Origin: Amycolatopsis jiangsuensis
GTDB lineage: Bacteria; Actinomycetota; Actinomycetes; Mycobacteriales; Pseudonocardiaceae
Reading direction: 5' to 3'
Assembly (NCBI RefSeq): GCF_014204865.1
Contig: NZ_JACHMG010000001.1
Span: forward strand, 372,001-436,000
DNA: 64,000 nt
The notes beneath the pieces are model-generated. The model was not told the DNA's origin. It saw only the letters and a program-made list of their open reading frames with translations, and searched no databases. The position numbers and the translations under genes were made by a program. Every line of letters begins with the position of its first letter. The first letter of the stretch is position 1. Shown here piece after piece: positions 1 through 64,000 of this stretch.

Positions 1-1182
1 GTCGGCGGTCAGCCGGAGGTCGACCGGTGGGGCGCCGTGCCGGAGCGCGTTGCCCACGAGATTGGCCACGACGAGGTCCAGCCGGCGTGGATCGAAGGCG
101 GTCAGGACGCCTTCGGGCAGGTCGGTCTCGATGCCGTCGGCGTCCGACCAGCCCCGTGCGGCCAGGCTGTCGCGCATCGCCTGTGCCACGTCCGCCTCCT
201 CCGTCCGCAGCTCGGCGCGGCCGGCGTCGAACCGGGAGATCTCGACGAGGTCCTGCACGAGCCGGGTGAGCCGGCGCGTCTCCGCGGACACCAGCCGTGC
301 GGCGACCGCGGTGTCCGCGGGCAGCTGGTCGGCGTCCTCGTCGAGCACGTCGGTGACCGCGTTCATCGCGGCCAGCGGTGTGCGCAGCTCGTGCGAGACG
401 TCGGCCACGAACCGGCGCGCGTCCGCTTCCATCGCCCGCAGCGTGCCGACGGTGCGTTCCAGCTCCGCGGCGGTGCTGTTGAACGTGGTCACCAGCTGGG
501 CCAGTTCGTCCGAGCCCTTCGCCGGCAGCCGCACGTCGAGCTGGCCGTGACCGAGCTTGCGGGCGGCGGTGTTCAGCGCCCGCACCGGGCGCAGCACCTG
601 GCTGGCGGCCACCAGCGCGAGCGCGACCGCGATCGGCAACGCCAGCGCGGCCGTCTGCCAGGCCCGCACCGCCAGCTGTTCGATCGACGCCTGCGGCCCG
701 GCCAGCGACACCCGTTCGTAGACCTCGACCCCGGTGTGCTGCCTGCCGGTGCCGGTGATCCGCAGCACCGGCATCCCGATCAGCAGCTGCGGCGTACCGG
801 CCGTGACCACCCGCTGGAACTGGATGTTCTCGCTCGCGGCGACCTGGGTGCGCAGGTCCGGGGGCAGCTCCGCCGGGTCGAGGCCGGACCGCGAGCGCAG
901 CCCGCGGTACACCGCCACCGTGCTGCCCTTGAGGTTGTCCACCAGGTTGTCCAACTGCTGCTGGTCCGGTGGCAGGGTCATCTGCGGCAGGTAGGCGCTG
1001 ACCTGGTCGCGCAGCCGCAGCATGGCCGGGTCCTGCACACCGGCCAGAATCGTGGTCCGGGCCGAGGCGTAACTCGCCCCCGCCGCGGCCGCCGCGCCGA
1101 CCAGTGTCATCGCCGCGAACCACAGGACCAGCCGCGGACGCAGCCCGGCCCGCCACAGCCCGGCGCCACGCCGCTCGCTCAC
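1..1182 (-). CDS. Sensor histidine kinase, C-terminus cut off by the window
   Basis: Membrane sensor kinase of the partner regulator at 1179-1865. The GTG start at 1182 overlaps that gene's TGA (GTGA), so the two are translationally coupled. About 394 residues are inside the window. They show one membrane segment near residues 20-42, an extracytoplasmic domain, a second membrane segment near 180-200, a HAMP-like linker, then the H-box DVSHELRTPL with phospho-acceptor His near 264. The N-box (NLVGNALRH) is just reached; the remaining ATP-binding boxes lie beyond base 1. The layout resembles actinobacterial cell-envelope stress kinases such as CseC, but the signal cannot be read from the sequence. 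Confidence 0.9.
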   Translation of the reverse strand, partial: MSERRGAGLWRAGLRPRLVLWFAAMTLVGAAAAAGASYASARTTILAGVQDPAMLRLRDQVSAYLPQMTLPPDQQQLDNLVDNLKGSTVAVYRGLRSRSGLDPAELPPDLRTQVAASENIQFQRVVTAGTPQLLIGMPVLRITGTGRQHTGVEVYERVSLAGPQASIEQLAVRAWQTAALALPIAVALALVAASQVLRPVRALNTAARKLGHGQLDVRLPAKGSDELAQLVTTFNSTAAELERTVGTLRAMEADARRFVADVSHELRTPLAAMNAVTDVLDEDADQLPADTAVAARLVSAETRRLTRLVQDLVEISRFDAGRAELRTEEADVAQAMRDSLAARGWSDADGIETDLPEGVLTAFDPRRLDLVVANLVGNALRHGAPPVDLRLTAD

Positions 1183-1865
1183 GAGCGGCCGAACCGGTAG
1201 CCGAACCCGCGCACCGTCTGCACGTGGCCGGGCCGCGCGGGCACGTCCTCGATCTTCGCCCGCAGCCGCTGCACGCACGCGTCGACCAGCCGGGAGTCGC
1301 CGAGGTAGTCGTGTCCCCAGACCGCGGTGAGCAGCTGGCGGCGGCTGTGCACCTGACCCGGCGATCCCGAAAGCACCAGCAGCAGCTTCAGCTCGGTCGG
1401 GGTCAGCGCGACCGGCTCGCCGTGCTTGCACACCCGCATGCCCGCCCGGTCGATCTCCAGGTCGCCGTGCCGTTCGGTGCTGCCGGGGCGGGCGTCGCGG
1501 TCACCGGCCGCCCGGCGCAGCACCGCGCGGATCCGGGCATCCAGCACCCGCGGCTCGACCGGCTTCACCACGTAGTCGTCCGCGCCCGCCTCGAGGCCGG
1601 CGACCACGTCGAAATCGTCGCTGCGTGCGGTGAGCATGATGATCGGCACCTGGCCCAGCGCCCGCATCCGGCGGCACGTCTCGAACCCGTCCATGCCGGG
1701 CAGCATCAGATCCAGCACCACGATCTCCGGCGCCTGCTCACGCAGCAGCGCCATCCCGTCCTCCCCGGACGCCGCGGTGCGCACGGTGTGCTGCTGCCTG
1801 CGCAGGGCCAGCTCCAGGCCCTCGCGCACGGCCGCGTCGTCCTCCACCACCAGCACCACTGCCAC
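1179..1865 (-). CDS. OmpR/PhoB-family response regulator
   Basis: A 228-residue DNA-binding response regulator. The receiver domain (1-115) has the acidic pair E8/D9, phospho-acceptor D52 in VVLDLMLPG, T79 and K101. The winged-helix effector domain (about 130-228) ends with the typical GFGYRF wing. It is the first gene of the pair with the downstream histidine kinase, which it overlaps. Its start faces the PAP2 phosphatase gene across roughly 110 bp, so the spacer probably carries promoters in both directions. Family assignment is firm; the regulon is unknown, though CseB-like envelope stress regulators are the closest in layout. Confidence 0.93.
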   Translation of the reverse strand: MAVVLVVEDDAAVREGLELALRRQQHTVRTAASGEDGMALLREQAPEIVVLDLMLPGMDGFETCRRMRALGQVPIIMLTARSDDFDVVAGLEAGADDYVVKPVEPRVLDARIRAVLRRAAGDRDARPGSTERHGDLEIDRAGMRVCKHGEPVALTPTELKLLLVLSGSPGQVHSRRQLLTAVWGHDYLGDSRLVDACVQRLRAKIEDVPARPGHVQTVRGFGYRFGRS

Positions 1866-1975
1866 CCGGCCATTATTCGGAAAACCGGGCGCCGCGGCGA
1901 ACCGGGGCGATCTTGTTGCACAACCATGACACAGCCCGGACCGGATGCCGAAATCCGGCGGCCATGCTCGAAGGC

Positions 1976-2962
1976 ATGGCAGTGATCAGTCCCGGGATGA
2001 CCTCCGGCCGGACCACCGCGACGGTGCCCGTGCCCGCTTCGCCCGCGTCCGGCGGTGTGCCACGGCACGCACTGGCGCCGCCGCGGACGTGGCGTAGCGC
2101 GGTGCTCGCTGCGGCCGCGGCGGGGTTCGCGGCCGCGTTCGCCCTGGCCTACGTGCTTTTCGTGCGGACAGCCAGTGGACAGCAGGCCGAGGACGGCGTC
2201 GTCCACAGTGCACAGTCAGCCGGACGCTCCACTGTGGACTGGGCGCAGCCGCTGCGGCAGGTCGACCTGGTGGTGGTGCTGGGCGGCACCGGGCTCGTGG
2301 TGCTGCTGCTGGCGCTGGTGCGCAGGAGGTTCGCGCTGGGGGTGACCGCGCTGGTGCTTCTTCTCGCGCCGCTGGCCGCGGCGCAGCTGCTCAAGCTCTA
2401 CGTCCTCGTGCGCCCGGACGTGACCGACGGATCCGGCGCCCCGGGCCACAACAGCTTCCCGAGTGGGCACGTGAGCGCGGCGGCGGCAGTGCTGTTCGCG
2501 CTGGCCGTGGTGCTGCCCGCGAGGTTGCGCACCTGGGTGCTCGCCGCGGGGGTGCCTTGCGTCGCCTGGGTGGCCGCGGCGACCGTCGCGCTCGGCTGGC
2601 ATCGCCTGTCCGACACTGTGGGCGGCGCACTGCTGGTGGCCGCGGTGGTGTGCACCGGCGCGGCGGTCGTCTCGGCCCGCCGCCCGGACGGCAGGCGGAT
2701 CCCGCCGGTGACGACCGCGATCGCGCTGGCCGGGCCGTCCGCCGTGGTGCTCGGCGGCTTCGTGGTGCTGTCCTCGGCGACCTCGGGCGCGGCCCGGTTC
2801 GTCGCCGCGCTGACGCTGGCCGCACTCGGCGTGGCGGCGGTGGTGTTGCTGGCCGCCGGCCCGCTGCGCCCGGTGAACTTCGACCCGTCCGGCGTGCGGA
2901 CCCGGGTCGCGGGACCGGTGGTCGATCAACGGACCCAGCGGCCGAACCGGCCGCCGCGCTAG
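1976..2962 (+). CDS. PAP2-superfamily membrane phosphatase
   Basis: Integral membrane lipid-phosphate phosphatase of the PAP2 type. The three signature blocks are visible: K-(x6)-RP in KLYVLVRPD, PSGH in FPSGHVSAA, and a divergent third block around GWHRLSDTVGG supplying His and Asp. Several hydrophobic segments surround them, and a further membrane pair forms the C-terminal extension. Likely substrates are undecaprenyl pyrophosphate or phosphatidic-acid-like lipids, by family only. The start is uncertain: ATG at 1964, 1976 and 1997 are in frame and none has a well-placed ribosome site. Its TAG stop overlaps the TAG of the convergent pirin gene inside a CTAG palindrome (2959-2962). Confidence 0.85.
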   Translation: MAVISPGMTSGRTTATVPVPASPASGGVPRHALAPPRTWRSAVLAAAAAGFAAAFALAYVLFVRTASGQQAEDGVVHSAQSAGRSTVDWAQPLRQVDLVVVLGGTGLVVLLLALVRRRFALGVTALVLLLAPLAAAQLLKLYVLVRPDVTDGSGAPGHNSFPSGHVSAAAAVLFALAVVLPARLRTWVLAAGVPCVAWVAAATVALGWHRLSDTVGGALLVAAVVCTGAAVVSARRPDGRRIPPVTTAIALAGPSAVVLGGFVVLSSATSGAARFVAALTLAALGVAAVVLLAAGPLRPVNFDPSGVRTRVAGPVVDQRTQRPNRPPR

Positions 2963-3924
2963 TGGTTTGGGCGCGGCCTGATGCGCACTGCCGGGAGCGC
3001 CGGGGCGGGCAGCCGCGCCGGTCCGCCCGGGTGCGGTTCGACCGCGCCGAACTGCTCCGCGCCGGCTTCCCACGCTTCGCGGAAGGCCACGATCTCCTCG
3101 TGGCTGCGGGCCACGAAGTTCCACCACATCAGGATTTCCTCGCCGAACGGCGGCCCGCCGAGCAGCAGGACACGGGCCGGCACCGCGGCGCGGTTGCGCA
3201 CGGCGAGAGTGGCGTGGCCGGTGCCGAGGTAGCCGAGCTGGGTGCTTCCGAGCGGGGTGCCGGCGAAGGTGACCTCGCCGGAGTCCACCAGCAGGCCGTG
3301 CTCGAACCCGGCTTCCGTTTCCAGGGTCAGGTCCGCGCCCGGGGCGAGGACCAGTTCCGCGCCGAGCAGGGGAGAGTACGTGCGCACCGGTGAGGTCTCG
3401 CCCGCCAGCGTGCCCAGGAAGACGCGGGCGGTGGCGCCGGGCAGAGCGGTGACCGGGGGTGCGTGGTGCTGGAAGCCGCGCCCGGTGTGGCGGTGCTCCT
3501 CCGGCAACGCGACCCAGAGCTGAACCCCGTGCAGCGCGGTGGTTTCCGGGGTCGAAACCTCTTCATGGCAGATGCCGCGCCCACCGGTCATGAGGTTGAG
3601 CTCACCGGGACGGACCATCGCGTGCGTGCCGAGGCTGTCGCGGTGCTCGATCTCCCCGGCGAACAGCCAGCTGACCGTCTGCAGCCCGGTGTGCGGGTGC
3701 GGGCCGACCGACATGCCACCGCTCACCGCGGGATCGACCGGGCCGTAGTGGTCGGCGAAGCACCAGGCGCCGATGAGGGACCGCTTGCGCTGCGGCAGCG
3801 TCCGGCGCACCGGCATCGCCCGCGGTCCGCCGAGTGGCACCGAACGCGCTTCGAGGACCTCGACCGGCCCGCCCGGGGGCCCGCCGCAGGTGAGTTCAGC
3901 CGGCTCGGCCTCGACGTTGCTCAT
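2959..3924 (-). CDS. Pirin-family bicupin protein
   Basis: A 321-residue pirin. The N-terminal cupin carries the metal-binding pattern GPHPHTG followed by later His and Glu (HEE in ICHEEVS), and a second C-terminal cupin precedes WWNFVARSHEEI, typical of the family. Pirins bind a single iron or other divalent metal; some oxidise quercetin and others act as redox-sensitive cofactors. It lies just downstream of the degenerate M20 gene: an alternative ATG at 3945 would overlap that gene's TGA (ATGA) behind GGGAGG but is too close to it. The start at 3924 was chosen because the protein then begins with the usual short pirin leader. Confidence 0.88.
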   Translation of the reverse strand: MSNVEAEPAELTCGGPPGGPVEVLEARSVPLGGPRAMPVRRTLPQRKRSLIGAWCFADHYGPVDPAVSGGMSVGPHPHTGLQTVSWLFAGEIEHRDSLGTHAMVRPGELNLMTGGRGICHEEVSTPETTALHGVQLWVALPEEHRHTGRGFQHHAPPVTALPGATARVFLGTLAGETSPVRTYSPLLGAELVLAPGADLTLETEAGFEHGLLVDSGEVTFAGTPLGSTQLGYLGTGHATLAVRNRAAVPARVLLLGGPPFGEEILMWWNFVARSHEEIVAFREAWEAGAEQFGAVEPHPGGPARLPAPALPAVRIRPRPNH

Positions 3925-3941
3925 CTCGCCACGATAGCCGC

Positions 3942-5000
3942 TCATTCCTCCCGTGCCCGTGCGGTGAATCCGTCCCACGCCTGGCTCACCAGCGCCGGGT
4001 GCGCGAGCAGGTCGACCGCGGTGCGGGCCAGTGCGGCACCGGTCGCGAGCAGCACCGAACGGGCGCGCGCGGACACGGCCGCGGCGGCGAACTCCGGGGT
4101 GCCCACCGCATGGGCCGGGTCGAGGATCGCGACCGACGGGTGCAGCGTGGGGACGCGGACGCTCACGTCGCCCACCTCCGACCACTCCGGGACCGCGCCC
4201 GGCTCGGGTGGGCCGGCGTGCATGCCGCACGCCGCCAGGTGACTGGTGAACCGGGCGGTCAGCACAGGATTGTCCCGCAACGGCGCGTGGTCCGGGCCGA
4301 TCCGGCCGACCACTGCTTTCGTGCCGGTGGCCAGCGCCGCGCCCTCGGCACAGGCGGTCACGTCGGCGACCAGCCGGTCGAGGTCCGCGGCGGCCGGGGC
4401 GCGGAGGCCGAACCGGGCCTCCGCGACCTCGGGCACCACGTCGGTGGATTCGCCGCCGCGGGTCACGATGGCCCGCACCGCGGTGCCCGGCCGGGACCGC
4501 AGCGCGGAGACCGCCGTCAAGGTCTGGACCACTCCGGCCAGCGCGTCGGAGCTCTCGCCGGGCGCGGGGCCGGACCGCGCGTGCACGGTCACCCGTAGCT
4601 CGGCGCGGGCGGCGAGCGGCGTCCAGGACCAGGTGTGCACGCCGGGACGGAAGGTCAGCACCGCGTCCGCGTCGCCGGGAACCGAGTTCGCGTCGGCGAC
4701 CAGAACCGCGCGCGGCTCCCCGGCGGTGACCCGCGCGGTGGCGAGCGCGGCGCCGAGCACGGCCGCGGCAGCCACGTTGTGCCCCAGGTCCGGCCGCGTG
4801 TCGCCCGGCAGCAGGAAGACCACCGCCGGCCGTCCTTCGCCACAGCTGGCCGGGAAACCCGGCCGCACGGTGAACCCGGCGGCGGTCAGGTCCGCTTCGC
4901 CGGAGCTCACGGACCGGTCGCGGGCCAGTTCCCAGAGCCGGTCCGCCAGCTGCCCGATCTCCTGGTCGACCCGGTCGTGCCGGTCCTCGTCGGCCTCCAT
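3942..5000 (-). CDS. M20-type amidohydrolase homologue with degraded metal site
   Basis: A 352-residue protein with the overall plan of the M20D amidohydrolase/AbgB group: N-terminal catalytic-type domain, inserted lid domain, C-terminal return. The catalytic signatures are broken. The usual HxCGHD/N metal motif reads RPDLGHN, the GTPAEE proton-shuttle segment reads ADANSVPGDAD, and the FHPG metal histidine is FRPG. The surrounding sequence (GHNVAAAAVLGAALA) still aligns well, so this looks like a pseudoenzyme or an enzyme with changed chemistry, not a random frame. It is in the same orientation as pirin and may share its mRNA. The start at 5000 is the best ATG but has only a weak ribosome site. 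Confidence 0.72.
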   Translation of the reverse strand: MEADEDRHDRVDQEIGQLADRLWELARDRSVSSGEADLTAAGFTVRPGFPASCGEGRPAVVFLLPGDTRPDLGHNVAAAAVLGAALATARVTAGEPRAVLVADANSVPGDADAVLTFRPGVHTWSWTPLAARAELRVTVHARSGPAPGESSDALAGVVQTLTAVSALRSRPGTAVRAIVTRGGESTDVVPEVAEARFGLRAPAAADLDRLVADVTACAEGAALATGTKAVVGRIGPDHAPLRDNPVLTARFTSHLAACGMHAGPPEPGAVPEWSEVGDVSVRVPTLHPSVAILDPAHAVGTPEFAAAAVSARARSVLLATGAALARTAVDLLAHPALVSQAWDGFTARAREE

Positions 5001-5173
5001 GCCGCACAGGTACCCAGCCGGATCGGATTTGATCCGGCCCGGTGGTGGGCAATTCGGCCGAGCCGGGGGGAGAGGACTGCGGGAAGCCACCGGGTGCTGC
5101 CGAGTTGTTTCGCGAGGCTGATCGGCGTGAACGGCAACGTGCGAGCCCACCGTGTTGCGCCCGGTGCGCCGGC

Positions 5174-5653
5174 TCACGGAGCTTCGGTGTCCAGTCTGGA
5201 CAGCCGGGCCGACAGGTCGTCGGCGAAGCGGCCGAGCAGCCGGCCGAGCGCGGAGCGATCCTCGGGGGACCAGTCCGCCAGTGCGTCGGTGAACCAACCC
5301 AGCACGGCACCGAAGTACTTCTCCGCCGCGGCCCGTCCCGGCGCGGTGGGGGCGATCAGCCGCGCCCGCTGGTCGGCCGGGTCGGTGACGCGTTCCACCA
5401 GCCCGCGTTTCTCCAGCACCTGCACCTGACGGGTCACGTGCGGGCCGACCACCTGCAGGCGGGACGCGATCTCGCCGATCCGCAGCGGTTCGCCCGCCAG
5501 CTGGAGGGTGGTCAGGATCTGCACGGACGGGTGGTCGAGGCCGATCCCGCTCGCCTCGATCGCGCGCTCGAAGAGCCTGCCGCGGTTGAACGAGCGGCTG
5601 AGCTGGTTCAACCGCGGCAGCAGCTCCATCAGCAGTGCGCGATCGGGCTCCAT
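5174..5653 (-). CDS. MarR-family transcriptional regulator
   Basis: A 159-residue winged-helix repressor. The recognition helix region (RIGEIASRLQVVGPHVTRQVQVLEKRG) and the wing with DPADQRARL are typical of MarR. The start ATG at 5653 has AGGAGGTG at a good distance. It is divergent from a flavin monooxygenase gene, and the 140-bp spacer holds two palindromes built from TACCTAA. This suggests it represses both itself and the monooxygenase until a phenolic or xenobiotic ligand binds. The ligand is unknown. Confidence 0.92.
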   Translation of the reverse strand: MEPDRALLMELLPRLNQLSRSFNRGRLFERAIEASGIGLDHPSVQILTTLQLAGEPLRIGEIASRLQVVGPHVTRQVQVLEKRGLVERVTDPADQRARLIAPTAPGRAAAEKYFGAVLGWFTDALADWSPEDRSALGRLLGRFADDLSARLSRLDTEAP

Positions 5654-5674
5654 CGGGGCACCTCCTTGAATACT

Positions 5675-5689
5675 TACCTAACTTAGGTA
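5675..5689. promoter_or_regulatory. MarR operator 1 (predicted)
   Basis: A perfect 15-bp palindrome, TACCTAA-C-TTAGGTA, 21 bp upstream of the MarR start codon. It would overlap the MarR promoter and suits autorepression. Confidence 0.7.
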
Positions 5690-5743
5690 TATAGTCGGGT
5701 CATCGCGATCGCCGGACGAGGTGGCGGTCGCCCGAGAAAAGGA

Positions 5744-5754
5744 TACCTAAGGTA
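5744..5754. promoter_or_regulatory. MarR operator 2 (predicted)
   Basis: A perfect 11-bp palindrome, TACCT-A-AGGTA, 39 bp upstream of the monooxygenase ATG. It reuses the TACCTAA half-site of the 5675-5689 palindrome, so both are probably bound by the same regulator. Confidence 0.6.
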
Positions 5755-5793
5755 GGCATTCGCTGCCGGCCGAGGGATCGGAAGGGTGTGCTG

Positions 5794-6975
5794 ATGACCA
5801 AGTCCGTGCTGATCTCGGGGGCGAGCATCGCCGGGCCGACGCTGGCGTACTGGCTGGATCGCTACGGCTTCGACGTGACCGTGGTGGAGAAGGCACGCAC
5901 GGTGCGGGGCGGCGGGTATCCGATCGACGTGCGCGGCACGGCGATCGAAGTGATCCAGCGGATGGGCCTGCTGCCGCAGATCCGGGACGCGCACGTGGGC
6001 TCCGGCCGGCTCACGTTCTTCGACGGCGCCGGAGCGTCGATCGCCACCATCGAGCCCGAGCGGCTGACCGGCGGGGTGACCGGCCGCGACGTGGAGATCC
6101 GCCGCGGTGATTTGACCAGCGTGCTCTACGGCGCCGTCCGTGACCGCGTCGAGTTCCGGTTCTCCGACTCGATCACCGCGCTGGACGACCGCGCCGGCGG
6201 CGTCGATGTGACCTTCCGCAGTGGAACGCAGCGCACGTTCGATCTCGTGATCGGCGCGGACGGCCTGCACTCGGGCACCCGCGCGCTGACGTTCGGGCCG
6301 GAGGAGCAGTTCCACCGTTACCTGGGCTACTGCTTCGCGGGCTTCACGATGCCGAACCACCTCGGTGTCTCGCAGGAGGCACTCAGCTGGAACGTGCCCG
6401 GCCGCGGCGCGATGATCTACGCGATGGGCGGAACCGACGAGGTACACGGGTTCCTGAACTTCAGCCGCGCCGAAGCGCCGTTCCACGCCTTCACCGATCC
6501 CGCGGCGCAGCGCGAGCTGGTCGCCGCCACGTTCGCCGGAGACGGCTGGGAAGTGCCGCGGATGGTCGAGACGATGCGCGCGGCGGACGACCTGTTCTTC
6601 GACGTGGTCAGCCAGATTCACCTGCCGGTGTGGTCGAAGGGCCGGGTCGCGCTGGTCGGCGACGCCGCGTACGCGCCATCGTTCTTCTCCGGCCAGGGTT
6701 CCAGTATCGCGATCGTGGGCGCCTACCTGCTGGCACGTGGGCTGTCGGAGCTGGATCACCCGGCCGCGTTCGCCGCCTACGAGAGCGGTTCCCGCGAGTT
6801 CGTCGCGAGCAACCAGGCGCTCGCCACCGACGGCGGCAGGTTCGTCGCGCCGCGCACGGCCGAGGAACTCGAGACCCGCAACGCGGCTTTGCGAAGCCGG
6901 GCGGGCTTGCCCGGCGGTACTGCCGAAGCGGCGAATTCCATGCTGGTCCTGCCTCCGGAGCCGGCCGGCGTCTGA
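5794..6975 (+). CDS. FAD-dependent aromatic-type monooxygenase
   Basis: A 393-residue single-component flavin hydroxylase of the p-hydroxybenzoate hydroxylase fold. It has an N-terminal dinucleotide site (ISGASIAGPTLA), an internal VIGADGLHS segment, and the GDA flavin-ribityl motif in VALVGDAAYAP. The ATG at 5794 was preferred to the GTG at 5788 because GAAGGG then sits 7 nt upstream. It is divergent from the MarR gene and probably induced through the two TACCTAA palindromes. A FUSC-type membrane protein follows 75 bp downstream, suggesting oxidation plus export of an aromatic or antibiotic-like compound. The substrate cannot be deduced. Confidence 0.88.
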   Translation: MTKSVLISGASIAGPTLAYWLDRYGFDVTVVEKARTVRGGGYPIDVRGTAIEVIQRMGLLPQIRDAHVGSGRLTFFDGAGASIATIEPERLTGGVTGRDVEIRRGDLTSVLYGAVRDRVEFRFSDSITALDDRAGGVDVTFRSGTQRTFDLVIGADGLHSGTRALTFGPEEQFHRYLGYCFAGFTMPNHLGVSQEALSWNVPGRGAMIYAMGGTDEVHGFLNFSRAEAPFHAFTDPAAQRELVAATFAGDGWEVPRMVETMRAADDLFFDVVSQIHLPVWSKGRVALVGDAAYAPSFFSGQGSSIAIVGAYLLARGLSELDHPAAFAAYESGSREFVASNQALATDGGRFVAPRTAEELETRNAALRSRAGLPGGTAEAANSMLVLPPEPAGV

Positions 6976-7050
6976 GGCACCCCGGCAGGTGCCGCGGGGG
7001 AAACCGTGCCAGGCTTCCCCCGCGGAGGACCCGGACGAGAAAAGGTGGGC

Positions 7051-8889
7051 ATGAACGCTCTGGCACGCGGCGGCGGGATGCTGGCCGTGATCCTGGTCGT
7101 GGTCGGCGGTACGGCCGGCCTCGGTGCGGCACTCGGCCTCGGCGGTACGGCGGTGCTGGCCGGGCTCACCGCGATGTTCTGCTTCCTCCCCGCCTCCGGC
7201 GGGCCGCTGCGGTCGGATCTCCGGCTGCTGGCCGCGTTCGCTCCCGCGGTCGTGGTGGGTGGCGCCGGACCGCGGCTGCTGGGCGAGGCTTCGCCGGTTG
7301 CCGCGATCGCGCTGCTGGTGGTCGCGGTGTTCGTGGCGGCGTTGCTGCCGGCGCTCGGCCCGCGGTTCGTGACCGTGGGCCTCGGTCTGGGCATGGCCTC
7401 GGTGTTCGGCTACGGGTTCCAGCTCAGTGGATCGGCCACGCCGGCGCAGATCATCGGCGCGCCCGCGGTGGCCGTCGGGGTCGTGATCGTGCTGCGGCTG
7501 CTGATGGGAATCGCGGATCCGGGCAAACCGACCCGTGCCGCGCTCGCCGACGCAATGGCCGGACCGGCCCGCGAAAGCGCGGAACAGGCGGTGCGGCTGT
7601 GGCTGGCCGACCGGCCGCGCGCGTGGCAGGCGCGGGTGCTCGCGGCGACCGCCAGGACCCACGGCACGGTCGCCGTGCTGCGGGACCGGCTCCGCGCCTT
7701 CGAACCCGAGCAGGCCGAGGCGGTCACGCGGGTGCTCGACGTGGTGGACGAGAGGCTGGCCGCACTCGCCGAAACGGTGCGCGTGAAGCAGGTACCGGCA
7801 GAGCCGCCCCAGATCGACCGCGTCGATCCGGACGTGCTGCTGCCCGGAGACACCGCGGCGTTGCTCGACGAGGTGTGGGCCGCGCTGACCGACCTCCGCG
7901 ACGCCGCGACCGGACGTGACGAGTCCACAGTGGAATTCCCGAGGCACGTCGTGCGGGAGGTACTGCGGCAGGAAGCCGGCGGCGCGTTGTCCTGGCGGTC
8001 GGCCCAGCTGCGGCACGCGGTGCGGTGCGCTCTCGGGATCCTGGTCGCGGTGGTGGTCGCCGCGTTCCGGCCGGGCGACCCGCTGACGGTTTCGTTCCTC
8101 ATGACGACGTTCGCGATCATGCAGCCGGAGTGGCGGGACACGCTGACCAAGGCCTGGCAGCGCGGGGCAGGTGCGGCGGCCGGCGCGGTGGTGCTGGCGC
8201 TCGCGCTGTGGCTGCTCCCGCAGTCCGCGCTGCTGCCGCTGGGGATCGTCGCGCTGCTCGTCGGTTTCCCGTTCCTGCAGACGAAACCGATGGTGTTCAA
8301 CGCGTGCATCGTGCTGATGGCGGTCGGGGTGAACGCGAGCACCCGGCATCTCGACGCGGTGTCCACGCTCCTGGAGTACCTGCTGCTGGTCCTGCTGGCA
8401 GTGGTGATCGGCCTGCTCTTCGGCTTCGCCGCGGTGCCCGGGGCGCCGAAACCATCGGTGGCACAACGGGTGTCGACCGCGGTCGAGGCGACCGGCGAGC
8501 TGCTCGGCACCGTCGGGTCCCGGCTGCGCGGCGGGGCCGGCCGGCGCGAGGTGGGGATGCGGTTCCGCGCCGCGGCTCGGACAGTGCAGGACCTGCTGAA
8601 CCCGGAAGCGGGCAGCCGGGAGCCCGGTGTGGAACAGCGGAGCGCGCTCGACGAGCTGGGCGAAGGGTTGCGGGGCCTGACGGCGTCCGCGGGCGCGCTC
8701 GTGCAGCGCGGTGCGGAGTCCCCGGCGATGGCGGAGTTCGCGGACCGCGCGGCACGGGCGCTGTCCGGTGGCGGGGACCTGCCCGAACCGCCGCCGTCCG
8801 CCGACGAGGAGGAGCGGCTGCTCGCCGATCTCGTACTGGCCGATCTGCGCCGGGTGCGCGGTGGTGCCGGGGCGTTCGCGGCGGCTTGA
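7051..8889 (+). CDS. FUSC-type integral membrane protein
   Basis: A 612-residue membrane protein with two hydrophobic bundles: about six helices in residues 1-155 and a second set in about 325-480, separated and followed by soluble helical segments. This is the arrangement of fusaric-acid-resistance-like (FUSC/aromatic acid exporter) proteins, and the segment SFLMTTFAIMQPEWRDTLTK matches the usual start of the second bundle. It lies 75 bp behind the monooxygenase in the same orientation and probably shares its MarR control. Transport is inferred from family only. A strong hairpin at 8927-8965 ends the unit. Confidence 0.8.
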   Translation: MNALARGGGMLAVILVVVGGTAGLGAALGLGGTAVLAGLTAMFCFLPASGGPLRSDLRLLAAFAPAVVVGGAGPRLLGEASPVAAIALLVVAVFVAALLPALGPRFVTVGLGLGMASVFGYGFQLSGSATPAQIIGAPAVAVGVVIVLRLLMGIADPGKPTRAALADAMAGPARESAEQAVRLWLADRPRAWQARVLAATARTHGTVAVLRDRLRAFEPEQAEAVTRVLDVVDERLAALAETVRVKQVPAEPPQIDRVDPDVLLPGDTAALLDEVWAALTDLRDAATGRDESTVEFPRHVVREVLRQEAGGALSWRSAQLRHAVRCALGILVAVVVAAFRPGDPLTVSFLMTTFAIMQPEWRDTLTKAWQRGAGAAAGAVVLALALWLLPQSALLPLGIVALLVGFPFLQTKPMVFNACIVLMAVGVNASTRHLDAVSTLLEYLLLVLLAVVIGLLFGFAAVPGAPKPSVAQRVSTAVEATGELLGTVGSRLRGGAGRREVGMRFRAAARTVQDLLNPEAGSREPGVEQRSALDELGEGLRGLTASAGALVQRGAESPAMAEFADRAARALSGGGDLPEPPPSADEEERLLADLVLADLRRVRGGAGAFAAA

Positions 8890-8926
8890 GCCGGAAACCG
8901 GTGGCGCACCGGCGTTCCGTTGCCCG

Positions 8927-8965
8927 CGCCACCGCAGCCGTCCGCTCCGCACGGCTGCGGTGGCG
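8927..8965 (+). terminator. Hairpin terminator after the FUSC gene
   Basis: Perfect 15-bp inverted repeat (8927-8941 and 8951-8965) with a 9-nt loop and no U-tract, as usual in high-GC actinomycetes. It ends 21 bp before the next start codon, so that gene needs its own promoter; CATAGT at 8974-8979 is a candidate -10 for a nearly leaderless transcript. Confidence 0.65.
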
Positions 8966-8986
8966 GGCCCGGGGCATAGTGGTGGC

Positions 8987-10201
8987 ATGAGTCCCGATCT
9001 TCCCCTCTCCCCGGATGCCGGGCGGCCGCTCGACGGAATCACCGTCGTCGCTGTCGAACAGGCGGTCGCCGCGCCGCTGGCGACGCGGCACCTCGCCGAT
9101 CTCGGCGCCCGGGTGATCAAGGTCGAGCGCGTCGGCGGCGGCGATTTCGCCCGGGACTACGACCACGTCGTGCACGGCACCGGCGCGCACTTCACCTGGC
9201 TCAACCGCGGCAAGGAATCCCTCGCGGTGGACCTGAAAACCGGCGAGGGCCGGGACGTCGTACGACGGCTGGCCACCCGGGCGGACGTGGTCGTGCAGAA
9301 CCTCGCGCCGGGCGCGGCCGCACGGCTCGGGCTCGGCGCGGCGGACCTGCGGGCGCAGCGTCCCGAACTGGTCGTGGTCGATCTGTCCGGCTACGGCTCC
9401 GGCGGGCCGATGGAGCAGCGCAAGGCCTACGACATGCTGGTGCAGGCCGAGGCCGGCCTGATCGCGATCACCGGCACGCCGGAAACACCGGTGAAGACCG
9501 GCATTCCCACCTCCGACATCGCCGCCGGCATGTACTGCGTGCAGGCCGTGCTCGCCGCGCTGCTGCGCCGGTGGCGGACCGGCGTGGGTGCCGAAGTCGA
9601 GGTCTCGATGTTCGAGGCGACGGTGGAGTGGATGGGATACGGGCTCTACACCGGGATGTACACCGGAGAGCAGCCTGCGCGGATGGGCCTGAGCCACAGC
9701 TCGATCGCGCCGTACGACGCCTATCCGACAAGGGACGGGCAGCTGCTCATCGGCGTGCAGAACGATCGCGGCTGGCGCACGCTCGTCACCTCGGTACTGG
9801 AAAGCCCGGAGCTCGCCGAAGATCCGCGCTTCGCCACCAACGTCGAGCGCGTACGCCACCGGGCGGAGTGCGACGCCGCGGTCGCCGCACGCACCTCCCG
9901 GTGGACCAACGCCGAACTCGACGCGCGGTTGTCCGCCGCGGGGATACCCGCGGCACAGGTGAAAAGCGTCGCGGACGTGGTGTCCCATCCGCAGCTGCGT
10001 GCCCGTGACCGGTGGCGCACCATCGCCACCGAGCACGCCCGGGTGGACGCCCTCCTGCCGCCGGTGACCTTCGCGGATGTCGAAGCGCGCATGGGGGACG
10101 TCCCGGCGGTGGGGGAGCACACCCGCGCACTGCTGGCGGAGTCCGGGACGGACGCCGACGACCTCCTCCGCCGCGGGATCGCCGAGCAGGCCGGGGCCTG
10201 A
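8987..10201 (+). CDS. Class III CoA-transferase (CaiB/BaiF family)
   Basis: A 404-residue class III CoA-transferase. The family's catalytic aspartate is D149 in KAYDMLVQAEAGL, which forms the acyl-aspartyl anhydride with the substrate. TGTPETPVKTG and the downstream SDIAAGMY region also follow the formyl-CoA/succinyl-CoA transferase pattern. The enzyme moves CoA between carboxylic acids; the acids cannot be named from sequence. The start at 8987 follows a terminator and has almost no leader. It converges on the secreted protein gene at 10466 across a strong bidirectional hairpin. Confidence 0.88.
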   Translation: MSPDLPLSPDAGRPLDGITVVAVEQAVAAPLATRHLADLGARVIKVERVGGGDFARDYDHVVHGTGAHFTWLNRGKESLAVDLKTGEGRDVVRRLATRADVVVQNLAPGAAARLGLGAADLRAQRPELVVVDLSGYGSGGPMEQRKAYDMLVQAEAGLIAITGTPETPVKTGIPTSDIAAGMYCVQAVLAALLRRWRTGVGAEVEVSMFEATVEWMGYGLYTGMYTGEQPARMGLSHSSIAPYDAYPTRDGQLLIGVQNDRGWRTLVTSVLESPELAEDPRFATNVERVRHRAECDAAVAARTSRWTNAELDARLSAAGIPAAQVKSVADVVSHPQLRARDRWRTIATEHARVDALLPPVTFADVEARMGDVPAVGEHTRALLAESGTDADDLLRRGIAEQAGA

Positions 10202-10427
10202 GGCCGGTACCGCCGTTCCGGTGATTTCGGTACCGGTGCGGCTGTGTCCACAGTGGTCGGTTTCTGGCCGGTTCCGGTCCTGGTTGTCGGCCGGGCTTGT
10301 CCGGTTCGGGATACGAGTCTCTGTTCTGCTGGCCTTGCGCGCACTTGTGCCGCCGGGCCGTTGTGTCCGGTGGGCCGGGCGGGGACCGTCGGATGGCCGG
10401 TGCTCGGCAGTGTGCCCCGGAGAGACC

Positions 10428-10459
10428 CCCGGCCCACCCTAGGCGGAGGGTGGGCCGGG
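10428..10459. terminator. Bidirectional terminator
   Basis: Perfect 13-bp inverted repeat (10428-10440 with 10447-10459), 6-nt loop, between the convergent CoA-transferase and secreted-protein genes. The remaining intergenic sequence from 10202 shows no gene. Confidence 0.75.
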
Positions 10460-10465
10460 CCCGGG

Positions 10466-11407
10466 TCAGCGTGCGTCGAAGGTCCACCGGGCTTGCGCGC
10501 CCGGGCCGACCACCAGCGTCGAATGACCGATCCGCTCCACGTGCCGGTAGTGCACCGGGTGGTTCAGCGCGAAGTCGGCCTGGCGCATGCCGGTCCTGTC
10601 CACCGGCACGGCCTCGAGCCGGATGGCGGTGCCGCTGCCGGTCGCGAGCACGCCACCCGGCACGTCGGTCACGGTCATCCCGCCGGCCCGCAACAGGGGA
10701 GTGGTGCTGTCGAGGTCCCGCTGGGTCATCGCGAGCCGGACCCCGGTCACGTCGCGCATCAGGTGGTCGCGGTAGCCGTCGGGCAGGTACCGCTCGCGGC
10801 CGACGTCCCCGGGGTGGCTCGGCGGTTCGGTGTCGCTGCGCGGATCGGCGAAGTAGCCGGGGAGGTATTCCATGCCCCAGGCGCCGAACGTGTCGTACTC
10901 CCCGGTGGTGAAGACCGCGTCGAACCACGGCACCGGCACGCCGTCGCCGAAGTCGCGGGTCTGCTGCAGCTGCACCGGGTTCGCGACCCCCAGTTCGCGC
11001 AGGCGCTGCACCACCGTCGGCAGCTCGCCCTCGTTCTCGGTGGACACCCCCATGCCGCCGGCGCCGAGTTCCCCGTCCTTGCCCGGCACGTCGCCGGTGC
11101 CGAACAGTTCGAGGTAGGTTTCCCGGCCCATCAGGTAACGGCCGGTCCAGGTCTCGTCGCCGGAGCCGGTCGTGGTGCGGATCTGCAGGTTGGCGAACGT
11201 GCGGAGATAGCCGGAGTGTTCGATGGCGTCGGCGGTTTCCCGGTCGAACACCCCGTAGGCGTGGTTGAAGGACAGCAGTGGTGGTGCCCCGGTGGCGTGT
11301 GCGGTGCCCGCCCCGGCGAGCGTGGCCACCACGACCGCGGCGAGGGTGCCGGCGCAGGCGGTGGTCAGGGCCCGGACGAACTTCGTGGTTCTTCGCTGGA
11401 TCGACAT
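10466..11407 (-). CDS. Secreted protein of unknown function (DUF5829-like)
   Basis: A 313-residue exported protein with a classical signal peptide (basic RRTTKF, hydrophobic core to about residue 38, AHA cleavage region). The mature part has repeated SFNHAYGVFD, TWTGRYLMGRETYLELF and VVGPGAQARWTF elements. From memory these fit the actinobacterial DUF5829 family, but that is not certain. The two-lobed pattern with conserved His, Tyr and Glu is reminiscent of vicinal-oxygen-chelate folds; this is inference only. It is a single-gene unit with its own terminator. Confidence 0.75.
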   Translation of the reverse strand: MSIQRRTTKFVRALTTACAGTLAAVVVATLAGAGTAHATGAPPLLSFNHAYGVFDRETADAIEHSGYLRTFANLQIRTTTGSGDETWTGRYLMGRETYLELFGTGDVPGKDGELGAGGMGVSTENEGELPTVVQRLRELGVANPVQLQQTRDFGDGVPVPWFDAVFTTGEYDTFGAWGMEYLPGYFADPRSDTEPPSHPGDVGRERYLPDGYRDHLMRDVTGVRLAMTQRDLDSTTPLLRAGGMTVTDVPGGVLATGSGTAIRLEAVPVDRTGMRQADFALNHPVHYRHVERIGHSTLVVGPGAQARWTFDAR

Positions 11408-11580
11408 GCGGGGAAGCTAGGCCGCACGGGCTTCCGGAGATGCCGGTTCGCCGAAATCCGACCCGTTCGGCCGCGCCGGACGCCGAATTACGCGAATCGC
11501 CCACTGGATAAGGCAGACACGGGAAATTGGTTCACCTGGAGCAGTGACAGTGTCCTGGCTGATGTAACAGAATCGGGGCC

Positions 11581-11606
11581 GCGCGTCACCTGTCCGGGTG
11601 ACGCGC
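11581..11606 (+). promoter_or_regulatory. Leader hairpin of the lysozyme gene
   Basis: Perfect 10-bp stem (GCGCGTCACC with GGTGACGCGC) and 6-nt loop, ending 28 bp before the lysozyme ATG and before its AAAGGA ribosome site. It could be an mRNA-stabilising 5' hairpin, an attenuator or an operator. I see no riboswitch consensus around it. Confidence 0.5.
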
Positions 11607-11634
11607 TTCGCGAGGGCACCAGAAAGGACCTGTC

Positions 11635-12558
11635 ATGTCAGCAGCACACTGGGGGAGAAGGCGCCTGGCCGGCGCCGTGCTCGCCGCGTCCGCCACCCTG
11701 CTCGTGGCGACCGCGGCGACTGCCGGCACTGCGACTGCCGGTACCGCGACTGCCGGTACCGCGACGGCCGGCACTTCGGCCGCCGGCACCGGGACTCCCG
11801 GCATCGGAACCTCCAGCGCCGAGGCCACCGACCCGGGGAGCACCGCACCCGGCGACAGCCCGGACAACCACCAGATGGGCGCCTCCATCCGGGCCCACGA
11901 CGGTGCGGCCGGCGCCGCGGCCCCGGCGCCGGCTTCGGCCGAGGCCACCACGCCGGGCATCGACGTGAGCAGCTACCAGGGTGCCGTCGACTGGCCGGGA
12001 TACTGGAAACAGGGCAAGAAGTTCGCCTACGTCAAGGCGACCGAGGGCACCGGCTACCAGAATCCCGACTTCAGCCAGCAGTACACCGGTTCCTACGACG
12101 TCGGCATGATCCGCGGGGCCTACCACTACGCGCGCCCCGACCTGTCCGGCGGCGCCGCGCAGGCCGACTACTTCGCCGCGCACGGCGGTGGCTGGTCCAA
12201 GGACGGCAAGACGCTGCCGGGCACGCTGGACATCGAGTGGGGGTCCAGTTCGGACTGCTACGGCCTGAGCCAGGCGGCGATGGTCTCGTGGATCAAGGCG
12301 TTCAGCGACGAGTACCACAAGAAGACGACCCGCTGGCCGGTGATCTACACCGCGACGAGCTGGTGGACCGAATGCACCGGCAACAAGGGTGACTTCAGCG
12401 CCACGAACCCGCTCTGGGTCGCGCGCTACGCCTCTTCGGCGGGCACCCTGCCCTACAACTGGGGCTTCTACACCTTCTGGCAGTACACCTCGACGCCGCT
12501 CGACCAGGACTACTTCAGCGCCGGCACCGACCGGCTGAAGGCACTGGCCGACGGCTGA
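11635..12558 (+). CDS. Secreted GH25 lysozyme (N,O-diacetylmuramidase type)
   Basis: A 307-residue secreted peptidoglycan hydrolase. It has a signal peptide (1-30), an Ala/Thr/Gly linker containing repeated ATAGT units (30-55), a spacer with HQMGASIRAH common in actinomycete GH25 enzymes, and a GH25 barrel (about 105-305). Catalytic acids are D110 in PGIDVSSYQG and the pair D199/E201 in LDIEWG; aromatic-rich strands near the end (YTFWQYTS) are typical. It cleaves the beta-1,4 bond between MurNAc and GlcNAc, probably for wall remodelling or lysis of competitors. AAAGGA lies 6 nt upstream of the ATG. Confidence 0.93.
   Translation: MSAAHWGRRRLAGAVLAASATLLVATAATAGTATAGTATAGTATAGTSAAGTGTPGIGTSSAEATDPGSTAPGDSPDNHQMGASIRAHDGAAGAAAPAPASAEATTPGIDVSSYQGAVDWPGYWKQGKKFAYVKATEGTGYQNPDFSQQYTGSYDVGMIRGAYHYARPDLSGGAAQADYFAAHGGGWSKDGKTLPGTLDIEWGSSSDCYGLSQAAMVSWIKAFSDEYHKKTTRWPVIYTATSWWTECTGNKGDFSATNPLWVARYASSAGTLPYNWGFYTFWQYTSTPLDQDYFSAGTDRLKALADG
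11716..11775 (+). repeat. 15-bp tandem repeat encoding the ATAGT linker
   Basis: Four consecutive 15-bp units (GCGACTGCCGGTACC and close variants) with two more diverged units following. They encode the Ala/Thr/Gly linker of the GH25 lysozyme and could change in copy number by slippage. Confidence 0.8.
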
Positions 12559-12563
12559 CACCC

Positions 12564-13978
<1,415 letters not shown>

Positions 13979-13996
13979 AACCGTACAATCGCCGTC

Positions 13997-14968
13997 ATGC
14001 TCAGTTCCTGGCGGTTGCAGCTGCTCAGCAGGCTGGAAACGCTCGGGACCGTCCGCGCGGTCGCCGAGAGCCTGCACCTGAGCGCGTCGACGGTGTCGCA
14101 GCAGCTCGCCGTGCTCGAGACGGAAACCCGCTCCCGGCTCCTGGAACGCAGCGGCCGCCGGGTGCGGCTGACCCCGGCCGGGCTGCTGCTGGCCCGGCGC
14201 GGCCGGGAAATCCTCGACCAGATGGCCGAGGCCGAGGACGAGCTGCGGGCGCTGAACGACGAACCGATCGGCACCGTGCGGCTCGGGGTGTTCCAGAGCG
14301 CGGTCTTCACCCTCGCGGTACCGGCCGCGACGCGGCTTGCCACCACGCATCCGCACCTGCACGTCGAGCTGATCGAATCGGAACCGCACGAGAGTGCGGC
14401 GGCGTTGCGGGCGGGCGAGGTGGACGTCATCGTCACCACCACCGACTACACCGGGCTTTCCTGGGGTGCGGACCTGGAGATCATCCCGCTGGGCACGGAT
14501 CCGGTCGTGCTGGTGCTGCCGCCGGGCCACCGGCTCGCGCGCCGTCCGGCGGTCAGCCTCGCGACCTGCGTGGACGAGACCTGGGCGGGCGACCGGCCGC
14601 AGTCGTACATGGCGCAGCTGACCGAACGGCTGTGCCGGGAGGCGGGATTCGAACCGCGGATCGCCTGCCGGTTCGGCAACTGCCTGATGCAGCTGCGGCA
14701 CGTGGAATCGGGCGCCTCGATCGCGTTGCTGCCCGCACTGGCGGTGGGCCCGGACCACGCGGTGGTGACGCGGGAGCTGAGCACTCCGGTGTATCGCAAC
14801 ATCACCATCGTGGTCCGTCGCGGCGGCACGAAACGCGCGGCGGTGAACGCGGTCGTCGCCGCCCTGCGCGACCATCCCGAGATCCCGGAACTGTCCACAC
14901 CGGACCGGGACCCGACTCATCCCGGCCGGGCGGTCAGTCCTTTCGCGACGGAGGAGACGAGTTCGTAG
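13997..14968 (+). CDS. dgdR: LysR-family regulator of the dialkylglycine decarboxylase
   Basis: A 323-residue LysR-type regulator. The N-terminal helix-turn-helix is at residues 1-60 (SLHLSASTVSQQLAVLE), followed by a linker helix and a two-lobe effector domain (about 90-300) with the GTVRLGVFQSA and VDVIVTTTDYTG elements. The assignment as dgdR rests on its divergent position next to dgdA, matching the organisation known from B. cepacia. The ATG at 13997 was chosen over an in-frame upstream start because it gives a standard LysR N-terminus. Its last 52 bp overlap the 3' end of the convergent LLM gene. Confidence 0.85.
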   Translation: MLSSWRLQLLSRLETLGTVRAVAESLHLSASTVSQQLAVLETETRSRLLERSGRRVRLTPAGLLLARRGREILDQMAEAEDELRALNDEPIGTVRLGVFQSAVFTLAVPAATRLATTHPHLHVELIESEPHESAAALRAGEVDVIVTTTDYTGLSWGADLEIIPLGTDPVVLVLPPGHRLARRPAVSLATCVDETWAGDRPQSYMAQLTERLCREAGFEPRIACRFGNCLMQLRHVESGASIALLPALAVGPDHAVVTRELSTPVYRNITIVVRRGGTKRAAVNAVVAALRDHPEIPELSTPDRDPTHPGRAVSPFATEETSS

Positions 14969-15930
14969 GACGCGCGGCGGTCGGCGTGGTCGAACACCCG
15001 GGTGGTGATCATCAGCTCGCCGGTGCCCGTTTCGTCGAGCACGGCCTGCAGCTGCTCCCGCACTGTCGCCGGGGATCCCACCACGAGACCACGGGAGCGG
15101 ACGGCGATTTCCGCGCGCTCCTCGTCGGTCCAGGGATACTTCGCGGCTTCGCCGGGTGGCGGCAGTCGGATGCTGCCACCGCGCAGCCGTTGCAGAATCT
15201 TCAACCGGGTGGGGCCGGCCAGCCATTCGGCGTGTTCGTCGGTCTCGGCCGCGATCACGGCCACGCTGACCAGACTCGCCGGGGCCGGGATGCGGCCGGG
15301 CCGGAACTCCGTGCGGTAGCGGTGGAGCGCCGCCGCCGCGTCGCCGGGGTTGAGGTGGCGGGCGAACGCGTAGGGCAGTCCCCGTGCCGCGGCCAACTGT
15401 GCGCTGGTCGTGGTGGAGCCGAGCAGCCACACCGCGGGGGTGTTCCCGTCCGCCGGAATCGCTCGTACCGGCTGGGTTCCGTCCAGGTAGCCGAGCAGTT
15501 CCTCGAGCCGGCCGGGGAAATCCGTGGCGGTCCGCTCGCTTTCGGGGCGTACCGCGTCCGCGGCGCGCGAGGATCCGCCGGGGGCGCGGCCGACGCCGAG
15601 ATCGATCCGCCCGGGGTGGAACGCGGTGAGGGTGCCGAACTGCTCGGCCACCACGATCGGCGCGTGGTGCGGCAGCAGTACGCCACCCGAGCCGACCCGC
15701 AACCGGTGCGTCGCGGCCGCGAGGCGCCCCGCGACGACGGCGGGGGCCGCGCTCGCCACCCCGGCCATGCCGTGGTGCTCCGCCGTCCAGTACCGGTGGT
15801 AGCCCAGGTCGTCGGCCAGCACGGCGAGGTCCAGCGTGTGCTGCAGTGCCTCCCGTGCCGTCGACCCCGCGACGACCGGCGACGTGTCCAGCACGGAGAT
15901 CCGCACGTCGGACTCCTGCGCTTGCGCCAC
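14917..15930 (-). CDS. LLM-class flavin-dependent oxidoreductase
   Basis: A 337-residue bacterial-luciferase-like (MsnO8-type) FMN/F420 oxidoreductase. The opening ISVLDTSPV, the barrel block YHRYWTAEHHGMAG, RVGSGGVLLPHHAP and RIDLGVGRAPGG are hallmark segments of this subfamily. It probably uses reduced flavin for monooxygenation or reduction of a small substrate that cannot be named. GTG at 15930 is preferred over GTG at 15948 because AAAGGA then lies about 8 nt upstream. Its 3' end overlaps the LysR gene tail-to-tail. Confidence 0.88.
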   Translation of the reverse strand: MAQAQESDVRISVLDTSPVVAGSTAREALQHTLDLAVLADDLGYHRYWTAEHHGMAGVASAAPAVVAGRLAAATHRLRVGSGGVLLPHHAPIVVAEQFGTLTAFHPGRIDLGVGRAPGGSSRAADAVRPESERTATDFPGRLEELLGYLDGTQPVRAIPADGNTPAVWLLGSTTTSAQLAAARGLPYAFARHLNPGDAAAALHRYRTEFRPGRIPAPASLVSVAVIAAETDEHAEWLAGPTRLKILQRLRGGSIRLPPPGEAAKYPWTDEERAEIAVRSRGLVVGSPATVREQLQAVLDETGTGELMITTRVFDHADRRASYELVSSVAKGLTARPG

Positions 15931-16113
15931 CGGGCCATCCTTTCCCACCCGGGCCGTGGCCGCTAGACGTCCGGGACCGCCGCGGGTTGCCCGGCCGGGT
16001 GTCTCCGGGCCGGATCGGTGCCGGTTCGCCCCCGCCGAGTGGCTCGCCCCGGCGCGGGCTGCTATCCATGAACTGTCCTAAGTGCACAGTCTGCTTCGCG
16101 GAGGGAACGATCG

Positions 16114-17577
16114 ATGACAGTCCGGGCAGCACGCCTGGCCGGGGTGGCCGGGGTGGCCGTCACGGTGCTGGGCCTGACCACGGTGCCCGCCGCGGCCGCG
16201 GCGGATTCCGGGATCACGTTCGCCGAATGCGCACCCGAACTCGGCGCGCCACGCGGGACCGGCTGCGCCCAGCTCGCCGTGCCCCTCGACTACACCGACG
16301 CCGCGGGCAAGCAGATCACGCTCACGCTCGCCGCGGCGGGCTCACTCGACGCGCCGGACGTGCTGGTGGTCAACCCCGGTGGTCCGGGGGAGTCCGGTAT
16401 CGGCACGCCGCAGCAGGTGGTGGCCTCGATGTCGCCGGAACTGCGGGACAAGTACCTCGTGGTCAGCTTCGATCCGCGAGGGGTCGGCGCCAGTTCACCG
16501 GTGGACTGCGGGGACACCTCGGGGCTCGTGCCCACGCCGATGCCGCCCAACGAGCCGGCGGACGCGGACCAGGAGCAGCAGCGGGTCGGGATCGCCCGGA
16601 GCATCGCCGACGCGTGCGCGCAGCACTCCGGCGACCTCCTGCCGCACATCACCACGCAGAACACCGCGCGGGACATGGACCGGATCCGGACCGCGCTGGG
16701 CAAGGACAAGCTCGACTACCTCGGCTACTCCTACGGGACGGAACTCGGCGCGACCTACGCGACGATGTTTCCCGCCACCAGTGGGAAAATGGTGCTGGAC
16801 AGCGTCGTTGACCCCACCGCGAGCGGCTACGAGTCCGGGTTCGAGCAGGATCCGGCCCTGCAGCACCGGGCAGGGCAGTTCTTCGAGTGGGCCGCGAAGC
16901 AGGACGCGACCTACCACCTGGGCACGACCGGTGACGCGGTCGCCGGCACCTGGAACGACCTTCGCGGCAAGCTCGGCGCGGAACCGCTCGAGAACAAGGT
17001 GGGCAGCGCGGAACTGGACAACATGCTGGCGTCCACGATGTACATCGACGCGTCCTGGCCGACCCTGGCCAGGGCGGTGACCGACTACCGGGCCGGCGAG
17101 ACCAGTGCCCTCACCTCGGCGGCCGGCCAGCTGGCGCTTTCCGCGGTGAACGGGCCGCAGCTCGCCTACAACTGCGCCGACGACGAATGGCCCGCCGACT
17201 GGCGGAAATGGCACGCGGACACCACTCGGGCGGCCACCGAATCGCCCCTGTTCGCCTGGCTGAACACCTGGTACTCGGCGCCCTGCGCGTTCTGGAAGGC
17301 ACCGACCGCGCCGCCGTTGGAGATCGGCTCGGGAGACGTTCCGCCGGTGCTGCTGGTGCAGGCCAAGGACGATTCGGCGACCCCGTTCCCGGGTGCCCAG
17401 CGCATGCAGCGGGCCTTCGAGGGCTCCCGGATGGTCCTGTCCGACGGCGGCAACCACGGGCAGTTCCTCTTCGACCAGAACGACTGTGTCGACAAGCCGG
17501 TGACCCAGTACCTGCTCACCGGACAGCTGCCCGCGGCCGACGTGAAGTGCGCCGCGCCGCCCGCGCCGGGCGAGTAG
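16114..17577 (+). CDS. Secreted alpha/beta hydrolase, tripeptidyl-aminopeptidase type (S33)
   Basis: A 487-residue exported peptidase. Signal peptide (1-30, cleavage around AAAA-DS), alpha/beta-hydrolase core with oxyanion loop NPGGPGESG, nucleophile S206 in GYSYGTE, acid in QAKDDSATPF and His in GGNHGQF, plus the C-terminal TAP-like lid. The family (Streptomyces Tap/SlpD/SlpE) removes N-terminal tripeptides or processes secreted proteins outside the cell. GGAGGG sits 8 nt before the ATG. A 17-bp hairpin follows directly. Confidence 0.92.
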   Translation: MTVRAARLAGVAGVAVTVLGLTTVPAAAAADSGITFAECAPELGAPRGTGCAQLAVPLDYTDAAGKQITLTLAAAGSLDAPDVLVVNPGGPGESGIGTPQQVVASMSPELRDKYLVVSFDPRGVGASSPVDCGDTSGLVPTPMPPNEPADADQEQQRVGIARSIADACAQHSGDLLPHITTQNTARDMDRIRTALGKDKLDYLGYSYGTELGATYATMFPATSGKMVLDSVVDPTASGYESGFEQDPALQHRAGQFFEWAAKQDATYHLGTTGDAVAGTWNDLRGKLGAEPLENKVGSAELDNMLASTMYIDASWPTLARAVTDYRAGETSALTSAAGQLALSAVNGPQLAYNCADDEWPADWRKWHADTTRAATESPLFAWLNTWYSAPCAFWKAPTAPPLEIGSGDVPPVLLVQAKDDSATPFPGAQRMQRAFEGSRMVLSDGGNHGQFLFDQNDCVDKPVTQYLLTGQLPAADVKCAAPPAPGE

Positions 17578-17585
17578 GGCTCCTC

Positions 17586-17636
17586 CGCACACGGCACTGG
17601 CACGGGTGTACCAGCCTCATGCCAGTGCCGTGTGCG
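17586..17636 (+). terminator. Hairpin terminator after the secreted peptidase
   Basis: Perfect 17-bp inverted repeat (17586-17602 with 17620-17636), 17-nt loop, beginning 9 bp after the stop codon. Confidence 0.8.
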
Positions 17637-17709
17637 TTCCGTGCCAGGACTCCGGGGCAGGGTCGACGTGCCGCAGCAAGAGCGGGCGGCCCGACCTCGA
17701 AGGAGCCTC

Positions 17710-18936
17710 ATGCACACCCCTGTCACGATCATCGGCGCCGGTCTCGGCGGACTCACCCTCGCCCGCGTCCTGCGGCTGAACGGCATCCCGGCCGCGGTCT
17801 ACGAGGCGGAGCCGTCCCCGCTGGCGCGGACACAGGGCGGGATGCTGGACATCCACGACTACAACGGGCAGCTCGCGGTCGCGGCGGCGGGTCTGATGGA
17901 CGAGTTCCGCGGGCTCGTCCTGGAGGGCCGCCAGCAGATGCGGATCCTCCGCAGGGACGGGACGGTGCTGTACGACCAGCCCGACGACGGCACCGGTGGC
18001 CGCCCCGAGGTGCAGCGCGGCGAGCTGCGGCAGCTGCTGCTCGACTCGCTTCCGGAGGGCACCGTCCGGTGGGGCTGCAAGGTCACCGAGGTGCGCGCCC
18101 TGGGCGAGGGCCGGCACCAAGTGGTCTTCGCCGATGGCGGCACCGTCACCACGGGCCTGCTGATCGGCGCGGACGGTGCGTGGTCGAAGATCCGGCCGCT
18201 GCTCAGCGACGCCGTCCCCGAGTACGTCGGCACTGCGTTCGTCGAGACCTACCTCTACGACGCGGACTCCCGCCACCCCGCCGCCGCGAAGGCGGTCGGC
18301 GGCGGATCGATGGGCGTGCCCGCGCAGGGCGGGGACATCATGGCGCACCGGGAGCGCGGCGACACCCTGCACACCTACGTGACCCTCACCCGGCCCCTGG
18401 ACTGGTTCGCGGCCATCGATTTCACCGACCGGGTTGCGGCGGCCACGGCCATCGCCGCGGAGTTCGAAGGCTGGGCACCGGAACTCACCGCGTTGATCAC
18501 CGACGGCGACACCGCGCCGGTCCTGCGCCCGCACTACGCGCTGCCGGACGGGACCCGGTGGGGGCGGGTCCCGGGCGTGACCGCGCTCGGCGATGCCGCC
18601 CACCTCGCCGCCCCGAACGGCGAAGGCGCAAACCTGGCCATGCTGGACGGCGCCGAACTCGGCAAGGCACTCGCCGAGCACCCGGACGACGTCGAAGCGG
18701 CTCTCGCCGGCTACGAGGAAGCGATGTTCCAGCGCAGTGAGCAGGTCGCCGCCCGGACCGCAGAGTTCTCGGAGCTCGCGTCCGGTGCCGACGGCGAGGA
18801 CACCGCCGAGCTCATGATCGAAGCGTTCGCCGCGCTGTCCCGCTCCGGACCGGAAAGCCAGGTTCCTGCTCGACGAGGTCCCGATCCTGGCCCCGTCGAG
18901 CCGGAGACCGGCTGTCAAGCAGCTAATACGTATTAG
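17710..18936 (+). CDS. TetX-like FAD-dependent monooxygenase
   Basis: A 408-residue flavin hydroxylase resembling the TetX subgroup: GAGLGG nucleotide motif at residues 9-14, QGGMLDIHDYNGQLA, VQRGELRQLLL and GD motif TALGDAAHLAAPNGEGAN. Family members oxidise planar aromatics, in some cases tetracyclines; resistance cannot be assumed. GAAGGAGC precedes the ATG. The last 30 or so residues (from about SRSGPESQ) do not look like the family's usual C-terminus, and another frame stays open there, so a late frameshift is possible. The stop codon lies inside the palindrome used as a candidate LacI operator. Confidence 0.85.
   Translation: MHTPVTIIGAGLGGLTLARVLRLNGIPAAVYEAEPSPLARTQGGMLDIHDYNGQLAVAAAGLMDEFRGLVLEGRQQMRILRRDGTVLYDQPDDGTGGRPEVQRGELRQLLLDSLPEGTVRWGCKVTEVRALGEGRHQVVFADGGTVTTGLLIGADGAWSKIRPLLSDAVPEYVGTAFVETYLYDADSRHPAAAKAVGGGSMGVPAQGGDIMAHRERGDTLHTYVTLTRPLDWFAAIDFTDRVAAATAIAAEFEGWAPELTALITDGDTAPVLRPHYALPDGTRWGRVPGVTALGDAAHLAAPNGEGANLAMLDGAELGKALAEHPDDVEAALAGYEEAMFQRSEQVAARTAEFSELASGADGEDTAELMIEAFAALSRSGPESQVPARRGPDPGPVEPETGCQAANTY
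18923..18936. promoter_or_regulatory. LacI-family operator 1 (predicted)
   Basis: Perfect 14-bp palindrome CTAATACGTATTAG with the central CG typical of LacI-family sites, 103 bp upstream of the LacI start. It matches the palindrome at 26964-26977 at 12 of 14 positions. The two differing positions are mirror positions, so symmetry is preserved. Its last three bases are the TAG stop of the preceding gene. Confidence 0.75.
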
Positions 18937-19039
18937 TCCCGCGCTCAGCCGGATCGGACAGAAAGCGGCCACCCTCCTTGACGGTCTCCGGTGGGACGCA
19001 GATGCTCTGCTGAACCGCATTAGCGCAGCAGGAGCCGAG

Positions 19040-20041
19040 ATGACCGCACGCAGCCGGATGCCGAGGCAGGCCGACATCGCCCGGATCGCCGGGGTGTCGC
19101 AGGCCACGGTGTCCGTGGTGCTGGCAGGGAACCGGGCGGTGCGGATGGCCGAGTCCACCCGGCGGCGGGTGCTGGAGGTGGCCGAGGACCTCGGCTACGT
19201 CCCGCATCCGGTGGCCACCCGGCTCGCCCGTTCACGGTCGAACCTGCTGGGCCTCTACACCTTCCGCGCCGCTTTCCCGACCGACGAGGCGGACGCCTAC
19301 CACCCGATCCTGTCCGGTGTGGAGGAGGAGGCCACGGCACTGCACCAGGACCTGATCCTGTTCACCGGCACCGGCGGGCCGCAGGCCGCGCAGGAGGCGG
19401 CGATCCGCCGGACCCGGATGGCCGACGGCTGCCTGTTCTTCGGCAGGCACGTGCCCGAAGGGCCGGTCTCACGACTCGTGGACGCCGGTTTCCCGCTCGT
19501 CTACATCGGACGCCGGCCCGAGCTCGCCGGCCGGATCCCGTTCGTCGGGGCGGACTACGTGAGCGCGTCCGCCGAGGTGCTGCAGCGGCTGCTCGCACTC
19601 GGCCACCGCAGGATCCGCTACGTCCGGGAGCCGGACGTAGCACCGTCCTCCGAGGACCGGCACCTCGGGGTGCTGCGGACCGCACCGCGCACCGAGGTCG
19701 TGCGGCTGGAAGGGGCGGAGCTGCCGGTCGCCACGGTGCGCGGCTGGCTGGCCGAAGGAGTCACGGCGGTCGTGGTGGAAGGGACGGACACCGGGGCGGC
19801 CTACCGCAGTGTGCGCGCCGCGCTCGACGCGGCCGGACTGTCCACTCCGGACGACCTCTCGCTCGCCGTGCTCGGTGGCCCGCCCGGCGTCAGCGGTTTC
19901 GAAGTGCCCATGCGGGACATGGGCCGGCGCGCGGTACGGCTGCTGGTCGACCTCGTGACCGGCACCCCGAGCACGCCGCAGCAGCTGCTGCGGTGCCCAC
20001 CGGTGGCCGGCTCGCAGGTCGGCCCACCACGATCCGGATAG
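19040..20041 (+). CDS. LacI-family transcriptional regulator
   Basis: A 333-residue regulator. The N-terminal helix-turn-helix and hinge occupy residues 8-65 (QADIARIAGVSQATVSVVL, then RVLEVAEDLGYVPHPVATRLA), followed by a periplasmic-binding-protein-like ligand domain. AGGAGC precedes the ATG. It heads a rightward run ending with a permease at 25623. Two matching CTRATACGTATYAG sites flank this run and the adjacent secreted-enzyme genes, so it probably represses the whole locus until a sugar or related ligand appears. The ligand is unknown. Confidence 0.92.
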   Translation: MTARSRMPRQADIARIAGVSQATVSVVLAGNRAVRMAESTRRRVLEVAEDLGYVPHPVATRLARSRSNLLGLYTFRAAFPTDEADAYHPILSGVEEEATALHQDLILFTGTGGPQAAQEAAIRRTRMADGCLFFGRHVPEGPVSRLVDAGFPLVYIGRRPELAGRIPFVGADYVSASAEVLQRLLALGHRRIRYVREPDVAPSSEDRHLGVLRTAPRTEVVRLEGAELPVATVRGWLAEGVTAVVVEGTDTGAAYRSVRAALDAAGLSTPDDLSLAVLGGPPGVSGFEVPMRDMGRRAVRLLVDLVTGTPSTPQQLLRCPPVAGSQVGPPRSG

Positions 20042-20049
20042 GACCGACC

Positions 20050-21672
20050 ATGCCCGAACTCGGCACCGAGATCCTCGTCGCGGGCGGCGGGACCGGCGGC
20101 GTCGCCGCCGCGCTGGCCGCCGCCTCGGCGGGACATCACGTCGTGCTGACCGAAGAGACCGACTGGCTCGGCGGCCAGTTCACCGCGCAGGCGGTGCCAC
20201 CGGACGAGAACCCGTGGATCGAACGGTTCGGCGCGACGGCGAGCTACCGCCGCTTCCGCGCCGGCGTGCGCGACTACTACCGGCAGCACTACCCGCTGCG
20301 CGCGGAGGCGGCCGCGCTGCCCGAGCTCAATCCGGGTGCGGGCCGGGTCAGCAAGCTGTGTCACGAGCCCCGGGTCGCACTCGCCGTGCTGGAGGCGATG
20401 CTGGCGCCGCACGTCGCGGCCGGCCGCGTCACCGTCCTCCTGCGACACCGTCCGGTTTCGGCGGACATCACGGGGGACCAGGTCGACGCAGTCACGCTGG
20501 AGGGCCCCGGCGGCGACCGGATCACCGTGCGTGCGCGGTATTTCCTCGACGCGACCGAGGACGGCGACCTGCTGCCGCTCACCGGGACCGAGTTCGCGAT
20601 CGGCGCCGAAGCCCAGTCCGAACACGGCGAACCGCACGCCCCCGAGCGGGCGGATTCCGGGAACCTGCAGGGAATCACCTACTGCTTCGCGCTTTCCCAC
20701 CACGCGGGGGAGGACCACACGATCGACCGGCCGTCGATGTACGGGTTCTGGCGGGACTACACGCCGGAGTTCTGGCCCGGCCCGCTGCTCGGATTCCTGG
20801 CGCCGGACCCGCGGTCGCTGGAACCGGTCCCACGGACTTTCGAGCCGAACCCGGACCACGATCCGCTCGCGGTCAGCGCGGACCAGAGCGCCGACGCCGG
20901 GGACAAGGAGCTGTGGGGTTTCCGCCGGATCCTCGCCCGCAAGCTGCACCGGTCCGGTGCCTTCGATTCCGACCTCACGCTCGTCAACTGGCCACTCAAC
21001 GACTACTGGCTGCGCCCGGCGGTCGAGATCGACGGCGTGAGCACTGCCGACGACGTTGCGCTGGCGCACCGAGAAGCCAAACAGCTGTCGCTGTCGGTGC
21101 TGTACTGGCTGCAGACCGAGGCGCCGCGGCTCGACGGCGGGACCGGCTTCCCCGGCCTGAAACTGCGACCGGACGTGGTCGGCACCGCCGACGGGCTGGC
21201 CAAGTCCGCCTACGTCCGCGAAGCCCGGCGGATCCGGGCGGTCACCACGATCGTCGAGCAGGACGTGTCGCTGGAGCTGCTCGGGCCGTCCGGCCGCAAA
21301 CGCCGCGAGGACTCCGTGGGCGTCGGCAGCTACCGGATCGACCTGCACCCCTCGACCGCGGGCGACAGCTATGTCGACGTGCCGAGCGTGCCGTTCGAGC
21401 TGCCGCTCGGCGCGCTGGTGCCGCGGCGGATGCGGAACCTGCTGCCGGCCGGGAAGAACCTCGGTACCACGCACATCACCAACGGCTGCCACCGGCTGCA
21501 TCCGGTGGAGTGGAACGTGGGCGAGGTCGCCGGGCACCTGGCCGGGTTCGCGCTTCGCGAAGGGACCGAACCGCAGGCGGTGCGCGAAGATCCGGCACGG
21601 TTCACCGATTTCGCGCGGGTCCTCGACCGCGCCGGCGTCGAACGGCGCTGGCCCGAGGTCCGCGGCTACTGA
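20050..21672 (+). CDS. FAD-dependent oxidoreductase (PF12831-like)
   Basis: A 540-residue flavoprotein with an N-terminal Rossmann motif (EILVAGGGTGGVAAALAAA), a conserved TDWLGGQFTAQAVPPDE segment, RARYFLDATEDGDLL and a C-terminal GKNLGTTHITNGCHRLHPVEW FAD-closing region. This matches the FAD_oxidored group often found beside polysaccharide or sugar-acid catabolic genes, where its reaction is usually unassigned. It begins 8 bp after the LacI stop and is followed by the hydantoinase-like gene after 28 bp, so it is the first enzyme of the operon. A cytoplasmic oxidation of a carbohydrate- or lactam-derived intermediate is possible. Confidence 0.85.
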   Translation: MPELGTEILVAGGGTGGVAAALAAASAGHHVVLTEETDWLGGQFTAQAVPPDENPWIERFGATASYRRFRAGVRDYYRQHYPLRAEAAALPELNPGAGRVSKLCHEPRVALAVLEAMLAPHVAAGRVTVLLRHRPVSADITGDQVDAVTLEGPGGDRITVRARYFLDATEDGDLLPLTGTEFAIGAEAQSEHGEPHAPERADSGNLQGITYCFALSHHAGEDHTIDRPSMYGFWRDYTPEFWPGPLLGFLAPDPRSLEPVPRTFEPNPDHDPLAVSADQSADAGDKELWGFRRILARKLHRSGAFDSDLTLVNWPLNDYWLRPAVEIDGVSTADDVALAHREAKQLSLSVLYWLQTEAPRLDGGTGFPGLKLRPDVVGTADGLAKSAYVREARRIRAVTTIVEQDVSLELLGPSGRKRREDSVGVGSYRIDLHPSTAGDSYVDVPSVPFELPLGALVPRRMRNLLPAGKNLGTTHITNGCHRLHPVEWNVGEVAGHLAGFALREGTEPQAVREDPARFTDFARVLDRAGVERRWPEVRGY

Positions 21673-21700
21673 CTCGTTCTCACACCAGGAGGTGCGGACA

Positions 21701-23839
21701 ATGGGGTTCCGCCGGAGTCCGGTGCGCATCGGCATCGACGTCGGGGGCACGTTCACCGACGCGGTCGCGGTCGACGCGCAGTCGTTCGAACTGCTCGGGC
21801 AGGCGAAGGTGCCGACCAGCCACGACCACGAGGACGGGGTGGCGCACGGCATTCTCGAAGCACTGGAGAAACTGCAGGCCGAGGCCGGGATCGGTGCGCA
21901 GGACGTGTCGTTTCTCGCGCACGGCACCACGCAGGCGACCAACGCACTGCTGGAAGGGGACGTGGCGACGGTCGGTCTCGCCGGGGTGGGGACCGGCTTC
22001 GACGCGTTCGCGACCCGGCGGCTGGCCTCGCTCGGGAAGATGGAGCTGGCTCCGGGGCGGAAGCTGCCGGTGCGGTTCGCGTCGGTGCGTGCGCCCGCCG
22101 AGGCCGCATCGGCGGTGGAAACCCTGGTCCGGCAGGGGGCCGGCGTGGTCGTCGCGGTCGAACCGTTCAGTGTGGACGATCCCGAAGGGGAGCTGGCCGT
22201 GGTTTCCGCCGCCAGGTCGCGCAGTGTGCTGGCCACGGCCACTCACGAGATCACCAGCCTGTACGGGCTGACCAAGCGGACCCGCACAGCGGTGCTGAAC
22301 GCCGGCATCATGCCGCGTATGGTCTCGACCGCCGATCTGGTCGAGGCCAGCGTCCGGCGCGCGGGGATCACCGCGCCGCTGATGGTGGTGCGCGGTGACG
22401 GCGGTGTCATGTCGCTGCCGGAGATGCGCCACCGTCCACTGTTGACCGCGTTGTCCGGACCGGCCGCCGGCGTGGCGGGCGCCTTGATGGGCGAGAAGCT
22501 CAGCGAGGGGCTTTTTCTCGAAACGGGCGGTACCTCCACGGACATCAGCGTGGTCCGCCGCGGCCGGGTCCAGGTGCGCCACGCGCAGCTCGGCGGGCAC
22601 GAGACCTACCTTCCTGCGCTGGACGTCCGCACTGTCGGTATCGGTGGTGGCTCACTGGTGCGCTTCTCCGGCAGCGAGGTGACGGCGGTCGGACCGCGGA
22701 GCGCGCACATCGCGGGGCTGCCTTATGCGTGTTTCGCTCCGGCGTCCGCGTTGGCCGGGGCGAAGCTGGTCACAGTCTCGCCGCAACCGGATGATCCGGC
22801 CGACTACGTGGCATTGGACACTGTGGACGGTCGTCGATACGCGCTCACCCTGACCTGCGCCGCCAACGCGCTCGGCGTCGTTCCTGCCGGGGCGTACGCC
22901 CGTGCGGAAACCGAGTCCGCGCGGCTGGCGCTGGAACCGCTGGCCTCGGCACTGGGCACGTCGGTCGCCGACGCCGCGCGGACGGTGCTGGGCCGGGCGG
23001 TGAAGCCGGTCGGTGAGGTCGTCGACGAACTGGTCCGCGAATACCGGCTCGATCATCCCGCGCTGGTCGGTGGCGGGGGTGGGGCGGCTTCGGTGACTCC
23101 GTTCCTGGGCAAGGAATCCGGGTACGAATGGCGGATCGCGGCGCATGCCGAGGTGATCAGCCCGCTCGGTGCGGCGCTGGCGCTGGTGCGGGAGTCGGTG
23201 GAGCGAATCGTGCCGAGCCCGTCGGACGCGGACGTCCTCGCGGTCCGCACCGAGGCCGAGACGGCGGTGGTCGGCCAAGGTGCCGACCCGGCCGGAGTCG
23301 AGGTGGAAGTCACCGTCGACCCGCAGCGCAACCTGATCCGCGCGGTGGCGACCGGAGCCACGGAACTGCGCACGAAGGACCGGTCATCCACTGTGGACGA
23401 CGAGGGAATCCGCGCCGCGGTGGCGCGGAGTATCGGCGTCGCTCAGTCCGAGGTGCGTGAGCTCGCCTCGACCGAGCATCACCGGGTTTTCGCCGCGCGC
23501 GGCACCCGGCCGGGTCTGTTCGGGTGGTTCACCAAACCGGTCGAGCAGGTGCGGGTGGTCGACGGTGAGGGTGTGGTCCGCTTGCACAGTAAGGGAACTG
23601 TGGTGGAGCGCGTCGACGCCGGTTCGGCTCAAGCGCGCGTCGCCGATCTCGTCGACCGGTACACCCGGTACGGCGACGGTGGATCGCGTGCCCCCGCCGT
23701 GTGGTTGCTGGTCGGGCCGAAGATCGCGGACCTGTCCGGGGTGCTCGATCGCGACCAGCTGATCGCGCTGGCCGGAGCGGAACTGAAGACGCGGGCGAAC
23801 GCCGAACCGGTGGTCGTGCTCCTGGAGGACCGGAAATGA
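21701..23839 (+). CDS. Hydantoinase/oxoprolinase-family ATPase, single subunit
   Basis: A 712-residue protein of the HyuA group. The N-terminal ASKHA-type motif is IGIDVGGTFTDAV (about residues 9-21), followed by FLAHGTTQATNALL, the LSGPAAGVAGA and ETGGTSTDISVV blocks and GIGGGS. Relatives hydrolyse hydantoins, 5-oxoproline or carboxylate acetone using ATP, usually with a HyuB-type partner. No HyuB gene is present here; instead the last ~200 residues form an unusual extension. AGGAGGTG precedes the ATG. The stop overlaps the next start (ATGA). Confidence 0.88.
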   Translation: MGFRRSPVRIGIDVGGTFTDAVAVDAQSFELLGQAKVPTSHDHEDGVAHGILEALEKLQAEAGIGAQDVSFLAHGTTQATNALLEGDVATVGLAGVGTGFDAFATRRLASLGKMELAPGRKLPVRFASVRAPAEAASAVETLVRQGAGVVVAVEPFSVDDPEGELAVVSAARSRSVLATATHEITSLYGLTKRTRTAVLNAGIMPRMVSTADLVEASVRRAGITAPLMVVRGDGGVMSLPEMRHRPLLTALSGPAAGVAGALMGEKLSEGLFLETGGTSTDISVVRRGRVQVRHAQLGGHETYLPALDVRTVGIGGGSLVRFSGSEVTAVGPRSAHIAGLPYACFAPASALAGAKLVTVSPQPDDPADYVALDTVDGRRYALTLTCAANALGVVPAGAYARAETESARLALEPLASALGTSVADAARTVLGRAVKPVGEVVDELVREYRLDHPALVGGGGGAASVTPFLGKESGYEWRIAAHAEVISPLGAALALVRESVERIVPSPSDADVLAVRTEAETAVVGQGADPAGVEVEVTVDPQRNLIRAVATGATELRTKDRSSTVDDEGIRAAVARSIGVAQSEVRELASTEHHRVFAARGTRPGLFGWFTKPVEQVRVVDGEGVVRLHSKGTVVERVDAGSAQARVADLVDRYTRYGDGGSRAPAVWLLVGPKIADLSGVLDRDQLIALAGAELKTRANAEPVVVLLEDRK

Positions 23840-24348
23840 CCGATGTGGACCTCGCCGTCCGGCTGCTGCGCACGACACCCACCCACGAGAACCGGCCCGA
23901 ATCCCAGCTCCGCGAGTGGGCGGGGAAGGCGCTGGCCTACGGCGACGAGCTGGCCGGCATCGAGGACGACGGGGAAATCCGGGTCGTGGACCGCGAGGGT
24001 GGTGCCGGGTCCCGGGAGCTGCTGCTCGCCGAGCATCACCGGGGGACCGTCACCGTCTACTCCGATTCCCTGCGCCGGGTGGAAGAACTGGCCCGTGCGA
24101 AGGGCTGGCCGGTGACCCGGGAGGCGCTGCGGACCGCCGCCGTCGCGCACGAGCTGGCGCACCATCTGCTCGACGTGCGCGAGCTCAACCGCCGGCTCGG
24201 CCACACCGCGCTGCGGTTCGGCCCGGTGCGTGTCCGGGGGCACGTGGCCGGTGCCGAAGAGATCGCCGCGCATCGATTCGCCCACCGCCGCAGCGGCCTC
24301 GCCGTGAGCCCGCTGCTGATCACCACCGCGCTCGCGGGAGGAAACTGA
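23836..24348 (+). CDS. Small HExxH protein, putative metallopeptidase-like
   Basis: A 170-residue cytoplasmic protein starting with an ATGA overlap of the hydantoinase-like gene, so translation is coupled. It contains H105-E-L-A-H109 (AHELAHHLLD), a zinc-binding HExxH signature, and a downstream E141/E142 in GAEEIAAHRFA that could be the third ligand, as in gluzincin/IrrE-like proteins. I do not recognise a named family. Overlap with its neighbours suggests it processes or supports the hydantoinase-like protein or acts on the pathway substrate. Function is otherwise unknown. Confidence 0.75.
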   Translation: MTDVDLAVRLLRTTPTHENRPESQLREWAGKALAYGDELAGIEDDGEIRVVDREGGAGSRELLLAEHHRGTVTVYSDSLRRVEELARAKGWPVTREALRTAAVAHELAHHLLDVRELNRRLGHTALRFGPVRVRGHVAGAEEIAAHRFAHRRSGLAVSPLLITTALAGGN

Positions 24349-24351
24349 GCA

Positions 24352-25623
24352 ATGGGTATCGCGATTCTGGTCCTGATGGCGGTGGGCGTGGTGCTCATGC
24401 TCACCCGGGTGCTGCCGACGGCGTTCGCGCTGGTGTTCCTCGCGATCGGCATCGCCCTGCTGGCCGGGGCGCCGCTCGACGGCACCGACGACAGCATCCT
24501 GACCGGCGTGCTGCAGACCGGTTCCGCGGCGCTGGCCTCCACCATGCTCGCCGTGCTGCTCGGCTCCTGGCTGGGCACGCTGATGGACGAGACCGGCATC
24601 GCCGGCACACTGGTGCGCAAGATCGTCGAGTTCGGCGGGGAGCGTCCGTCCATTGTGGCCCTCGGCGTGTTCGCGGTGTCGATCCTGTGCGGCAGCATCA
24701 CCGGCTCGGCACCGGCGGCGATGCTCGCCGGGGTGGTCGGCATCCCGGCGATGATCGCGGTCGGCGTCCGCCCGGTCGCCGCAGGCGGCACCGTGCTGAT
24801 GGGCATCTCCGCCGGCTCGCCGCTGGAACTGCCGGTGTGGCAGTTCCTCTCCGACGCGCTCGGCGCGCCGGTCGCGGACGTCAAGGCGATCATGATCAAG
24901 CTCTTCCCGATGGCGCTGGTGGTCGGTATCGCCTACGTGCTCGTCCGGACACGACGCGGTGCGCGGCACGCCTGGGCGGTGAAGCTGGAGCGCCCCAAGG
25001 CACGCGTGCGCCGCGGCGACGCGCCGTGGTATGCGCTGATCACCCCGCTGGTGCCGATCGTGCTGGCGCTGGGCCTCGCGGTGCCGATCGTGCCGTCCCT
25101 GCTGGCCGGTGTGGTCTACGCGCTGGTGACCACGACGAAATGGGGCGAGCTCAACGGCCGCGCGCTGCGGTCGCTGTACAAGGCGTTCCAGGTGGCGGCA
25201 CCGCCGATCGCGCTGTTCGTGGCGATCGGGATGCTGCTGGCCGCGGTGAAGCTGCCCGGGGCGAAGAACGCGCTGACGCCGATCGTGTCGGCGATCAGCC
25301 CGTCCGGCGGGCTGTGGTTCGTCGTGGTCTTCGTGGTGCTCGTCCCGCTGTGCTTGTTCCGCGGTCCGCTCAACGTGTTCGGCCTCGGCGCCGGGGTGGC
25401 CGGCGTACTGGTGACCGGCGGGATCTACCCGCTGCCCGCCGTGGTCGGGCTGATGGCCTCGTACAACCAGGTCTTCAGCGTGTCCGACCCGACGAGCACC
25501 CAGACGGTGTGGGCGGCCCAGTACGCCGGCGTACGCCCGGAGCGGGCGATGGTCTCCACCCTGCCCTACACCTGGGTGGTCGCCCTGGGCGGCATGGTGC
25601 TCACCGCGGTGTCGTACCTGTGA
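24352..25623 (+). CDS. Ion-transporter-superfamily permease (organic acid type)
   Basis: A 423-residue integral membrane protein with about 10-12 hydrophobic helices and no soluble domains. Short re-entrant-like segments (SILCGSITGSAPAAMLAG and VSDPTSTQT) in two halves suggest the IT-superfamily fold shared by TRAP large subunits, CitMHS and gluconate permeases. No DctP/DctQ genes are adjacent, so a single-component symporter for an organic or sugar acid is most likely. It begins 3 bp after the HExxH gene. Its last 23 bp overlap the convergent GH105 gene. Confidence 0.8.
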   Translation: MGIAILVLMAVGVVLMLTRVLPTAFALVFLAIGIALLAGAPLDGTDDSILTGVLQTGSAALASTMLAVLLGSWLGTLMDETGIAGTLVRKIVEFGGERPSIVALGVFAVSILCGSITGSAPAAMLAGVVGIPAMIAVGVRPVAAGGTVLMGISAGSPLELPVWQFLSDALGAPVADVKAIMIKLFPMALVVGIAYVLVRTRRGARHAWAVKLERPKARVRRGDAPWYALITPLVPIVLALGLAVPIVPSLLAGVVYALVTTTKWGELNGRALRSLYKAFQVAAPPIALFVAIGMLLAAVKLPGAKNALTPIVSAISPSGGLWFVVVFVVLVPLCLFRGPLNVFGLGAGVAGVLVTGGIYPLPAVVGLMASYNQVFSVSDPTSTQTVWAAQYAGVRPERAMVSTLPYTWVVALGGMVLTAVSYL

Positions 25624-26749
25624 CCTGTTCGCTGAGGTAGAGGAAGGCGCCGATGCCGTGGAAATCGTTGGTGGCGCGGGGACGGGCGAGGTAGAACGGC
25701 GCGTCGCCGACGTTGGTGCCGACGCCGATCGTGGTGATCCGCGTGCTGCCGTCGTCGGCGACCGACACGCGGTCGCGTACGCCGGCGTAGCCGTCGTCGA
25801 CCATCGGCTGGTAGTCCGAGCCGACGTAACCGCGCTGGATCGCCCGCGAGACGGTGTAGGTGAACAGGCTCGAACACGAGGTCTCGGTCCAGTTGCCTTC
25901 CAGGTCCGGGCGGGTCGGCAGCTGGAACCACCGCCCGGTCGCCGGGTCCTGCCACTTCCGGTAGCCGGCGGAAAGAGAGCGGACGATGTCGATCAGCTTT
26001 CCGCGGTCCGGCGAGGTCTGCGGCAGCGCGTCGAGTACGTCCACAGTGGCCGCGCCGAACCAGCCGACCGCGCGACACCAGACCTCCGGCGAGTTCCCGG
26101 TCTTCGGGTCGGCCCACTTCTGCGCACGCTTTTCGTCGTAGGCATGGTAGAGCAGGCCATTCGGGTTCCGCAGGTGTCCGAAGTAGATGTTCAGCTGCTT
26201 CGCCGCCTCGGTAGCGGACGCGGGGTCGCCGGTCGCCGACGCGTAGCTCGCCAGGAAGGGCGTGAGCATGAAGACGCCGTCGGCCCACAGCTGGCCGGTG
26301 AGCGAGGTGTTGTGGATGAAGCCGCCGTCGGTGGTCTTCGGGTAGCTCTCGAGGCGGTCGTGGATCCGCTGCGCCGCCAGGTGGTAGCGCTCGTCTCCGG
26401 TTTCCTTCCCCAGCACGAGGAAGACGTTCCCGACGAGCATGCTGTCCAGCGAGTCGTAGGCCTCGCCGGTGCTGCCGTCGGTGTGCACCTTCGCGGTGCC
26501 CCAGGCCTTGAGGTAGTCCAAATAGCGGTGCTCGCCGGTGCGCTGGTAGAGCCGGTACATGCCGAGCAGGACCAGTGCGTCGGGATAACCGAGGCCGAGT
26601 TTCTCCGCGGGATGCGCGGCCATTGTCGAATCGGCGACCGCGCGGGACAGATCGGTGCGCTCTGCCGCGAGCGCGGGCACCGCCGGGCTCATCAGCCCGA
26701 GCATGACGAGGACCGCGCACAGGATGCGCGGAACAGTCCGAATTCTCAT
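25601..26749 (-). CDS. Secreted GH105-type unsaturated glucuronyl/galacturonyl hydrolase
   Basis: A 382-residue alpha6/alpha6-barrel hydrolase of the YteR/GH88-GH105 group with an N-terminal signal peptide (1-28, PALA cleavage region). The catalytic aspartate is in LWADGVFMLTPFL, corresponding to YteR D143; a substrate His is in LLYHAYD, and WCRAVGWF replaces the common ARGNGW block. The family hydrates the enol double bond of unsaturated uronic acids left by polysaccharide lyases, releasing the sugar. Most GH105 enzymes are cytoplasmic, so an exported version implies that final lyase products are cleaved outside the cell. It is transcribed away from the operator at 26964. Confidence 0.87.
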   Translation of the reverse strand: MRIRTVPRILCAVLVMLGLMSPAVPALAAERTDLSRAVADSTMAAHPAEKLGLGYPDALVLLGMYRLYQRTGEHRYLDYLKAWGTAKVHTDGSTGEAYDSLDSMLVGNVFLVLGKETGDERYHLAAQRIHDRLESYPKTTDGGFIHNTSLTGQLWADGVFMLTPFLASYASATGDPASATEAAKQLNIYFGHLRNPNGLLYHAYDEKRAQKWADPKTGNSPEVWCRAVGWFGAATVDVLDALPQTSPDRGKLIDIVRSLSAGYRKWQDPATGRWFQLPTRPDLEGNWTETSCSSLFTYTVSRAIQRGYVGSDYQPMVDDGYAGVRDRVSVADDGSTRITTIGVGTNVGDAPFYLARPRATNDFHGIGAFLYLSEQVTGTTPR

Positions 26750-26963
26750 CTTGACCAGCTCCTGTTCCGACCGAAGTGGGCGGGCGCCCGGTGGCGGCGG
26801 GGACTGGCACCCGATTTACTCCGGAATCTTCGGCGTGGTCGTGCGGAATGGTCAACCGCCCTTCGGGGAATGCTGCCGGACAGAAAACCGGACTGCCCGA
26901 TTCACCTCTGCGGTGCTGCCCGTGAGGCCCGCACCGCAGGACATTTCTCCTTGGCGGAAGGGA

Positions 26964-26977
26964 CTGATACGTATCAG
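26964..26977. promoter_or_regulatory. LacI-family operator 2 (predicted)
   Basis: Perfect 14-bp palindrome CTGATACGTATCAG in the 291-bp divergent spacer between the GH105 gene and the Tat-exported protein gene. It shares the ATACGTAT core and flanking CT/AG with the site at 18923-18936, so both are probably bound by the LacI regulator at 19040. Confidence 0.75.
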
Positions 26978-27040
26978 CCCCTTGTCCGGCACGGTATGCG
27001 CGCCTACCGTCGGCCGCGATCGGTGACGAAGGGGTGGACA

Positions 27041-28963
27041 ATGGTTCTGTCGAGGCGTGCGATGCTGTTCGGAACGGCCGGAATGGGTGCGGCAGCCGGG
27101 CTGAGTGCGGCCATTCCGGGTGTCGCGGCCGCGGATGTCCGGCTGTCTTCCGGGCCGTTTCCGCCGTTGCCTCCGCTGCCGGACGGCGCGCCGGTGCGTA
27201 CCGAGTTCACCGCGGTGGAACAGCGGTTCGCGCCGTACCTGAAGATCCTGCCGGCAATGGTCAACGACGTCGTCGTCGACGATCCGGCCACGCAGGGGTT
27301 CCTCGGCGGTGGATGGTGGCGCACACCCTCTGTGCCGACGAACGCACGGGTGCAGGAGCACGTGTTCACCTTCAGCTGGTACCTCGCGAACGCGCGCAGC
27401 TGGAATCCGTACTCCGGTAGCGTGCCCCTGCGCAACCGGCTCGACGCGGCGGTCGCGCACTACCTGGGCCTGCAGCACCCCGACGGGTCCTGGCCCGAGT
27501 ACGACGTGGCCGAGAAGTCCAAGGCGGCCACCGGGTTCGGCATCGGCTATCTCGCCAAGACCCTGGCGAACCTGCGGCAGGCGAACGCGCTGCCGGACCG
27601 CAGGGGGCAGATCGGCACCGCGCTGCACAGCGCCATGACCTGGTTCCTGGATCCGGCCAATCCGATCTGGCAGTCCCCGGTGCACTACGCGAACCAGAAC
27701 TCCGCGGGCCTCTCCGGGGCGACCCTGGCCCTGCAGCTCAACCCGGACGCGGCACTGCGGTCCCGCCTCACCGACCGGATCGGCTACCTCGCCGCGCACG
27801 GGCAGAGCCCTGCCGGGTTCTTCTACGAGCCGACCGGGATGGACATCAACTACAACTTCGAAGTGCTGCTGCCGGAGATCGCGGAGATCCACGCGCTCAC
27901 CGGAGACCGCACCGTGCTGGCGATGGCGCGCAAGTTCGCGGAGTGGTTCGGCTACAACGTGGTGCGCGAGCCGGACGGCACCGGCTCGCTGACCTACGTC
28001 GGCATGTCCGCCCGCACCACGGTGCCCGGTTACGACGACGTCGTCCCCGATCCGGATCGCACCAACCTCGCGTCGTTGTTCGTGCCGGAGGTGCCGGCGC
28101 TGGCGCCGTTCTTCACCTCGGCCGAGGACCGGGCGGCCACCCGCGAAGCCTGGCGGGCCGATCCGGGGCCCGTGCCGCCACTGGCCAAACAGGACACTTC
28201 ACCGCGGATACTCGCGCACGCGCCCTACGGTGAGGCACTCCCCACGGCTGCGGACAAGCGGGCCGCGATCGCAGCACTGCCGTACCTGAGCAGCAAGGAT
28301 TTCGCGGTGCAGCGCAGGGACACCGCGACTGATCAGACCTATGTGTACGTCCGGCGGCCCGCGCTGTACCTGGCCGCGTTCTTCGGTACGCGGCCTTCCC
28401 AGTACGTCCGCGGCTCGGGTGGACTGCTGTGGCACCCGGAGGCGGGCACGATCGTGCAGAGCCAGCAGGACGACGCTTCGTGCTGGGCGAGTGTGCTTCC
28501 CAACGGCAGCCCGGACGCGCGTGGCCTGCTCACCGCCACCTACCTCGTCGGTGACCGGGACTGGAACGGCGACCGGGTCGTCCCGGGTTCGGCGCCGGTC
28601 ACCGTGGACTACGACCTGGACAGCCGGATCCACACCACGCTCACCCTCACGAAGAACGTCGTGACCCGTGCGGTCAAGGGCAGCGGTCCGCTGACCGAGC
28701 AGATCCCGCTCGTGCTCAAACCGACGGACACCGTGACCTTCGCCGACGGCTCTCCGGCCGAATTCGGGAAGACCTCGAAGGCGACCACGAGCGGGCTCGT
28801 CCTCCGGCGGGGCGCTGCCACGATCCGGATCGACTGGGGCACCTCGTTGCCGGCGGAGATGGTGGCCACCACGGTGACCATCCTGCGTGAAGGCGGCCGA
28901 CGGCTGCACGTCCTGCGCGTACCACACGGCGGCGCGCTGACCACGACGATCACCCTGCCCTGA
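27041..28963 (+). CDS. Tat-exported alpha/alpha-toroid protein, putative polysaccharide lyase
   Basis: A 640-residue protein with a twin-arginine signal (SRRAMLFGTAG, cleavage near AAA-DV). Residues about 80-330 are a helical repeat region (YLGLQHPDGSWPEYD, NSAGLSGATLALQL, GMDINYNFEVLLPEIAEIH) resembling an (alpha/alpha)n toroid; residues about 400-640 are beta-rich. This toroid plus beta-sandwich plan is that of heparinase II/III- and alginate-lyase-like enzymes. I do not recognise an exact family, so lyase activity is inference supported by the neighbouring GH105 gene and shared operator. It is the first gene of a two-gene unit with the F5/8-domain protein. Confidence 0.72.
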   Translation: MVLSRRAMLFGTAGMGAAAGLSAAIPGVAAADVRLSSGPFPPLPPLPDGAPVRTEFTAVEQRFAPYLKILPAMVNDVVVDDPATQGFLGGGWWRTPSVPTNARVQEHVFTFSWYLANARSWNPYSGSVPLRNRLDAAVAHYLGLQHPDGSWPEYDVAEKSKAATGFGIGYLAKTLANLRQANALPDRRGQIGTALHSAMTWFLDPANPIWQSPVHYANQNSAGLSGATLALQLNPDAALRSRLTDRIGYLAAHGQSPAGFFYEPTGMDINYNFEVLLPEIAEIHALTGDRTVLAMARKFAEWFGYNVVREPDGTGSLTYVGMSARTTVPGYDDVVPDPDRTNLASLFVPEVPALAPFFTSAEDRAATREAWRADPGPVPPLAKQDTSPRILAHAPYGEALPTAADKRAAIAALPYLSSKDFAVQRRDTATDQTYVYVRRPALYLAAFFGTRPSQYVRGSGGLLWHPEAGTIVQSQQDDASCWASVLPNGSPDARGLLTATYLVGDRDWNGDRVVPGSAPVTVDYDLDSRIHTTLTLTKNVVTRAVKGSGPLTEQIPLVLKPTDTVTFADGSPAEFGKTSKATTSGLVLRRGAATIRIDWGTSLPAEMVATTVTILREGGRRLHVLRVPHGGALTTTITLP

Positions 28964-28996
28964 GCTTCGAGAAACGTCGTCACCGAGGTGGAGTCC

Positions 28997-31900
28997 ATGA
29001 GTTCCGAGCCCTCGCGCCGGATAGTCCTGCAAGCCTTCGGCGCGGGCGGGCTGGCGCTCGCCGCGGCGAACCTCGTGACGCCGGCTGCGGCCGCGCAACC
29101 GGGCGCGGTACCCGGCGGTGGAAGGAAATGGGGCGGCCGGGGTCCGGACGAGGTGGCGGCCACCTATCAGCGTGTCCTGCTGCAGCACACGCGCTGGGCC
29201 GAGCAGCAGTTCGACCGGGCCGCCGGAATCTACCCGGCCCAGGACTTCACGTTCGCCGTCGTCCTCGGCAACGCCGTCCTGCTCACCCGGGACGGTTACG
29301 ACGCGACGGTCGCCGGGGTCGGGCGTGACGTGCTGCACCGGCACACCGTCGACACGATCCGGCACTTCGCCGCGTCGAACCTGGTGACCGGCGGGAGTGA
29401 ATGGGGCCGCAGGCTGTTCTTCGACACCACGTTCCAGTCGTACTTCCAGCTCGCCGGCCGGCTGCTGTGGGCGGACCTGGACGCGGCCACCCGGGCGAAC
29501 CTGGACGAGATCGCGACCGGACAGGCGGCCTACACCACCGGACTGGGCTTCGGGAACGACCCGATGTCCGGCGACTGGACACCGCACGGGCTTGCCGGTG
29601 GGTACGTCGGGGACACGAAGCTGGAGGAGATGGGCGTCTACGCCCAAGCGCTGGCCCCGGGCATGGCCTGGGCGCCGGCGGACCCGCGCGCCGCCGGGTG
29701 GCGCGGGTGGTTCGGCACGTGGAGCCGCAACGAAATCGGCTTTCCGCCGGCGGATCTGGCCAACCCGAGGGTGGTGGACGGCGTAGCGGTTTCGGCCAAC
29801 ACCGCCGAGAACCTGTACGACACCTTCCTCGTCGAGAACCACGGTTCGTTCGGGCCGCACTACCAAGAGGAACTCTGGCGTACGTCAGGACGCAACGCCC
29901 TGCACTTCCTGCTCGCCGGACAGCCGCTGCCGGAAGTGCTGACCGCGCAGCCGAACGGGGAACGCCTGTGGCACACCATGCTGTTGATGGCAAGCGACGC
30001 CGGTGAGCCGCTGATGCCGATGGTGGCGGATCGCGAACATCTCTACGGACGGGATGTGCTTCCGCTCGCGTTCCGCGCACAGGTCCTCGGGGACCGTTAC
30101 GCCGCACGGGCCGAGGAACAGCTGGTAGCGCGGCTCGAGCCGTATCAGGCATATCCGCCGGTCGATCGGATCACGAAGTTTTCCGGCGAGCCGAAGTACG
30201 AGCCGGAAGCACGCGCGGAGATCGCGATCAGCTATCTGCTGCACGAATGGCGCGCGAGTCACGGTGGCCCGGTGCGCCCGGTGAGCCAGAGGGAGTTCGA
30301 CGCCTACGCGGTGGGCGCCCGCGATTTCGGTGCGGGGCCGGGCTTGCTCGCGCACCGGACGCCGGAGGCTTGGGCGGCGGCGGTGACGAAGCCGGGCTAC
30401 ACCAAGTTCGCCTGGCAACCGCACCACGACGACTGGCTGTTCGGGATCAGTGGCAGCACGCCGATGTTCCTGCCTTCGACGGCGTTGAAGGTGCTCGAAC
30501 GGCACGCTGCCGTCTGGACGAAGGTCCGCGACGGTTTCGGCGCCACCGCGGCGGTGCTGAAGTTCGCTGAGGGCTACGCGGGATTCGCCACCCTGCCTTC
30601 GGGTGCCGCGGTGTACGCGTCGACGGGCCTGGCAGCCGGCGAGGGCGTCGTGACGGTCCACAACCTGGACATGCCAGGGGTTCCGGGCCTGCGCGGCGAA
30701 CGCACCTACCGCACCGCCGAGGGCACCGTGACGGTGCCGGTCAGCCCGGCGCCTCCGGAGGGCGGGCGGACCGATGAAGTCAGCTTCCCGGCGGTGACTG
30801 CGCGACACGTTCGCCTGCTCGGCGTGCAACCCGATCCGACGTACGGCTATTCGCTGTGGTCCTTTGAAATCCGAGACGGCACGCAGGAAACGGACCTCGC
30901 CGCGACAGGAACTGCGTCGGCCTCTTCATTCGCGCCAGGCAAGGAAGCGAAGAACGCGATCGACGGTGACGCGTCCACGCGCTGGGCAGTGTCCACAGCA
31001 GACCGGCCACGCGTGGACAGCTGGATCGCCGTCGATTTCGGCTCTCCGAAGCGGCTGGACCGGGTCAAGGTGGTCTGGGAAGCCGCGGCTGGGCGGCGCT
31101 ACCGCATCGAAACCTCGCCGGACGGGGTCACGTGGACGACCGTGACGACGTATCCGCGTCCGGTGCTCAGCACCAAGGGCGGTTGGCTCGACGTCGACGG
31201 GCGCGCCGGATTCCGGGTGACCGGCTCACCGCACCCGGTCACCGTCACCGGCGACCAGATCGTGCTTTCCGACGGCGGCACCGCGCCACTGCACGTCGAA
31301 TGCCATCCGGATCCCAGTGCTTTTCCCACAGCGGCGCCACGGCCGGTGTCCGGCAACGCGGTCGTGCGCGCGTCCGTCCTGGACGGGCACTTGGTGCTGT
31401 TCAACCTGTCCGGCTCGGCCGCGAAGGCGACGGTCACGGTACCCGCGGACGGGGAAGTGGTCGCGCTTTACCGCGGCGACCAAGTGACCACAAAGGACGG
31501 TAGCGTGCTGACCGTCTCGCTGGGCGCGTCCGAAGGACGGGTCGAACCGGCGTGGTTCACCCTCCGCGCGAGCCGCGCTGGCGTGCGGGCCACCGTCACC
31601 GATGCCGCCACGCTGCGCCTCACCGCTGCGGCCGGGCCGCCGGTGCGGCTGCAGGTCCAGCCCGCGGACGAACAGGCGCGGCCGGTCGTGGTCCCGGGTG
31701 GCCGCACAGCCACCGTCACCGCTCGCGCCACCCGGCCTTACCCGTTGACGGATCTCGCCGCCGGCGCCACGACGTTCCCGACCGAGCCGCTGCCGGCGGG
31801 CATGTCCGCCCCCGCGTCCGCGGTGGACGACGACGAACGGACCTCCTGGCGCCCGGGCACCGACGGCCGAATGGTCGTCGACCTGGGTGCGGCCCAGCCG

Positions 31901-32116
31901 CTCGGCCAGGCCGAACTCACCTGGACCGGCGGGCGGGTCCCCAAGGTGACCGTCGAAACGAGCGTCGACGGACGCACGTACACCACCGCGCCCACCCCAG
32001 CGCGGCGGCGACGCAGCACCGTGCCGCTGCCCGGCACCGCGCGGTACGTGGCGGTGCGAGTGCACGGCACGGCGGCGGCCGGTTTGACGAGCCTGCGCGT
32101 CCAGCCGGGCGGGTGA
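28997..32116 (+). CDS. Tat-exported multidomain protein with toroid and F5/8-type C domains
   Basis: A 1039-residue protein with a Tat signal (EPSRRIVLQAFGAGG). Residues about 50-420 are a helical toroid-like domain with a conserved-looking NTAENLYDTFLVENHGSFG segment whose Asn/His could be catalytic. A beta-rich region follows. Near residues 630-735 is a discoidin/F5-8 type C (CBM32-like) domain (NAIDGDASTRWAV, WIAVDFGSPKRLDRVKVVW), and a second, weaker copy is at about 918-1035. It is probably a glycan-binding lyase or glycosidase acting outside the cell, but the catalytic family is not recognised. ATG 28997 has GAGGTGGAG upstream. It lies 33 bp after the preceding gene. Confidence 0.75.
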   Translation: MSSEPSRRIVLQAFGAGGLALAAANLVTPAAAAQPGAVPGGGRKWGGRGPDEVAATYQRVLLQHTRWAEQQFDRAAGIYPAQDFTFAVVLGNAVLLTRDGYDATVAGVGRDVLHRHTVDTIRHFAASNLVTGGSEWGRRLFFDTTFQSYFQLAGRLLWADLDAATRANLDEIATGQAAYTTGLGFGNDPMSGDWTPHGLAGGYVGDTKLEEMGVYAQALAPGMAWAPADPRAAGWRGWFGTWSRNEIGFPPADLANPRVVDGVAVSANTAENLYDTFLVENHGSFGPHYQEELWRTSGRNALHFLLAGQPLPEVLTAQPNGERLWHTMLLMASDAGEPLMPMVADREHLYGRDVLPLAFRAQVLGDRYAARAEEQLVARLEPYQAYPPVDRITKFSGEPKYEPEARAEIAISYLLHEWRASHGGPVRPVSQREFDAYAVGARDFGAGPGLLAHRTPEAWAAAVTKPGYTKFAWQPHHDDWLFGISGSTPMFLPSTALKVLERHAAVWTKVRDGFGATAAVLKFAEGYAGFATLPSGAAVYASTGLAAGEGVVTVHNLDMPGVPGLRGERTYRTAEGTVTVPVSPAPPEGGRTDEVSFPAVTARHVRLLGVQPDPTYGYSLWSFEIRDGTQETDLAATGTASASSFAPGKEAKNAIDGDASTRWAVSTADRPRVDSWIAVDFGSPKRLDRVKVVWEAAAGRRYRIETSPDGVTWTTVTTYPRPVLSTKGGWLDVDGRAGFRVTGSPHPVTVTGDQIVLSDGGTAPLHVECHPDPSAFPTAAPRPVSGNAVVRASVLDGHLVLFNLSGSAAKATVTVPADGEVVALYRGDQVTTKDGSVLTVSLGASEGRVEPAWFTLRASRAGVRATVTDAATLRLTAAAGPPVRLQVQPADEQARPVVVPGGRTATVTARATRPYPLTDLAAGATTFPTEPLPAGMSAPASAVDDDERTSWRPGTDGRMVVDLGAAQPLGQAELTWTGGRVPKVTVETSVDGRTYTTAPTPARRRRSTVPLPGTARYVAVRVHGTAAAGLTSLRVQPGG

Positions 32117-32139
32117 CCGCGCCCGAAGGTCACGCGGTC
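32115..32139. terminator. Short hairpin between convergent genes
   Basis: GACCGCG (32115-32121) pairs with CGCGGTC (32133-32139) over an 11-nt loop. It covers both stop codons of the convergent pair and could serve both directions, but the 7-bp stem is weak. Confidence 0.35.
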
Positions 32140-33146
32140 CGGAGCGCCAGCAGGCTGCGGGCGGTGTCGGCCACGGTCTCTTCGATCGGGCGGGACGTCC
32201 ACCCGAGCAGCCTCCGCGCCTTGTCCGTCCGGATGACCGGCACGCGGCCGAGGCGAGTGGCCGCCTCCCGCATGGCCGGGTCGGTCACGGCGGCGGCCCG
32301 GACCTGCTCGTCGGTCAGCTCCTCGATGGCGCGCGGGGGCCCGCCGACGCTCTCGGCCACGATCCGGGCCAGGTCGAGGAAGCTGATCGCCGCCCGGCCC
32401 GCGGCGAGGAACCGCTCACCCGCGGCACGGGGATGCGTCATCGCCAGCAGGTGCAGGGAGGCGACGTCACGAACGTCGGCGACCCCGAAGGACAGCGGCG
32501 GCACCCGCGGCATCGCACCGTCGAGCATCGCCTGGACCAGCGCGACCGACGACGACGGCCGGCCGCCGAGGACCGGGCCGAAGATGCCGGCCGGGTTGAT
32601 CACCGCCAGCTCGGGGCCGCCGGCCGCGCGCACCTGGCCCCACGCGGCTCGTTCGGCGACGACCTTCGACCGCACGTACGCGCTGTTCGGGTCGGCGAGG
32701 TCGGTCCAGTCGGCCTCGGTGTACTCCGCGCGCGGCGCGGCACTGTAGCCGACCGCGGCGAACGAGGAGGTCAGCACGACCCGCCGGACACCGGCTTCGC
32801 GGGCGGCGGCCAGCACCCGCACGGTGCCGTCCCGGGCCGGGCGGATCACCTCGTCGTCGCTCTCCGGCGAGCTGGGCGGGAACGGGGAGGCGACGTGGAG
32901 CACGTAGTCCACGCCCTCGGTCGCCTCGGCCCAGCCTTCGTCGGCGCCCAGGTCCGCGGCCACCACCTCCAGATTTCGCGAGGCGGCGCCCACCGCGGCC
33001 CGGACCTCGGCTGCCCGGCCGAGGTCGCGCACGGTGGTGCGGACGCGGTGGCCCTCGGCCAGCAGCCGCGTGACGGTGTGGCCGCCGAGGTATCCGGTGC
33101 CACCGGTGACCAGGACCAGCGCACCGCCGCGGAGTTCGTCGTTCAT
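32130..33146 (-). CDS. Extended SDR, NAD(P)-dependent epimerase/aldehyde-reductase type
   Basis: A 338-residue Rossmann protein with VTGGTGYLGGHTV at the N-terminus and the Y-x-x-x-K catalytic pair in YVRSK preceded by LTSSFAAVGYS. It resembles dihydroflavonol-4-reductase-like aldehyde/ketone reductases. It starts 5 bp after the MerR gene stop in the same orientation, so the MerR regulator very probably controls it. Reductive detoxification of an aldehyde or ketone is a reasonable guess. Confidence 0.88.
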   Translation of the reverse strand: MNDELRGGALVLVTGGTGYLGGHTVTRLLAEGHRVRTTVRDLGRAAEVRAAVGAASRNLEVVAADLGADEGWAEATEGVDYVLHVASPFPPSSPESDDEVIRPARDGTVRVLAAAREAGVRRVVLTSSFAAVGYSAAPRAEYTEADWTDLADPNSAYVRSKVVAERAAWGQVRAAGGPELAVINPAGIFGPVLGGRPSSSVALVQAMLDGAMPRVPPLSFGVADVRDVASLHLLAMTHPRAAGERFLAAGRAAISFLDLARIVAESVGGPPRAIEELTDEQVRAAAVTDPAMREAATRLGRVPVIRTDKARRLLGWTSRPIEETVADTARSLLALRTA

Positions 33147-33151
33147 CGTCG

Positions 33152-33619
33152 TCAGCCCCTCGCGGATGGCCGGAAACGCTCGATCAGCGCGCGGATCCGC
33201 GGGACGAGCCGCTGCTCCGCGGCCTCGTCACCGTGGTCACGGGCGTCCCAGAGCCGTGCCTTGAGCCGCAGGTACTCCAAGCGCAGCCGCAACCGCTCGA
33301 TCTCGGCCTCGAGCCGGTCGGCGTGCTGGTCGAACAGCTCCCGCTGCTCGGCAGCGGCCGCGGTGCCGCGGGCGAGCAGGCCGAGGTACCGCCGCAGGTC
33401 CTCGACGCGCAGTCCCGCCGAGCGCAGGCAGCCCAGCGTGTCGAGGGTGTCCATGGTCTCGGCGTCGTACCTGCGGTGCCCGCTGCTCGGGTCGCGCGGT
33501 ACCGGGCCGACCAGCCCGATCTGCTCGTAGTAGCGCAACGTCGGCTCACTGAGCCCGCTGCGCCGGGACGCTTCGCGAATCGTCAGCCACGCCTGTTCGC
33601 CCGCTACTCCGGTCTGCAT
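33152..33619 (-). CDS. MerR-family transcriptional regulator
   Basis: A 155-residue MerR regulator: N-terminal winged helix (LTIREASRRSGLSEPTLRYYEQIGLV), SSGHRRYDAET, then a long coiled-coil dimerisation helix. There is no cysteine cluster typical of metal sensors, so it likely responds to an organic effector. An in-frame upstream start at 33646 exists but would overlap the predicted operator, so 33619 was chosen. It is first in an operon with the SDR gene downstream. Confidence 0.9.
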   Translation of the reverse strand: MQTGVAGEQAWLTIREASRRSGLSEPTLRYYEQIGLVGPVPRDPSSGHRRYDAETMDTLDTLGCLRSAGLRVEDLRRYLGLLARGTAAAAEQRELFDQHADRLEAEIERLRLRLEYLRLKARLWDARDHGDEAAEQRLVPRIRALIERFRPSARG

Positions 33620-33635
33620 ACCGACAGCATGCAGA

Positions 33636-33656
33636 ACCTCAAGCACGTGAAGTCAA
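33636..33656 (-). promoter_or_regulatory. MerR-type promoter/operator (predicted)
   Basis: Read leftward: TTGACT (-35) running into ACTTCACGTGCTTGAGGT, an imperfect dyad of ACYTCA...TGARGT half-sites lying between the -35 and a -10 region about 19 bp on. This elongated-spacer layout is characteristic of MerR-activated autoregulated promoters. Confidence 0.6.
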
Positions 33657-33667
33657 GCCGCCGGTGG

Positions 33668-35155
33668 TCACCCCGGCTCGGACACGGGTTCGGTGGCCGG
33701 CTTCCGGGTCCGGCTGAACCGCAGGGTGCCGTCGTCGATCCGGCCGTGCCGCAGCAGCAGGACGTCGTTGGCGTAGCTCATGCCCAGCTGCCACGGCCGT
33801 CGCGAACCGGCCCGCGGGAACTCGTGCACCGAGCGCTGGACGTACCCGGCCGCGAAGTCGAGCAGCGGCCGCTCCTCGACCCCCGGGCCGTCCTGCACCG
33901 GCACCACCTGGTCGTATCCGCCGTCGTCCAGGTGCCGCAGCAGCCGCACGGTGTACTCGCTGACCAGGTCGGCCTTCAGCGTCCACGACGCGTTGGTGTA
34001 GCCGATGGTGAACACGAAGTTGGGCAGGCCGCTGAGCATCAATCCCTTGTACGCCATGGTTTCCGGCAGCTGGACCGGGCGGCCGTCGACGGAGAACCGG
34101 ATGCCGCCGAGCGCGAGCAGCCGCAGCCCGGTGGCGGTGACGACGAGGTCGGCGGGCAGTTCGGTGCCCGAGCGCAGCCGGATCCCGGTCCGGGTGAAGC
34201 CGACGATCTCGTCGGTCGCCACCGAAGCCCGGCCACGGCGGATCGCGGCGAACAGATCCCCGTCCGGGGACAGGCACAGCCGCTGGTCCCACGGGTTGTA
34301 CCGCGGCTTGAAGTGCTTGTCGACCTCGTATCCGGGCGGCAGCAGCCGGATCGCGTTCTTGCGCAGGAACGACCGTACCATCGCCGGACGGCGCCGGCTG
34401 AGCTGGTAGACCGCGATGGTCTTGAAGACGTTCTTCCAGCGGGTGACGGTGTAGCCGAGGCGGTCGCCGAGCAGCTTCCGCAGCCGGTTGGCGAGCTTGT
34501 CCACCCCCGGCTGCGCGGCGACGTAGGTGGGGGAGCGCTGCAGCATGGTCACGTGCCGGGCCTGGTCGGTCATGGCCGGCACGAGGGTGACCGCGGTGGC
34601 GCCGCTGCCGATCACGACCACGTCCTTGCCGGCGTAGTCCAGGTCGGCCGGCCACTGCTGGGGGTGCACCACCTCGCCGCCGAACTCCTCGATCCCGGGG
34701 AACGCGGGCGTGTGCCCGCCGTCGTAGTGGTAGTAGCCCGTGCACAGGTACAGGAAGTTCGTGGTCAGCTGCGCGGTCTCGCCGGCGTGGTCCACGGTGA
34801 CCGTCCACTGGGAGTCCTCTGTGGACCATGCCGCGGAGACAACCTGGTGGCCGTACCGGATGTGCCGGTCGATGCCCGCGTCGGCCGCGGTGTCGCGGAT
34901 GTAGTCGAGGATCGACGGCCCGTCCGCGATGGCTTTGTCCTGAGTCCACGGCCGGAACCGGTACCCGAGGGTCTGCATGTCCGAATCGGACCGCACGCCC
35001 GGGTACCGGAACAGGTCCCAGGTGCCGCCGAGCGCGTCCCGCGCTTCGAGGATCGCGTACGTCCGGTCCGGGAACGCGGACTGGATGTGGTGCGCGGCGC
35101 CGACACCGGACAATCCGGCACCGACGATCAGCACATCGACGTGTTCGGTGGGCAC
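33668..35155 (-). CDS. Baeyer-Villiger-type flavin monooxygenase (MymA/EthA-like)
   Basis: A 495-residue class B flavoprotein monooxygenase. The FAD motif VGAGLSGVGAA, the Baeyer-Villiger fingerprint FGGEVVHPQQWP (FxGxxxHxxxWP) and the NADPH-site GSGATAVTL are all present. These enzymes insert oxygen next to ketones or oxidise sulfur or nitrogen; the architecture resembles mycobacterial MymA/EthA. GTG at 35155 has AGGAGG 8 nt upstream, and that AGGAGG overlaps the TAG of the preceding SDR gene, so translation is coupled. It is the last gene of the P450-SDR-BVMO unit. Confidence 0.9.
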   Translation of the reverse strand: MPTEHVDVLIVGAGLSGVGAAHHIQSAFPDRTYAILEARDALGGTWDLFRYPGVRSDSDMQTLGYRFRPWTQDKAIADGPSILDYIRDTAADAGIDRHIRYGHQVVSAAWSTEDSQWTVTVDHAGETAQLTTNFLYLCTGYYHYDGGHTPAFPGIEEFGGEVVHPQQWPADLDYAGKDVVVIGSGATAVTLVPAMTDQARHVTMLQRSPTYVAAQPGVDKLANRLRKLLGDRLGYTVTRWKNVFKTIAVYQLSRRRPAMVRSFLRKNAIRLLPPGYEVDKHFKPRYNPWDQRLCLSPDGDLFAAIRRGRASVATDEIVGFTRTGIRLRSGTELPADLVVTATGLRLLALGGIRFSVDGRPVQLPETMAYKGLMLSGLPNFVFTIGYTNASWTLKADLVSEYTVRLLRHLDDGGYDQVVPVQDGPGVEERPLLDFAAGYVQRSVHEFPRAGSRRPWQLGMSYANDVLLLRHGRIDDGTLRFSRTRKPATEPVSEPG

Positions 35156-35165
35156 GGGCGGCCTC

Positions 35166-36005
35166 CTAGCTCGGGGAACGGCGGCCGGACAGCAGCCGGC
35201 CGAGCAGGTCGTAGTAGTGGGTGGGCGAAACCCGCACGAGGGCGTCGAAGAGGTAGGCATCCGGTCCGACGAGAATACGCGCCTTGCCACGCTCGACGCC
35301 CCGGTGGATGATCCGCGCGGCCTGCTCCGGGGTCGTCCTCGCGCTCGCCTCGAACGCCGCGGCCAGCTCCTGCTTCGTGCGGTCACGCCCGCCCGGGTCC
35401 TGACGCATCCGTCCATTGCGGACGATGCCGGTCTTGATCCCGCCCGGATGCACGGTGATCGCGCTCAGCCCGCTGCCGCGCAGCTCCTGGCGCAGCGAGT
35501 CGGTGAACCCGCGGACGGCGAATTTCGCCGCGCAGTAGGCACTCTGGTACGGGATACCGGCCAGCCCGAACACGCTGGAGGTGTTGACGATCGCGCCGTG
35601 ACCCTGCCCGGCGAGGATCGGCAGGAACGCCCGGGTGCCGTTGACCACGCCGTGGAAGTCGATGTCGTGCAGCCACGCGTCGTCCTCGGCGACGGCGTCG
35701 GCCACCGTCGAGGACAGCGCGACCCCGGCGTTGTTGAACACCGCGGCCAGCGGGGCGGGCAGCCACTCGCCGACCTCGCCGGCGAACTTCAGCTGGTCTC
35801 CGGCGTCGCGGACGTCGAGGACCCGGCTGAGCACCGGTCCGGGCAGCCCGGCGGCGGTCTGCTCGAGACCGCGTTCGTCGACGTCCGCGAGCGCGACCGG
35901 CGAGCCGAGCCTGCCGAGCCGCTGCGCGAGGGCGCGGCCGATCCCGGAGGCGGCGCCGGTGATCACCACCGGGCGGCCGGTGAGCCTGGGACGGGATGGG
36001 GGCAT
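35166..36005 (-). CDS. Classical short-chain dehydrogenase/reductase
   Basis: A 279-residue SDR with cofactor motif TGAASGIGRAL, NNAG structural motif, catalytic Ser in VNTSSVFG and Y-x-x-x-K in YCAAK. The C-terminal extension (about 230-279) is typical of SDRs acting on lipophilic alcohols such as mycobacterial SadH. Second gene of the unit, it could oxidise a P450-made alcohol to a ketone that the following BVMO then converts to an ester. The start at 36005 is the last ATG before the cofactor site. Confidence 0.88.
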   Translation of the reverse strand: MPPSRPRLTGRPVVITGAASGIGRALAQRLGRLGSPVALADVDERGLEQTAAGLPGPVLSRVLDVRDAGDQLKFAGEVGEWLPAPLAAVFNNAGVALSSTVADAVAEDDAWLHDIDFHGVVNGTRAFLPILAGQGHGAIVNTSSVFGLAGIPYQSAYCAAKFAVRGFTDSLRQELRGSGLSAITVHPGGIKTGIVRNGRMRQDPGGRDRTKQELAAAFEASARTTPEQAARIIHRGVERGKARILVGPDAYLFDALVRVSPTHYYDLLGRLLSGRRSPS

Positions 36006-36109
36006 CGTCGTTCGTGGTCCTCTCTTCGTGCCGGACAATCCCGTGCTCGCCGAGGTGTGCCGGTGAGCTGGATCGCCGGACTGCCCGGCAGCTTCGGCCG
36101 GCTCGGTGC

Positions 36110-37453
36110 TCACCTCGCACCCGCCGTCGAAGCCGGTGCGGGGGCGGCCGGATCGGTGCGGCGCCGGCGCACCACCGCGAGCCCGCCCTTGCCGGGAGCG
36201 TTCGCGATGCCGCGGGAGTGCCACGCCTCGCCCGGCGCGGTCGTGGCAGCCAGGTCGAAATCACGCAGCAGCGTCCGCAGCACCACGTGCATCTCCAGAT
36301 TCGCGAACGCGGCACCCAGGCACCGGCGGGCGCCGCCGCCGAACGGAATCCATTCGTACAGATCGGGTTTCGCGGTCACGAACCGCTGCGGGTCGAACCT
36401 CGCCGGATCCGGGAAGACGTCCGGATTCTCGTGCACCAGTGAGATGCCGACCAGGACGGTGAGCCCCTTCGGCAGCGTCCAGCGGCCGAGCGGGACGCCA
36501 TCGGCGTGGATCTTGCGGCCGACCACGTCGATCACCGGCCGGGTGCGCTGCACCTCGACAATGGTCGCCTCGCGCAGCGCCTTGCCGCCCTCTCGATCCT
36601 CTTCGGACAGTGCACTGAGGACGTCCGGGTGCCGGCGGAGCCGTTCCACCGCCCAGGCCAGCGTGGTCGCGGTGGTCTCGTGCCCGGCGCTGAGGATGGT
36701 GAGCAGCTGGTCGGCGATGTCCCGGTGGCTCATCGGGGTGCCGTCGTCGTAGCGGGCCTGCAACATCAGCGCGAGGATGTCCTCGCGCGCGTCGAGGTCG
36801 CCTTCCCGCTCCGCCTTGGCGATCAGGTGCTCGATGATGCCGTTGTACTCGCGGCGCATGATCCGGAACCGGCCCCACGGGCTCCACCGGCCCCAGTCGA
36901 CGGTGGGGATGGGCAGCACGGCCAGCTTCGAGCCGAGTTCGACCAGCGCCGGCAGCAGCTCGCGGAGCCGGTCGAACTCGGGGCCGTCCGCGCCGAACAC
37001 CGCACGCAGGATGATGTTGAGCGTGATCCGCATCATCGACGGGAGCGTGGCGAACTCCCGGCCCTGCGGCCAGCTCGCGAACTCGCGGTCGGTCTCCTCC
37101 TGCATGATCCGCTCGTAGGCGGCGAGCCGGCGGCCGTGGAACGGCGGGACGAGCAGTTTGCGCTGCTTGCGGTGTTCGTCCCCGGTGAGCGCGAACAATG
37201 AGCCCGGGCCGAGCACCCGGCCCAGATTGGGCTCCACGTTTTCCGCGAGGTTCGGGCCGAGCTGGAACAGCTGCTTGATCTCCGCCGGGTCGCCGAGCAC
37301 GAGCACCCGGCCGAACACCGGTGACTTCACGGTGAACGCGTCGCCGTAGCGGTCACGGATCCGGCCGAGCCCGCGCCGTGGCCGGGTGAGCGCGTAGACC
37401 GCCTGCACGAACCAGGGGGCGCTCGGTCCGGCGGGCAGGCGTGAAGTCGTCAT
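36110..37453 (-). CDS. Cytochrome P450
   Basis: A 447-residue soluble bacterial P450. I-helix oxygen-activation motif AGHETTATT, K-helix ExxR (EVQR), and heme-thiolate loop FGGGARRCLG with the cysteine at about 378. The start at 37453 has GGGAGGGACC at good distance. No ferredoxin or reductase gene is adjacent, so electrons must come from elsewhere. It is first in the leftward unit with an SDR and a BVMO and divergent from a TetR gene, with two palindromes in the 80-bp spacer. Likely substrates are hydrophobic (fatty acid, terpenoid or steroid-like), by context. Confidence 0.93.
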   Translation of the reverse strand: MTTSRLPAGPSAPWFVQAVYALTRPRRGLGRIRDRYGDAFTVKSPVFGRVLVLGDPAEIKQLFQLGPNLAENVEPNLGRVLGPGSLFALTGDEHRKQRKLLVPPFHGRRLAAYERIMQEETDREFASWPQGREFATLPSMMRITLNIILRAVFGADGPEFDRLRELLPALVELGSKLAVLPIPTVDWGRWSPWGRFRIMRREYNGIIEHLIAKAEREGDLDAREDILALMLQARYDDGTPMSHRDIADQLLTILSAGHETTATTLAWAVERLRRHPDVLSALSEEDREGGKALREATIVEVQRTRPVIDVVGRKIHADGVPLGRWTLPKGLTVLVGISLVHENPDVFPDPARFDPQRFVTAKPDLYEWIPFGGGARRCLGAAFANLEMHVVLRTLLRDFDLAATTAPGEAWHSRGIANAPGKGGLAVVRRRRTDPAAPAPASTAGAR

Positions 37454-37470
37454 CTGCGGTCCCTCCCGGT

Positions 37471-37510
37471 GGTACGTTCGCGTACCGCGCCGATGGTACG
37501 CTGATGTACC
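37471..37510. promoter_or_regulatory. Tandem TetR operators (predicted)
   Basis: Two 16-bp palindromes, GGTACGTTCGCGTACC (37471-37486) and GGTACGCTGATGTACC (37495-37510), with 24 bp between centres, in the divergent P450/TetR spacer. Paired sites like these suit two TetR dimers on one helix face; the first is perfect in its 6-bp arms. Confidence 0.75.
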
Positions 37511-37533
37511 ACCTGCGTTCAAGAGGATCTGCG

Positions 37534-38178
37534 ATGAGAAGGACCTGCGTTCACGAGGGAAGGGATGGCGTGCCTCCGGTGACCACAGCACGGACCCGGT
37601 CCGCGGCGCCGGCCGGTTTCCGGCAGCGGCTGCTCGCCGGGCTGGCGGAATCGATTGCCGAACGGGGCTATCCGGACACCACCGTCGCCGACATCGTGCG
37701 ACTGGCCAGGACCTCGCGGCGGACGTTCTACGAGCACTTCTCCGGTAAGGACACGTGTTTCGTCGCGTTGATCACCGAGACGAACGGCGAGATGATCCGG
37801 CGGATCTCGGCCGCGGTGGACCCGGCCGCGCCCTGGTGGGACCAGGTTCGCCGCGCGGTCGGGGCCTGGCTGGACATCGCGACCGGCGAGCCCGCGGTCA
37901 CGGTCAGCTGGATCCGGGACGTGCCCGCACTGGGCTTGCTGTCCCGGCAGCTGCAGCGGGATCTGATGGAGAACTTCGTGACGATGATCCAGACCCTCAC
38001 CGACACCGAAGAACTGCGCGCGGCCGGCGTCGGCCGCGCCTCGCGCCCGGTGGCGATCGTGCTGCTGGGCGGCCTGCGTGAACTCATCGCCACCACGATC
38101 GAGGACGGCGGCCGGATCGACGACGTCCGGGAGACGGCGGTCACGACCGCGCTGGCTCTGCTCGGCCCGCGGGGCTGA
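37534..38178 (+). CDS. TetR-family regulator
   Basis: A 214-residue regulator with the N-terminal TetR helix-turn-helix (TTVADIVRLARTSRRTFYEHFSGKD) at about residues 45-70 after a longer than usual leader, and an all-helical ligand domain. AGAGGA lies 6 nt before the ATG at 37534; a GTG further in is possible because the first 25 residues are not conserved-looking. Divergent from the P450 gene with two palindromes between them, it probably represses both directions. Confidence 0.88.
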   Translation: MRRTCVHEGRDGVPPVTTARTRSAAPAGFRQRLLAGLAESIAERGYPDTTVADIVRLARTSRRTFYEHFSGKDTCFVALITETNGEMIRRISAAVDPAAPWWDQVRRAVGAWLDIATGEPAVTVSWIRDVPALGLLSRQLQRDLMENFVTMIQTLTDTEELRAAGVGRASRPVAIVLLGGLRELIATTIEDGGRIDDVRETAVTTALALLGPRG

Positions 38179-38253
38179 GTCCGGCTGTGGGGCTGAGCCG
38201 GTTCGGGAGTGGACCGGTTCGCCTGGCTGAGTCGGCCCGAGTGCCCAAGTCGG

Positions 38254-38426
38254 CTGGAAAGCTTGACTCGGCCCGCGCGGCCGCCGGCCTGGAAGCTTGA
38301 CTCGGCCCGCTGGGCTGCACCGGCCCACGGGGCTGAGCCGAGCCGGTCCGCGGGGCTGAGCCGGTCCGCGGGGCTGAGCCGGCCCGCTGGGCTGAGCCGG
38401 CCCGCTGGGCTGCACCGGACAAAGCC
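38254..38426. repeat. Intergenic short tandem repeats
   Basis: Two repeat families in the 496-bp gap between TetR and phospholipase C genes. First, a roughly 22-bp sequence (CTGGAAGCTTGACTCGGCCC plus GC) occurs at 38254-38276 and 38289-38310. Second, an 18-bp unit (GCTGAGCCGGTCCGCGGG and variants) recurs at 38332, 38355, 38373, 38391 and 38409, the last four exactly in register. The copies are too short and irregular for CRISPR and no protein is encoded there on codon-use grounds. The rest of the gap holds only the promoter region below. Confidence 0.75.
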
Positions 38427-38539
38427 CGGGATCGTTGCTGTGACAGTGGATTCGCCGTGCTCGTCGCCTGCCGGTTGCCCGTTCGTCGCCACCCGGCTGC
38501 CCCCGTGTCACCGGGCGTGGCGGAGTGGACGATCGTCGG

Positions 38540-38597
38540 TTGACACGCCGCCGCGGCGGGCCGCATGATTCGGGCGTTTGCAGTACGGTCGGCCGTA
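38540..38597 (+). promoter_or_regulatory. Promoter of the phospholipase C gene with palindrome
   Basis: TTGACA (38540-38545), 18-bp spacer, CATGAT (38564-38569): a good vegetative-sigma promoter, with the start of transcription near 38576. A dyad TACGGTCGGCCGTA (38584-38597) lies just downstream and could bind a repressor. Confidence 0.55.
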
Positions 38598-38674
38598 TTC
38601 CGTGCCGTGCGGCCGTTCCCGGGACCGGGTCCGGCCGCGCGGCACGGCCACCCGGGGCTCGCGAGGAGAAAACG

Positions 38675-40738
38675 ATGCCAGCGCTCAACCGTCGCACCTT
38701 CCTCCAGGCCGCCGCGGCCGCCGCGGTCAGCTCGGCGATGCCCAGCGTCGCGCGGGCGGCTTCGATCCCGGCCGCGATCCGCAGCGGGACGCTGGCCGAT
38801 GTGGAGCACATCGTCGTGCTGATGCAGGAGAACCGGTCGTTCGACCACTACTTCGGCACGCTGAACGGGGTGCGTGGGTTCGGTGATCCACGGACGATCC
38901 CGCTGCGCAGCGGCGAGAACGTGTGGCACCAGGCGGACAACGGCGGGAAGGTGACGCTGCCCTTCCGTCCCGACGAGGACAACCTCGGCCTGACCTTCAT
39001 CGAGGACCTCAACCACGACTGGAACGGCACGCATTCGGCCTGGAACAAGGCACTCTGGGACAACTGGATCCCGGCCAAGGGCACCACCACGATGGCGTAC
39101 CTGACCCGCCGCGACATCCCGTTCCACTACGCGCTGGCCGACGCCTTCACCGTGTGCGACGCCTACCACTGCTCGATGCTGTCCTCCACCGACCCGAACC
39201 GGTACTACCTCTACTCCGGCTGGGTGGGCAACGACGGCTCCGGCGGCGGACCGGTGCTGGGCAACGAGGAAGCCGGCTACGGCTGGACGACGTTCCCGGA
39301 GATCCTGGAGCGCGCAGGCGTTTCCTGGAAGCTCTACCAGGACTCCGGGGAGGGCCTGGACGAACCGGGCAAGTGGGGCTGGACGGAAAACCAGTACATC
39401 GGCAACTACGGCGACAATTCGCTGCTGTACTTCGACCAGTACCGCAACGCCGCGGCAGGCGATCCGCTGTTCGACAAGGCCCGCACCGGCACCAGCGTGA
39501 AGAACGGCGACGGGCTGTTCGACCGGCTGCGCGCCGACGTGCAGTCGGGCGATCTGCCGTCGGTGTCCTGGATCGCCGCGCCGGAGGCCTACTGCGAGCA
39601 TCCGTCCTGGCCGGCCAACTACGGTGCCTGGTACATCTCCGGAATCCTGGACGCGCTCACGTCGAACCCGGACGTGTGGAGCAAGACCGCGCTGCTGATC
39701 ACCTACGACGAGAACGACGGCTTCTTCGACCACGTGCCGCCGCCGGTTCCGCCGCTGAACGGCGACTGGGGACTCTCCACTGTGGACACCGCGGGGGAGA
39801 TCTACACCGGCGGGGCGGACGCCTCCTACACCAAGGACGTGCCCTACGGGCTGGGTCCGCGGGTGCCGCTGCTGGTCGTTTCGCCGTGGAGCGTGGGCGG
39901 CTGGGTCTGCTCGCAGACCTTCGACCACACCTCGGTGATCCAGCTCATCGAGCAGCGTTTCGGCGTGCACAACCCGAACATCTCGGACTGGCGGCGCGCG
40001 GTCTGCGGCGATCTCACCCACGCTTTCGACTTCACCGGCGCGAACAGCGCAGTGCCGAACCTGCCGGACACCGGCAGCTACGCGCCGCCTCCGGACCACA
40101 GCACGCCGCCCGACTACCACCCGGTGCCGCCCGAGACCGGGTCGGTGCCCGCACAGGAATCCGGGCTGCGCAAAGCCCGCGCCCTGCCCTACGACCTCGT
40201 GGTGGACTCCGAGGCGAAGGACGGCCGGCTGCACCTGAACTTCACCAACTCGGGCGCGGCCGGGGCGGCTTTCCACATCACCTCGACGGCGCGCACGGAC
40301 ATTCCGTGGGTGTACACGGTCGGCGCGGGCCAGACGGTGGCCGACAGCTGGGAGCTCTCGGGCGAGAAGTACCAGCTCTCCGTGTTCGGCCCCAACGGCT
40401 GGCTCCGGGAGTTCGGCGGCGCGGTCTCGGCGGTGGGCCCGGAGGTGACCGCGCGGCACGACGCGGCGAGCGGTCACGTCACGCTGAGCTTCGCCAACCC
40501 CACCGGCGAGAGTGTCCGGTTCACCGCCGCCGACGCCTACGACTCCGGCAAGGAGTACTCCTACGACGTGGCCGCGGGCGGTACCCGGGACGTGCCCGGC
40601 TGGGGCGTGGACCAGGCGAACGGGTGGTACGACGTCACCGTGAAGACCGGCCAGGACGAGGCCTTCGTCCGCCGGGCCGCCGGGCACGTCGAAACCGGCG
40701 CGGCCTCGACCAGCGACCCGGCGATCACGGCGAGCTGA
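38675..40738 (+). CDS. Tat-exported phosphocholine-type phospholipase C
   Basis: A 687-residue non-hemolytic/hemolytic-type PLC of the phosphoesterase family. Twin-arginine signal NRRTFLQAAAAAAV, then the active-site block HIVVLMQENRSFDHYFGTLNG with the nucleophilic Thr/Asp region further on, CEHPSWP, TYDENDGFFDHVPPP, and two C-terminal beta domains (about 490-590 and 600-680, DUF756-like). It cleaves phosphatidylcholine and related lipids outside the cell, releasing phosphorylated headgroups for phosphate or carbon. GAGGAGA precedes the ATG. It is a monocistronic unit. Confidence 0.92.
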   Translation: MPALNRRTFLQAAAAAAVSSAMPSVARAASIPAAIRSGTLADVEHIVVLMQENRSFDHYFGTLNGVRGFGDPRTIPLRSGENVWHQADNGGKVTLPFRPDEDNLGLTFIEDLNHDWNGTHSAWNKALWDNWIPAKGTTTMAYLTRRDIPFHYALADAFTVCDAYHCSMLSSTDPNRYYLYSGWVGNDGSGGGPVLGNEEAGYGWTTFPEILERAGVSWKLYQDSGEGLDEPGKWGWTENQYIGNYGDNSLLYFDQYRNAAAGDPLFDKARTGTSVKNGDGLFDRLRADVQSGDLPSVSWIAAPEAYCEHPSWPANYGAWYISGILDALTSNPDVWSKTALLITYDENDGFFDHVPPPVPPLNGDWGLSTVDTAGEIYTGGADASYTKDVPYGLGPRVPLLVVSPWSVGGWVCSQTFDHTSVIQLIEQRFGVHNPNISDWRRAVCGDLTHAFDFTGANSAVPNLPDTGSYAPPPDHSTPPDYHPVPPETGSVPAQESGLRKARALPYDLVVDSEAKDGRLHLNFTNSGAAGAAFHITSTARTDIPWVYTVGAGQTVADSWELSGEKYQLSVFGPNGWLREFGGAVSAVGPEVTARHDAASGHVTLSFANPTGESVRFTAADAYDSGKEYSYDVAAGGTRDVPGWGVDQANGWYDVTVKTGQDEAFVRRAAGHVETGAASTSDPAITAS

Positions 40739-40841
40739 CCGGCGGGCTCATCGGGATACTGCCCGGCAGCGCGGCCACCGCTGCCCGGTAGCGACTGCTG
40801 AAGTCCTGAGTGGACGGACGTCGGCCCGGACGCCGGTCGGT

Positions 40842-41235
40842 GTGCGCCAGCCGGGCCTCGAGTGCGTCGCGGTGTCGCTCGATTTCGGGGAGCCCGAACT
40901 GCCCGCCGAAGCCCCGGACGGAAACGTGCCCGGGTGGGAGGCGGCCGGTGTGGTGCAACGCCCGGCCGCCGACGGCACTCGCCCGGCTCGGTGGCGCCTG
41001 CGTGCTTGCCTCGACCATGCACCCGGACGCGCACGGGGAGAGCCTGCTCCGGCTCGGTGCACACGAGGTCGTGCCCGGGCCTTGGCCCCGATCTGGTCTG
41101 GCTCGCGAACCAGGTCGCCGCCGACGCTGCGACCCGCAGATCGCCTGACGGCGGAGCCGGGCGTCGGCGGACGAGGCGCTGGCCGCGTTGCGTGGCCGCC
41201 GGATACACGGCAGGGCGGTGCCGGAGGTCCGCTGA
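40842..41235 (+). pseudogene. Remnant of a zinc-type quinone oxidoreductase/alcohol dehydrogenase
   Basis: The 679-bp gap after phospholipase C holds decayed medium-chain reductase sequence. One frame reads VAVSLDFGEPELP...GNVPGWEAAGVVQRPAADG, the N-terminal substrate-domain signature. A shifted frame then gives LLRLGAHEVVPG, the cofactor-domain strand. A third stretch at about 41170-41235 reads DEALAALRGRRIHGRAVPEVR-stop, the family's C-terminus. At about 400 bp against a normal 930-960 bp, it carries frameshifts and internal deletions. No other gene is seen in the gap. Confidence 0.6.
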
Positions 41236-41393
41236 GACCGGCCGCGCCAGGGCTGCTCGAACTCGTCGCTGATCCGGTGCGCAGGTCTTCGAGGTCCCCG
41301 GCCGCTCCAGGCCCCCGGTGCGGCCGGGGAGCCCGCCGAAGTGCTCCGCCGGTGAGCGTGCGCACATCTGCCGGTTATTCCCTGTAGGAGTTT

Positions 41394-41410
41394 GCCTAAA
41401 TACTATAGGC
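41394..41410 (+). promoter_or_regulatory. Leaderless promoter/operator of the TetR gene at 41418
   Basis: Dyad GCCTA-N7-TAGGC (41394-41410) encloses TACTAT (41401-41406), a good -10 lying 11 bp before the ATG, with no ribosome site. This fits a leaderless mRNA repressed by its own TetR product. Confidence 0.55.
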
Positions 41411-41417
41411 TGACCCC

Positions 41418-42011
41418 ATGACTCGTACTCCGCTCTCCGCGGCTTCGGTGATCGCCGAAGCCGCCGTCGTCGCCGACGAGGACGGTTTCGAAGCCGTCAG
41501 CCTCTCCGCGGTGGCACGGCGGCTCGGCGTGCGGACACCGAGTCTGTACTCGCACGTCCGGGACCGGGAAGCGTTGCTGGACGGGATCAGCGCGCTCGCG
41601 CTCGCCGAGCTTTCCGGCCGGATCGCGGAGGCGATCGCGGGCCGGGCGGGGCGGGCGGCGCTCGACGGCTTCGCGGCCGCGCACCGGGCGTACGCGCGGG
41701 AGTCGCCCGGCCGGTGGCAGTCGCTGCAGCGCCGTGTCGGAGCTACCGCTGTGCGTTCCGACGGCGCTCGTGACGTCGTCGTGCTGACGGCCGCGGTGCT
41801 GCGTGGCTACCCGGTGCCCGAGGAGGAACACGTGCACGCCGTGCGGGTGCTGGGCAGCACCCTCAACGGCTTTCTCTCGCTGGAACGCATCGGCAGCTTC
41901 GACCACAGCCGTCCCGGCCCCGAAGTCTCGTGGCACAAAACTGTCGACGTGCTCGACGCGCTGCTGCGCGCCTGGCCCGCCGGATCCGGAAAGGACACCA
42001 CCGCCCCATGA
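41418..42011 (+). CDS. TetR-family regulator
   Basis: A 197-residue TetR protein: helix-turn-helix (SLSAVARRLGVRTPSLYSHVRDREAL) at about 28-53, with the WHG-type C-terminal domain (RVLGSTLNGFLSLE) common in actinobacterial regulators. Its TGA overlaps the start of the SGNH hydrolase gene (ATGA), so the pair forms a coupled operon, and the hydrolase substrate or product may be its effector. Confidence 0.9.
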   Translation: MTRTPLSAASVIAEAAVVADEDGFEAVSLSAVARRLGVRTPSLYSHVRDREALLDGISALALAELSGRIAEAIAGRAGRAALDGFAAAHRAYARESPGRWQSLQRRVGATAVRSDGARDVVVLTAAVLRGYPVPEEEHVHAVRVLGSTLNGFLSLERIGSFDHSRPGPEVSWHKTVDVLDALLRAWPAGSGKDTTAP

Positions 42012-43171
42012 TCACCACACCGCTGAGCGCCTCGTATTTCCGCGGTGCCGCCGAACTCGAGGAAACCGCCCGTGGCCTGCGGCCGCATCGGCTGCCCGGA
42101 TGGGTCCGCGCGCAGTTCCCGGAGCCGCGGCTGCTGATGATGGAAGGCCAGCCCTCCGGCGTGCGGCTGGTCATGACCACCTCGGCGCGGACCGTCGAGC
42201 TGCTCACCCATCCGACGTGGGTCGCCTACCGCGGCACGGACCGTCCGCGCGGCTGCGTCGACCTCGTCGTGGACGGCGAGTTCTTCGCGAGCGCGCCGCT
42301 GTCCGGCGGGGACCTGATCGAGATCGACCTCACCACCGGACAGACCGAGGTGCGCCCCGGTCCCGCGCATCCGGTCGTCTTCGACGGGCTGCCTGCCGGT
42401 GCGAAGCTGGTCGAGCTGTGGTTGCCGCACAACGAATCGGTCGAGCTGGCCGGACTGTGGACCGACGAGCCGGTCCGGCCCGCCGAGCGTCGCGGCCCGG
42501 TCTGGCTGCACCACGGCAGTTCGATCAGCCACGGGTCGAACGCGGCCGTGCCGACCGGGACCTGGCCGGCGGTCGCCGCCCGCCGCGGCGGCGTGGAGCT
42601 GCGCAATCTCGGGCTCGGCGGCAGCGCGCTCGTGGACCAGTTCACCGCACGGGTGATGCGCGACGCCCCGGCCGATTTCCTCAGTGTGAAGCTGGGCATC
42701 AACGTGGTGAACCTGGACGCGATGCACCTGCGCGCGTTCGTCCCGGCCGTGCACGGTTTCCTGGACACCCTCCGCGACGGGCATCCGGACACGCCGCTGG
42801 TGCTGATCTCACCGATCTTCTGCGGGATCCACGAGGACACGCCCGGCCCCGGCGCCTTCGATCCGGACACGTTCCGCACCGGCCACGTCACGTTCGTCGC
42901 GACGGGTGACAGCGCGGACCAGGAGCGTGGGCGGCTCACCCTGCGGGTCGTGCGCGACACGCTGGCGGAGCTCGCCGGGCACCGGGCCGATCCGAACCTG
43001 CACTACCTCGACGGAACCACGCTGTACGGCGAACAGGACGCCGCCGAACTCCCGCTGCTGGACGCCCTGCACCCGGACGCGGTCGCGCACCGGCTGATCG
43101 GCGACCGGTTCGCCGAGTACGCGTTCGCGCCGACAGGCCCGTTCGCGACGCGTGCGCCCGCTGCCCGCTGA
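42008..43171 (+). CDS. SGNH/GDSL-family hydrolase with N-terminal beta domain
   Basis: A 387-residue cytoplasmic hydrolase. Residues about 1-155 are a beta-rich domain of the type preceding SsfX3-like esterases. The SGNH core follows with block I GSSISHG (catalytic Ser near 172, Asp of GDS replaced by Ser), block II GLGGSALV, block III GIN and the terminal DALHPD catalytic Asp-His pair. It is likely an acyl or carbohydrate esterase. Coupled by ATGA overlap to the TetR gene. There is no signal peptide. Confidence 0.85.
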   Translation: MITTPLSASYFRGAAELEETARGLRPHRLPGWVRAQFPEPRLLMMEGQPSGVRLVMTTSARTVELLTHPTWVAYRGTDRPRGCVDLVVDGEFFASAPLSGGDLIEIDLTTGQTEVRPGPAHPVVFDGLPAGAKLVELWLPHNESVELAGLWTDEPVRPAERRGPVWLHHGSSISHGSNAAVPTGTWPAVAARRGGVELRNLGLGGSALVDQFTARVMRDAPADFLSVKLGINVVNLDAMHLRAFVPAVHGFLDTLRDGHPDTPLVLISPIFCGIHEDTPGPGAFDPDTFRTGHVTFVATGDSADQERGRLTLRVVRDTLAELAGHRADPNLHYLDGTTLYGEQDAAELPLLDALHPDAVAHRLIGDRFAEYAFAPTGPFATRAPAAR

Positions 43172-43233
43172 CCTCGCCGCCGGGCCGCCGGCCGAGGGGA
43201 GTCCTTTGTGGACGCCGGCTGGCTGCCCCGGCC

Positions 43234-43312
43234 GTTCGTCGGCTCGGATCAATCCCGGGGTGCCGGTTCGTCGGCTCCGACGAATCGGCACCGCCCGGGC
43301 GCCGCCTAGGGT
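43234..43312 (+). promoter_or_regulatory. Operator/promoter of the D-amino-acid operon (predicted)
   Basis: A long near-perfect palindrome (arms 43259-43274 and 43277-43292, one mismatch) centred on TCGTCGGCTCCGACGA (43268-43283). A partial copy, GTTCGTCGGCTCGGATCAAT, lies 34 bp upstream at 43234-43253. A -10-like TAGGGT is at 43307-43312, 23 bp after the core and 31 bp before the deacylase ATG. A close match in the same geometry precedes the S9-S12 peptidase gene. Confidence 0.6.
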
Positions 43313-43343
43313 CGGGTGCAGCGGCGTTCGGGAGGAGACATCC

Positions 43344-44819
43344 ATGCAGACACTCGTGCGGGGCGGCCGGGTCGTCGATCCGGCCGGCGGGTTCGAAGGA
43401 CCCGCCGACGTGCTCGTGACCGACGGCCGGATCGCGGCGGTCGGGCCCGGGCTGGAGGCCCCGCCGGGGGCGGAGATCGTCGAGGCGGACGGGCTGGTCG
43501 TCGGGCCGGGGTTCGTCGACCTGCACAGCCACGTGCATTCGATCGCCGGACAGCGGCTGCAGGCGATGGACGGCGTCACCACCGCCCTCGATCTCGAGGC
43601 CGGGGTGATGCCGCTCGAGCGGGCCTACGCCGAGGCGGGTGCGGCCGGGCGGCCCCTGCACTACGGCTTCTCCGCGTCCTGGGGCGGTGCGCGGGCGCAG
43701 GTGCTCGCCGGGATCGCGCCGGACGCGCGGATCGAGTCCTCGCTCGCGGTGCTGGGCAATCCGCGGTGGCAGCGTTCGTCGTCCCCGCGTGAACTGGCCG
43801 AGTGGCTGTCGCTGCTGGAGGGGGAGATCGCCGCGGGGGCCCTCGGCATCGGGATCCTGATGGGATACGCGCCCGCCACCGATCCGGCGGAGTTCGTGGC
43901 CGTCGCGCGGCTCGCGGCGAAGGCCGGGGTGCCGACCTACACGCACGTCCGCGAGCTGATCGAGGTCGATCCGGACACCCCCGTCGACGGCTCCGCGGAA
44001 ATCGCCGACGTCGCGGCCGAGACCGGCGCGGCAATGCACCACTGCCACGTCAACAGCACCTCGGGCCACCACATCGAACGCGTGCTCGCCACCCTGGACA
44101 AGTCCCGGCGGGCGGGGTCGCGGGTCACCGTCGAGGCCTATCCGTACGGGGCGGGCAGCACCGCGGTCGGCGCCGCGTTCATCTCGCCGGAACGCTTGCG
44201 GCTGAAAGGACTCGGGCCCGCCAGCGTCGTCCTGCTCGAATCGGGCGAGCGGATCGCCGACGAGGCGCGGCTGCGGCAGGTGCGGGCCGACGATCCGGGC
44301 GCGCCGTGCATCCTGGAATTCCTCGACGAGCGGTCCGAGCGCGACCGCGGGCTGCTGCGCGAAGCGCTCGCGTTCCCGGATTCGATCGTCGCCAGCGACG
44401 CGATGCCGGTGTACTGGCCGGACGGCCGCCACGAAAGCACCGAGTGGCCGCTGCCGCCCGGCGGCACCACGCACCCGCGCACGGCGGGCACGTTCGCCAA
44501 GACGCTTCGCCTGATGGTGCGGGAGACCGGGAGCTGGACCTGGCTGGAAGCGTTCCGCCGCTGTTCGTACCTGCCCGCGCGGATCCTCGACGACGTGGCC
44601 CCGGCCGCACGGGCGAAGGGGCACCTCGCGGTCGGCGCCGACGCCGACCTGGTGGTGCTCGACCCGGCGGTGATCACCGATACGGCGACGTTCTCCGATC
44701 CGACGCGTCCTTCGCTCGGCGTCCGGCACCTGTTCGTCGGCGGGGAACCGGTGGTCGCCGACGGTGTCCTGCGCGCAGGGGCCCTGCCCGGCGCTCCGTT
44801 GCGAGGGGAGCCTCGGTGA
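43344..44819 (+). CDS. N-acyl-D-amino-acid deacylase-type amidohydrolase
   Basis: A 491-residue member of the amidohydrolase superfamily, D-aminoacylase/N-acyl-D-glutamate-deacylase branch. The metal motif DLHSHVHS gives H61/H63. GVTTALDLEAG carries an acidic residue where the classical D-aminoacylase has its bridging cysteine, as in the D-glutamate-type enzymes. Histidines follow in YTHVREL and HHCHVNST, and the catalytic Asp is in IVASDAMP. It would release D-amino acids from N-acyl-D-amino acids. GGAGGAGA precedes the ATG. First gene of a four-gene coupled operon; its TGA overlaps the next GTG. Confidence 0.85.
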   Translation: MQTLVRGGRVVDPAGGFEGPADVLVTDGRIAAVGPGLEAPPGAEIVEADGLVVGPGFVDLHSHVHSIAGQRLQAMDGVTTALDLEAGVMPLERAYAEAGAAGRPLHYGFSASWGGARAQVLAGIAPDARIESSLAVLGNPRWQRSSSPRELAEWLSLLEGEIAAGALGIGILMGYAPATDPAEFVAVARLAAKAGVPTYTHVRELIEVDPDTPVDGSAEIADVAAETGAAMHHCHVNSTSGHHIERVLATLDKSRRAGSRVTVEAYPYGAGSTAVGAAFISPERLRLKGLGPASVVLLESGERIADEARLRQVRADDPGAPCILEFLDERSERDRGLLREALAFPDSIVASDAMPVYWPDGRHESTEWPLPPGGTTHPRTAGTFAKTLRLMVRETGSWTWLEAFRRCSYLPARILDDVAPAARAKGHLAVGADADLVVLDPAVITDTATFSDPTRPSLGVRHLFVGGEPVVADGVLRAGALPGAPLRGEPR

Positions 44820-45922
44820 CCGGCCTCGACACGCTCCTGGCGGACATCGAAACCCTGGTGTGCTGCGAATCGCCGTCCGAGGACCACGCGTCCGTCGCCC
44901 GGAGCGCGGAGGTGGTGGCGGCGATCGGCCGGCGCCTGCTCGGCGTGGAGCCGGAGTTCGTGCGCACCGACGGCTGCACCCATGTGCGCTGGCGTTTCGG
45001 CTCCGGTCCGGCGCGGGTGCTGCTGCTCGGCCACCACGACACCGTGTGGCCGCTGGGTTCGCTCACGACCCACCCGTTTTCGGTACAGGACGGCGTGTTG
45101 CGCGGGCCCGGCTGCTTCGACATGAAGGCGGGCGTGGTGATGGCCCTGCACGCCGCGGCGGCGTTGGAGGACCGTGCTGGCCTGACGATCCTCGTGACCG
45201 GAGACGAGGAGATCGGCTCCCCGCGTTCGCGGCCGTTGATCGAGGAGGAAGCCCGCGGCTGTGCCGCGACGTTCGTCCTCGAAGCGTCCGGTGACGGCGG
45301 AGCGTTGAAGTGCCGGCGCAAAGGCGTTTCCCTGTACCGGATCGAGATCACCGGACGCGCCGCGCACGCGGGTCTCGAACCGGAGAAGGGGATCAACGCC
45401 GGCATCGAGGTCGCACACCAGATCCTCGCGGTGGCGGGCCTCGCCGACGGCGAGCGGGGCACGACCGTGGTGCCCACCGCGCTTTCGGCCGGTACGACGA
45501 CGAACACGGTGCCGGCCGCGGCCGGTGTCGCGGTGGACGTCCGTGCCTGGGACGCCGCGGAACAGGAGCGCGTGGACCGGGCGGTTCGCAGTCTGCAGCC
45601 GGTAGTCGCCGGCGCCCGGATCCGGATCGAGGGCGGGATCAACCGGCCGCCACTGGAGGCGTCCGCCTCGTCTGGTCTGTTCGAGCTGGCCGGGAAACTG
45701 GCGGCGGACCTCGGACTCGAGCCACTCACCTCGGCCTCGGTCGGCGGCGCCTCGGACGGCAACTTCACCGGCGGGCTCGGGGTTCCGACGCTGGACGGCC
45801 TCGGCGCGGTGGGCGGCGGCGCGCACGCCGAGGCCGAGCACGTGCTCGTGGCCGAGCTGCCCCGGCGCACGGCGTTGCTGACGGCGCTCACGAAAACCGT
45901 GTTGGGCGGGGGAAATGACTGA
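44816..45922 (+). CDS. M20-family metallopeptidase/deacylase (CPG2/ArgE-like)
   Basis: A 368-residue zinc hydrolase with the intact M20A site: HxD in LLGHHDTVWPLG (H73, D75), bridging D102 in FDMKAG, catalytic E131 and ligand E132 in TGDEEIGS, and the final His in GGGAHAEAEHV. An internal lid domain is at about 175-285. In this setting, next to a GNAT enzyme and a racemase, it most likely hydrolyses N-succinyl- or N-acyl-L-amino acids to the free L-amino acid. The GTG start overlaps the upstream TGA (GTGA). Confidence 0.9.
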   Translation: MTGLDTLLADIETLVCCESPSEDHASVARSAEVVAAIGRRLLGVEPEFVRTDGCTHVRWRFGSGPARVLLLGHHDTVWPLGSLTTHPFSVQDGVLRGPGCFDMKAGVVMALHAAAALEDRAGLTILVTGDEEIGSPRSRPLIEEEARGCAATFVLEASGDGGALKCRRKGVSLYRIEITGRAAHAGLEPEKGINAGIEVAHQILAVAGLADGERGTTVVPTALSAGTTTNTVPAAAGVAVDVRAWDAAEQERVDRAVRSLQPVVAGARIRIEGGINRPPLEASASSGLFELAGKLAADLGLEPLTSASVGGASDGNFTGGLGVPTLDGLGAVGGGAHAEAEHVLVAELPRRTALLTALTKTVLGGGND

Positions 45923-46784
45923 CTTGGTACGGGACGCCTCGGTACGCGACGAGGCGGAGGCGGCGGCTGCTGCCGCGGCCTCCGCGTCGGGGGTGGCGAT
46001 CCGGGAGCTGTCCGACCTCGCCGACCTCACCGCGGTGTGCCGCCTGCTCGACTCGATCTGGCGGCCCGCCCCGGACAGCCGGCCGGTGACCACGGAGCTG
46101 CTGCGGGCGATGTCCTCGGCCGGCAACTACGTGTCGGGCGCCTACGACGGCGATGCGCTGCTGGGTGCCTGCTTCGGGTTCTTCGGGCCGCCGTCGAAAG
46201 GACTGCACAGCCACATCGCCGGCGTCGCCCCGGAAGGACTCGGCCGCGGCCTCGGCTTCGCGCTCAAACAGCACCAGCGTGCCTGGGCGCTGCGCCAGGA
46301 CGTCACGAGGATCTCCTGGACGTTCGATCCGCTGGTGCGCCGCAACGCGCACTTCAACCTGAGCAAGCTCGGTGCCCGTGCGGCGGCCTACCTCCCCGAT
46401 TTCTACGGTCCGATGCACGACAGCATCAACGGGGCCACGCCCACCGACCGGCTCCTGATCGCCTGGGACCTCACCAGCGCGTCCGCCCGCGCCGCGGCGC
46501 TCGGCGATCCGCCGCACGAGGACGCGGCCGCGCTCCGGCGCCACGGCGCGGAGGCTGCGCTGTCGGCCGGTGCGGACGGCGGGCCGGTGACCGGACCGGC
46601 CGGCGCGCCGACCGTGCTGGTCGCGGTGCCCTCGGACATCGAGGCGCTGCGGCGGACCGACCCGCCGCTGGCGCTGTCGTGGCGGAGCGCGCTGGGCGAG
46701 GTGCTGTCCGGGTTGCTGGCGGACGGGGCCGTGGTCACCGGATTCGACCGGGCCGGCTGGTACGTGCTGACGAAGAAGGAGTGA
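45915..46784 (+). CDS. GNAT-family acyltransferase, probable amino-acid N-succinyltransferase
   Basis: A 289-residue GNAT protein of the COG3375-like group. The acyl-CoA binding motif lies around GVAPEGLGRGLGFALKQHQ, preceded by YVSGAYDGDALLGACFGF and followed by ISWTFDPLVRRNAHFNLSKLGA, a block characteristic of this subgroup. It overlaps the M20 gene by 8 bp and is followed 2 bp later by the racemase. In the Geobacillus pathway described by the Gerlt group, a GNAT protein beside the N-succinylamino-acid racemase succinylates D-amino acids; the same role is inferred here. Confidence 0.85.
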   Translation: MTDLVRDASVRDEAEAAAAAAASASGVAIRELSDLADLTAVCRLLDSIWRPAPDSRPVTTELLRAMSSAGNYVSGAYDGDALLGACFGFFGPPSKGLHSHIAGVAPEGLGRGLGFALKQHQRAWALRQDVTRISWTFDPLVRRNAHFNLSKLGARAAAYLPDFYGPMHDSINGATPTDRLLIAWDLTSASARAAALGDPPHEDAAALRRHGAEAALSAGADGGPVTGPAGAPTVLVAVPSDIEALRRTDPPLALSWRSALGEVLSGLLADGAVVTGFDRAGWYVLTKKE

Positions 46785-46786
46785 TC

Positions 46787-47893
46787 GTGAAACTCGATGG
46801 GGTCGAGCTGCTGCGGGTCCGGATGCCGCTGGTGGCGCCGTTCCGGACGTCGTTCGGTACGCAGGACGTCCGGGACGTGCTGCTGGTGCGGGTGGTGACC
46901 TCGGCGGGGGAGGGCTGGGGCGAGTGCGTGACGATGGCCGATCCGCTGTACTCGTCGGAATACGTGGACGGCGCCGAGCACGTGCTGCGCACCTTCCTCG
47001 TACCGGCGCTGCTGCGGGCAGGCGAGCTGACCGCGAACAAGGTCGCCCCGCTGCTGGCCCCGTTCAAGGGCCACCGGATGGCCAAGGGCGCGCTGGAGAT
47101 GGCCGTGCTGGACGCCGAGCTGCGCGCACACGGGATGTCCTTCGCGAACGCACTGGGGTCCACTGTGGACTCCGTGCCGTGCGGGGTGTCGATCGGGATC
47201 ATGGACTCGATCCCGCAGCTGCTCGACGCGGTCGGCGGCTACCTCGACGCCGGGTACCTGCGGATCAAGCTGAAGATCGAGCCCGGCTGGGACGTCGAGC
47301 CGGTGCGCGCGGTCCGGGAGCGCTTCGGCGACGACGTGCTGCTGCAGGTGGACGCCAACACCGCCTACACCCTCTCCGACGTGGCGCAGCTGCAGCGCCT
47401 GGACCCGTTCGGGCTGCTGCTGATCGAGCAGCCGATGGAGGAGGAGGACGTGCGCGGGCACGCCGAGCTCGCCCGGCACCTGCGCACGCCGATCTGCCTG
47501 GACGAGTCCATCGTCTCGGCCCGCTCGGCCGCGGACGCGATCGCGCTCGGCGCCTGCCGGATCGTGAACATCAAACCCGGCCGGGTCGGCGGCTACCTGG
47601 AGGCGCGGCGGGTGCACGACGTCTGCGCCGCGCACGGCGTGCCGGTGTGGTGCGGCGGGATGATCGAGACCGGGCTGGGCCGGGCGGCCAACGTCGCGCT
47701 CGCCTCGCTGCCGGGCTTCACCCTGCCCGGCGACACCTCGGCTTCGGACCGGTTCTACCGCACCGACATCACCGAGCCGTTCGTGCTGGCCGACGGGCGG
47801 CTGCCGGTGCCGTCCGGGCCCGGCCTCGGGGTCACGCCGATCCCGGCGAAGCTCGCCGAGGTGACGACCCGCAAGGAGTGGCTGAATTCGTAG
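46787..47893 (+). CDS. N-succinylamino-acid racemase / o-succinylbenzoate-synthase-family enzyme
   Basis: A 368-residue enolase-superfamily enzyme. All mechanistic residues sit at the numbering known for the Amycolatopsis N-acylamino-acid racemase: K161/K163 in RIKLKIEPG, metal ligands D189, E214 and D239, and K263 in NIKPGRVGG. The sequence matches that enzyme nearly throughout from memory, e.g. VPVWCGGMIETGLGRAANVA. Related proteins may also make o-succinylbenzoate for menaquinone, but no men genes are near and the neighbours are amino-acid acylation enzymes, so racemisation of N-succinyl-amino acids is favoured. GTG start with AAGAAGGAG upstream. Confidence 0.93.
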   Translation: MKLDGVELLRVRMPLVAPFRTSFGTQDVRDVLLVRVVTSAGEGWGECVTMADPLYSSEYVDGAEHVLRTFLVPALLRAGELTANKVAPLLAPFKGHRMAKGALEMAVLDAELRAHGMSFANALGSTVDSVPCGVSIGIMDSIPQLLDAVGGYLDAGYLRIKLKIEPGWDVEPVRAVRERFGDDVLLQVDANTAYTLSDVAQLQRLDPFGLLLIEQPMEEEDVRGHAELARHLRTPICLDESIVSARSAADAIALGACRIVNIKPGRVGGYLEARRVHDVCAAHGVPVWCGGMIETGLGRAANVALASLPGFTLPGDTSASDRFYRTDITEPFVLADGRLPVPSGPGLGVTPIPAKLAEVTTRKEWLNS

Positions 47894-47966
47894 CCTCCGA
47901 CCACTTCGGTGCTAGATTCGGTGCGATCGGACCAACCCGGTTCGATGTGACCGCGGTTACCTTCGG

Positions 47967-49646
47967 GTGGTGCTCACGCCGGTGCCCGTCAAGCCCCACA
48001 CCAGCCTGGCGCGCGTTCTCGACGATCTCGGGGGCGTGCTGCTGGAACCGGTCGCGGGTGTGCGCAGTTCGCGGCGGCGCCTCGGCGGGGTGGTCATCCA
48101 CGATCCGCTGGACACCGGGCAGCCGCCCGCCCACGCGGTGGTGCTGGGCGTCGGTGTGCGGGAACCCGACGACCTCGTCCGGCTCCTGCACGGCTACGGC
48201 GAGCAGGGCGCGGCGGCGCTCGTCGTCCGGCTGCCGGTCGAGCCGACTCCGCAGGTGCGGCGTGCCGCGGAGAAGTCGGGGGTCGCGCTGCTCGGCCTGG
48301 CCGGCGGTGCGTCGTGGGCGCAGCTCGCCGCGCTGCTGCGCACCCTTCTCGCCGAGGGCGACGTCGGCGAGAGCGCTCCGCAGACGCTGGGCGGGGTGCC
48401 GTCCGGGGATCTGTTCGCGGTGGCCAACGCGGTCGCGGCGCTGTTGGACGGGCCGGTGACCATCGAGGACGGATCCTCGCGGGTGCTGGCGTTCTCCGGA
48501 CGGCAGGACGAGGCCGACGACGGGCGCGTCGAGACGATCCTGGGCCGGCAGGTGCCGCCCCGCTACACCCGCGGCCTGGAGCGCGCCGGCGTCTTCGAGC
48601 GGCTCTACCGCGAACCGGGGCCGGTGTACGTGGATCCGGCGGACCAGGACTTCGCGATGGCCGTGCCGAGGGTCGCGATCGCGGTCCGTGCGGGCGACGA
48701 AGTCCTCGGGTCGATCTGGGCGGCCGTGCCCGGGCCGCTCAGCGCGGAACGCACCCAGGCACTCGTCGACGCGTCGAAGGTCGTCGCGCTGCACCTGCTG
48801 CGGCTGCGCGCGGGCGCGGACGTGGAACGCCGGTTGCGCACGGACCTGGTGAGCACTGCGCTGGAGGGCGGCCCGTCGGCGCCCGAGTCGATCGCGCGGC
48901 TCGGCCTGCTCGGCCAGCCGGCGACCGTACTGGCGATGGGGGTGGCCGGCGCTCCGTCGGCCACGCCCGAGGACGACGTGCGCCGGGCGGCCGACCGCCA
49001 GCGGCTCGCGGACGCGCTGGCCATGCACCTGGGCGCGGTCCAGCCGCGGTCGGCGGTCGCGCTGGTGGGCGACGTCGCGTACGGCATCGTGCCGATGCCG
49101 GACGGTCCCGAGGACCGGGCGGAGCGCGCCGTGCGCCTGGCCTCGGCCTTCCTCGAGCGCACCGGGCACCGCACCGCCGCGGCGATCGGCATCGGCCCGC
49201 CGGCCTCGGACGGGTCCGGTCTCCGGCGTTCCCGGGACGGCGCGGACCGGGCGCTGCGGGTCCTGCTGGCGCACGACGGCGTCCGCCGGGTGGCGACCGC
49301 GGCCGACGTCCACGTGGACGCGCTGATGCTGGAGCTGGCCGACCTCGCCGCGGCCCGCGGGGACGAGGTGGCCGGCCCGGTGGCCCGGCTGCAGGAGTAC
49401 GACGCGCGCCACCAGTCCCAGCTGGTGCACACGCTGCGCTGCTGGCTCGACGCCTTCGGCGACGTGGTGGCCGCCTCGGCGATGGCCTACGTGCATCCGA
49501 ACACGTTCCGCTACCGGCTGCGCCGGCTGGCCGAGGTGGGCGGGATCGACCTGGACGACCCGGAACAGCGCTTCGCCGCGATGCTGCAGCTGCGCCTGCT
49601 GCCGAAACCCGCGGCGGGTTCCGGCACCGCGTCCGGCGAGTCCTGA
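47967..49646 (+). CDS. PucR-family transcriptional regulator
   Basis: A 559-residue regulator: N-terminal PucR ligand domain (about 10-130), a central GGDEF-like/GAF-like region (about 150-400), and the C-terminal PucR helix-turn-helix (AMAYVHPNTFRYRLRRLAEVGGIDL). PucR proteins often activate amino-acid, purine or amide catabolism. Located 73 bp behind the racemase in the same direction, it probably senses a D-amino acid or acyl-amino acid and acts at the TCGTCGG palindromes at 43268 and 49962. Two adjacent GTG codons (47967, 47970) are possible starts; no ribosome site is evident. Confidence 0.88.
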   Translation: MVLTPVPVKPHTSLARVLDDLGGVLLEPVAGVRSSRRRLGGVVIHDPLDTGQPPAHAVVLGVGVREPDDLVRLLHGYGEQGAAALVVRLPVEPTPQVRRAAEKSGVALLGLAGGASWAQLAALLRTLLAEGDVGESAPQTLGGVPSGDLFAVANAVAALLDGPVTIEDGSSRVLAFSGRQDEADDGRVETILGRQVPPRYTRGLERAGVFERLYREPGPVYVDPADQDFAMAVPRVAIAVRAGDEVLGSIWAAVPGPLSAERTQALVDASKVVALHLLRLRAGADVERRLRTDLVSTALEGGPSAPESIARLGLLGQPATVLAMGVAGAPSATPEDDVRRAADRQRLADALAMHLGAVQPRSAVALVGDVAYGIVPMPDGPEDRAERAVRLASAFLERTGHRTAAAIGIGPPASDGSGLRRSRDGADRALRVLLAHDGVRRVATAADVHVDALMLELADLAAARGDEVAGPVARLQEYDARHQSQLVHTLRCWLDAFGDVVAASAMAYVHPNTFRYRLRRLAEVGGIDLDDPEQRFAAMLQLRLLPKPAAGSGTASGES

Positions 49647-49789
49647 GGGCAAGCCCGTTCCCATCCCGCCGGTCCGGTGTGGACGGAAGGAGTGTCCGAT
49701 GCGGACAACGGAGATCACCGGCCGGGCGGCCGTGCCCGGCTCGAGTGTCCTGCTGCCCGGTACCGGTGGGCGGGGCCGCGGCGGCGGAC

Positions 49790-49945
49790 CTGCTGCTTCG
49801 ACGTGAGGGAGTACGCCGACGGCGGCCGGTACGCGGTCGCGGTGTTCGCCCAGGCGCGGGACGCGGGTGCCCGAGCGCGACGCGTTTCCCCGGTTCGCCC
49901 GTGCGGCCGAGGCGCTGCGGGGCGGAGTTCCGTCCGCCGGGCCCG
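49790..49945 (+). pseudogene. Possible fragment of a class A beta-lactamase-like serine hydrolase
   Basis: Within the 496-bp gap after the PucR gene, one frame reads CFDVREYADGGRYAVAVFAQARDAG and, after a one-base shift, VPERDAFPRFARAAEALRGGVP. Together these resemble the last strand and terminal helix of class A-type serine hydrolases. No active-site part remains. Identification is tentative. The rest of the gap holds the promoter region of the peptidase fusion. Confidence 0.35.
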
Positions 49946-49961
49946 AATGTCCGGGCGGGTC

Positions 49962-50005
49962 TCGTCGGTTCGGACGAACCCGCGGCCACTCCGGCGGCCT
50001 AGCAT
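49962..50005 (+). promoter_or_regulatory. Operator/promoter of the S9-S12 fusion gene (predicted)
   Basis: TCGTCGGTTCGGACGA (49962-49977) matches the core at 43268-43283 at 14 of 16 positions. A -10-like TAGCAT lies 22 bp further on (50000-50005), against 23 bp at the other site. The transcript would have a leader of about 130 nt before the ATG at 50143. Confidence 0.55.
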
Positions 50006-50142
50006 GGCGGAACCCGATCGCGAGGAGGGGGACCTGCCCGGATCCTGGCGAGTTCGCCTGCCGGTGCGAACGCCGGCCGCCCGGTTCCCGTGCACCGGCC
50101 GCAGAAATCCCGTATGAGCATCCACTCGAGGAGGAGCCCCGC

Positions 50143-53100
50143 ATGACCCGGCGTGTCCGCATCGACGACCTGACCGCGCTCGAAATCCCGGCGGAGCCGG
50201 CGCTGTCCCCGGACGGCAGCCGCATCGTCTACGTCCTGCGGACCGCCGACGAGGAGGCCGATCGCGACACCCGTGCGTTGTGGCAGGTCCCGGCCGCCGG
50301 CGGGGAAGCGCGGCGGCTGACCCGCGGTCCGGGCGACGCCGCCCCCGCATGGTCCCCGGACGGCAGGCGGATCGCCTTCGTGCGGGCCCAGGACGGCCCG
50401 GGCCAGGTGTGGCTGCTGCCCGCCGACGGCGGTGAGCCGGAGCAGGTCACCACACTCCCGCTCGGCGCGGGCAGCCCGGTGTGGCGTCCGGACGGCGGGG
50501 CGCTCGCCTTCTCCGCCCCGGTCGACTCGGCGGCCGAGCCGGGGGAGGACGACCCCGCCAGGGCGACCGTGCCGGTGGTCGCCGGACGGTTGGAGTACAA
50601 GGCCGACGGCGCGGGCCTGCTGCGTACGGTGCGCAGCCACCTGCACGTCCTCGACGTCGCCACCGGCGAGGTCCGCCAGGTCACCTCGGGCGACTGGAAC
50701 GCGGGCACGCCCGCCTGGTCCCCGGACGGCAGCCTGCTGGCCTTCTCCGCGGCCCTCGACCCGCGTGCCGATCTCACCCTCCGTTCCGCCGCTTACGTTC
50801 TCGACCAGGCCGACCGCCTGGCGGAGCCTCGCCTCGTCGGCTCCGACGAGGGCGTCGCCGGAGCCGTGACCTGGACCGCCGACGGCAGCGCGCTGCTGGT
50901 CGTCGGCCGCGCGGACCCGAGGCCGGGGCATGCCGGTCTGCTGCGGGTGCCGCTCGACGGCGGGGAGACCACCGATCTCGCCGCGTCCCTCGATCGCAAC
51001 GTCATGCCGGGCGGGCCGGCCTATCCCGGCGGGCTGCCGCAGCTGACCGGCGACGGCCGCACCGTCCTGTTCTGCGTCCGCGATCGTGGCTGCACGCACC
51101 TGTACGCGGTCGATGTCGAGGGCGGCGCGCCGCGGCTGGTCGCCGGCGGCGCCGGCACCACGGTCGCGGGCCTTTCCGTCGTCGGCGACACGGCTGCCCT
51201 CACGCTGGCGACGCCGACCTCGTACGGGGAAGTCGCCATCGTCGCCACCGTCGCCGGTGGGAAGGTGGAGGTCCGCACTCGGCACAGCCTCGCCGACGTC
51301 GAGTTGTTCGCACACGAGGAACGGGAGTTCACCGTGTCGGACGGCACGGTCGTGCAGGGCTGGCTACTGCGCGATCCGGCCCGCACCGGCCCGCTCCCGC
51401 TGCTGCTCGACATCCACGGCGGGCCGCACAACGCCTGGAACGCCACGGCCGACGCCGTGCACCTCTACCACCAGGAACTCGCCGGCCGCGGCTGGGCCGT
51501 GTTGCTGCTGAACCCCCGCGGCAGCGACGGGTACGGCGAAGCATTCTTCACCGCCGGGGTCGGCGGCTGGGGCACCGCGGACGCACGCGATTTCCTCGAA
51601 CCGCTCGATCAGCTGGTCGCGGAAGGGACCGCGGACGCGGAGCGGCTCGCGGTGGCCGGGTACAGCTACGGCGGCTTCATGACCTGCTACCTGACCAGCC
51701 GGGACGACCGGTTCGCCGCGGCGGTCGCCGGCGGGGTGGTCAGCGACCTGGTGAGCATGGCCGGGACGTCCGACGCCGGGCATTACCTCGACGTCGCCGA
51801 ACTGGGCGGGGCGGACGCCGCGAACTCGCCGCTGGCGCAGGTGGGACAGGTGCGCACACCGACGCTCGTCGTGCACGGCGCCGAGGACGACCGGTGCCCG
51901 GTGGGGCAGGCCGAACAGTGGTTCTCCGCGCTGCGGGAACGGGAAGTGCCCACTCGCCTGGTGCTCTACCCCGGCGCGTCGCATCTGTTCATCGTGGACG
52001 GGAAGCCCTCGCACCGGATGGACTTCAACCGCCGCGTGCTCGGCTGGGTGGAGCAGTACGCGGCCGGACGGCCGGTGATCGACGCCGCTCACTGGCGGCG
52101 CCGGCTGGCCGAGCTGGCCCGCAAGCACCGCGTTCCCGGTGCGGCGCTGGGCATTCTGCGCCTCGACGAGGAGCAGCCGGTGGTCACGAGCTTCGGCGTG
52201 CTGAGCAAGGCCACCGGGGTCGAGGTGACCGGCGACTCGCTGTTCCAGATCGGTTCGATCAGCAAGGTCTGGACCACCACGGTGATCATGCAGCTCGTCT
52301 CGGAAGGCCTGCTGGACCTGGACGCGCCGGTCACCGACGTGCTGCCGGAGCTGGTCCTGGCCGATCCGGAGGCCGCGAAGGGCGTGACCACGCGGCATCT
52401 GGTGACCCATACGAGCGGCATCGACGGCGACGTCTTCACCGACACCGGCCGCGGTGACGACTGCGTCGAGAAGTACACCGGCCGGCTCGGCGAGGTCACG
52501 CAGAACCACCCACTCGGCGCCACGTTCTCCTACTGCAATTCGGGATTCGTGCTCGCCGGGCGGGTGATCGAGAAGCTGACCGGCAAGACCTGGGACGCGG
52601 CGGTGCGGGAGCGGCTGTTCGCACCGCTGGGCCTGGCGCACACGGTGACGCTGCCGGAGGAAGCGCTGCTGTTCCGCGCCGCGGTGGGGCACATCGCGAC
52701 CGGCGACGAGGAGCCACGTCCGACGCCGGTCTGGACGCTGCCGCGGTCGATGGGCCCGGCCGGGCTGATCAGCGCGTCCGCGGCGGACGTGCTGGCCTTC
52801 GCCCGGCTGCACCTGACCGGTGGCCTCGGCCCGGACGGTGCGCGCGTGCTCGCCGCGGACCAGGCGGCCGCGATGACCGAAAAAGAGGTGGACCTGCCGG
52901 ACAAGGCCACGCTCGGCGACTCCTGGGGCCTGGGCTGGATCCGGTTCCTCTGGGACGGGCAGCTGGTCGTCGGCCACGACGGCGGCACGATCGGCCAGTC
53001 GGCGTTCCTGCGGCTGCTGCCGGAGCAGGGGCTGGCGGTCACGCTGCTCACCAACGGCGGCGACACGGCCGGGCTCTACCGCGAGCTGTTCGGCGAGATC

Positions 53101-53445
53101 TTCGGCGAACTGGCCGGCATCCGGCCGTCCGGTCTGCCGGAACCGTCCGCGGTCCCGCCCGAAGTGGACCTGCGGCCGCACCTCGGGGTCTACGAACGCG
53201 CGTCGGTGCGGACGGAGGTTCTCGAGGGCGAGGACGGCGCGCGGCTGCGGCTGACCCTGAGCGGCCCGCTCGCGGAACTCGATCCGGATCCGGTCACCGA
53301 GTACGAGCTGATTCCGCTGGACGACACGAGGTTCGTGTACCGCGCCCCCGGTGCCAGCGCGTGGACGCCGGTCGTCTTCTACACTCTCGCGACCGGGGAG
53401 CGGTATGTCCACTTCGGAGCGCGGGCGGCCCCGAAGGTGTCCTGA
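50143..53445 (+). CDS. Fusion of S9 acylaminoacyl-peptidase and S12 beta-lactamase/D-aminopeptidase-like domain
   Basis: A 1100-residue protein with two serine hydrolases. Residues 1-390 form a beta-propeller with repeated PAWSPDG(R/S) blades; about 390-645 is the S9 catalytic domain with S508 (AGYSYGGFM), D582/D583 (GAEDDRCP) and H614 (GASHLF). A short link leads into an S12 domain (about 650-1000) with SxxK S705-I-S-K708, YxN Y797-C-N799 and HxG in VGHDGGTIG, then a C-terminal lipocalin-like beta domain. No signal peptide, so it is cytoplasmic. Usual S9C enzymes end near 650 residues. S12 includes D-aminopeptidases and D-esterases, which fits the adjacent D-amino-acid operon. GGAGGAGC precedes the ATG. 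Confidence 0.9.
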   Translation: MTRRVRIDDLTALEIPAEPALSPDGSRIVYVLRTADEEADRDTRALWQVPAAGGEARRLTRGPGDAAPAWSPDGRRIAFVRAQDGPGQVWLLPADGGEPEQVTTLPLGAGSPVWRPDGGALAFSAPVDSAAEPGEDDPARATVPVVAGRLEYKADGAGLLRTVRSHLHVLDVATGEVRQVTSGDWNAGTPAWSPDGSLLAFSAALDPRADLTLRSAAYVLDQADRLAEPRLVGSDEGVAGAVTWTADGSALLVVGRADPRPGHAGLLRVPLDGGETTDLAASLDRNVMPGGPAYPGGLPQLTGDGRTVLFCVRDRGCTHLYAVDVEGGAPRLVAGGAGTTVAGLSVVGDTAALTLATPTSYGEVAIVATVAGGKVEVRTRHSLADVELFAHEEREFTVSDGTVVQGWLLRDPARTGPLPLLLDIHGGPHNAWNATADAVHLYHQELAGRGWAVLLLNPRGSDGYGEAFFTAGVGGWGTADARDFLEPLDQLVAEGTADAERLAVAGYSYGGFMTCYLTSRDDRFAAAVAGGVVSDLVSMAGTSDAGHYLDVAELGGADAANSPLAQVGQVRTPTLVVHGAEDDRCPVGQAEQWFSALREREVPTRLVLYPGASHLFIVDGKPSHRMDFNRRVLGWVEQYAAGRPVIDAAHWRRRLAELARKHRVPGAALGILRLDEEQPVVTSFGVLSKATGVEVTGDSLFQIGSISKVWTTTVIMQLVSEGLLDLDAPVTDVLPELVLADPEAAKGVTTRHLVTHTSGIDGDVFTDTGRGDDCVEKYTGRLGEVTQNHPLGATFSYCNSGFVLAGRVIEKLTGKTWDAAVRERLFAPLGLAHTVTLPEEALLFRAAVGHIATGDEEPRPTPVWTLPRSMGPAGLISASAADVLAFARLHLTGGLGPDGARVLAADQAAAMTEKEVDLPDKATLGDSWGLGWIRFLWDGQLVVGHDGGTIGQSAFLRLLPEQGLAVTLLTNGGDTAGLYRELFGEIFGELAGIRPSGLPEPSAVPPEVDLRPHLGVYERASVRTEVLEGEDGARLRLTLSGPLAELDPDPVTEYELIPLDDTRFVYRAPGASAWTPVVFYTLATGERYVHFGARAAPKVS

Positions 53446-54072
53446 ACCGCCGGCCCGGCGGGGGACGGTCCGGGCCTCTTTTCTGTCCACTGTGGACTGA
53501 CTGGGGCCCGGTCGAACGGGTCCCGGTCGCCGGGCGTCCGGACGTTTGGCAGCGGCGGCCGAGGGCTATCCGGAGCCATGGGCCACGACAGGGCTCCGGT
53601 GCTGGACACAGGAGCTGATGGCCGACGCGGTCGGCGCCGGCGAGTCGACATTCTCCACGTGTGGCAGCTCGATGTCCCTCGAGACCGCGATGCTCGGCGA
53701 GCTCCACCGCGACGTGACGTTCGCGGTGGAGCCAGTCCGCGGCCTGGTACCTCCCCGCTCGTGGCACACCTCCGCGATCGCCCGGACGTCCGCACAGGTG
53801 CCGGGTCCCGTCGTCCGCGTGAATGAACTGCGCGACGATCCGGCGGTGGTCGGCGGACGAACTGGCGCGGACGCTCACCGCGCTCGGCGCCGCGGCCGGC
53901 TTCCCGGCGCCGGTGCATCGCCCGGGAAGTCGTCCCCGCCGCAGTCGGTTCCACTGTCCGATGTGGACCAGTCCGTCCGCCCGCGGGTGCGGTCCCGGCA
54001 GCCGTACGCTCGACCCGGCCGGCCGGCGTCACGTCGGCGAGCTTCCCGACGATCCCGAACGGAGAACCCGGT
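53446..54072. other. Gene-poor stretch, no supportable gene
   Basis: This 627-bp region between the peptidase fusion and the dehalogenase has short open frames on both strands but none with convincing start, codon use or recognisable protein. It contains common TCCACTGTGGA-type sequences (around 53490 and 53955) and could be decayed coding DNA. The ribosome site for the next gene (CGGAGAACC) is at its right end. Confidence 0.5.
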
Positions 54073-54960
54073 ATGAGCCTTCCGCTTCCCGCCTCCTTCA
54101 CCCGGCACCAGGTGGCCGCCGACGGCGTCCGGATCCACTGCATGGTCGGCGGGAGCGGTCCGCCGGTACTCCTGCTGCACGGCTATCCGCAGACGCACGC
54201 GATCTGGCATCAGGTCGCGCCGGCGCTGGCCGCCGACCACACTGTCGTGCTCGCGGACCTGCGCGGCTATGGCGACAGCGACAAGCCCGCACCGGGTCCG
54301 GGTGACGCGGAGTACTCGAAGCGGACCATGGCCCGTGACCAGCTGCTGGTGATGGAATCACTCGGCTTCCCGCGCTTCGGCGTCGCCGGGCACGACCGTG
54401 GCGGCCGGGTCGGACACCGGCTCGCCCTCGACGCGCCGGAGGCGGTGTCGGCGCTGGCCGTGCTGGACATCGTGCCGACCCGGTACGCCTTCGCCCACAC
54501 GGACAAGGATTTCGGCCTCGGCTACTACCACTGGTTCTTCCTGGCCGCGGGCAACGGCATCCCGGAGCGGCTGATCGGTGCGGACCCGCAGTTCTGGATC
54601 ACCGCCCGGATGACCGCCCGTCACCACGGCGGGACCGCGTTCGACCCCGCGGCAATGGCCGAGTACGTCCGCTGCTTCTCCGCTCCCGCGGCGATCGCCG
54701 CGTCCTGTTCGGACTACCGCGCCGCGGCCGGCATCGACCTGGTCCACGACGAGGAAGACGCGAGCCGCACCGTGGCCGCGCCTTTGCTGGCCCTGTGGGG
54801 CGAACACAGTTTCGTCGGCCGCAGCTACGACGTGCTCGGCATCTGGCGGGACTACGCCGGCGACGTCCGCGGTCACGCCCTGCCCTGCGATCACTACCTG
54901 CCCGAGGAACAGCCCGAGCTGGTCACCGAGGCGTTGCGCGGGTTCTTCGGCCCGGCGTGA
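54073..54960 (+). CDS. Fluoroacetate/haloacetate dehalogenase-like alpha/beta hydrolase
   Basis: A 295-residue alpha/beta hydrolase carrying every residue known for fluoroacetate dehalogenase: nucleophile D108 and carboxylate-binding R109/R112 in GHDRGGR, D132 in VLDIVP, the halide pocket H153/W154 (YYHWFF) and Y215, and general base H274 in CDHYLPEE. These fall 3-4 residues from the FA1 enzyme numbering (104, 105, 108, 128, 149, 150, 212, 271). HGYPQTH and DLRGYGDSDKP also match. Predicted reaction: haloacetate plus water to glycolate plus halide. Close relatives can be epoxide hydrolases, but those lack the H-W-Y pocket. No transporter is adjacent. Confidence 0.85.
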   Translation: MSLPLPASFTRHQVAADGVRIHCMVGGSGPPVLLLHGYPQTHAIWHQVAPALAADHTVVLADLRGYGDSDKPAPGPGDAEYSKRTMARDQLLVMESLGFPRFGVAGHDRGGRVGHRLALDAPEAVSALAVLDIVPTRYAFAHTDKDFGLGYYHWFFLAAGNGIPERLIGADPQFWITARMTARHHGGTAFDPAAMAEYVRCFSAPAAIAASCSDYRAAAGIDLVHDEEDASRTVAAPLLALWGEHSFVGRSYDVLGIWRDYAGDVRGHALPCDHYLPEEQPELVTEALRGFFGPA

Positions 54961-55000
54961 CCCGGCCACGCGTCTGCCGCGAAACGAGGGCGGAGCGGGC

Positions 55001-55669
55001 TCAGCGCGCGTGCCGGCCGAGCAACCCGTTCACGATGAGGTCCGCTAGGTCGCGTGCGGCGCACTCCTGGGATTCGCGCGTGACGGGTTGTTTGCGGCCG
55101 AGCCGGCGTGCGAGGGGTAGCTGGACGAGTGCGGTGACCGGGCTGAACACGGCGAAGAAGAGTACGTCGATGGGGACGGTCGGCAGCGCTCCGGCGGCCA
55201 TGAGCCGTTCGATGGCCGGGATCAGCGGCCCGAGCGTCGGGTGCAGGTACTGCGTGTAGAGGTAGTCGAGCCGTTCGGATTCGCGGCCGAATTCGTCGGC
55301 GAGGAGCCGGGCGAGCAGTGGTGCTTCGACGGCGGCTTGGTAGAAGTGGGTGATGACGGCGTGGACTCGCTCGGCGTCGCCGAGGTCGGCTTCGAGGAGT
55401 CGCTGACGTTCCTTCTGGTCGTGTTCGAGCAGGGAGTCCACGATGGCTCGCCAGAAGTGGGCCTTGGAGCCGTAGCGGTCGTTGATGAAGTTGTGGCTGA
55501 CACCGAGGCGTTTCGCGAGTTCCCTGGCGGAGGTCCGGTCGTAGCCGAGTTCGGCGAACGCTTCCATCCCGCGCCGGAGGACTTCGGCTTCGGTGGGAAC
55601 CGGACGTGCGTCCGTGCCGGGACGTCCCGGCCGTCGTACCGCGCCCGCCACCGGTTCCCCTGTCGCCAT
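55001..55669 (-). CDS. TetR-family regulator
   Basis: A 222-residue regulator with helix-turn-helix TSARELAKRLGVSHNFINDRYGSK at about 45-70 and a helical ligand domain with PVTALVQLPLARRL. ATG 55669 was chosen; upstream in-frame codons reach 55735 but would read through the promoter. It is divergent from an SDR gene with a 16-bp palindrome in between, so it probably represses that gene and itself. Confidence 0.88.
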   Translation of the reverse strand: MATGEPVAGAVRRPGRPGTDARPVPTEAEVLRRGMEAFAELGYDRTSARELAKRLGVSHNFINDRYGSKAHFWRAIVDSLLEHDQKERQRLLEADLGDAERVHAVITHFYQAAVEAPLLARLLADEFGRESERLDYLYTQYLHPTLGPLIPAIERLMAAGALPTVPIDVLFFAVFSPVTALVQLPLARRLGRKQPVTRESQECAARDLADLIVNGLLGRHAR

Positions 55670-55739
55670 GCGTGCGTCCTTCCCGTGCCGGTGTCCCCAC
55701 CTGGGTGACAGAACTTGACACCGGTGAGAATACACTTAA

Positions 55740-55755
55740 TCTGACAGTTGTCAGA
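55740..55755. promoter_or_regulatory. TetR operator (predicted)
   Basis: Palindrome TCTGACA-GT-TGTCAGA in the divergent TetR/SDR spacer, 56 bp before the SDR ATG. Confidence 0.65.
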
Positions 55756-55810
55756 TCGCATCCGGCGGAGCTGTCCGGACCGGCGCAGGAATCCAGCGGG
55801 AGGAACAAGA

Positions 55811-56755
55811 ATGCCGAAGACCACGCCGGACATCCGGGTCCCCGATCTCACGGGCAAGCTCGCGGTGGTCACCGGTGCCAGTGATGGTGTCGGGCTGGGA
55901 TTGGCGACCCGGCTCGCCGGTGCGGGGGCAGAGGTGGTGATGCCGGTCCGCAACCCGCGCAAGGGTGAAGTCGCGATCGCCAAGATCCGCGGTGCGCATC
56001 CTGATGCCCGGCTGTCGTTGCGTGATCTGGATCTGTCGTCGTTGGCGTCGGTGGCCGCGGTCGCCGATCAGCTGGTCGGGGAGGGGCGGGCGATCCATCT
56101 CCTGGTGAACAACGCGGGGGTGATGACGCCGCCGGACCGGCAGACCACGAAGGACGGCTTCGAGCTGCAGTTCGGGACGAACCATCTCGGGCACGTCGCG
56201 TTGGTGGCCCGGCTGCTTCCGTTGCTGCGTGCGGGCAAGGCGCGGGTCACCTCGCAGATCAGCGTCGCGGCGAACCAGCACTCGGTCAACTGGGACGACC
56301 TGCAGTGGGAGCGCCGGTACAACGGAAACCAGGCCTACAGCCAGTCGAAGATCGCCTTCGGGCTGTTCGGTCTGGAGCTCGACCGGCGCAGCCGGGAGGG
56401 CGGCTGGGGGATCACGAGCAATCTGTCCCATCCCGGGGTGTCGCCGACGAACCTGCTCGCCGCGCGTCCGGAGGTCGGTCGCGACCGCGCCACGGTGAAG
56501 GCCCGCTTCATCCGGGCGTTGTCCGCGCGTGGCATCTTGTTCGGGAAGGTCGAGACGGCGTTGCTGCCCGCGCTCTACGCGGCGACCTCACCCAGCGCCG
56601 AAGGCGGTCGTCTCTACGGCCCCGACGGTTTCCAGCACCTCGCCGGCGCGCCGGCCGAACAGAAGCTGTACTCGCGCCTGCGCAGCGCGGACGACGCCCG
56701 CCGCATCTGGAAAGTCTCCGAGGAGCTGATCGACTTCCCGCTGTCGGCCGGGTGA
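55811..56755 (+). CDS. Retinol-dehydrogenase-like SDR
   Basis: A 314-residue classical SDR with cofactor motif [27 protein letters not shown] and catalytic Y-x-x-x-K in YSQSK. The subgroup oxidises or reduces lipophilic alcohols and ketones. GGAGGAAC lies upstream of the ATG at 55811. Control by the divergent TetR is likely through the palindrome at 55740-55755. Confidence 0.9.
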
Positions 56756-56812
56756 GCACGCTCGCCGATTCCTTGTCTCGCAACCACTTCCGGGAACGGT
56801 GGCCGTGGGCGG

Positions 56813-57079
56813 TCAGTCCCGCCTTCGCCTGCCGAAGACCAGCCGGTACCCGGTGAGGATGACCAGCGCGCCGAGGATCGCCAGGCCCCAGGTGCGCAGG
56901 TCGAAGAACGTGCCGAGGTCGGTGTGGAAGAGCGTCTTGCCGATCCAGCCGCCGACGAAGGCACCGCCGATCCCGAGCAGGATGGTGATGATGCAGCCGC
57001 CGGGATCCTTGCCCGGCATGAGCATCTTCGCGATCACCCCGGCGATCAAGCCCAGCACGATCCACCCGACAACGCCCAC
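56813..57079 (-). CDS. GlsB/YeaQ/YmgE-family small membrane protein
   Basis: An 88-residue protein with three hydrophobic segments and the transglycosylase-associated-protein pattern (IVLGLIAGVIAKMLMPGKDPGG, then LGIGGAFVGGWIG). These small proteins are induced by stress; their biochemical role is not established. GTG at 57079 has AGAGGA 6 nt upstream. Convergent with the SDR gene. Confidence 0.9.
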   Translation of the reverse strand: MGVVGWIVLGLIAGVIAKMLMPGKDPGGCIITILLGIGGAFVGGWIGKTLFHTDLGTFFDLRTWGLAILGALVILTGYRLVFGRRRRD

Positions 57080-57139
57080 GACTGTCCTCTCGTTCGCCTG
57101 CTGCGTGCGCGCCCAGGATGGCATGCACCGGCCGCGGGC

Positions 57140-58090
57140 CACCCGCCGGAGGGGCGCAAGCTGCCGCGGACGCGGTATGCGTTCGTGGTGGAGCGCGGCG
57201 TCCCGGCGCCGAGCCGCGACGGGATCACGCTGCTCACCGACCACTACCAGCCGACCGGAACGCTGGGGGCACCGCGCTGATCCGCACGCCGTACGGGCGT
57301 GGGCTGCCGATCAACGCCGAAGCCCGGGTGTTCGCCGGACGGGGCTACCAGGTGGTGCAGAGCTGCCGCGGCACCTCGGGTTCCGGTGGTCAGCTTCGGG
57401 CGTTGGTCATGGAGACAAAGGCCGCCGACGCGCTGGACATCGCCGGCTGGGTACGCGGACATGCGTGGTTCGACGGGTGACTGGCCACTTACGGTGCGTC
57501 CGACGTCGGCGCGACGCAGTGTGCACTGCGGGAGCACCCCGGACCGGACGACCCGTTCTGGGAACCCCGGCAGGCGAACGCCGCACTGGACACGGACGAG
57601 GTGCCGATCAGGCTGGTGGGTGGCTGGCAGGATCTCATGCTGTGGCAGACCCTGCGCCAGTACGAGGTCCTGCCCGGGCGCGACCTCGAAGCTCGCCCGG
57701 ACGTGCTGACCTTCACCACCTCGCCGCTACGGAAGCACTCGAGATCATCGGCATGCCCGTGGTGGAACTGGACCACAGTCGCGGAAACCGGCACGCGGAT
57801 CTCTTCGCGCGGCTCTGCGACGTCGACGAGAACGCCTGCTCCGCACCTTCTCCGAGACGCTGGTCCGTCTCGGCCCGGCAAACGCCGAGGACGGCCTGGT
57901 ATGGCTGTCACTGGACTCCTGCGCACACCGGCTGCCCGCAGGCCACCGGCTGCGCCTGCAGGTGTCCGGTGGCTCGCACCCGTGCTGCCTACGCAACTCG
58001 GGGCGCACTGCCCGGCACGGAGACCGAACTCCGGCCCTGCCGGGACACCATCCCGCATCCCGGCTGATCCTCCCGATGAGTCCACAGTAG
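57140..58090 (+). pseudogene. Decayed CocE/NonD-family hydrolase (X-Pro dipeptidyl-peptidase type)
   Basis: Between the small membrane protein and the GH5 gene, broken frames add up to a CocE-type hydrolase. ERGVPAPSRDGITLLTDHYQPT opens it; after a frameshift, ALIRTPYGRG, ARVFAGRGYQVVQSCRG and VRGHAWFDG lead to an in-frame TGA (57478-57480). The same frame resumes with LATYGASDVGATQCAL, the nucleophile elbow region with the usual Tyr changed to Asp. Then VPIRLVGGWQDLMLWQTLRQY, and after further shifts VVELDHSRGNRHADLFARLCDVDE and HPASRLILPMSP-stop. About 950 bp remain of an expected ~1600. Confidence 0.75.
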
Positions 58091-58126
58091 AGGGTCCACC
58101 GCCCTGGAGTGGCCCGGTCGCGGGAA

Positions 58127-59980
58127 TCACGCACGGCAGAGCAGTGCGTCCGGCGTCCCGAGCGACCCGGCGCGTCGGGTGTATGCCACGCCCGCGACGG
58201 ATTCTCCGGGTGCGCACTGTCCTTTGTAGCGTCCCGAGGCGAAGTCGCCGCCCGGGTCGTCCGGCGGACGGTTGTCGTCGCGGTCGAACCACACCGTACG
58301 ATCGGTGTGGCCGAGGGGAGTGTCCGAGCGGCCGCACAGGACGGCCGAGAACGCCGCGCCCCGCACGCTGTAGCCGACCACCGCGTGCTCCGGCGGGCAT
58401 TGGACCTTCGTGTAGCCGCTCGCCCAGTCGTGATCCACATACGTTTCGTCGTGCACGGCGGTGTAGTCGGCCGGCAGCGGGAGAGTTCCGGTGCACAGGC
58501 CGCGGTTGCCGGTGTGGGCCAGGCCGGCGAGGCGCTGGCCGTCGGGGCAGGTCGCCTTGCGGGCGCCGGAGTCCCAGTCCGGTTTCGCGCGGACCGCGAG
58601 CGAGGCCGGGAAGTCGGCGTGGTCGAGGGTGAGCATGGACCAGTGCTCGGCCGGCGGAATTCGGCCGGTGCGGGACGGGGCGTTCACCAGACGGCGCCAC
58701 GCGGGGCCGCGCCAGTCGGTGCCGTCGAGGATGTCGATGCGGGAGCCGTCGGTGTCCCACGCGAGCAACGCCCAGCCGTCTCCCTTGCCGCCGCTCTGGA
58801 AGCCGACCGCGGGCCAGTAGGCGAAATCCGTGTCGGTTTCGGCGAGGTAGTCCGCGAAGTTCTCGAACCACGCGCGCGAGGCCGCGTCGGTGGTGCCCCG
58901 GCCCTCCCCGAACTCGCTGATCCACAGTGGAGCGGTGTAGTGCTTGCCGGTTTCCGCCGAGACGAAGAACGCCTGCCGGTACAGGACATCGCGCAGCTCC
59001 TGCGGCGACAGGTCGCGGTAACGCGGATCGTGCGTCTCGCCGACGCCGGTCGCGCCGGAGTGGTTCGGGCCGGTGTAGCCGTAGAAGTGCGCGGAGTAGA
59101 CCAGCTTTCCCGATTCGACCAGGGTGTGCGACAGCGTGCGCGCCGGTTCGAGCGTCGGCCGGCCGTGCGGCAGCCCGTCCACGGGCAGCCCGGTCCAGTT
59201 GATGCCCTCCACGATGATCAGCAGATCGGGATTCGCCTCGGCCAGGATGCGGTCGGCCACCTGCTGGCTAGCGCGCTGCCAGTCGGCGCCGTTTCCGGTG
59301 CCCCAGCCGGGATCCTCGAGTGCGTTGCGGCGGACCTCGTTGTACAGGTCCGCACCCACGACCCGCTTGTTCGAGGCGTAGCGGCGGGCCATGAACAGCC
59401 AGTCGTCCTGCCACTGCTGTTCGGTCTGCGCGGTATCCCACCGTTCGTTGCCGTCGAGCCCGCAGCACCAGCGCGAGGTCGTGGTGTGGTTGTTGAGGAT
59501 CACCGCGAAACCGCGCGCGGTCAGCCGGTCCACGACCCGGTCGTAGACCTCCAGCGGCGTCAGGCCGTGCAGCTGCGGGTTGGCGGGCAGGTCGGGCACC
59601 GGAGCCGGGTCGTGGATCATCGCGTTGGAGAACTGCAGACGCACGCTGTTGAGGCCGAGTTCGGCCAGCCCGTCGAGCACCGTGTCGATCGGGACCCGGT
59701 CCAGGCCCAGCGGAGTCTGGTAGGCCTGCTCACCCGCGTGGTGGTTCGCCGGATCGGCCACGTCGCCGGAACCGTTCCACGTTCCGCTCGCGCCGTGCCA
59801 GTTGGCGGACTTCAGCTTGAACCGGCTGCCGGTGGCGTCGACGACGTAACGGCCGCGGGTGCTGAGTGGTCCGGTCCAGCCGGCCGGATCGGCGGTGGCG
59901 GAGGCCTCCGCCACCGCGGGAAGCGGAGCGACGACGCCGATGGCCACGAGGACGGTGAACAACGCACCCAGGATCCGCAC
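58127..59980 (-). CDS. Secreted GH5-like glycosidase with C-terminal cysteine-rich domain
   Basis: A 617-residue exported beta-glycanase-type enzyme. Signal peptide from the GTG start (VRILGALFTVLVAIG, AVAEA region), then a GH5-type barrel (about 50-400) with acid/base Glu in VGADLYNEV, LVYSAHFYGYTG and nucleophile Glu in PLWISEFGEG. The C-terminal part (about 480-617) has four spaced cysteines and repeated CPPEHAVVGYSV / CAPGESVAGVAYT motifs, possibly a carbohydrate-binding domain. Cellulose or a beta-mannan/glucan is the likely substrate class. The start GTG 59980 has TACTGT just upstream, suggesting a leaderless transcript. Confidence 0.85.
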   Translation of the reverse strand: MRILGALFTVLVAIGVVAPLPAVAEASATADPAGWTGPLSTRGRYVVDATGSRFKLKSANWHGASGTWNGSGDVADPANHHAGEQAYQTPLGLDRVPIDTVLDGLAELGLNSVRLQFSNAMIHDPAPVPDLPANPQLHGLTPLEVYDRVVDRLTARGFAVILNNHTTTSRWCCGLDGNERWDTAQTEQQWQDDWLFMARRYASNKRVVGADLYNEVRRNALEDPGWGTGNGADWQRASQQVADRILAEANPDLLIIVEGINWTGLPVDGLPHGRPTLEPARTLSHTLVESGKLVYSAHFYGYTGPNHSGATGVGETHDPRYRDLSPQELRDVLYRQAFFVSAETGKHYTAPLWISEFGEGRGTTDAASRAWFENFADYLAETDTDFAYWPAVGFQSGGKGDGWALLAWDTDGSRIDILDGTDWRGPAWRRLVNAPSRTGRIPPAEHWSMLTLDHADFPASLAVRAKPDWDSGARKATCPDGQRLAGLAHTGNRGLCTGTLPLPADYTAVHDETYVDHDWASGYTKVQCPPEHAVVGYSVRGAAFSAVLCGRSDTPLGHTDRTVWFDRDDNRPPDDPGGDFASGRYKGQCAPGESVAGVAYTRRAGSLGTPDALLCRA

Positions 59981-60146
59981 GCACAGACAGTAGCCAACCG
60001 GACCCCGAGCGCCCACCGGCCGAAAGTCGGGTCAGTGCGCTGCACGGACGGGCTTTCGGGATCGCAGGTCACCGCCGCCCTGCCCTCGCCATGGCTCGGT
60101 CGCACCATTGCGGACCGCGCGCCGCCGCTATACCGTGAGACGGAAC

Positions 60147-60160
60147 TAGAACAGGTTATA
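60147..60160. promoter_or_regulatory. KstR-like motif upstream of the GMC gene
   Basis: TAGAACAGGTTATA fits the TnnAACnnGTTnnA pattern of mycobacterial KstR sites (steroid/cholesterol regulon), 31 bp before the ATG. A related TetR could bind it; identity is unproven. Confidence 0.4.
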
Positions 60161-60191
60161 GTCTGTGGCGGCGGCCGGGCGAGGAGCGGAC

Positions 60192-61820
60192 ATGGCGAAA
60201 AGGGCGGCGCGTGGGGTCGAGGCCGACTACGTGGTCGTCGGGTCGGGCAGTTCGGGGGCGACGGTCGCCGGACGCCTGGCGGAGTCCGGGGCCAGCGTAA
60301 TCGTGCTCGAAGCCGGGAAGAGTGACGAGCAGCTGCTGGTGCGCAAGCCCGGGCTGGTCGCTCCGATGCACGCGGTGCCGCAGGTGAAGCAGATCGTCGA
60401 CTGGGGATACTACTCCGTCGAACAGAAACATGTTCTCGATCGTCGGATGCCGGTGCCGCGGGGCAAGGTCGTCGGCGGATCCAGCTCCGTCAACGGCATG
60501 GTCTACGTCCGCGGCAACCGGGCCAACTACGATTCCTGGGCCGCGCAGGGCAATACCGGCTGGGACGCGGAAAGCGTCAACACCGCCTACAAGCGGATGG
60601 AAGACTTCGAGGACGGCGAAAGCGCGTTCCGCGGCGCGGGCGGCCCGATCCGCATCACCCGCAACAAGATCCCGCAGGAAGGCACCCTGCAGTTCCTCGA
60701 CGCGACCTCCGGCGCGCTCGGCTGCGAGATCCTCGGCGACTACAACGCCGCGTCGCAGGAGGGCGTCAGCCGGATGCAGCAGAACGCCGCCGAAGGCCTG
60801 CGCTACAGCGCTTCCCGCGGCTACCTCCACCACCTCGCGCCCGGCACGCTCGAACTGCAATCCCGCGTGTTGGCCGAGAAAGTGGTCTTCGAGAACGGCC
60901 GCGCGGCCGGTGTCCGGGTACTCGACGCCGACGGCACCCGGCGCACCGTCCGGGCCGGCAAGGAGGTCATCCTCTCCGCCGGGTTCGTCGGCTCCGCGCA
61001 GCTGCTCATGCTCTCCGGGATCGGGCACGCCGAGCACCTGAGGGAGCACGGCATCGACGTGCTCGCGGACCTGCCGGTCGGCGACAACCTGCACGACCAC
61101 ATGTTCCACGCGCTGACCTTCCGCGTGTCCTCCTGCCGCAACAAGGGCACCGCACCGTACTTCGCGCGCGGCCTGGCCAGGGAGCTGCTGCGGCCCGGCA
61201 CCACCTTCCTCGCGAACTCGGTGTTCGAGGCGGTCGCGTTCCTGCGGACCTCGCAGGCCGAGGCGGTTCCCGACCTGCAGCTGCATCTGCTGCCCTGGGC
61301 CTACGTCTCGCCCAACCAGGACGCGCCGATCCGGCACGCGGTCGACAAACGTCCCGCGCTCACCGTGCTGAGCACGATGATCTATCCGAAGAGCCGGGGC
61401 ACCCTGCGGCTCTCCTCGGCCGATCCGGCCGCGACGCCGCTGATCGACCCGCAGTACCTGGCCGACCCGGCCGACCTCGAGGTGCTCGCCGAGGGGTCGG
61501 AGATGGTGCGCGAGATCTTCGCGTCGAAGGCGTTCAAGGGGTCGGTCAAGGAGGAACTGCACCCGGGCGCCGGGCTGCGCGGCCAGGAGCTGCGGGACGC
61601 GATCCTGAACCGCGCGACTTCGGTCTACCACGGCGTCGGCACCTGCCGGATGGGTGTCGACGAGCTGGCGGTCGTCGGCCCCGACCTCAGGGTCCGCGGG
61701 GTCGAGGGGTTGCGGGTCTGCGACGCCTCGATCATGCCGTCGATCACCGGCGGCAACACCAACGCACCCGCCATCATGATCGGGGAGAGGGGCGCACAGC
61801 TCGTCCTCTCCGGGAAGTGA
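60192..61820 (+). CDS. GMC-family oxidoreductase (alcohol/choline/sterol type)
   Basis: A 542-residue FAD enzyme: ADP-binding motif VVGSGSSGATVAGRLAE, GMC signature 1 in GKVVGGSSSVNGMVYVRG, GSAQLLMLSGIG (signature 2), and the C-terminal His/Asn active-site region VYHGVGTCRMG...GGNTNAPA. Relatives oxidise primary or secondary alcohols; ChoD-type proteins of mycobacteria belong to this branch. GAGGAGCG precedes the ATG. It is followed 7 bp later by an aldehyde dehydrogenase, giving an alcohol-to-acid module. Substrate inferred only as a hydrophobic alcohol. Confidence 0.9.
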   Translation: MAKRAARGVEADYVVVGSGSSGATVAGRLAESGASVIVLEAGKSDEQLLVRKPGLVAPMHAVPQVKQIVDWGYYSVEQKHVLDRRMPVPRGKVVGGSSSVNGMVYVRGNRANYDSWAAQGNTGWDAESVNTAYKRMEDFEDGESAFRGAGGPIRITRNKIPQEGTLQFLDATSGALGCEILGDYNAASQEGVSRMQQNAAEGLRYSASRGYLHHLAPGTLELQSRVLAEKVVFENGRAAGVRVLDADGTRRTVRAGKEVILSAGFVGSAQLLMLSGIGHAEHLREHGIDVLADLPVGDNLHDHMFHALTFRVSSCRNKGTAPYFARGLARELLRPGTTFLANSVFEAVAFLRTSQAEAVPDLQLHLLPWAYVSPNQDAPIRHAVDKRPALTVLSTMIYPKSRGTLRLSSADPAATPLIDPQYLADPADLEVLAEGSEMVREIFASKAFKGSVKEELHPGAGLRGQELRDAILNRATSVYHGVGTCRMGVDELAVVGPDLRVRGVEGLRVCDASIMPSITGGNTNAPAIMIGERGAQLVLSGK

Positions 61821-61827
61821 GCCGGAC

Positions 61828-63402
61828 ATGACCCTCGCCCCGCCCGCCCTCACCCGCCCCGCCTCGGTGACCGGGCCGTTCCTGCGGCAGCTGGTCGCCC
61901 GGGTGCCCGGATCGTCGGGCGAGACCTGGAAACTCACCGAGGTCTACACCGGCGATGTGCTCACCGAGCTGCCGCAGTCCACGCCGGAAGACATCGAGCA
62001 GGCGTTCGCGACCGCGCGCGCGGCGCAGCGGAAGTGGGCGGCCACCCCGCTGAAACAGCGGCTCGCGGTGTTCAAGCGGGCGCACGCGCTCTTCGTCGGC
62101 AACGCGCGCACGGTCGCCGACCTCATCCAGGTCGAAAGCGGCAAGAACCGGCGGATGGCGATCGAGGAGAGCTGTGACCCGCCGATGGTGATGAGCCACT
62201 ACCTGAAGCGCGCCGCCGCACTGCTGGCACCGAGGAAACGCGGCGGGCCGGTGCCACTGCTGACCTCGTCGACCGAAATCCGGCTGCCCAAGGGCGTCGT
62301 CGGCGTCATCGCGCCGTGGAATTTTCCGTTCGCCACCGGGATTTCGGACGCGATCCCGGCGTTGATGGCGGGCAACGCGGTCGTGCTGAAGCCGGACAAC
62401 AAGACCGCGCTCTCGCCGCTCTACGGCATAGCGCTGCTGGAGGAAGCGGGTCTGCCGGAGGGACTGTTCCAGGTGGTCTGCGGGGAGGGGCCGGCTGTCG
62501 GCCCGCCGGTCATCGACCGCGCGGACTACGTGATGTTCACCGGTTCGACCGCCACCGGCCGGGCGATCGGGGAACAGGCCGGACGCAACCTCATCGGCTG
62601 CTGCCTCGAACTCGGCGGCAAGAACCCGATGCTCGTCCTGGAGGACGCCGACCTCGAAGAGGCCACGTCCGGGGCGATCTTCGGCGCGTTCGGCAACACC
62701 GGCCAGATCTGCATGCACGTCGAACGGATCTACCTGCCGCAGTCGCGGTACGAGGAGTTCAAGAACGCGTTCGTGGCCAAGGCACGGGCGCTCGACGTCC
62801 GGGCCGCCTACGACTTCGGCCCGGAGATGGGCTCGCTCGTCTCGGTGGAGCATCTGGGCCGCGTCCAGTCGCACGTCGAGGACGCCGTGGCCAAGGGAGC
62901 CACCGTGGTGTGCGGCGGGAAACCCCGTCCCGACCTCGGTCCGGCGTTCTTCGAACCGACGGTGCTGGAGGGCGTCACCCAGGACATGCTGTGCGGGGTC
63001 ACCGAAACCTTCGGCCCGGTCGTCGCGCTGTACCCGTATCGCACGGTCGACGAAGCGATCGGACTCGCCAACGACACCGACTACGGCCTGAACGCCTCGG
63101 TCTGGTCCCGCGACGCCGCGGCCGCGCGGGCAGTGGCGGCACGCATCGAGTCCGGCAACGTCAACATCAACGACATCCTGGCGACCGCGTTCGCCGCCAA
63201 GGGCACGCCGTCCGGCGGGGTGAAGAACTCCGGCGTCGGCGCCCGGCACGGCGATCAGGGGCTGCTGAAGTACACCGACGTGCAGAACGTGGCGGTGCTC
63301 AAGAAGCAGGTGATGAGCCCGCGCCCGGGGCAGGCCTACGAAAAGTACGTCGAGGGGATGCTTTCCGGACTGAAGATGATGCGCAGGTTGCGCATCCGGT
63401 AG
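61828..63402 (+). CDS. Aldehyde dehydrogenase, succinate-semialdehyde-dehydrogenase (GabD2)-like
   Basis: A 524-residue NAD(P)-dependent aldehyde dehydrogenase. Blocks PKGVVGVIAPWNFPF, TGSTATGRAIGEQAG, catalytic Glu in LELGGKNPM and catalytic Cys in GNTGQICMHVERI, with a C-terminal region resembling mycobacterial GabD2 (Rv1731). In this operon it most likely oxidises the aldehyde made by the GMC enzyme, not necessarily succinate semialdehyde. It starts 7 bp after the GMC stop. A hairpin follows. Confidence 0.92.
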   Translation: MTLAPPALTRPASVTGPFLRQLVARVPGSSGETWKLTEVYTGDVLTELPQSTPEDIEQAFATARAAQRKWAATPLKQRLAVFKRAHALFVGNARTVADLIQVESGKNRRMAIEESCDPPMVMSHYLKRAAALLAPRKRGGPVPLLTSSTEIRLPKGVVGVIAPWNFPFATGISDAIPALMAGNAVVLKPDNKTALSPLYGIALLEEAGLPEGLFQVVCGEGPAVGPPVIDRADYVMFTGSTATGRAIGEQAGRNLIGCCLELGGKNPMLVLEDADLEEATSGAIFGAFGNTGQICMHVERIYLPQSRYEEFKNAFVAKARALDVRAAYDFGPEMGSLVSVEHLGRVQSHVEDAVAKGATVVCGGKPRPDLGPAFFEPTVLEGVTQDMLCGVTETFGPVVALYPYRTVDEAIGLANDTDYGLNASVWSRDAAAARAVAARIESGNVNINDILATAFAAKGTPSGGVKNSGVGARHGDQGLLKYTDVQNVAVLKKQVMSPRPGQAYEKYVEGMLSGLKMMRRLRIR

Positions 63403-63419
63403 CGGTGAGCTTGCTCTCT

Positions 63420-63450
63420 CCGGCGCCTCGTCCGAGGTGCCCGGCGCCGG
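63420..63450 (+). terminator. Possible terminator after the aldehyde dehydrogenase gene
   Basis: Outer arms CCGGCGCC (63420-63427) and GGCGCCGG (63443-63450), with an alternative inner CCTCG/CGAGG pairing, starting 17 bp after the stop. Confidence 0.5.
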
Positions 63451-63532
63451 GCCCGGCCCGGTGAACCGCATGGTCAGCGGCACGGTGGCGCTGACCGATG
63501 CACCAGTGCATTGTTCCGCCTGCCGCCGGGTA

Positions 63533-63562
63533 TTGGACGCATAACTTGCGGCTGCTTACGAT
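63533..63562 (+). promoter_or_regulatory. Leaderless promoter of the MFS gene
   Basis: TTGGAC (63533-63538), 18-bp spacer, TACGAT (63557-63562); the GTG start lies 8 bp after the -10, so transcription probably begins at or next to the start codon. Confidence 0.55.
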
Positions 63563-63570
63563 CTGCCCAC

Positions 63571-64000
63571 GTGACAGATACGAGCACGCAGACTGCGGCC
63601 TTGCCGCACCTCCGTGGCACGTCCGGCTTCCGGCGCATCACGCTGGCGCTGTTCGCCTCCGGGCTGGCGACCTTCACCACGCTCTACTGCGTGCAGGCGC
63701 TGCTGCCCGCGCTGAGCACCGATTTCGGCCTCAGCCCGGCGCAGGCCAGTCTCGCCGTCTCTCTCGGCACCGCGGGCCTGGCGGTCGGGGTCATCCCGCT
63801 GACCGCGCTGTCGGGCGTGGTCGGGCGCACGCCGGTGATGACGGCTTCGCTCTTCACCGCCGCAGTGCTCGGGGTGGCGCAGGCAGTGAGCCCGTCGTTC
63901 ACGGTGCTGCTCGTCTTGCGCGCCTTGCAGGGGCTCGCGCTCGCCGGATTGCAGGCGACCGCGATGTCGTACTTGTCCGAGGAGATCGACCGTCGTTCGC
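63571..64000 (+). CDS. MFS transporter, N-terminal part (cut by window end)
   Basis: The first 143 residues of a major facilitator exporter of the YnfM/arabinose-efflux type: four hydrophobic segments, the ATFTTLYCVQALLPALSTDFGLSPAQASLAVS start characteristic of this group, and a fourth-helix region VLRALQGLALAGLQATAMSYL. The GTG start is leaderless. The remaining two thirds lie beyond the window. Confidence 0.88.
   Translation, partial: MTDTSTQTAALPHLRGTSGFRRITLALFASGLATFTTLYCVQALLPALSTDFGLSPAQASLAVSLGTAGLAVGVIPLTALSGVVGRTPVMTASLFTAAVLGVAQAVSPSFTVLLVLRALQGLALAGLQATAMSYLSEEIDRRS

Follow-up and report, generated by a model that had tools for sequence, protein, structure and literature searches.

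A likely LacI-family regulon joining a conserved five-gene operon to predicted exported polysaccharide enzymes in Amycolatopsis jiangsuensis

In Amycolatopsis jiangsuensis, a rightward operon of cytosolic enzymes and a permease lies beside genes for predicted exported proteins, raising the question of whether both parts answer to one regulator and serve one pathway. The locus is contained in a window of 64,000 nucleotides (G000:C1:372001–436000 of a genome of 8,047,834 bases, ~8.05 Mb). A first-pass annotation had listed genes for a LacI-family regulator, an FAD-dependent oxidoreductase (FADox), a hydantoinase/oxoprolinase-like protein (Hyd), an HExxH protein, a permease, a GH105 enzyme and two Tat-type proteins (TatA and TatB), and a Pfam and ORF check agrees with this content (Table 1). 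Farther right, epimerase/SDR, MerR, FMO-like, SDR and cytochrome P450 genes occupy the minus strand at 32130–37591, apparently outside the regulon, and genes for phospholipase C-type phosphoesterase, GDSL lipase-like and amidohydrolase-like proteins lie at 38525–44819.

Table 1. Features of the candidate regulon in the order in which they lie in the window; GH105 is convergent with the operon, and some gene starts were set to an in-frame ATG.
Feature	Position	Strand	Remarks
Candidate operator O1	18923–18936		CTAATACGTATTAG; begins 117 bp upstream of LacI start codon
Candidate operator O2	19010–19023		CTGAACCGCATTAG; degenerate, differing from O1 at 4 positions; 87 bp downstream of O1, immediately before LacI
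LacI-family regulator	19040–20041	+	333 aa; LacI HTH E=8.9e-12, Peripla_BP_3 E=2e-15 (Pfam)
FADox, FAD-dependent oxidoreductase (FAD_oxidored)	20050–21672	+	PF12831, E=2e-100
Hyd, hydantoinase/oxoprolinase A-like	21701–23839	+	712 aa; Hydant_A_N and Hydantoinase_A domains
HExxH, putative zinc metalloprotein	23836–24348	+	170 aa; overlaps Hyd stop; without Pfam family
Permease, weakly DcuC-like	24352–25623	+	NF037994 E=1.1e-9
GH105 (GH88/GH105), predicted secreted	25601–26749	-	PF07470 E=6.3e-78
Candidate operator O3	26964–26977		CTGATACGTATCAG; 64 bp upstream of TatA start, 215 bp upstream of GH105 start
TatA, predicted Tat-type export, polysaccharide-lyase-type fold	27041–28963	+	640 aa
TatB, predicted Tat-type export	28997–32116	+	1039 aa; possible toroid lyase-like domain and F5/8 type C domains

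Two palindromes, O1 and O3, had been proposed as binding sites of one LacI protein, and both are present. When the window was scanned for the palindrome with up to three mismatches, three matches were found (mean of shuffled sequences 0.73; three were reached by one shuffle). The pattern CTRATACGTATYAG occurs exactly in two places of the whole genome, O1 and O3, and the whole-genome scan gave no exact palindrome outside them. Five further places carry the pattern with two mismatches, and none of 12 tested window genes has a homologue in the 3-kb stretches around these five (tblastn, E up to 1e-5).

The pattern was derived from the window first and then counted in relatives. It is found in 13 of 80 genomes of the genus (this genome included) at 15 sites, 13 of them just before the operon that begins with LacI and FADox and two before TatA; the reversed pattern, used as a control, is absent from all 80. 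The identical 13 genomes came up when Hyd was searched for separately at the protein level (E up to 1e-100). The congener G191 has one exact site before TatA and another before the operon, 34 kb apart; the place before TatA that is equivalent to O3 has the exact pattern in G191 and one mismatch in a second congener, G211. None of the 14 bases varies among the 13 LacI-side sites, nor does a neighbouring GTCAA (columns -9 to -5); together with some isolated invariant columns, this is perhaps a promoter. Most remaining flanking columns vary. As in other local regulons of the family, the regulator combines an HTH with a periplasmic-binding-like effector domain, and a CG-centred palindrome is conserved before its own gene and its targets. 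Comparison across genomes establishes the predicted operator and places the LacI operon and TatA in the regulon. On this basis it is very likely that a single LacI regulon spans the cytosolic operon as well as the divergent genes for secreted proteins, and the corresponding proposal of the first-pass annotation is upheld by the pair of exact genomic sites, the 15 genus sites and the shared set of 13 genomes.

A second, weaker site lies 78–88 bp after O1 in all 13 genus operons and is most degenerate in the window; in the 12 others it reads CTAATCCGCATTAG, CTAATTCGCATTAG or CTAAACCGCATTAG, all better matches than O2. Because each of these 12 carries a second site at that distance, O2 is probably a second operator (background for up to four mismatches: 34 of 5000 random 164-base stretches). 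Across the 33 fetched operon loci and the window together, two sites (up to four mismatches, CG centre) stand 13–107 bp apart upstream of LacI in 33 of 34 operons; the exception is L141, whose operon has no LacI in place and no such site there, and in which one two-mismatch site precedes FADox. No operator-like palindrome emerged at 33 of 57 TatA loci. By eye, no full operator was seen upstream of GH105 in G191, G211 or a Saccharopolyspora locus (L069), the first two having only half-site-like TATTAG/TATCAG there, and regulation of GH105, like that of TatB, would here depend on O3.

On the left side of the regulon an FAD_binding_3 monooxygenase ORF (17632–18936), weakly Tet(X)-like with a score far under that model's cut-off, has its stop codon inside O1. 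Since a divergent gene for another exported protein, TatP, occupies this region in most relatives, it may be a rearrangement junction.

The cytosolic operon appears to be an old general module. Hyd (E up to 1e-100) occurs in 20 of 150 family genomes and eight of 345 class genomes, this genome being counted in both. Stretches of up to 20 kb around Hyd matches were fetched for 14 of 19 other family genomes, all 12 other genus genomes and six of seven other class genomes; those of G059 and G060, whose 5-kb loci (L028 and L026) agree in gene order, were left out, as were distant matches in G002, G080, G102 and G275 (42–43% identity). Hyd was the criterion by which the 33 operon loci were selected (TatA for a Streptomyces locus, L033), so that the presence of Hyd in 33/33 is true by construction. 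The five genes LacI, FADox, Hyd, HExxH and permease are complete and in the same order in 31 of these loci, which come from at least three families (f1, f18, f20 and the Streptomyces locus); of the two incomplete loci, L132 ends at a contig end and L141 is without HExxH and without an adjacent LacI. No description of the five-gene operon was found in literature searches. ORF calling used a GC3 heuristic, by which some genes were missed or drawn too long; the counts rest on tblastn instead. They are not independent, as the genomes are related; the sole correction for kinship is one FADox tree of 47 rows (the window, the 33 operon loci and 13 of 42 other TatA loci with FADox).

The exported partner of the operon is exchanged among relatives. 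TatP, at 29 of 34 operons (the 33 fetched and the window), is a putative GH43-like propeller of ~335 aa, predicted to be Tat-exported, and shows weak GH43/GH130 similarity (eight of 11 members match the GH43 model with E no higher than 5, the best having E=9e-9; the first member scores 25.4 bits, cut-off 32.2). In 22 cases its gene is divergent from LacI across the operators and in seven directly after the permease gene. The operons without TatP are those of the window, G191, G211, the Streptomyces locus and L141, and all of these except L141 have TatA instead; TatP is absent from the whole genomes of the window strain, G191 and G211 (E up to 1e-5). All three Hyd-bearing genus genomes with TatA are without TatP, and all ten without TatA have it. 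In the Streptomyces locus (21.8 kb seen) TatA follows the permease gene on the same strand, and its neighbours in the FADox tree, L128–L130, have TatP there (93/85, not a starred fork). Genomes G203, G178 and G164, each of which has TatP, group with the window, and G191/G211 fall outside; because this tree, a single gene tree, separates the window from G191/G211, about three TatP/TatA exchanges are likely.

TatP and TatA are not mutually exclusive in general. TatP lies nearby in three of the 58 named TatA loci, and eight of ten tested TatA genomes without a Hyd match also have TatP, in two cases beside a LacI of 60–62% identity with a one-mismatch operator. TatA and Hyd apparently also occur side by side in the genomes of A. 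ultiminotia and a Kutzneria, the former seemingly with TatB as well. In the common form of TatA locus an ABC transporter occupies the place that Hyd, HExxH and permease have in the window, so that these three are not needed everywhere for the substrate of TatA. The recurrent arrangement LacI-FADox-SBP-ABC-ABC with TatA was seen in Kribbella, Actinoallomurus, Nonomuraea, Lentzea, Saccharopolyspora and Streptomyces (L037, L039, L043, L046, L057, L061 and L075 among them), and palindromes of the AATTCGAATT type occur in the Lentzea and Saccharopolyspora loci. Four Amycolatopsis loci (L029–L032, two of the four placed in the FADox tree) have a FADox of the Hyd-type clade beside a binding protein, TatA and a GH92 gene.

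Twin-arginine motifs were read from the N-termini of TatA (SRRAML) and TatB (SRRIVL), and GH105 has, by eye, a Sec-like leader. The predicted fold of TatA, an alpha/alpha toroid followed by an antiparallel beta-sandwich, is of the lyase type in structural alignments, with 6–14% identity in the rows of toroid lyases. Among 17 family members scanned there was no convincing Pfam lyase match: 13 touch GH127 (best E 0.0041, P0003, 12.9 bits, cut-off 24.9) and two touch Pec_lyase (E 0.044), and a precomputed PF25840.1 label on two homologues was not reproduced for P0029. As the best PDB match of the family profile is a six-hairpin glycosidase (E 0.11), TatA is possibly a glycosidase instead of a lyase. 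The family has many invariant Asn, His and Tyr residues, some of which might form a catalytic set of the toroid-lyase kind. TatB, a predicted exported discoidin protein whose gene starts 33 bp past TatA in the window, perhaps has a toroid lyase-type fold too, at low confidence; its model (pLDDT 63.8) also matches epimerases and complement C3 and is given little weight. TatB is found in 41 of 80 genus genomes, in none of the 58 TatA loci, and far from TatA in G191 and G211; as a regular member of the regulon it was rejected outside the window.

GH105 carries a Glyco_hydro_88 domain (262.7 bits, cut-off 26.6) and is nearest YteR (E 3e-63; best PDB relatives 1nc5, 2d8l and 2gh4, all YteR), an unsaturated rhamnogalacturonyl hydrolase. 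The WLDG motif of YteR aligns with WADG, which conserves the aspartate of WxDG, catalytic in YteR. GH105 is near TatA in only two of the 58 loci, plus G211; in A. saalfeldensis TatA and GH105 flank a GH78-like gene, and a GH59 gene comes next. The similarity to YteR and these neighbours favour a plant polymer of rhamnose, galactose and uronate as the substrate, with TatA as its presumed lyase. The uronate and lyase chemistry suggested earlier is supported in part, by the predicted fold of TatA and the resemblance of GH105 to YteR, and perhaps, at low confidence, by TatB.

Of the 58 TatA loci, 43 have FADox as a neighbour of TatA, against none of 20 control stretches (at hand-chosen round coordinates in 10 genomes, this one included); six of the 15 TatA loci without it are on stretches of <17 kb. 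It has no PDB relative by sequence at E up to 0.001. Because it accompanies TatA in both the ABC and the permease forms, it is suggested to act on the imported product, and Hyd and HExxH would add steps tied to the permease form. Both are probably active proteins, given their conserved residues: three ATPase-type motifs of Hyd are invariant in 33/33 homologues, and in HExxH H105 and H109 are kept in 31/31 homologues and E106 in 30/31, with E142 and H146 invariant. No Hydantoinase_B (PF02538) is fused or adjacent to Hyd or lies elsewhere in the window, which leaves amidohydrolase chemistry unproven. The permease has no Pfam match and scores 37.6 bits with the NCBIfam DcuC model, under its cut-off of 100.

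We give a probability of roughly 60% to a joint explanation in which LacI controls three units, TatA and GH105 cut a rhamnose/uronate plant polymer, and the cytosolic operon processes the product. One LacI-family repressor would govern the three transcription units via CTAAT-NCG-NATTAG operators, O1 and O2 controlling its own operon and O3 the divergent GH105 and TatA-TatB units. Exported TatA (and perhaps TatB) would cut the polymer, for which rhamnogalacturonan I or uronate-capped arabinogalactan are candidates, and leave unsaturated uronates to be removed by exported GH105. The permease would import a small, probably acidic product, on which three cytosolic proteins (FADox, the hydantoinase-A-like ATPase and HExxH) would then act, and a pathway intermediate would release LacI. 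In most of the relatives examined the operon would work with exported TatP, which TatA would have replaced here.

Three other explanations were weighed. The operon may handle a small acid or signal unrelated to any polymer, its LacI being re-used for TatA and GH105 in a few lineages, in which case co-regulation is not proof of one pathway. This we regard as unlikely. Ten of the 13 Hyd-bearing genus genomes are indeed without TatA, and 32 of the 33 fetched operon stretches show no TatA, TatB or GH105 homologue, a count in which G191 and G211 are included because their TatA sits ~30 kb from the operon, outside the fetched stretch. However, an exported GH43-like propeller, TatP, stands at the operator or after the permease in 29 of 34 operons, FADox is linked to TatA without Hyd in 42 further loci, and the FADox tree has three places (the window, G191/G211 and the Streptomyces locus) where TatA belongs to the operon or stands behind the operator. 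That O1 and O3 are bound by different repressors and resemble each other by coincidence is highly improbable: they do differ at two symmetric positions, and CG-centred palindromic sites are common among LacI proteins, but the exact pattern is confined to the cluster in 8 Mb, the TatA site of G191 is identical to O1, and LacI is the sole regulator recognised by Pfam within 18923–32116.

The chemistry first proposed for the locus, a new route for a modified or nitrogen-containing uronan in which Hyd would open a lactam or amide with ATP after oxidation by FADox, fares only somewhat better; it is unsupported and judged rather improbable. The ATPase-type motifs of Hyd and its operon partners, HExxH and permease, fit it, as does the absence of KDG-type families from the 26 window ORFs scanned with Pfam. 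The first-pass statement that such genes are missing holds for these ORFs but not for the genome, where a KduI homologue (L124, G000:C1:1875280–1876026) indicates that part of a KDG-type route may exist. Moreover, Hyd has no adjacent Hydantoinase_B, though five are encoded elsewhere in the genome; the operon is paired mostly with the GH43-like propeller rather than with GH105 and TatA and is therefore not uronan-specific; the neighbours of TatA in A. saalfeldensis suggest an ordinary rhamnose/galactose/uronate polymer; and the sequence holds nothing that demands nitrogen.

The joint explanation, with the plant polymer as substrate, can be set beside known systems. In Bacillus subtilis, genes for rhamnogalacturonan I utilisation surround YteR. 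The likeness lies in the YteR-like GH105 and, in A. saalfeldensis, in rhamnosidase-like and galactosidase-like neighbours; the present locus differs in the Sec-like leader of its GH105, in having no classical rhamnogalacturonan lyase among the 26 scanned ORFs, and in the co-regulated FADox-Hyd-HExxH-permease operon. TatA resembles toroid lyases (heparinase III, PL33, PL8, PL17) in overall predicted fold, though at low identity and with no convincing Pfam lyase match. Hyd shares A-subunit domains and ATPase-type motifs with the hydantoinases, 5-oxoprolinases, acetone carboxylases and caprolactamases (HyuA and HyuB), whereas its operon has no B subunit and HExxH adjoins it instead. Actinomycete loci with LacI, FADox, a binding protein and ABC permeases likewise bring LacI, FADox and TatA together, with the ABC importer in place of Hyd, HExxH and permease.

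It is a doubtful suggestion that the operon represents an undescribed module in which a B-less Hyd ATPase and HExxH form the hydrolytic half, acting on a sugar acid pre-oxidised by FADox, and in which the module is fixed and its exported front enzyme, either a GH43-like propeller or a toroid lyase, has been exchanged under the same LacI, apparently three times. If Hyd and HExxH do act together, such a pairing would be new to the hydantoinase/oxoprolinase superfamily. The regulon is well supported and extends beyond what the window alone shows, and within the genus the operator suffices to locate the operon by pattern alone. The exchanged exported partner offers a direct route to the substrate, through comparison of the inducers of TatP-type and TatA-type strains.
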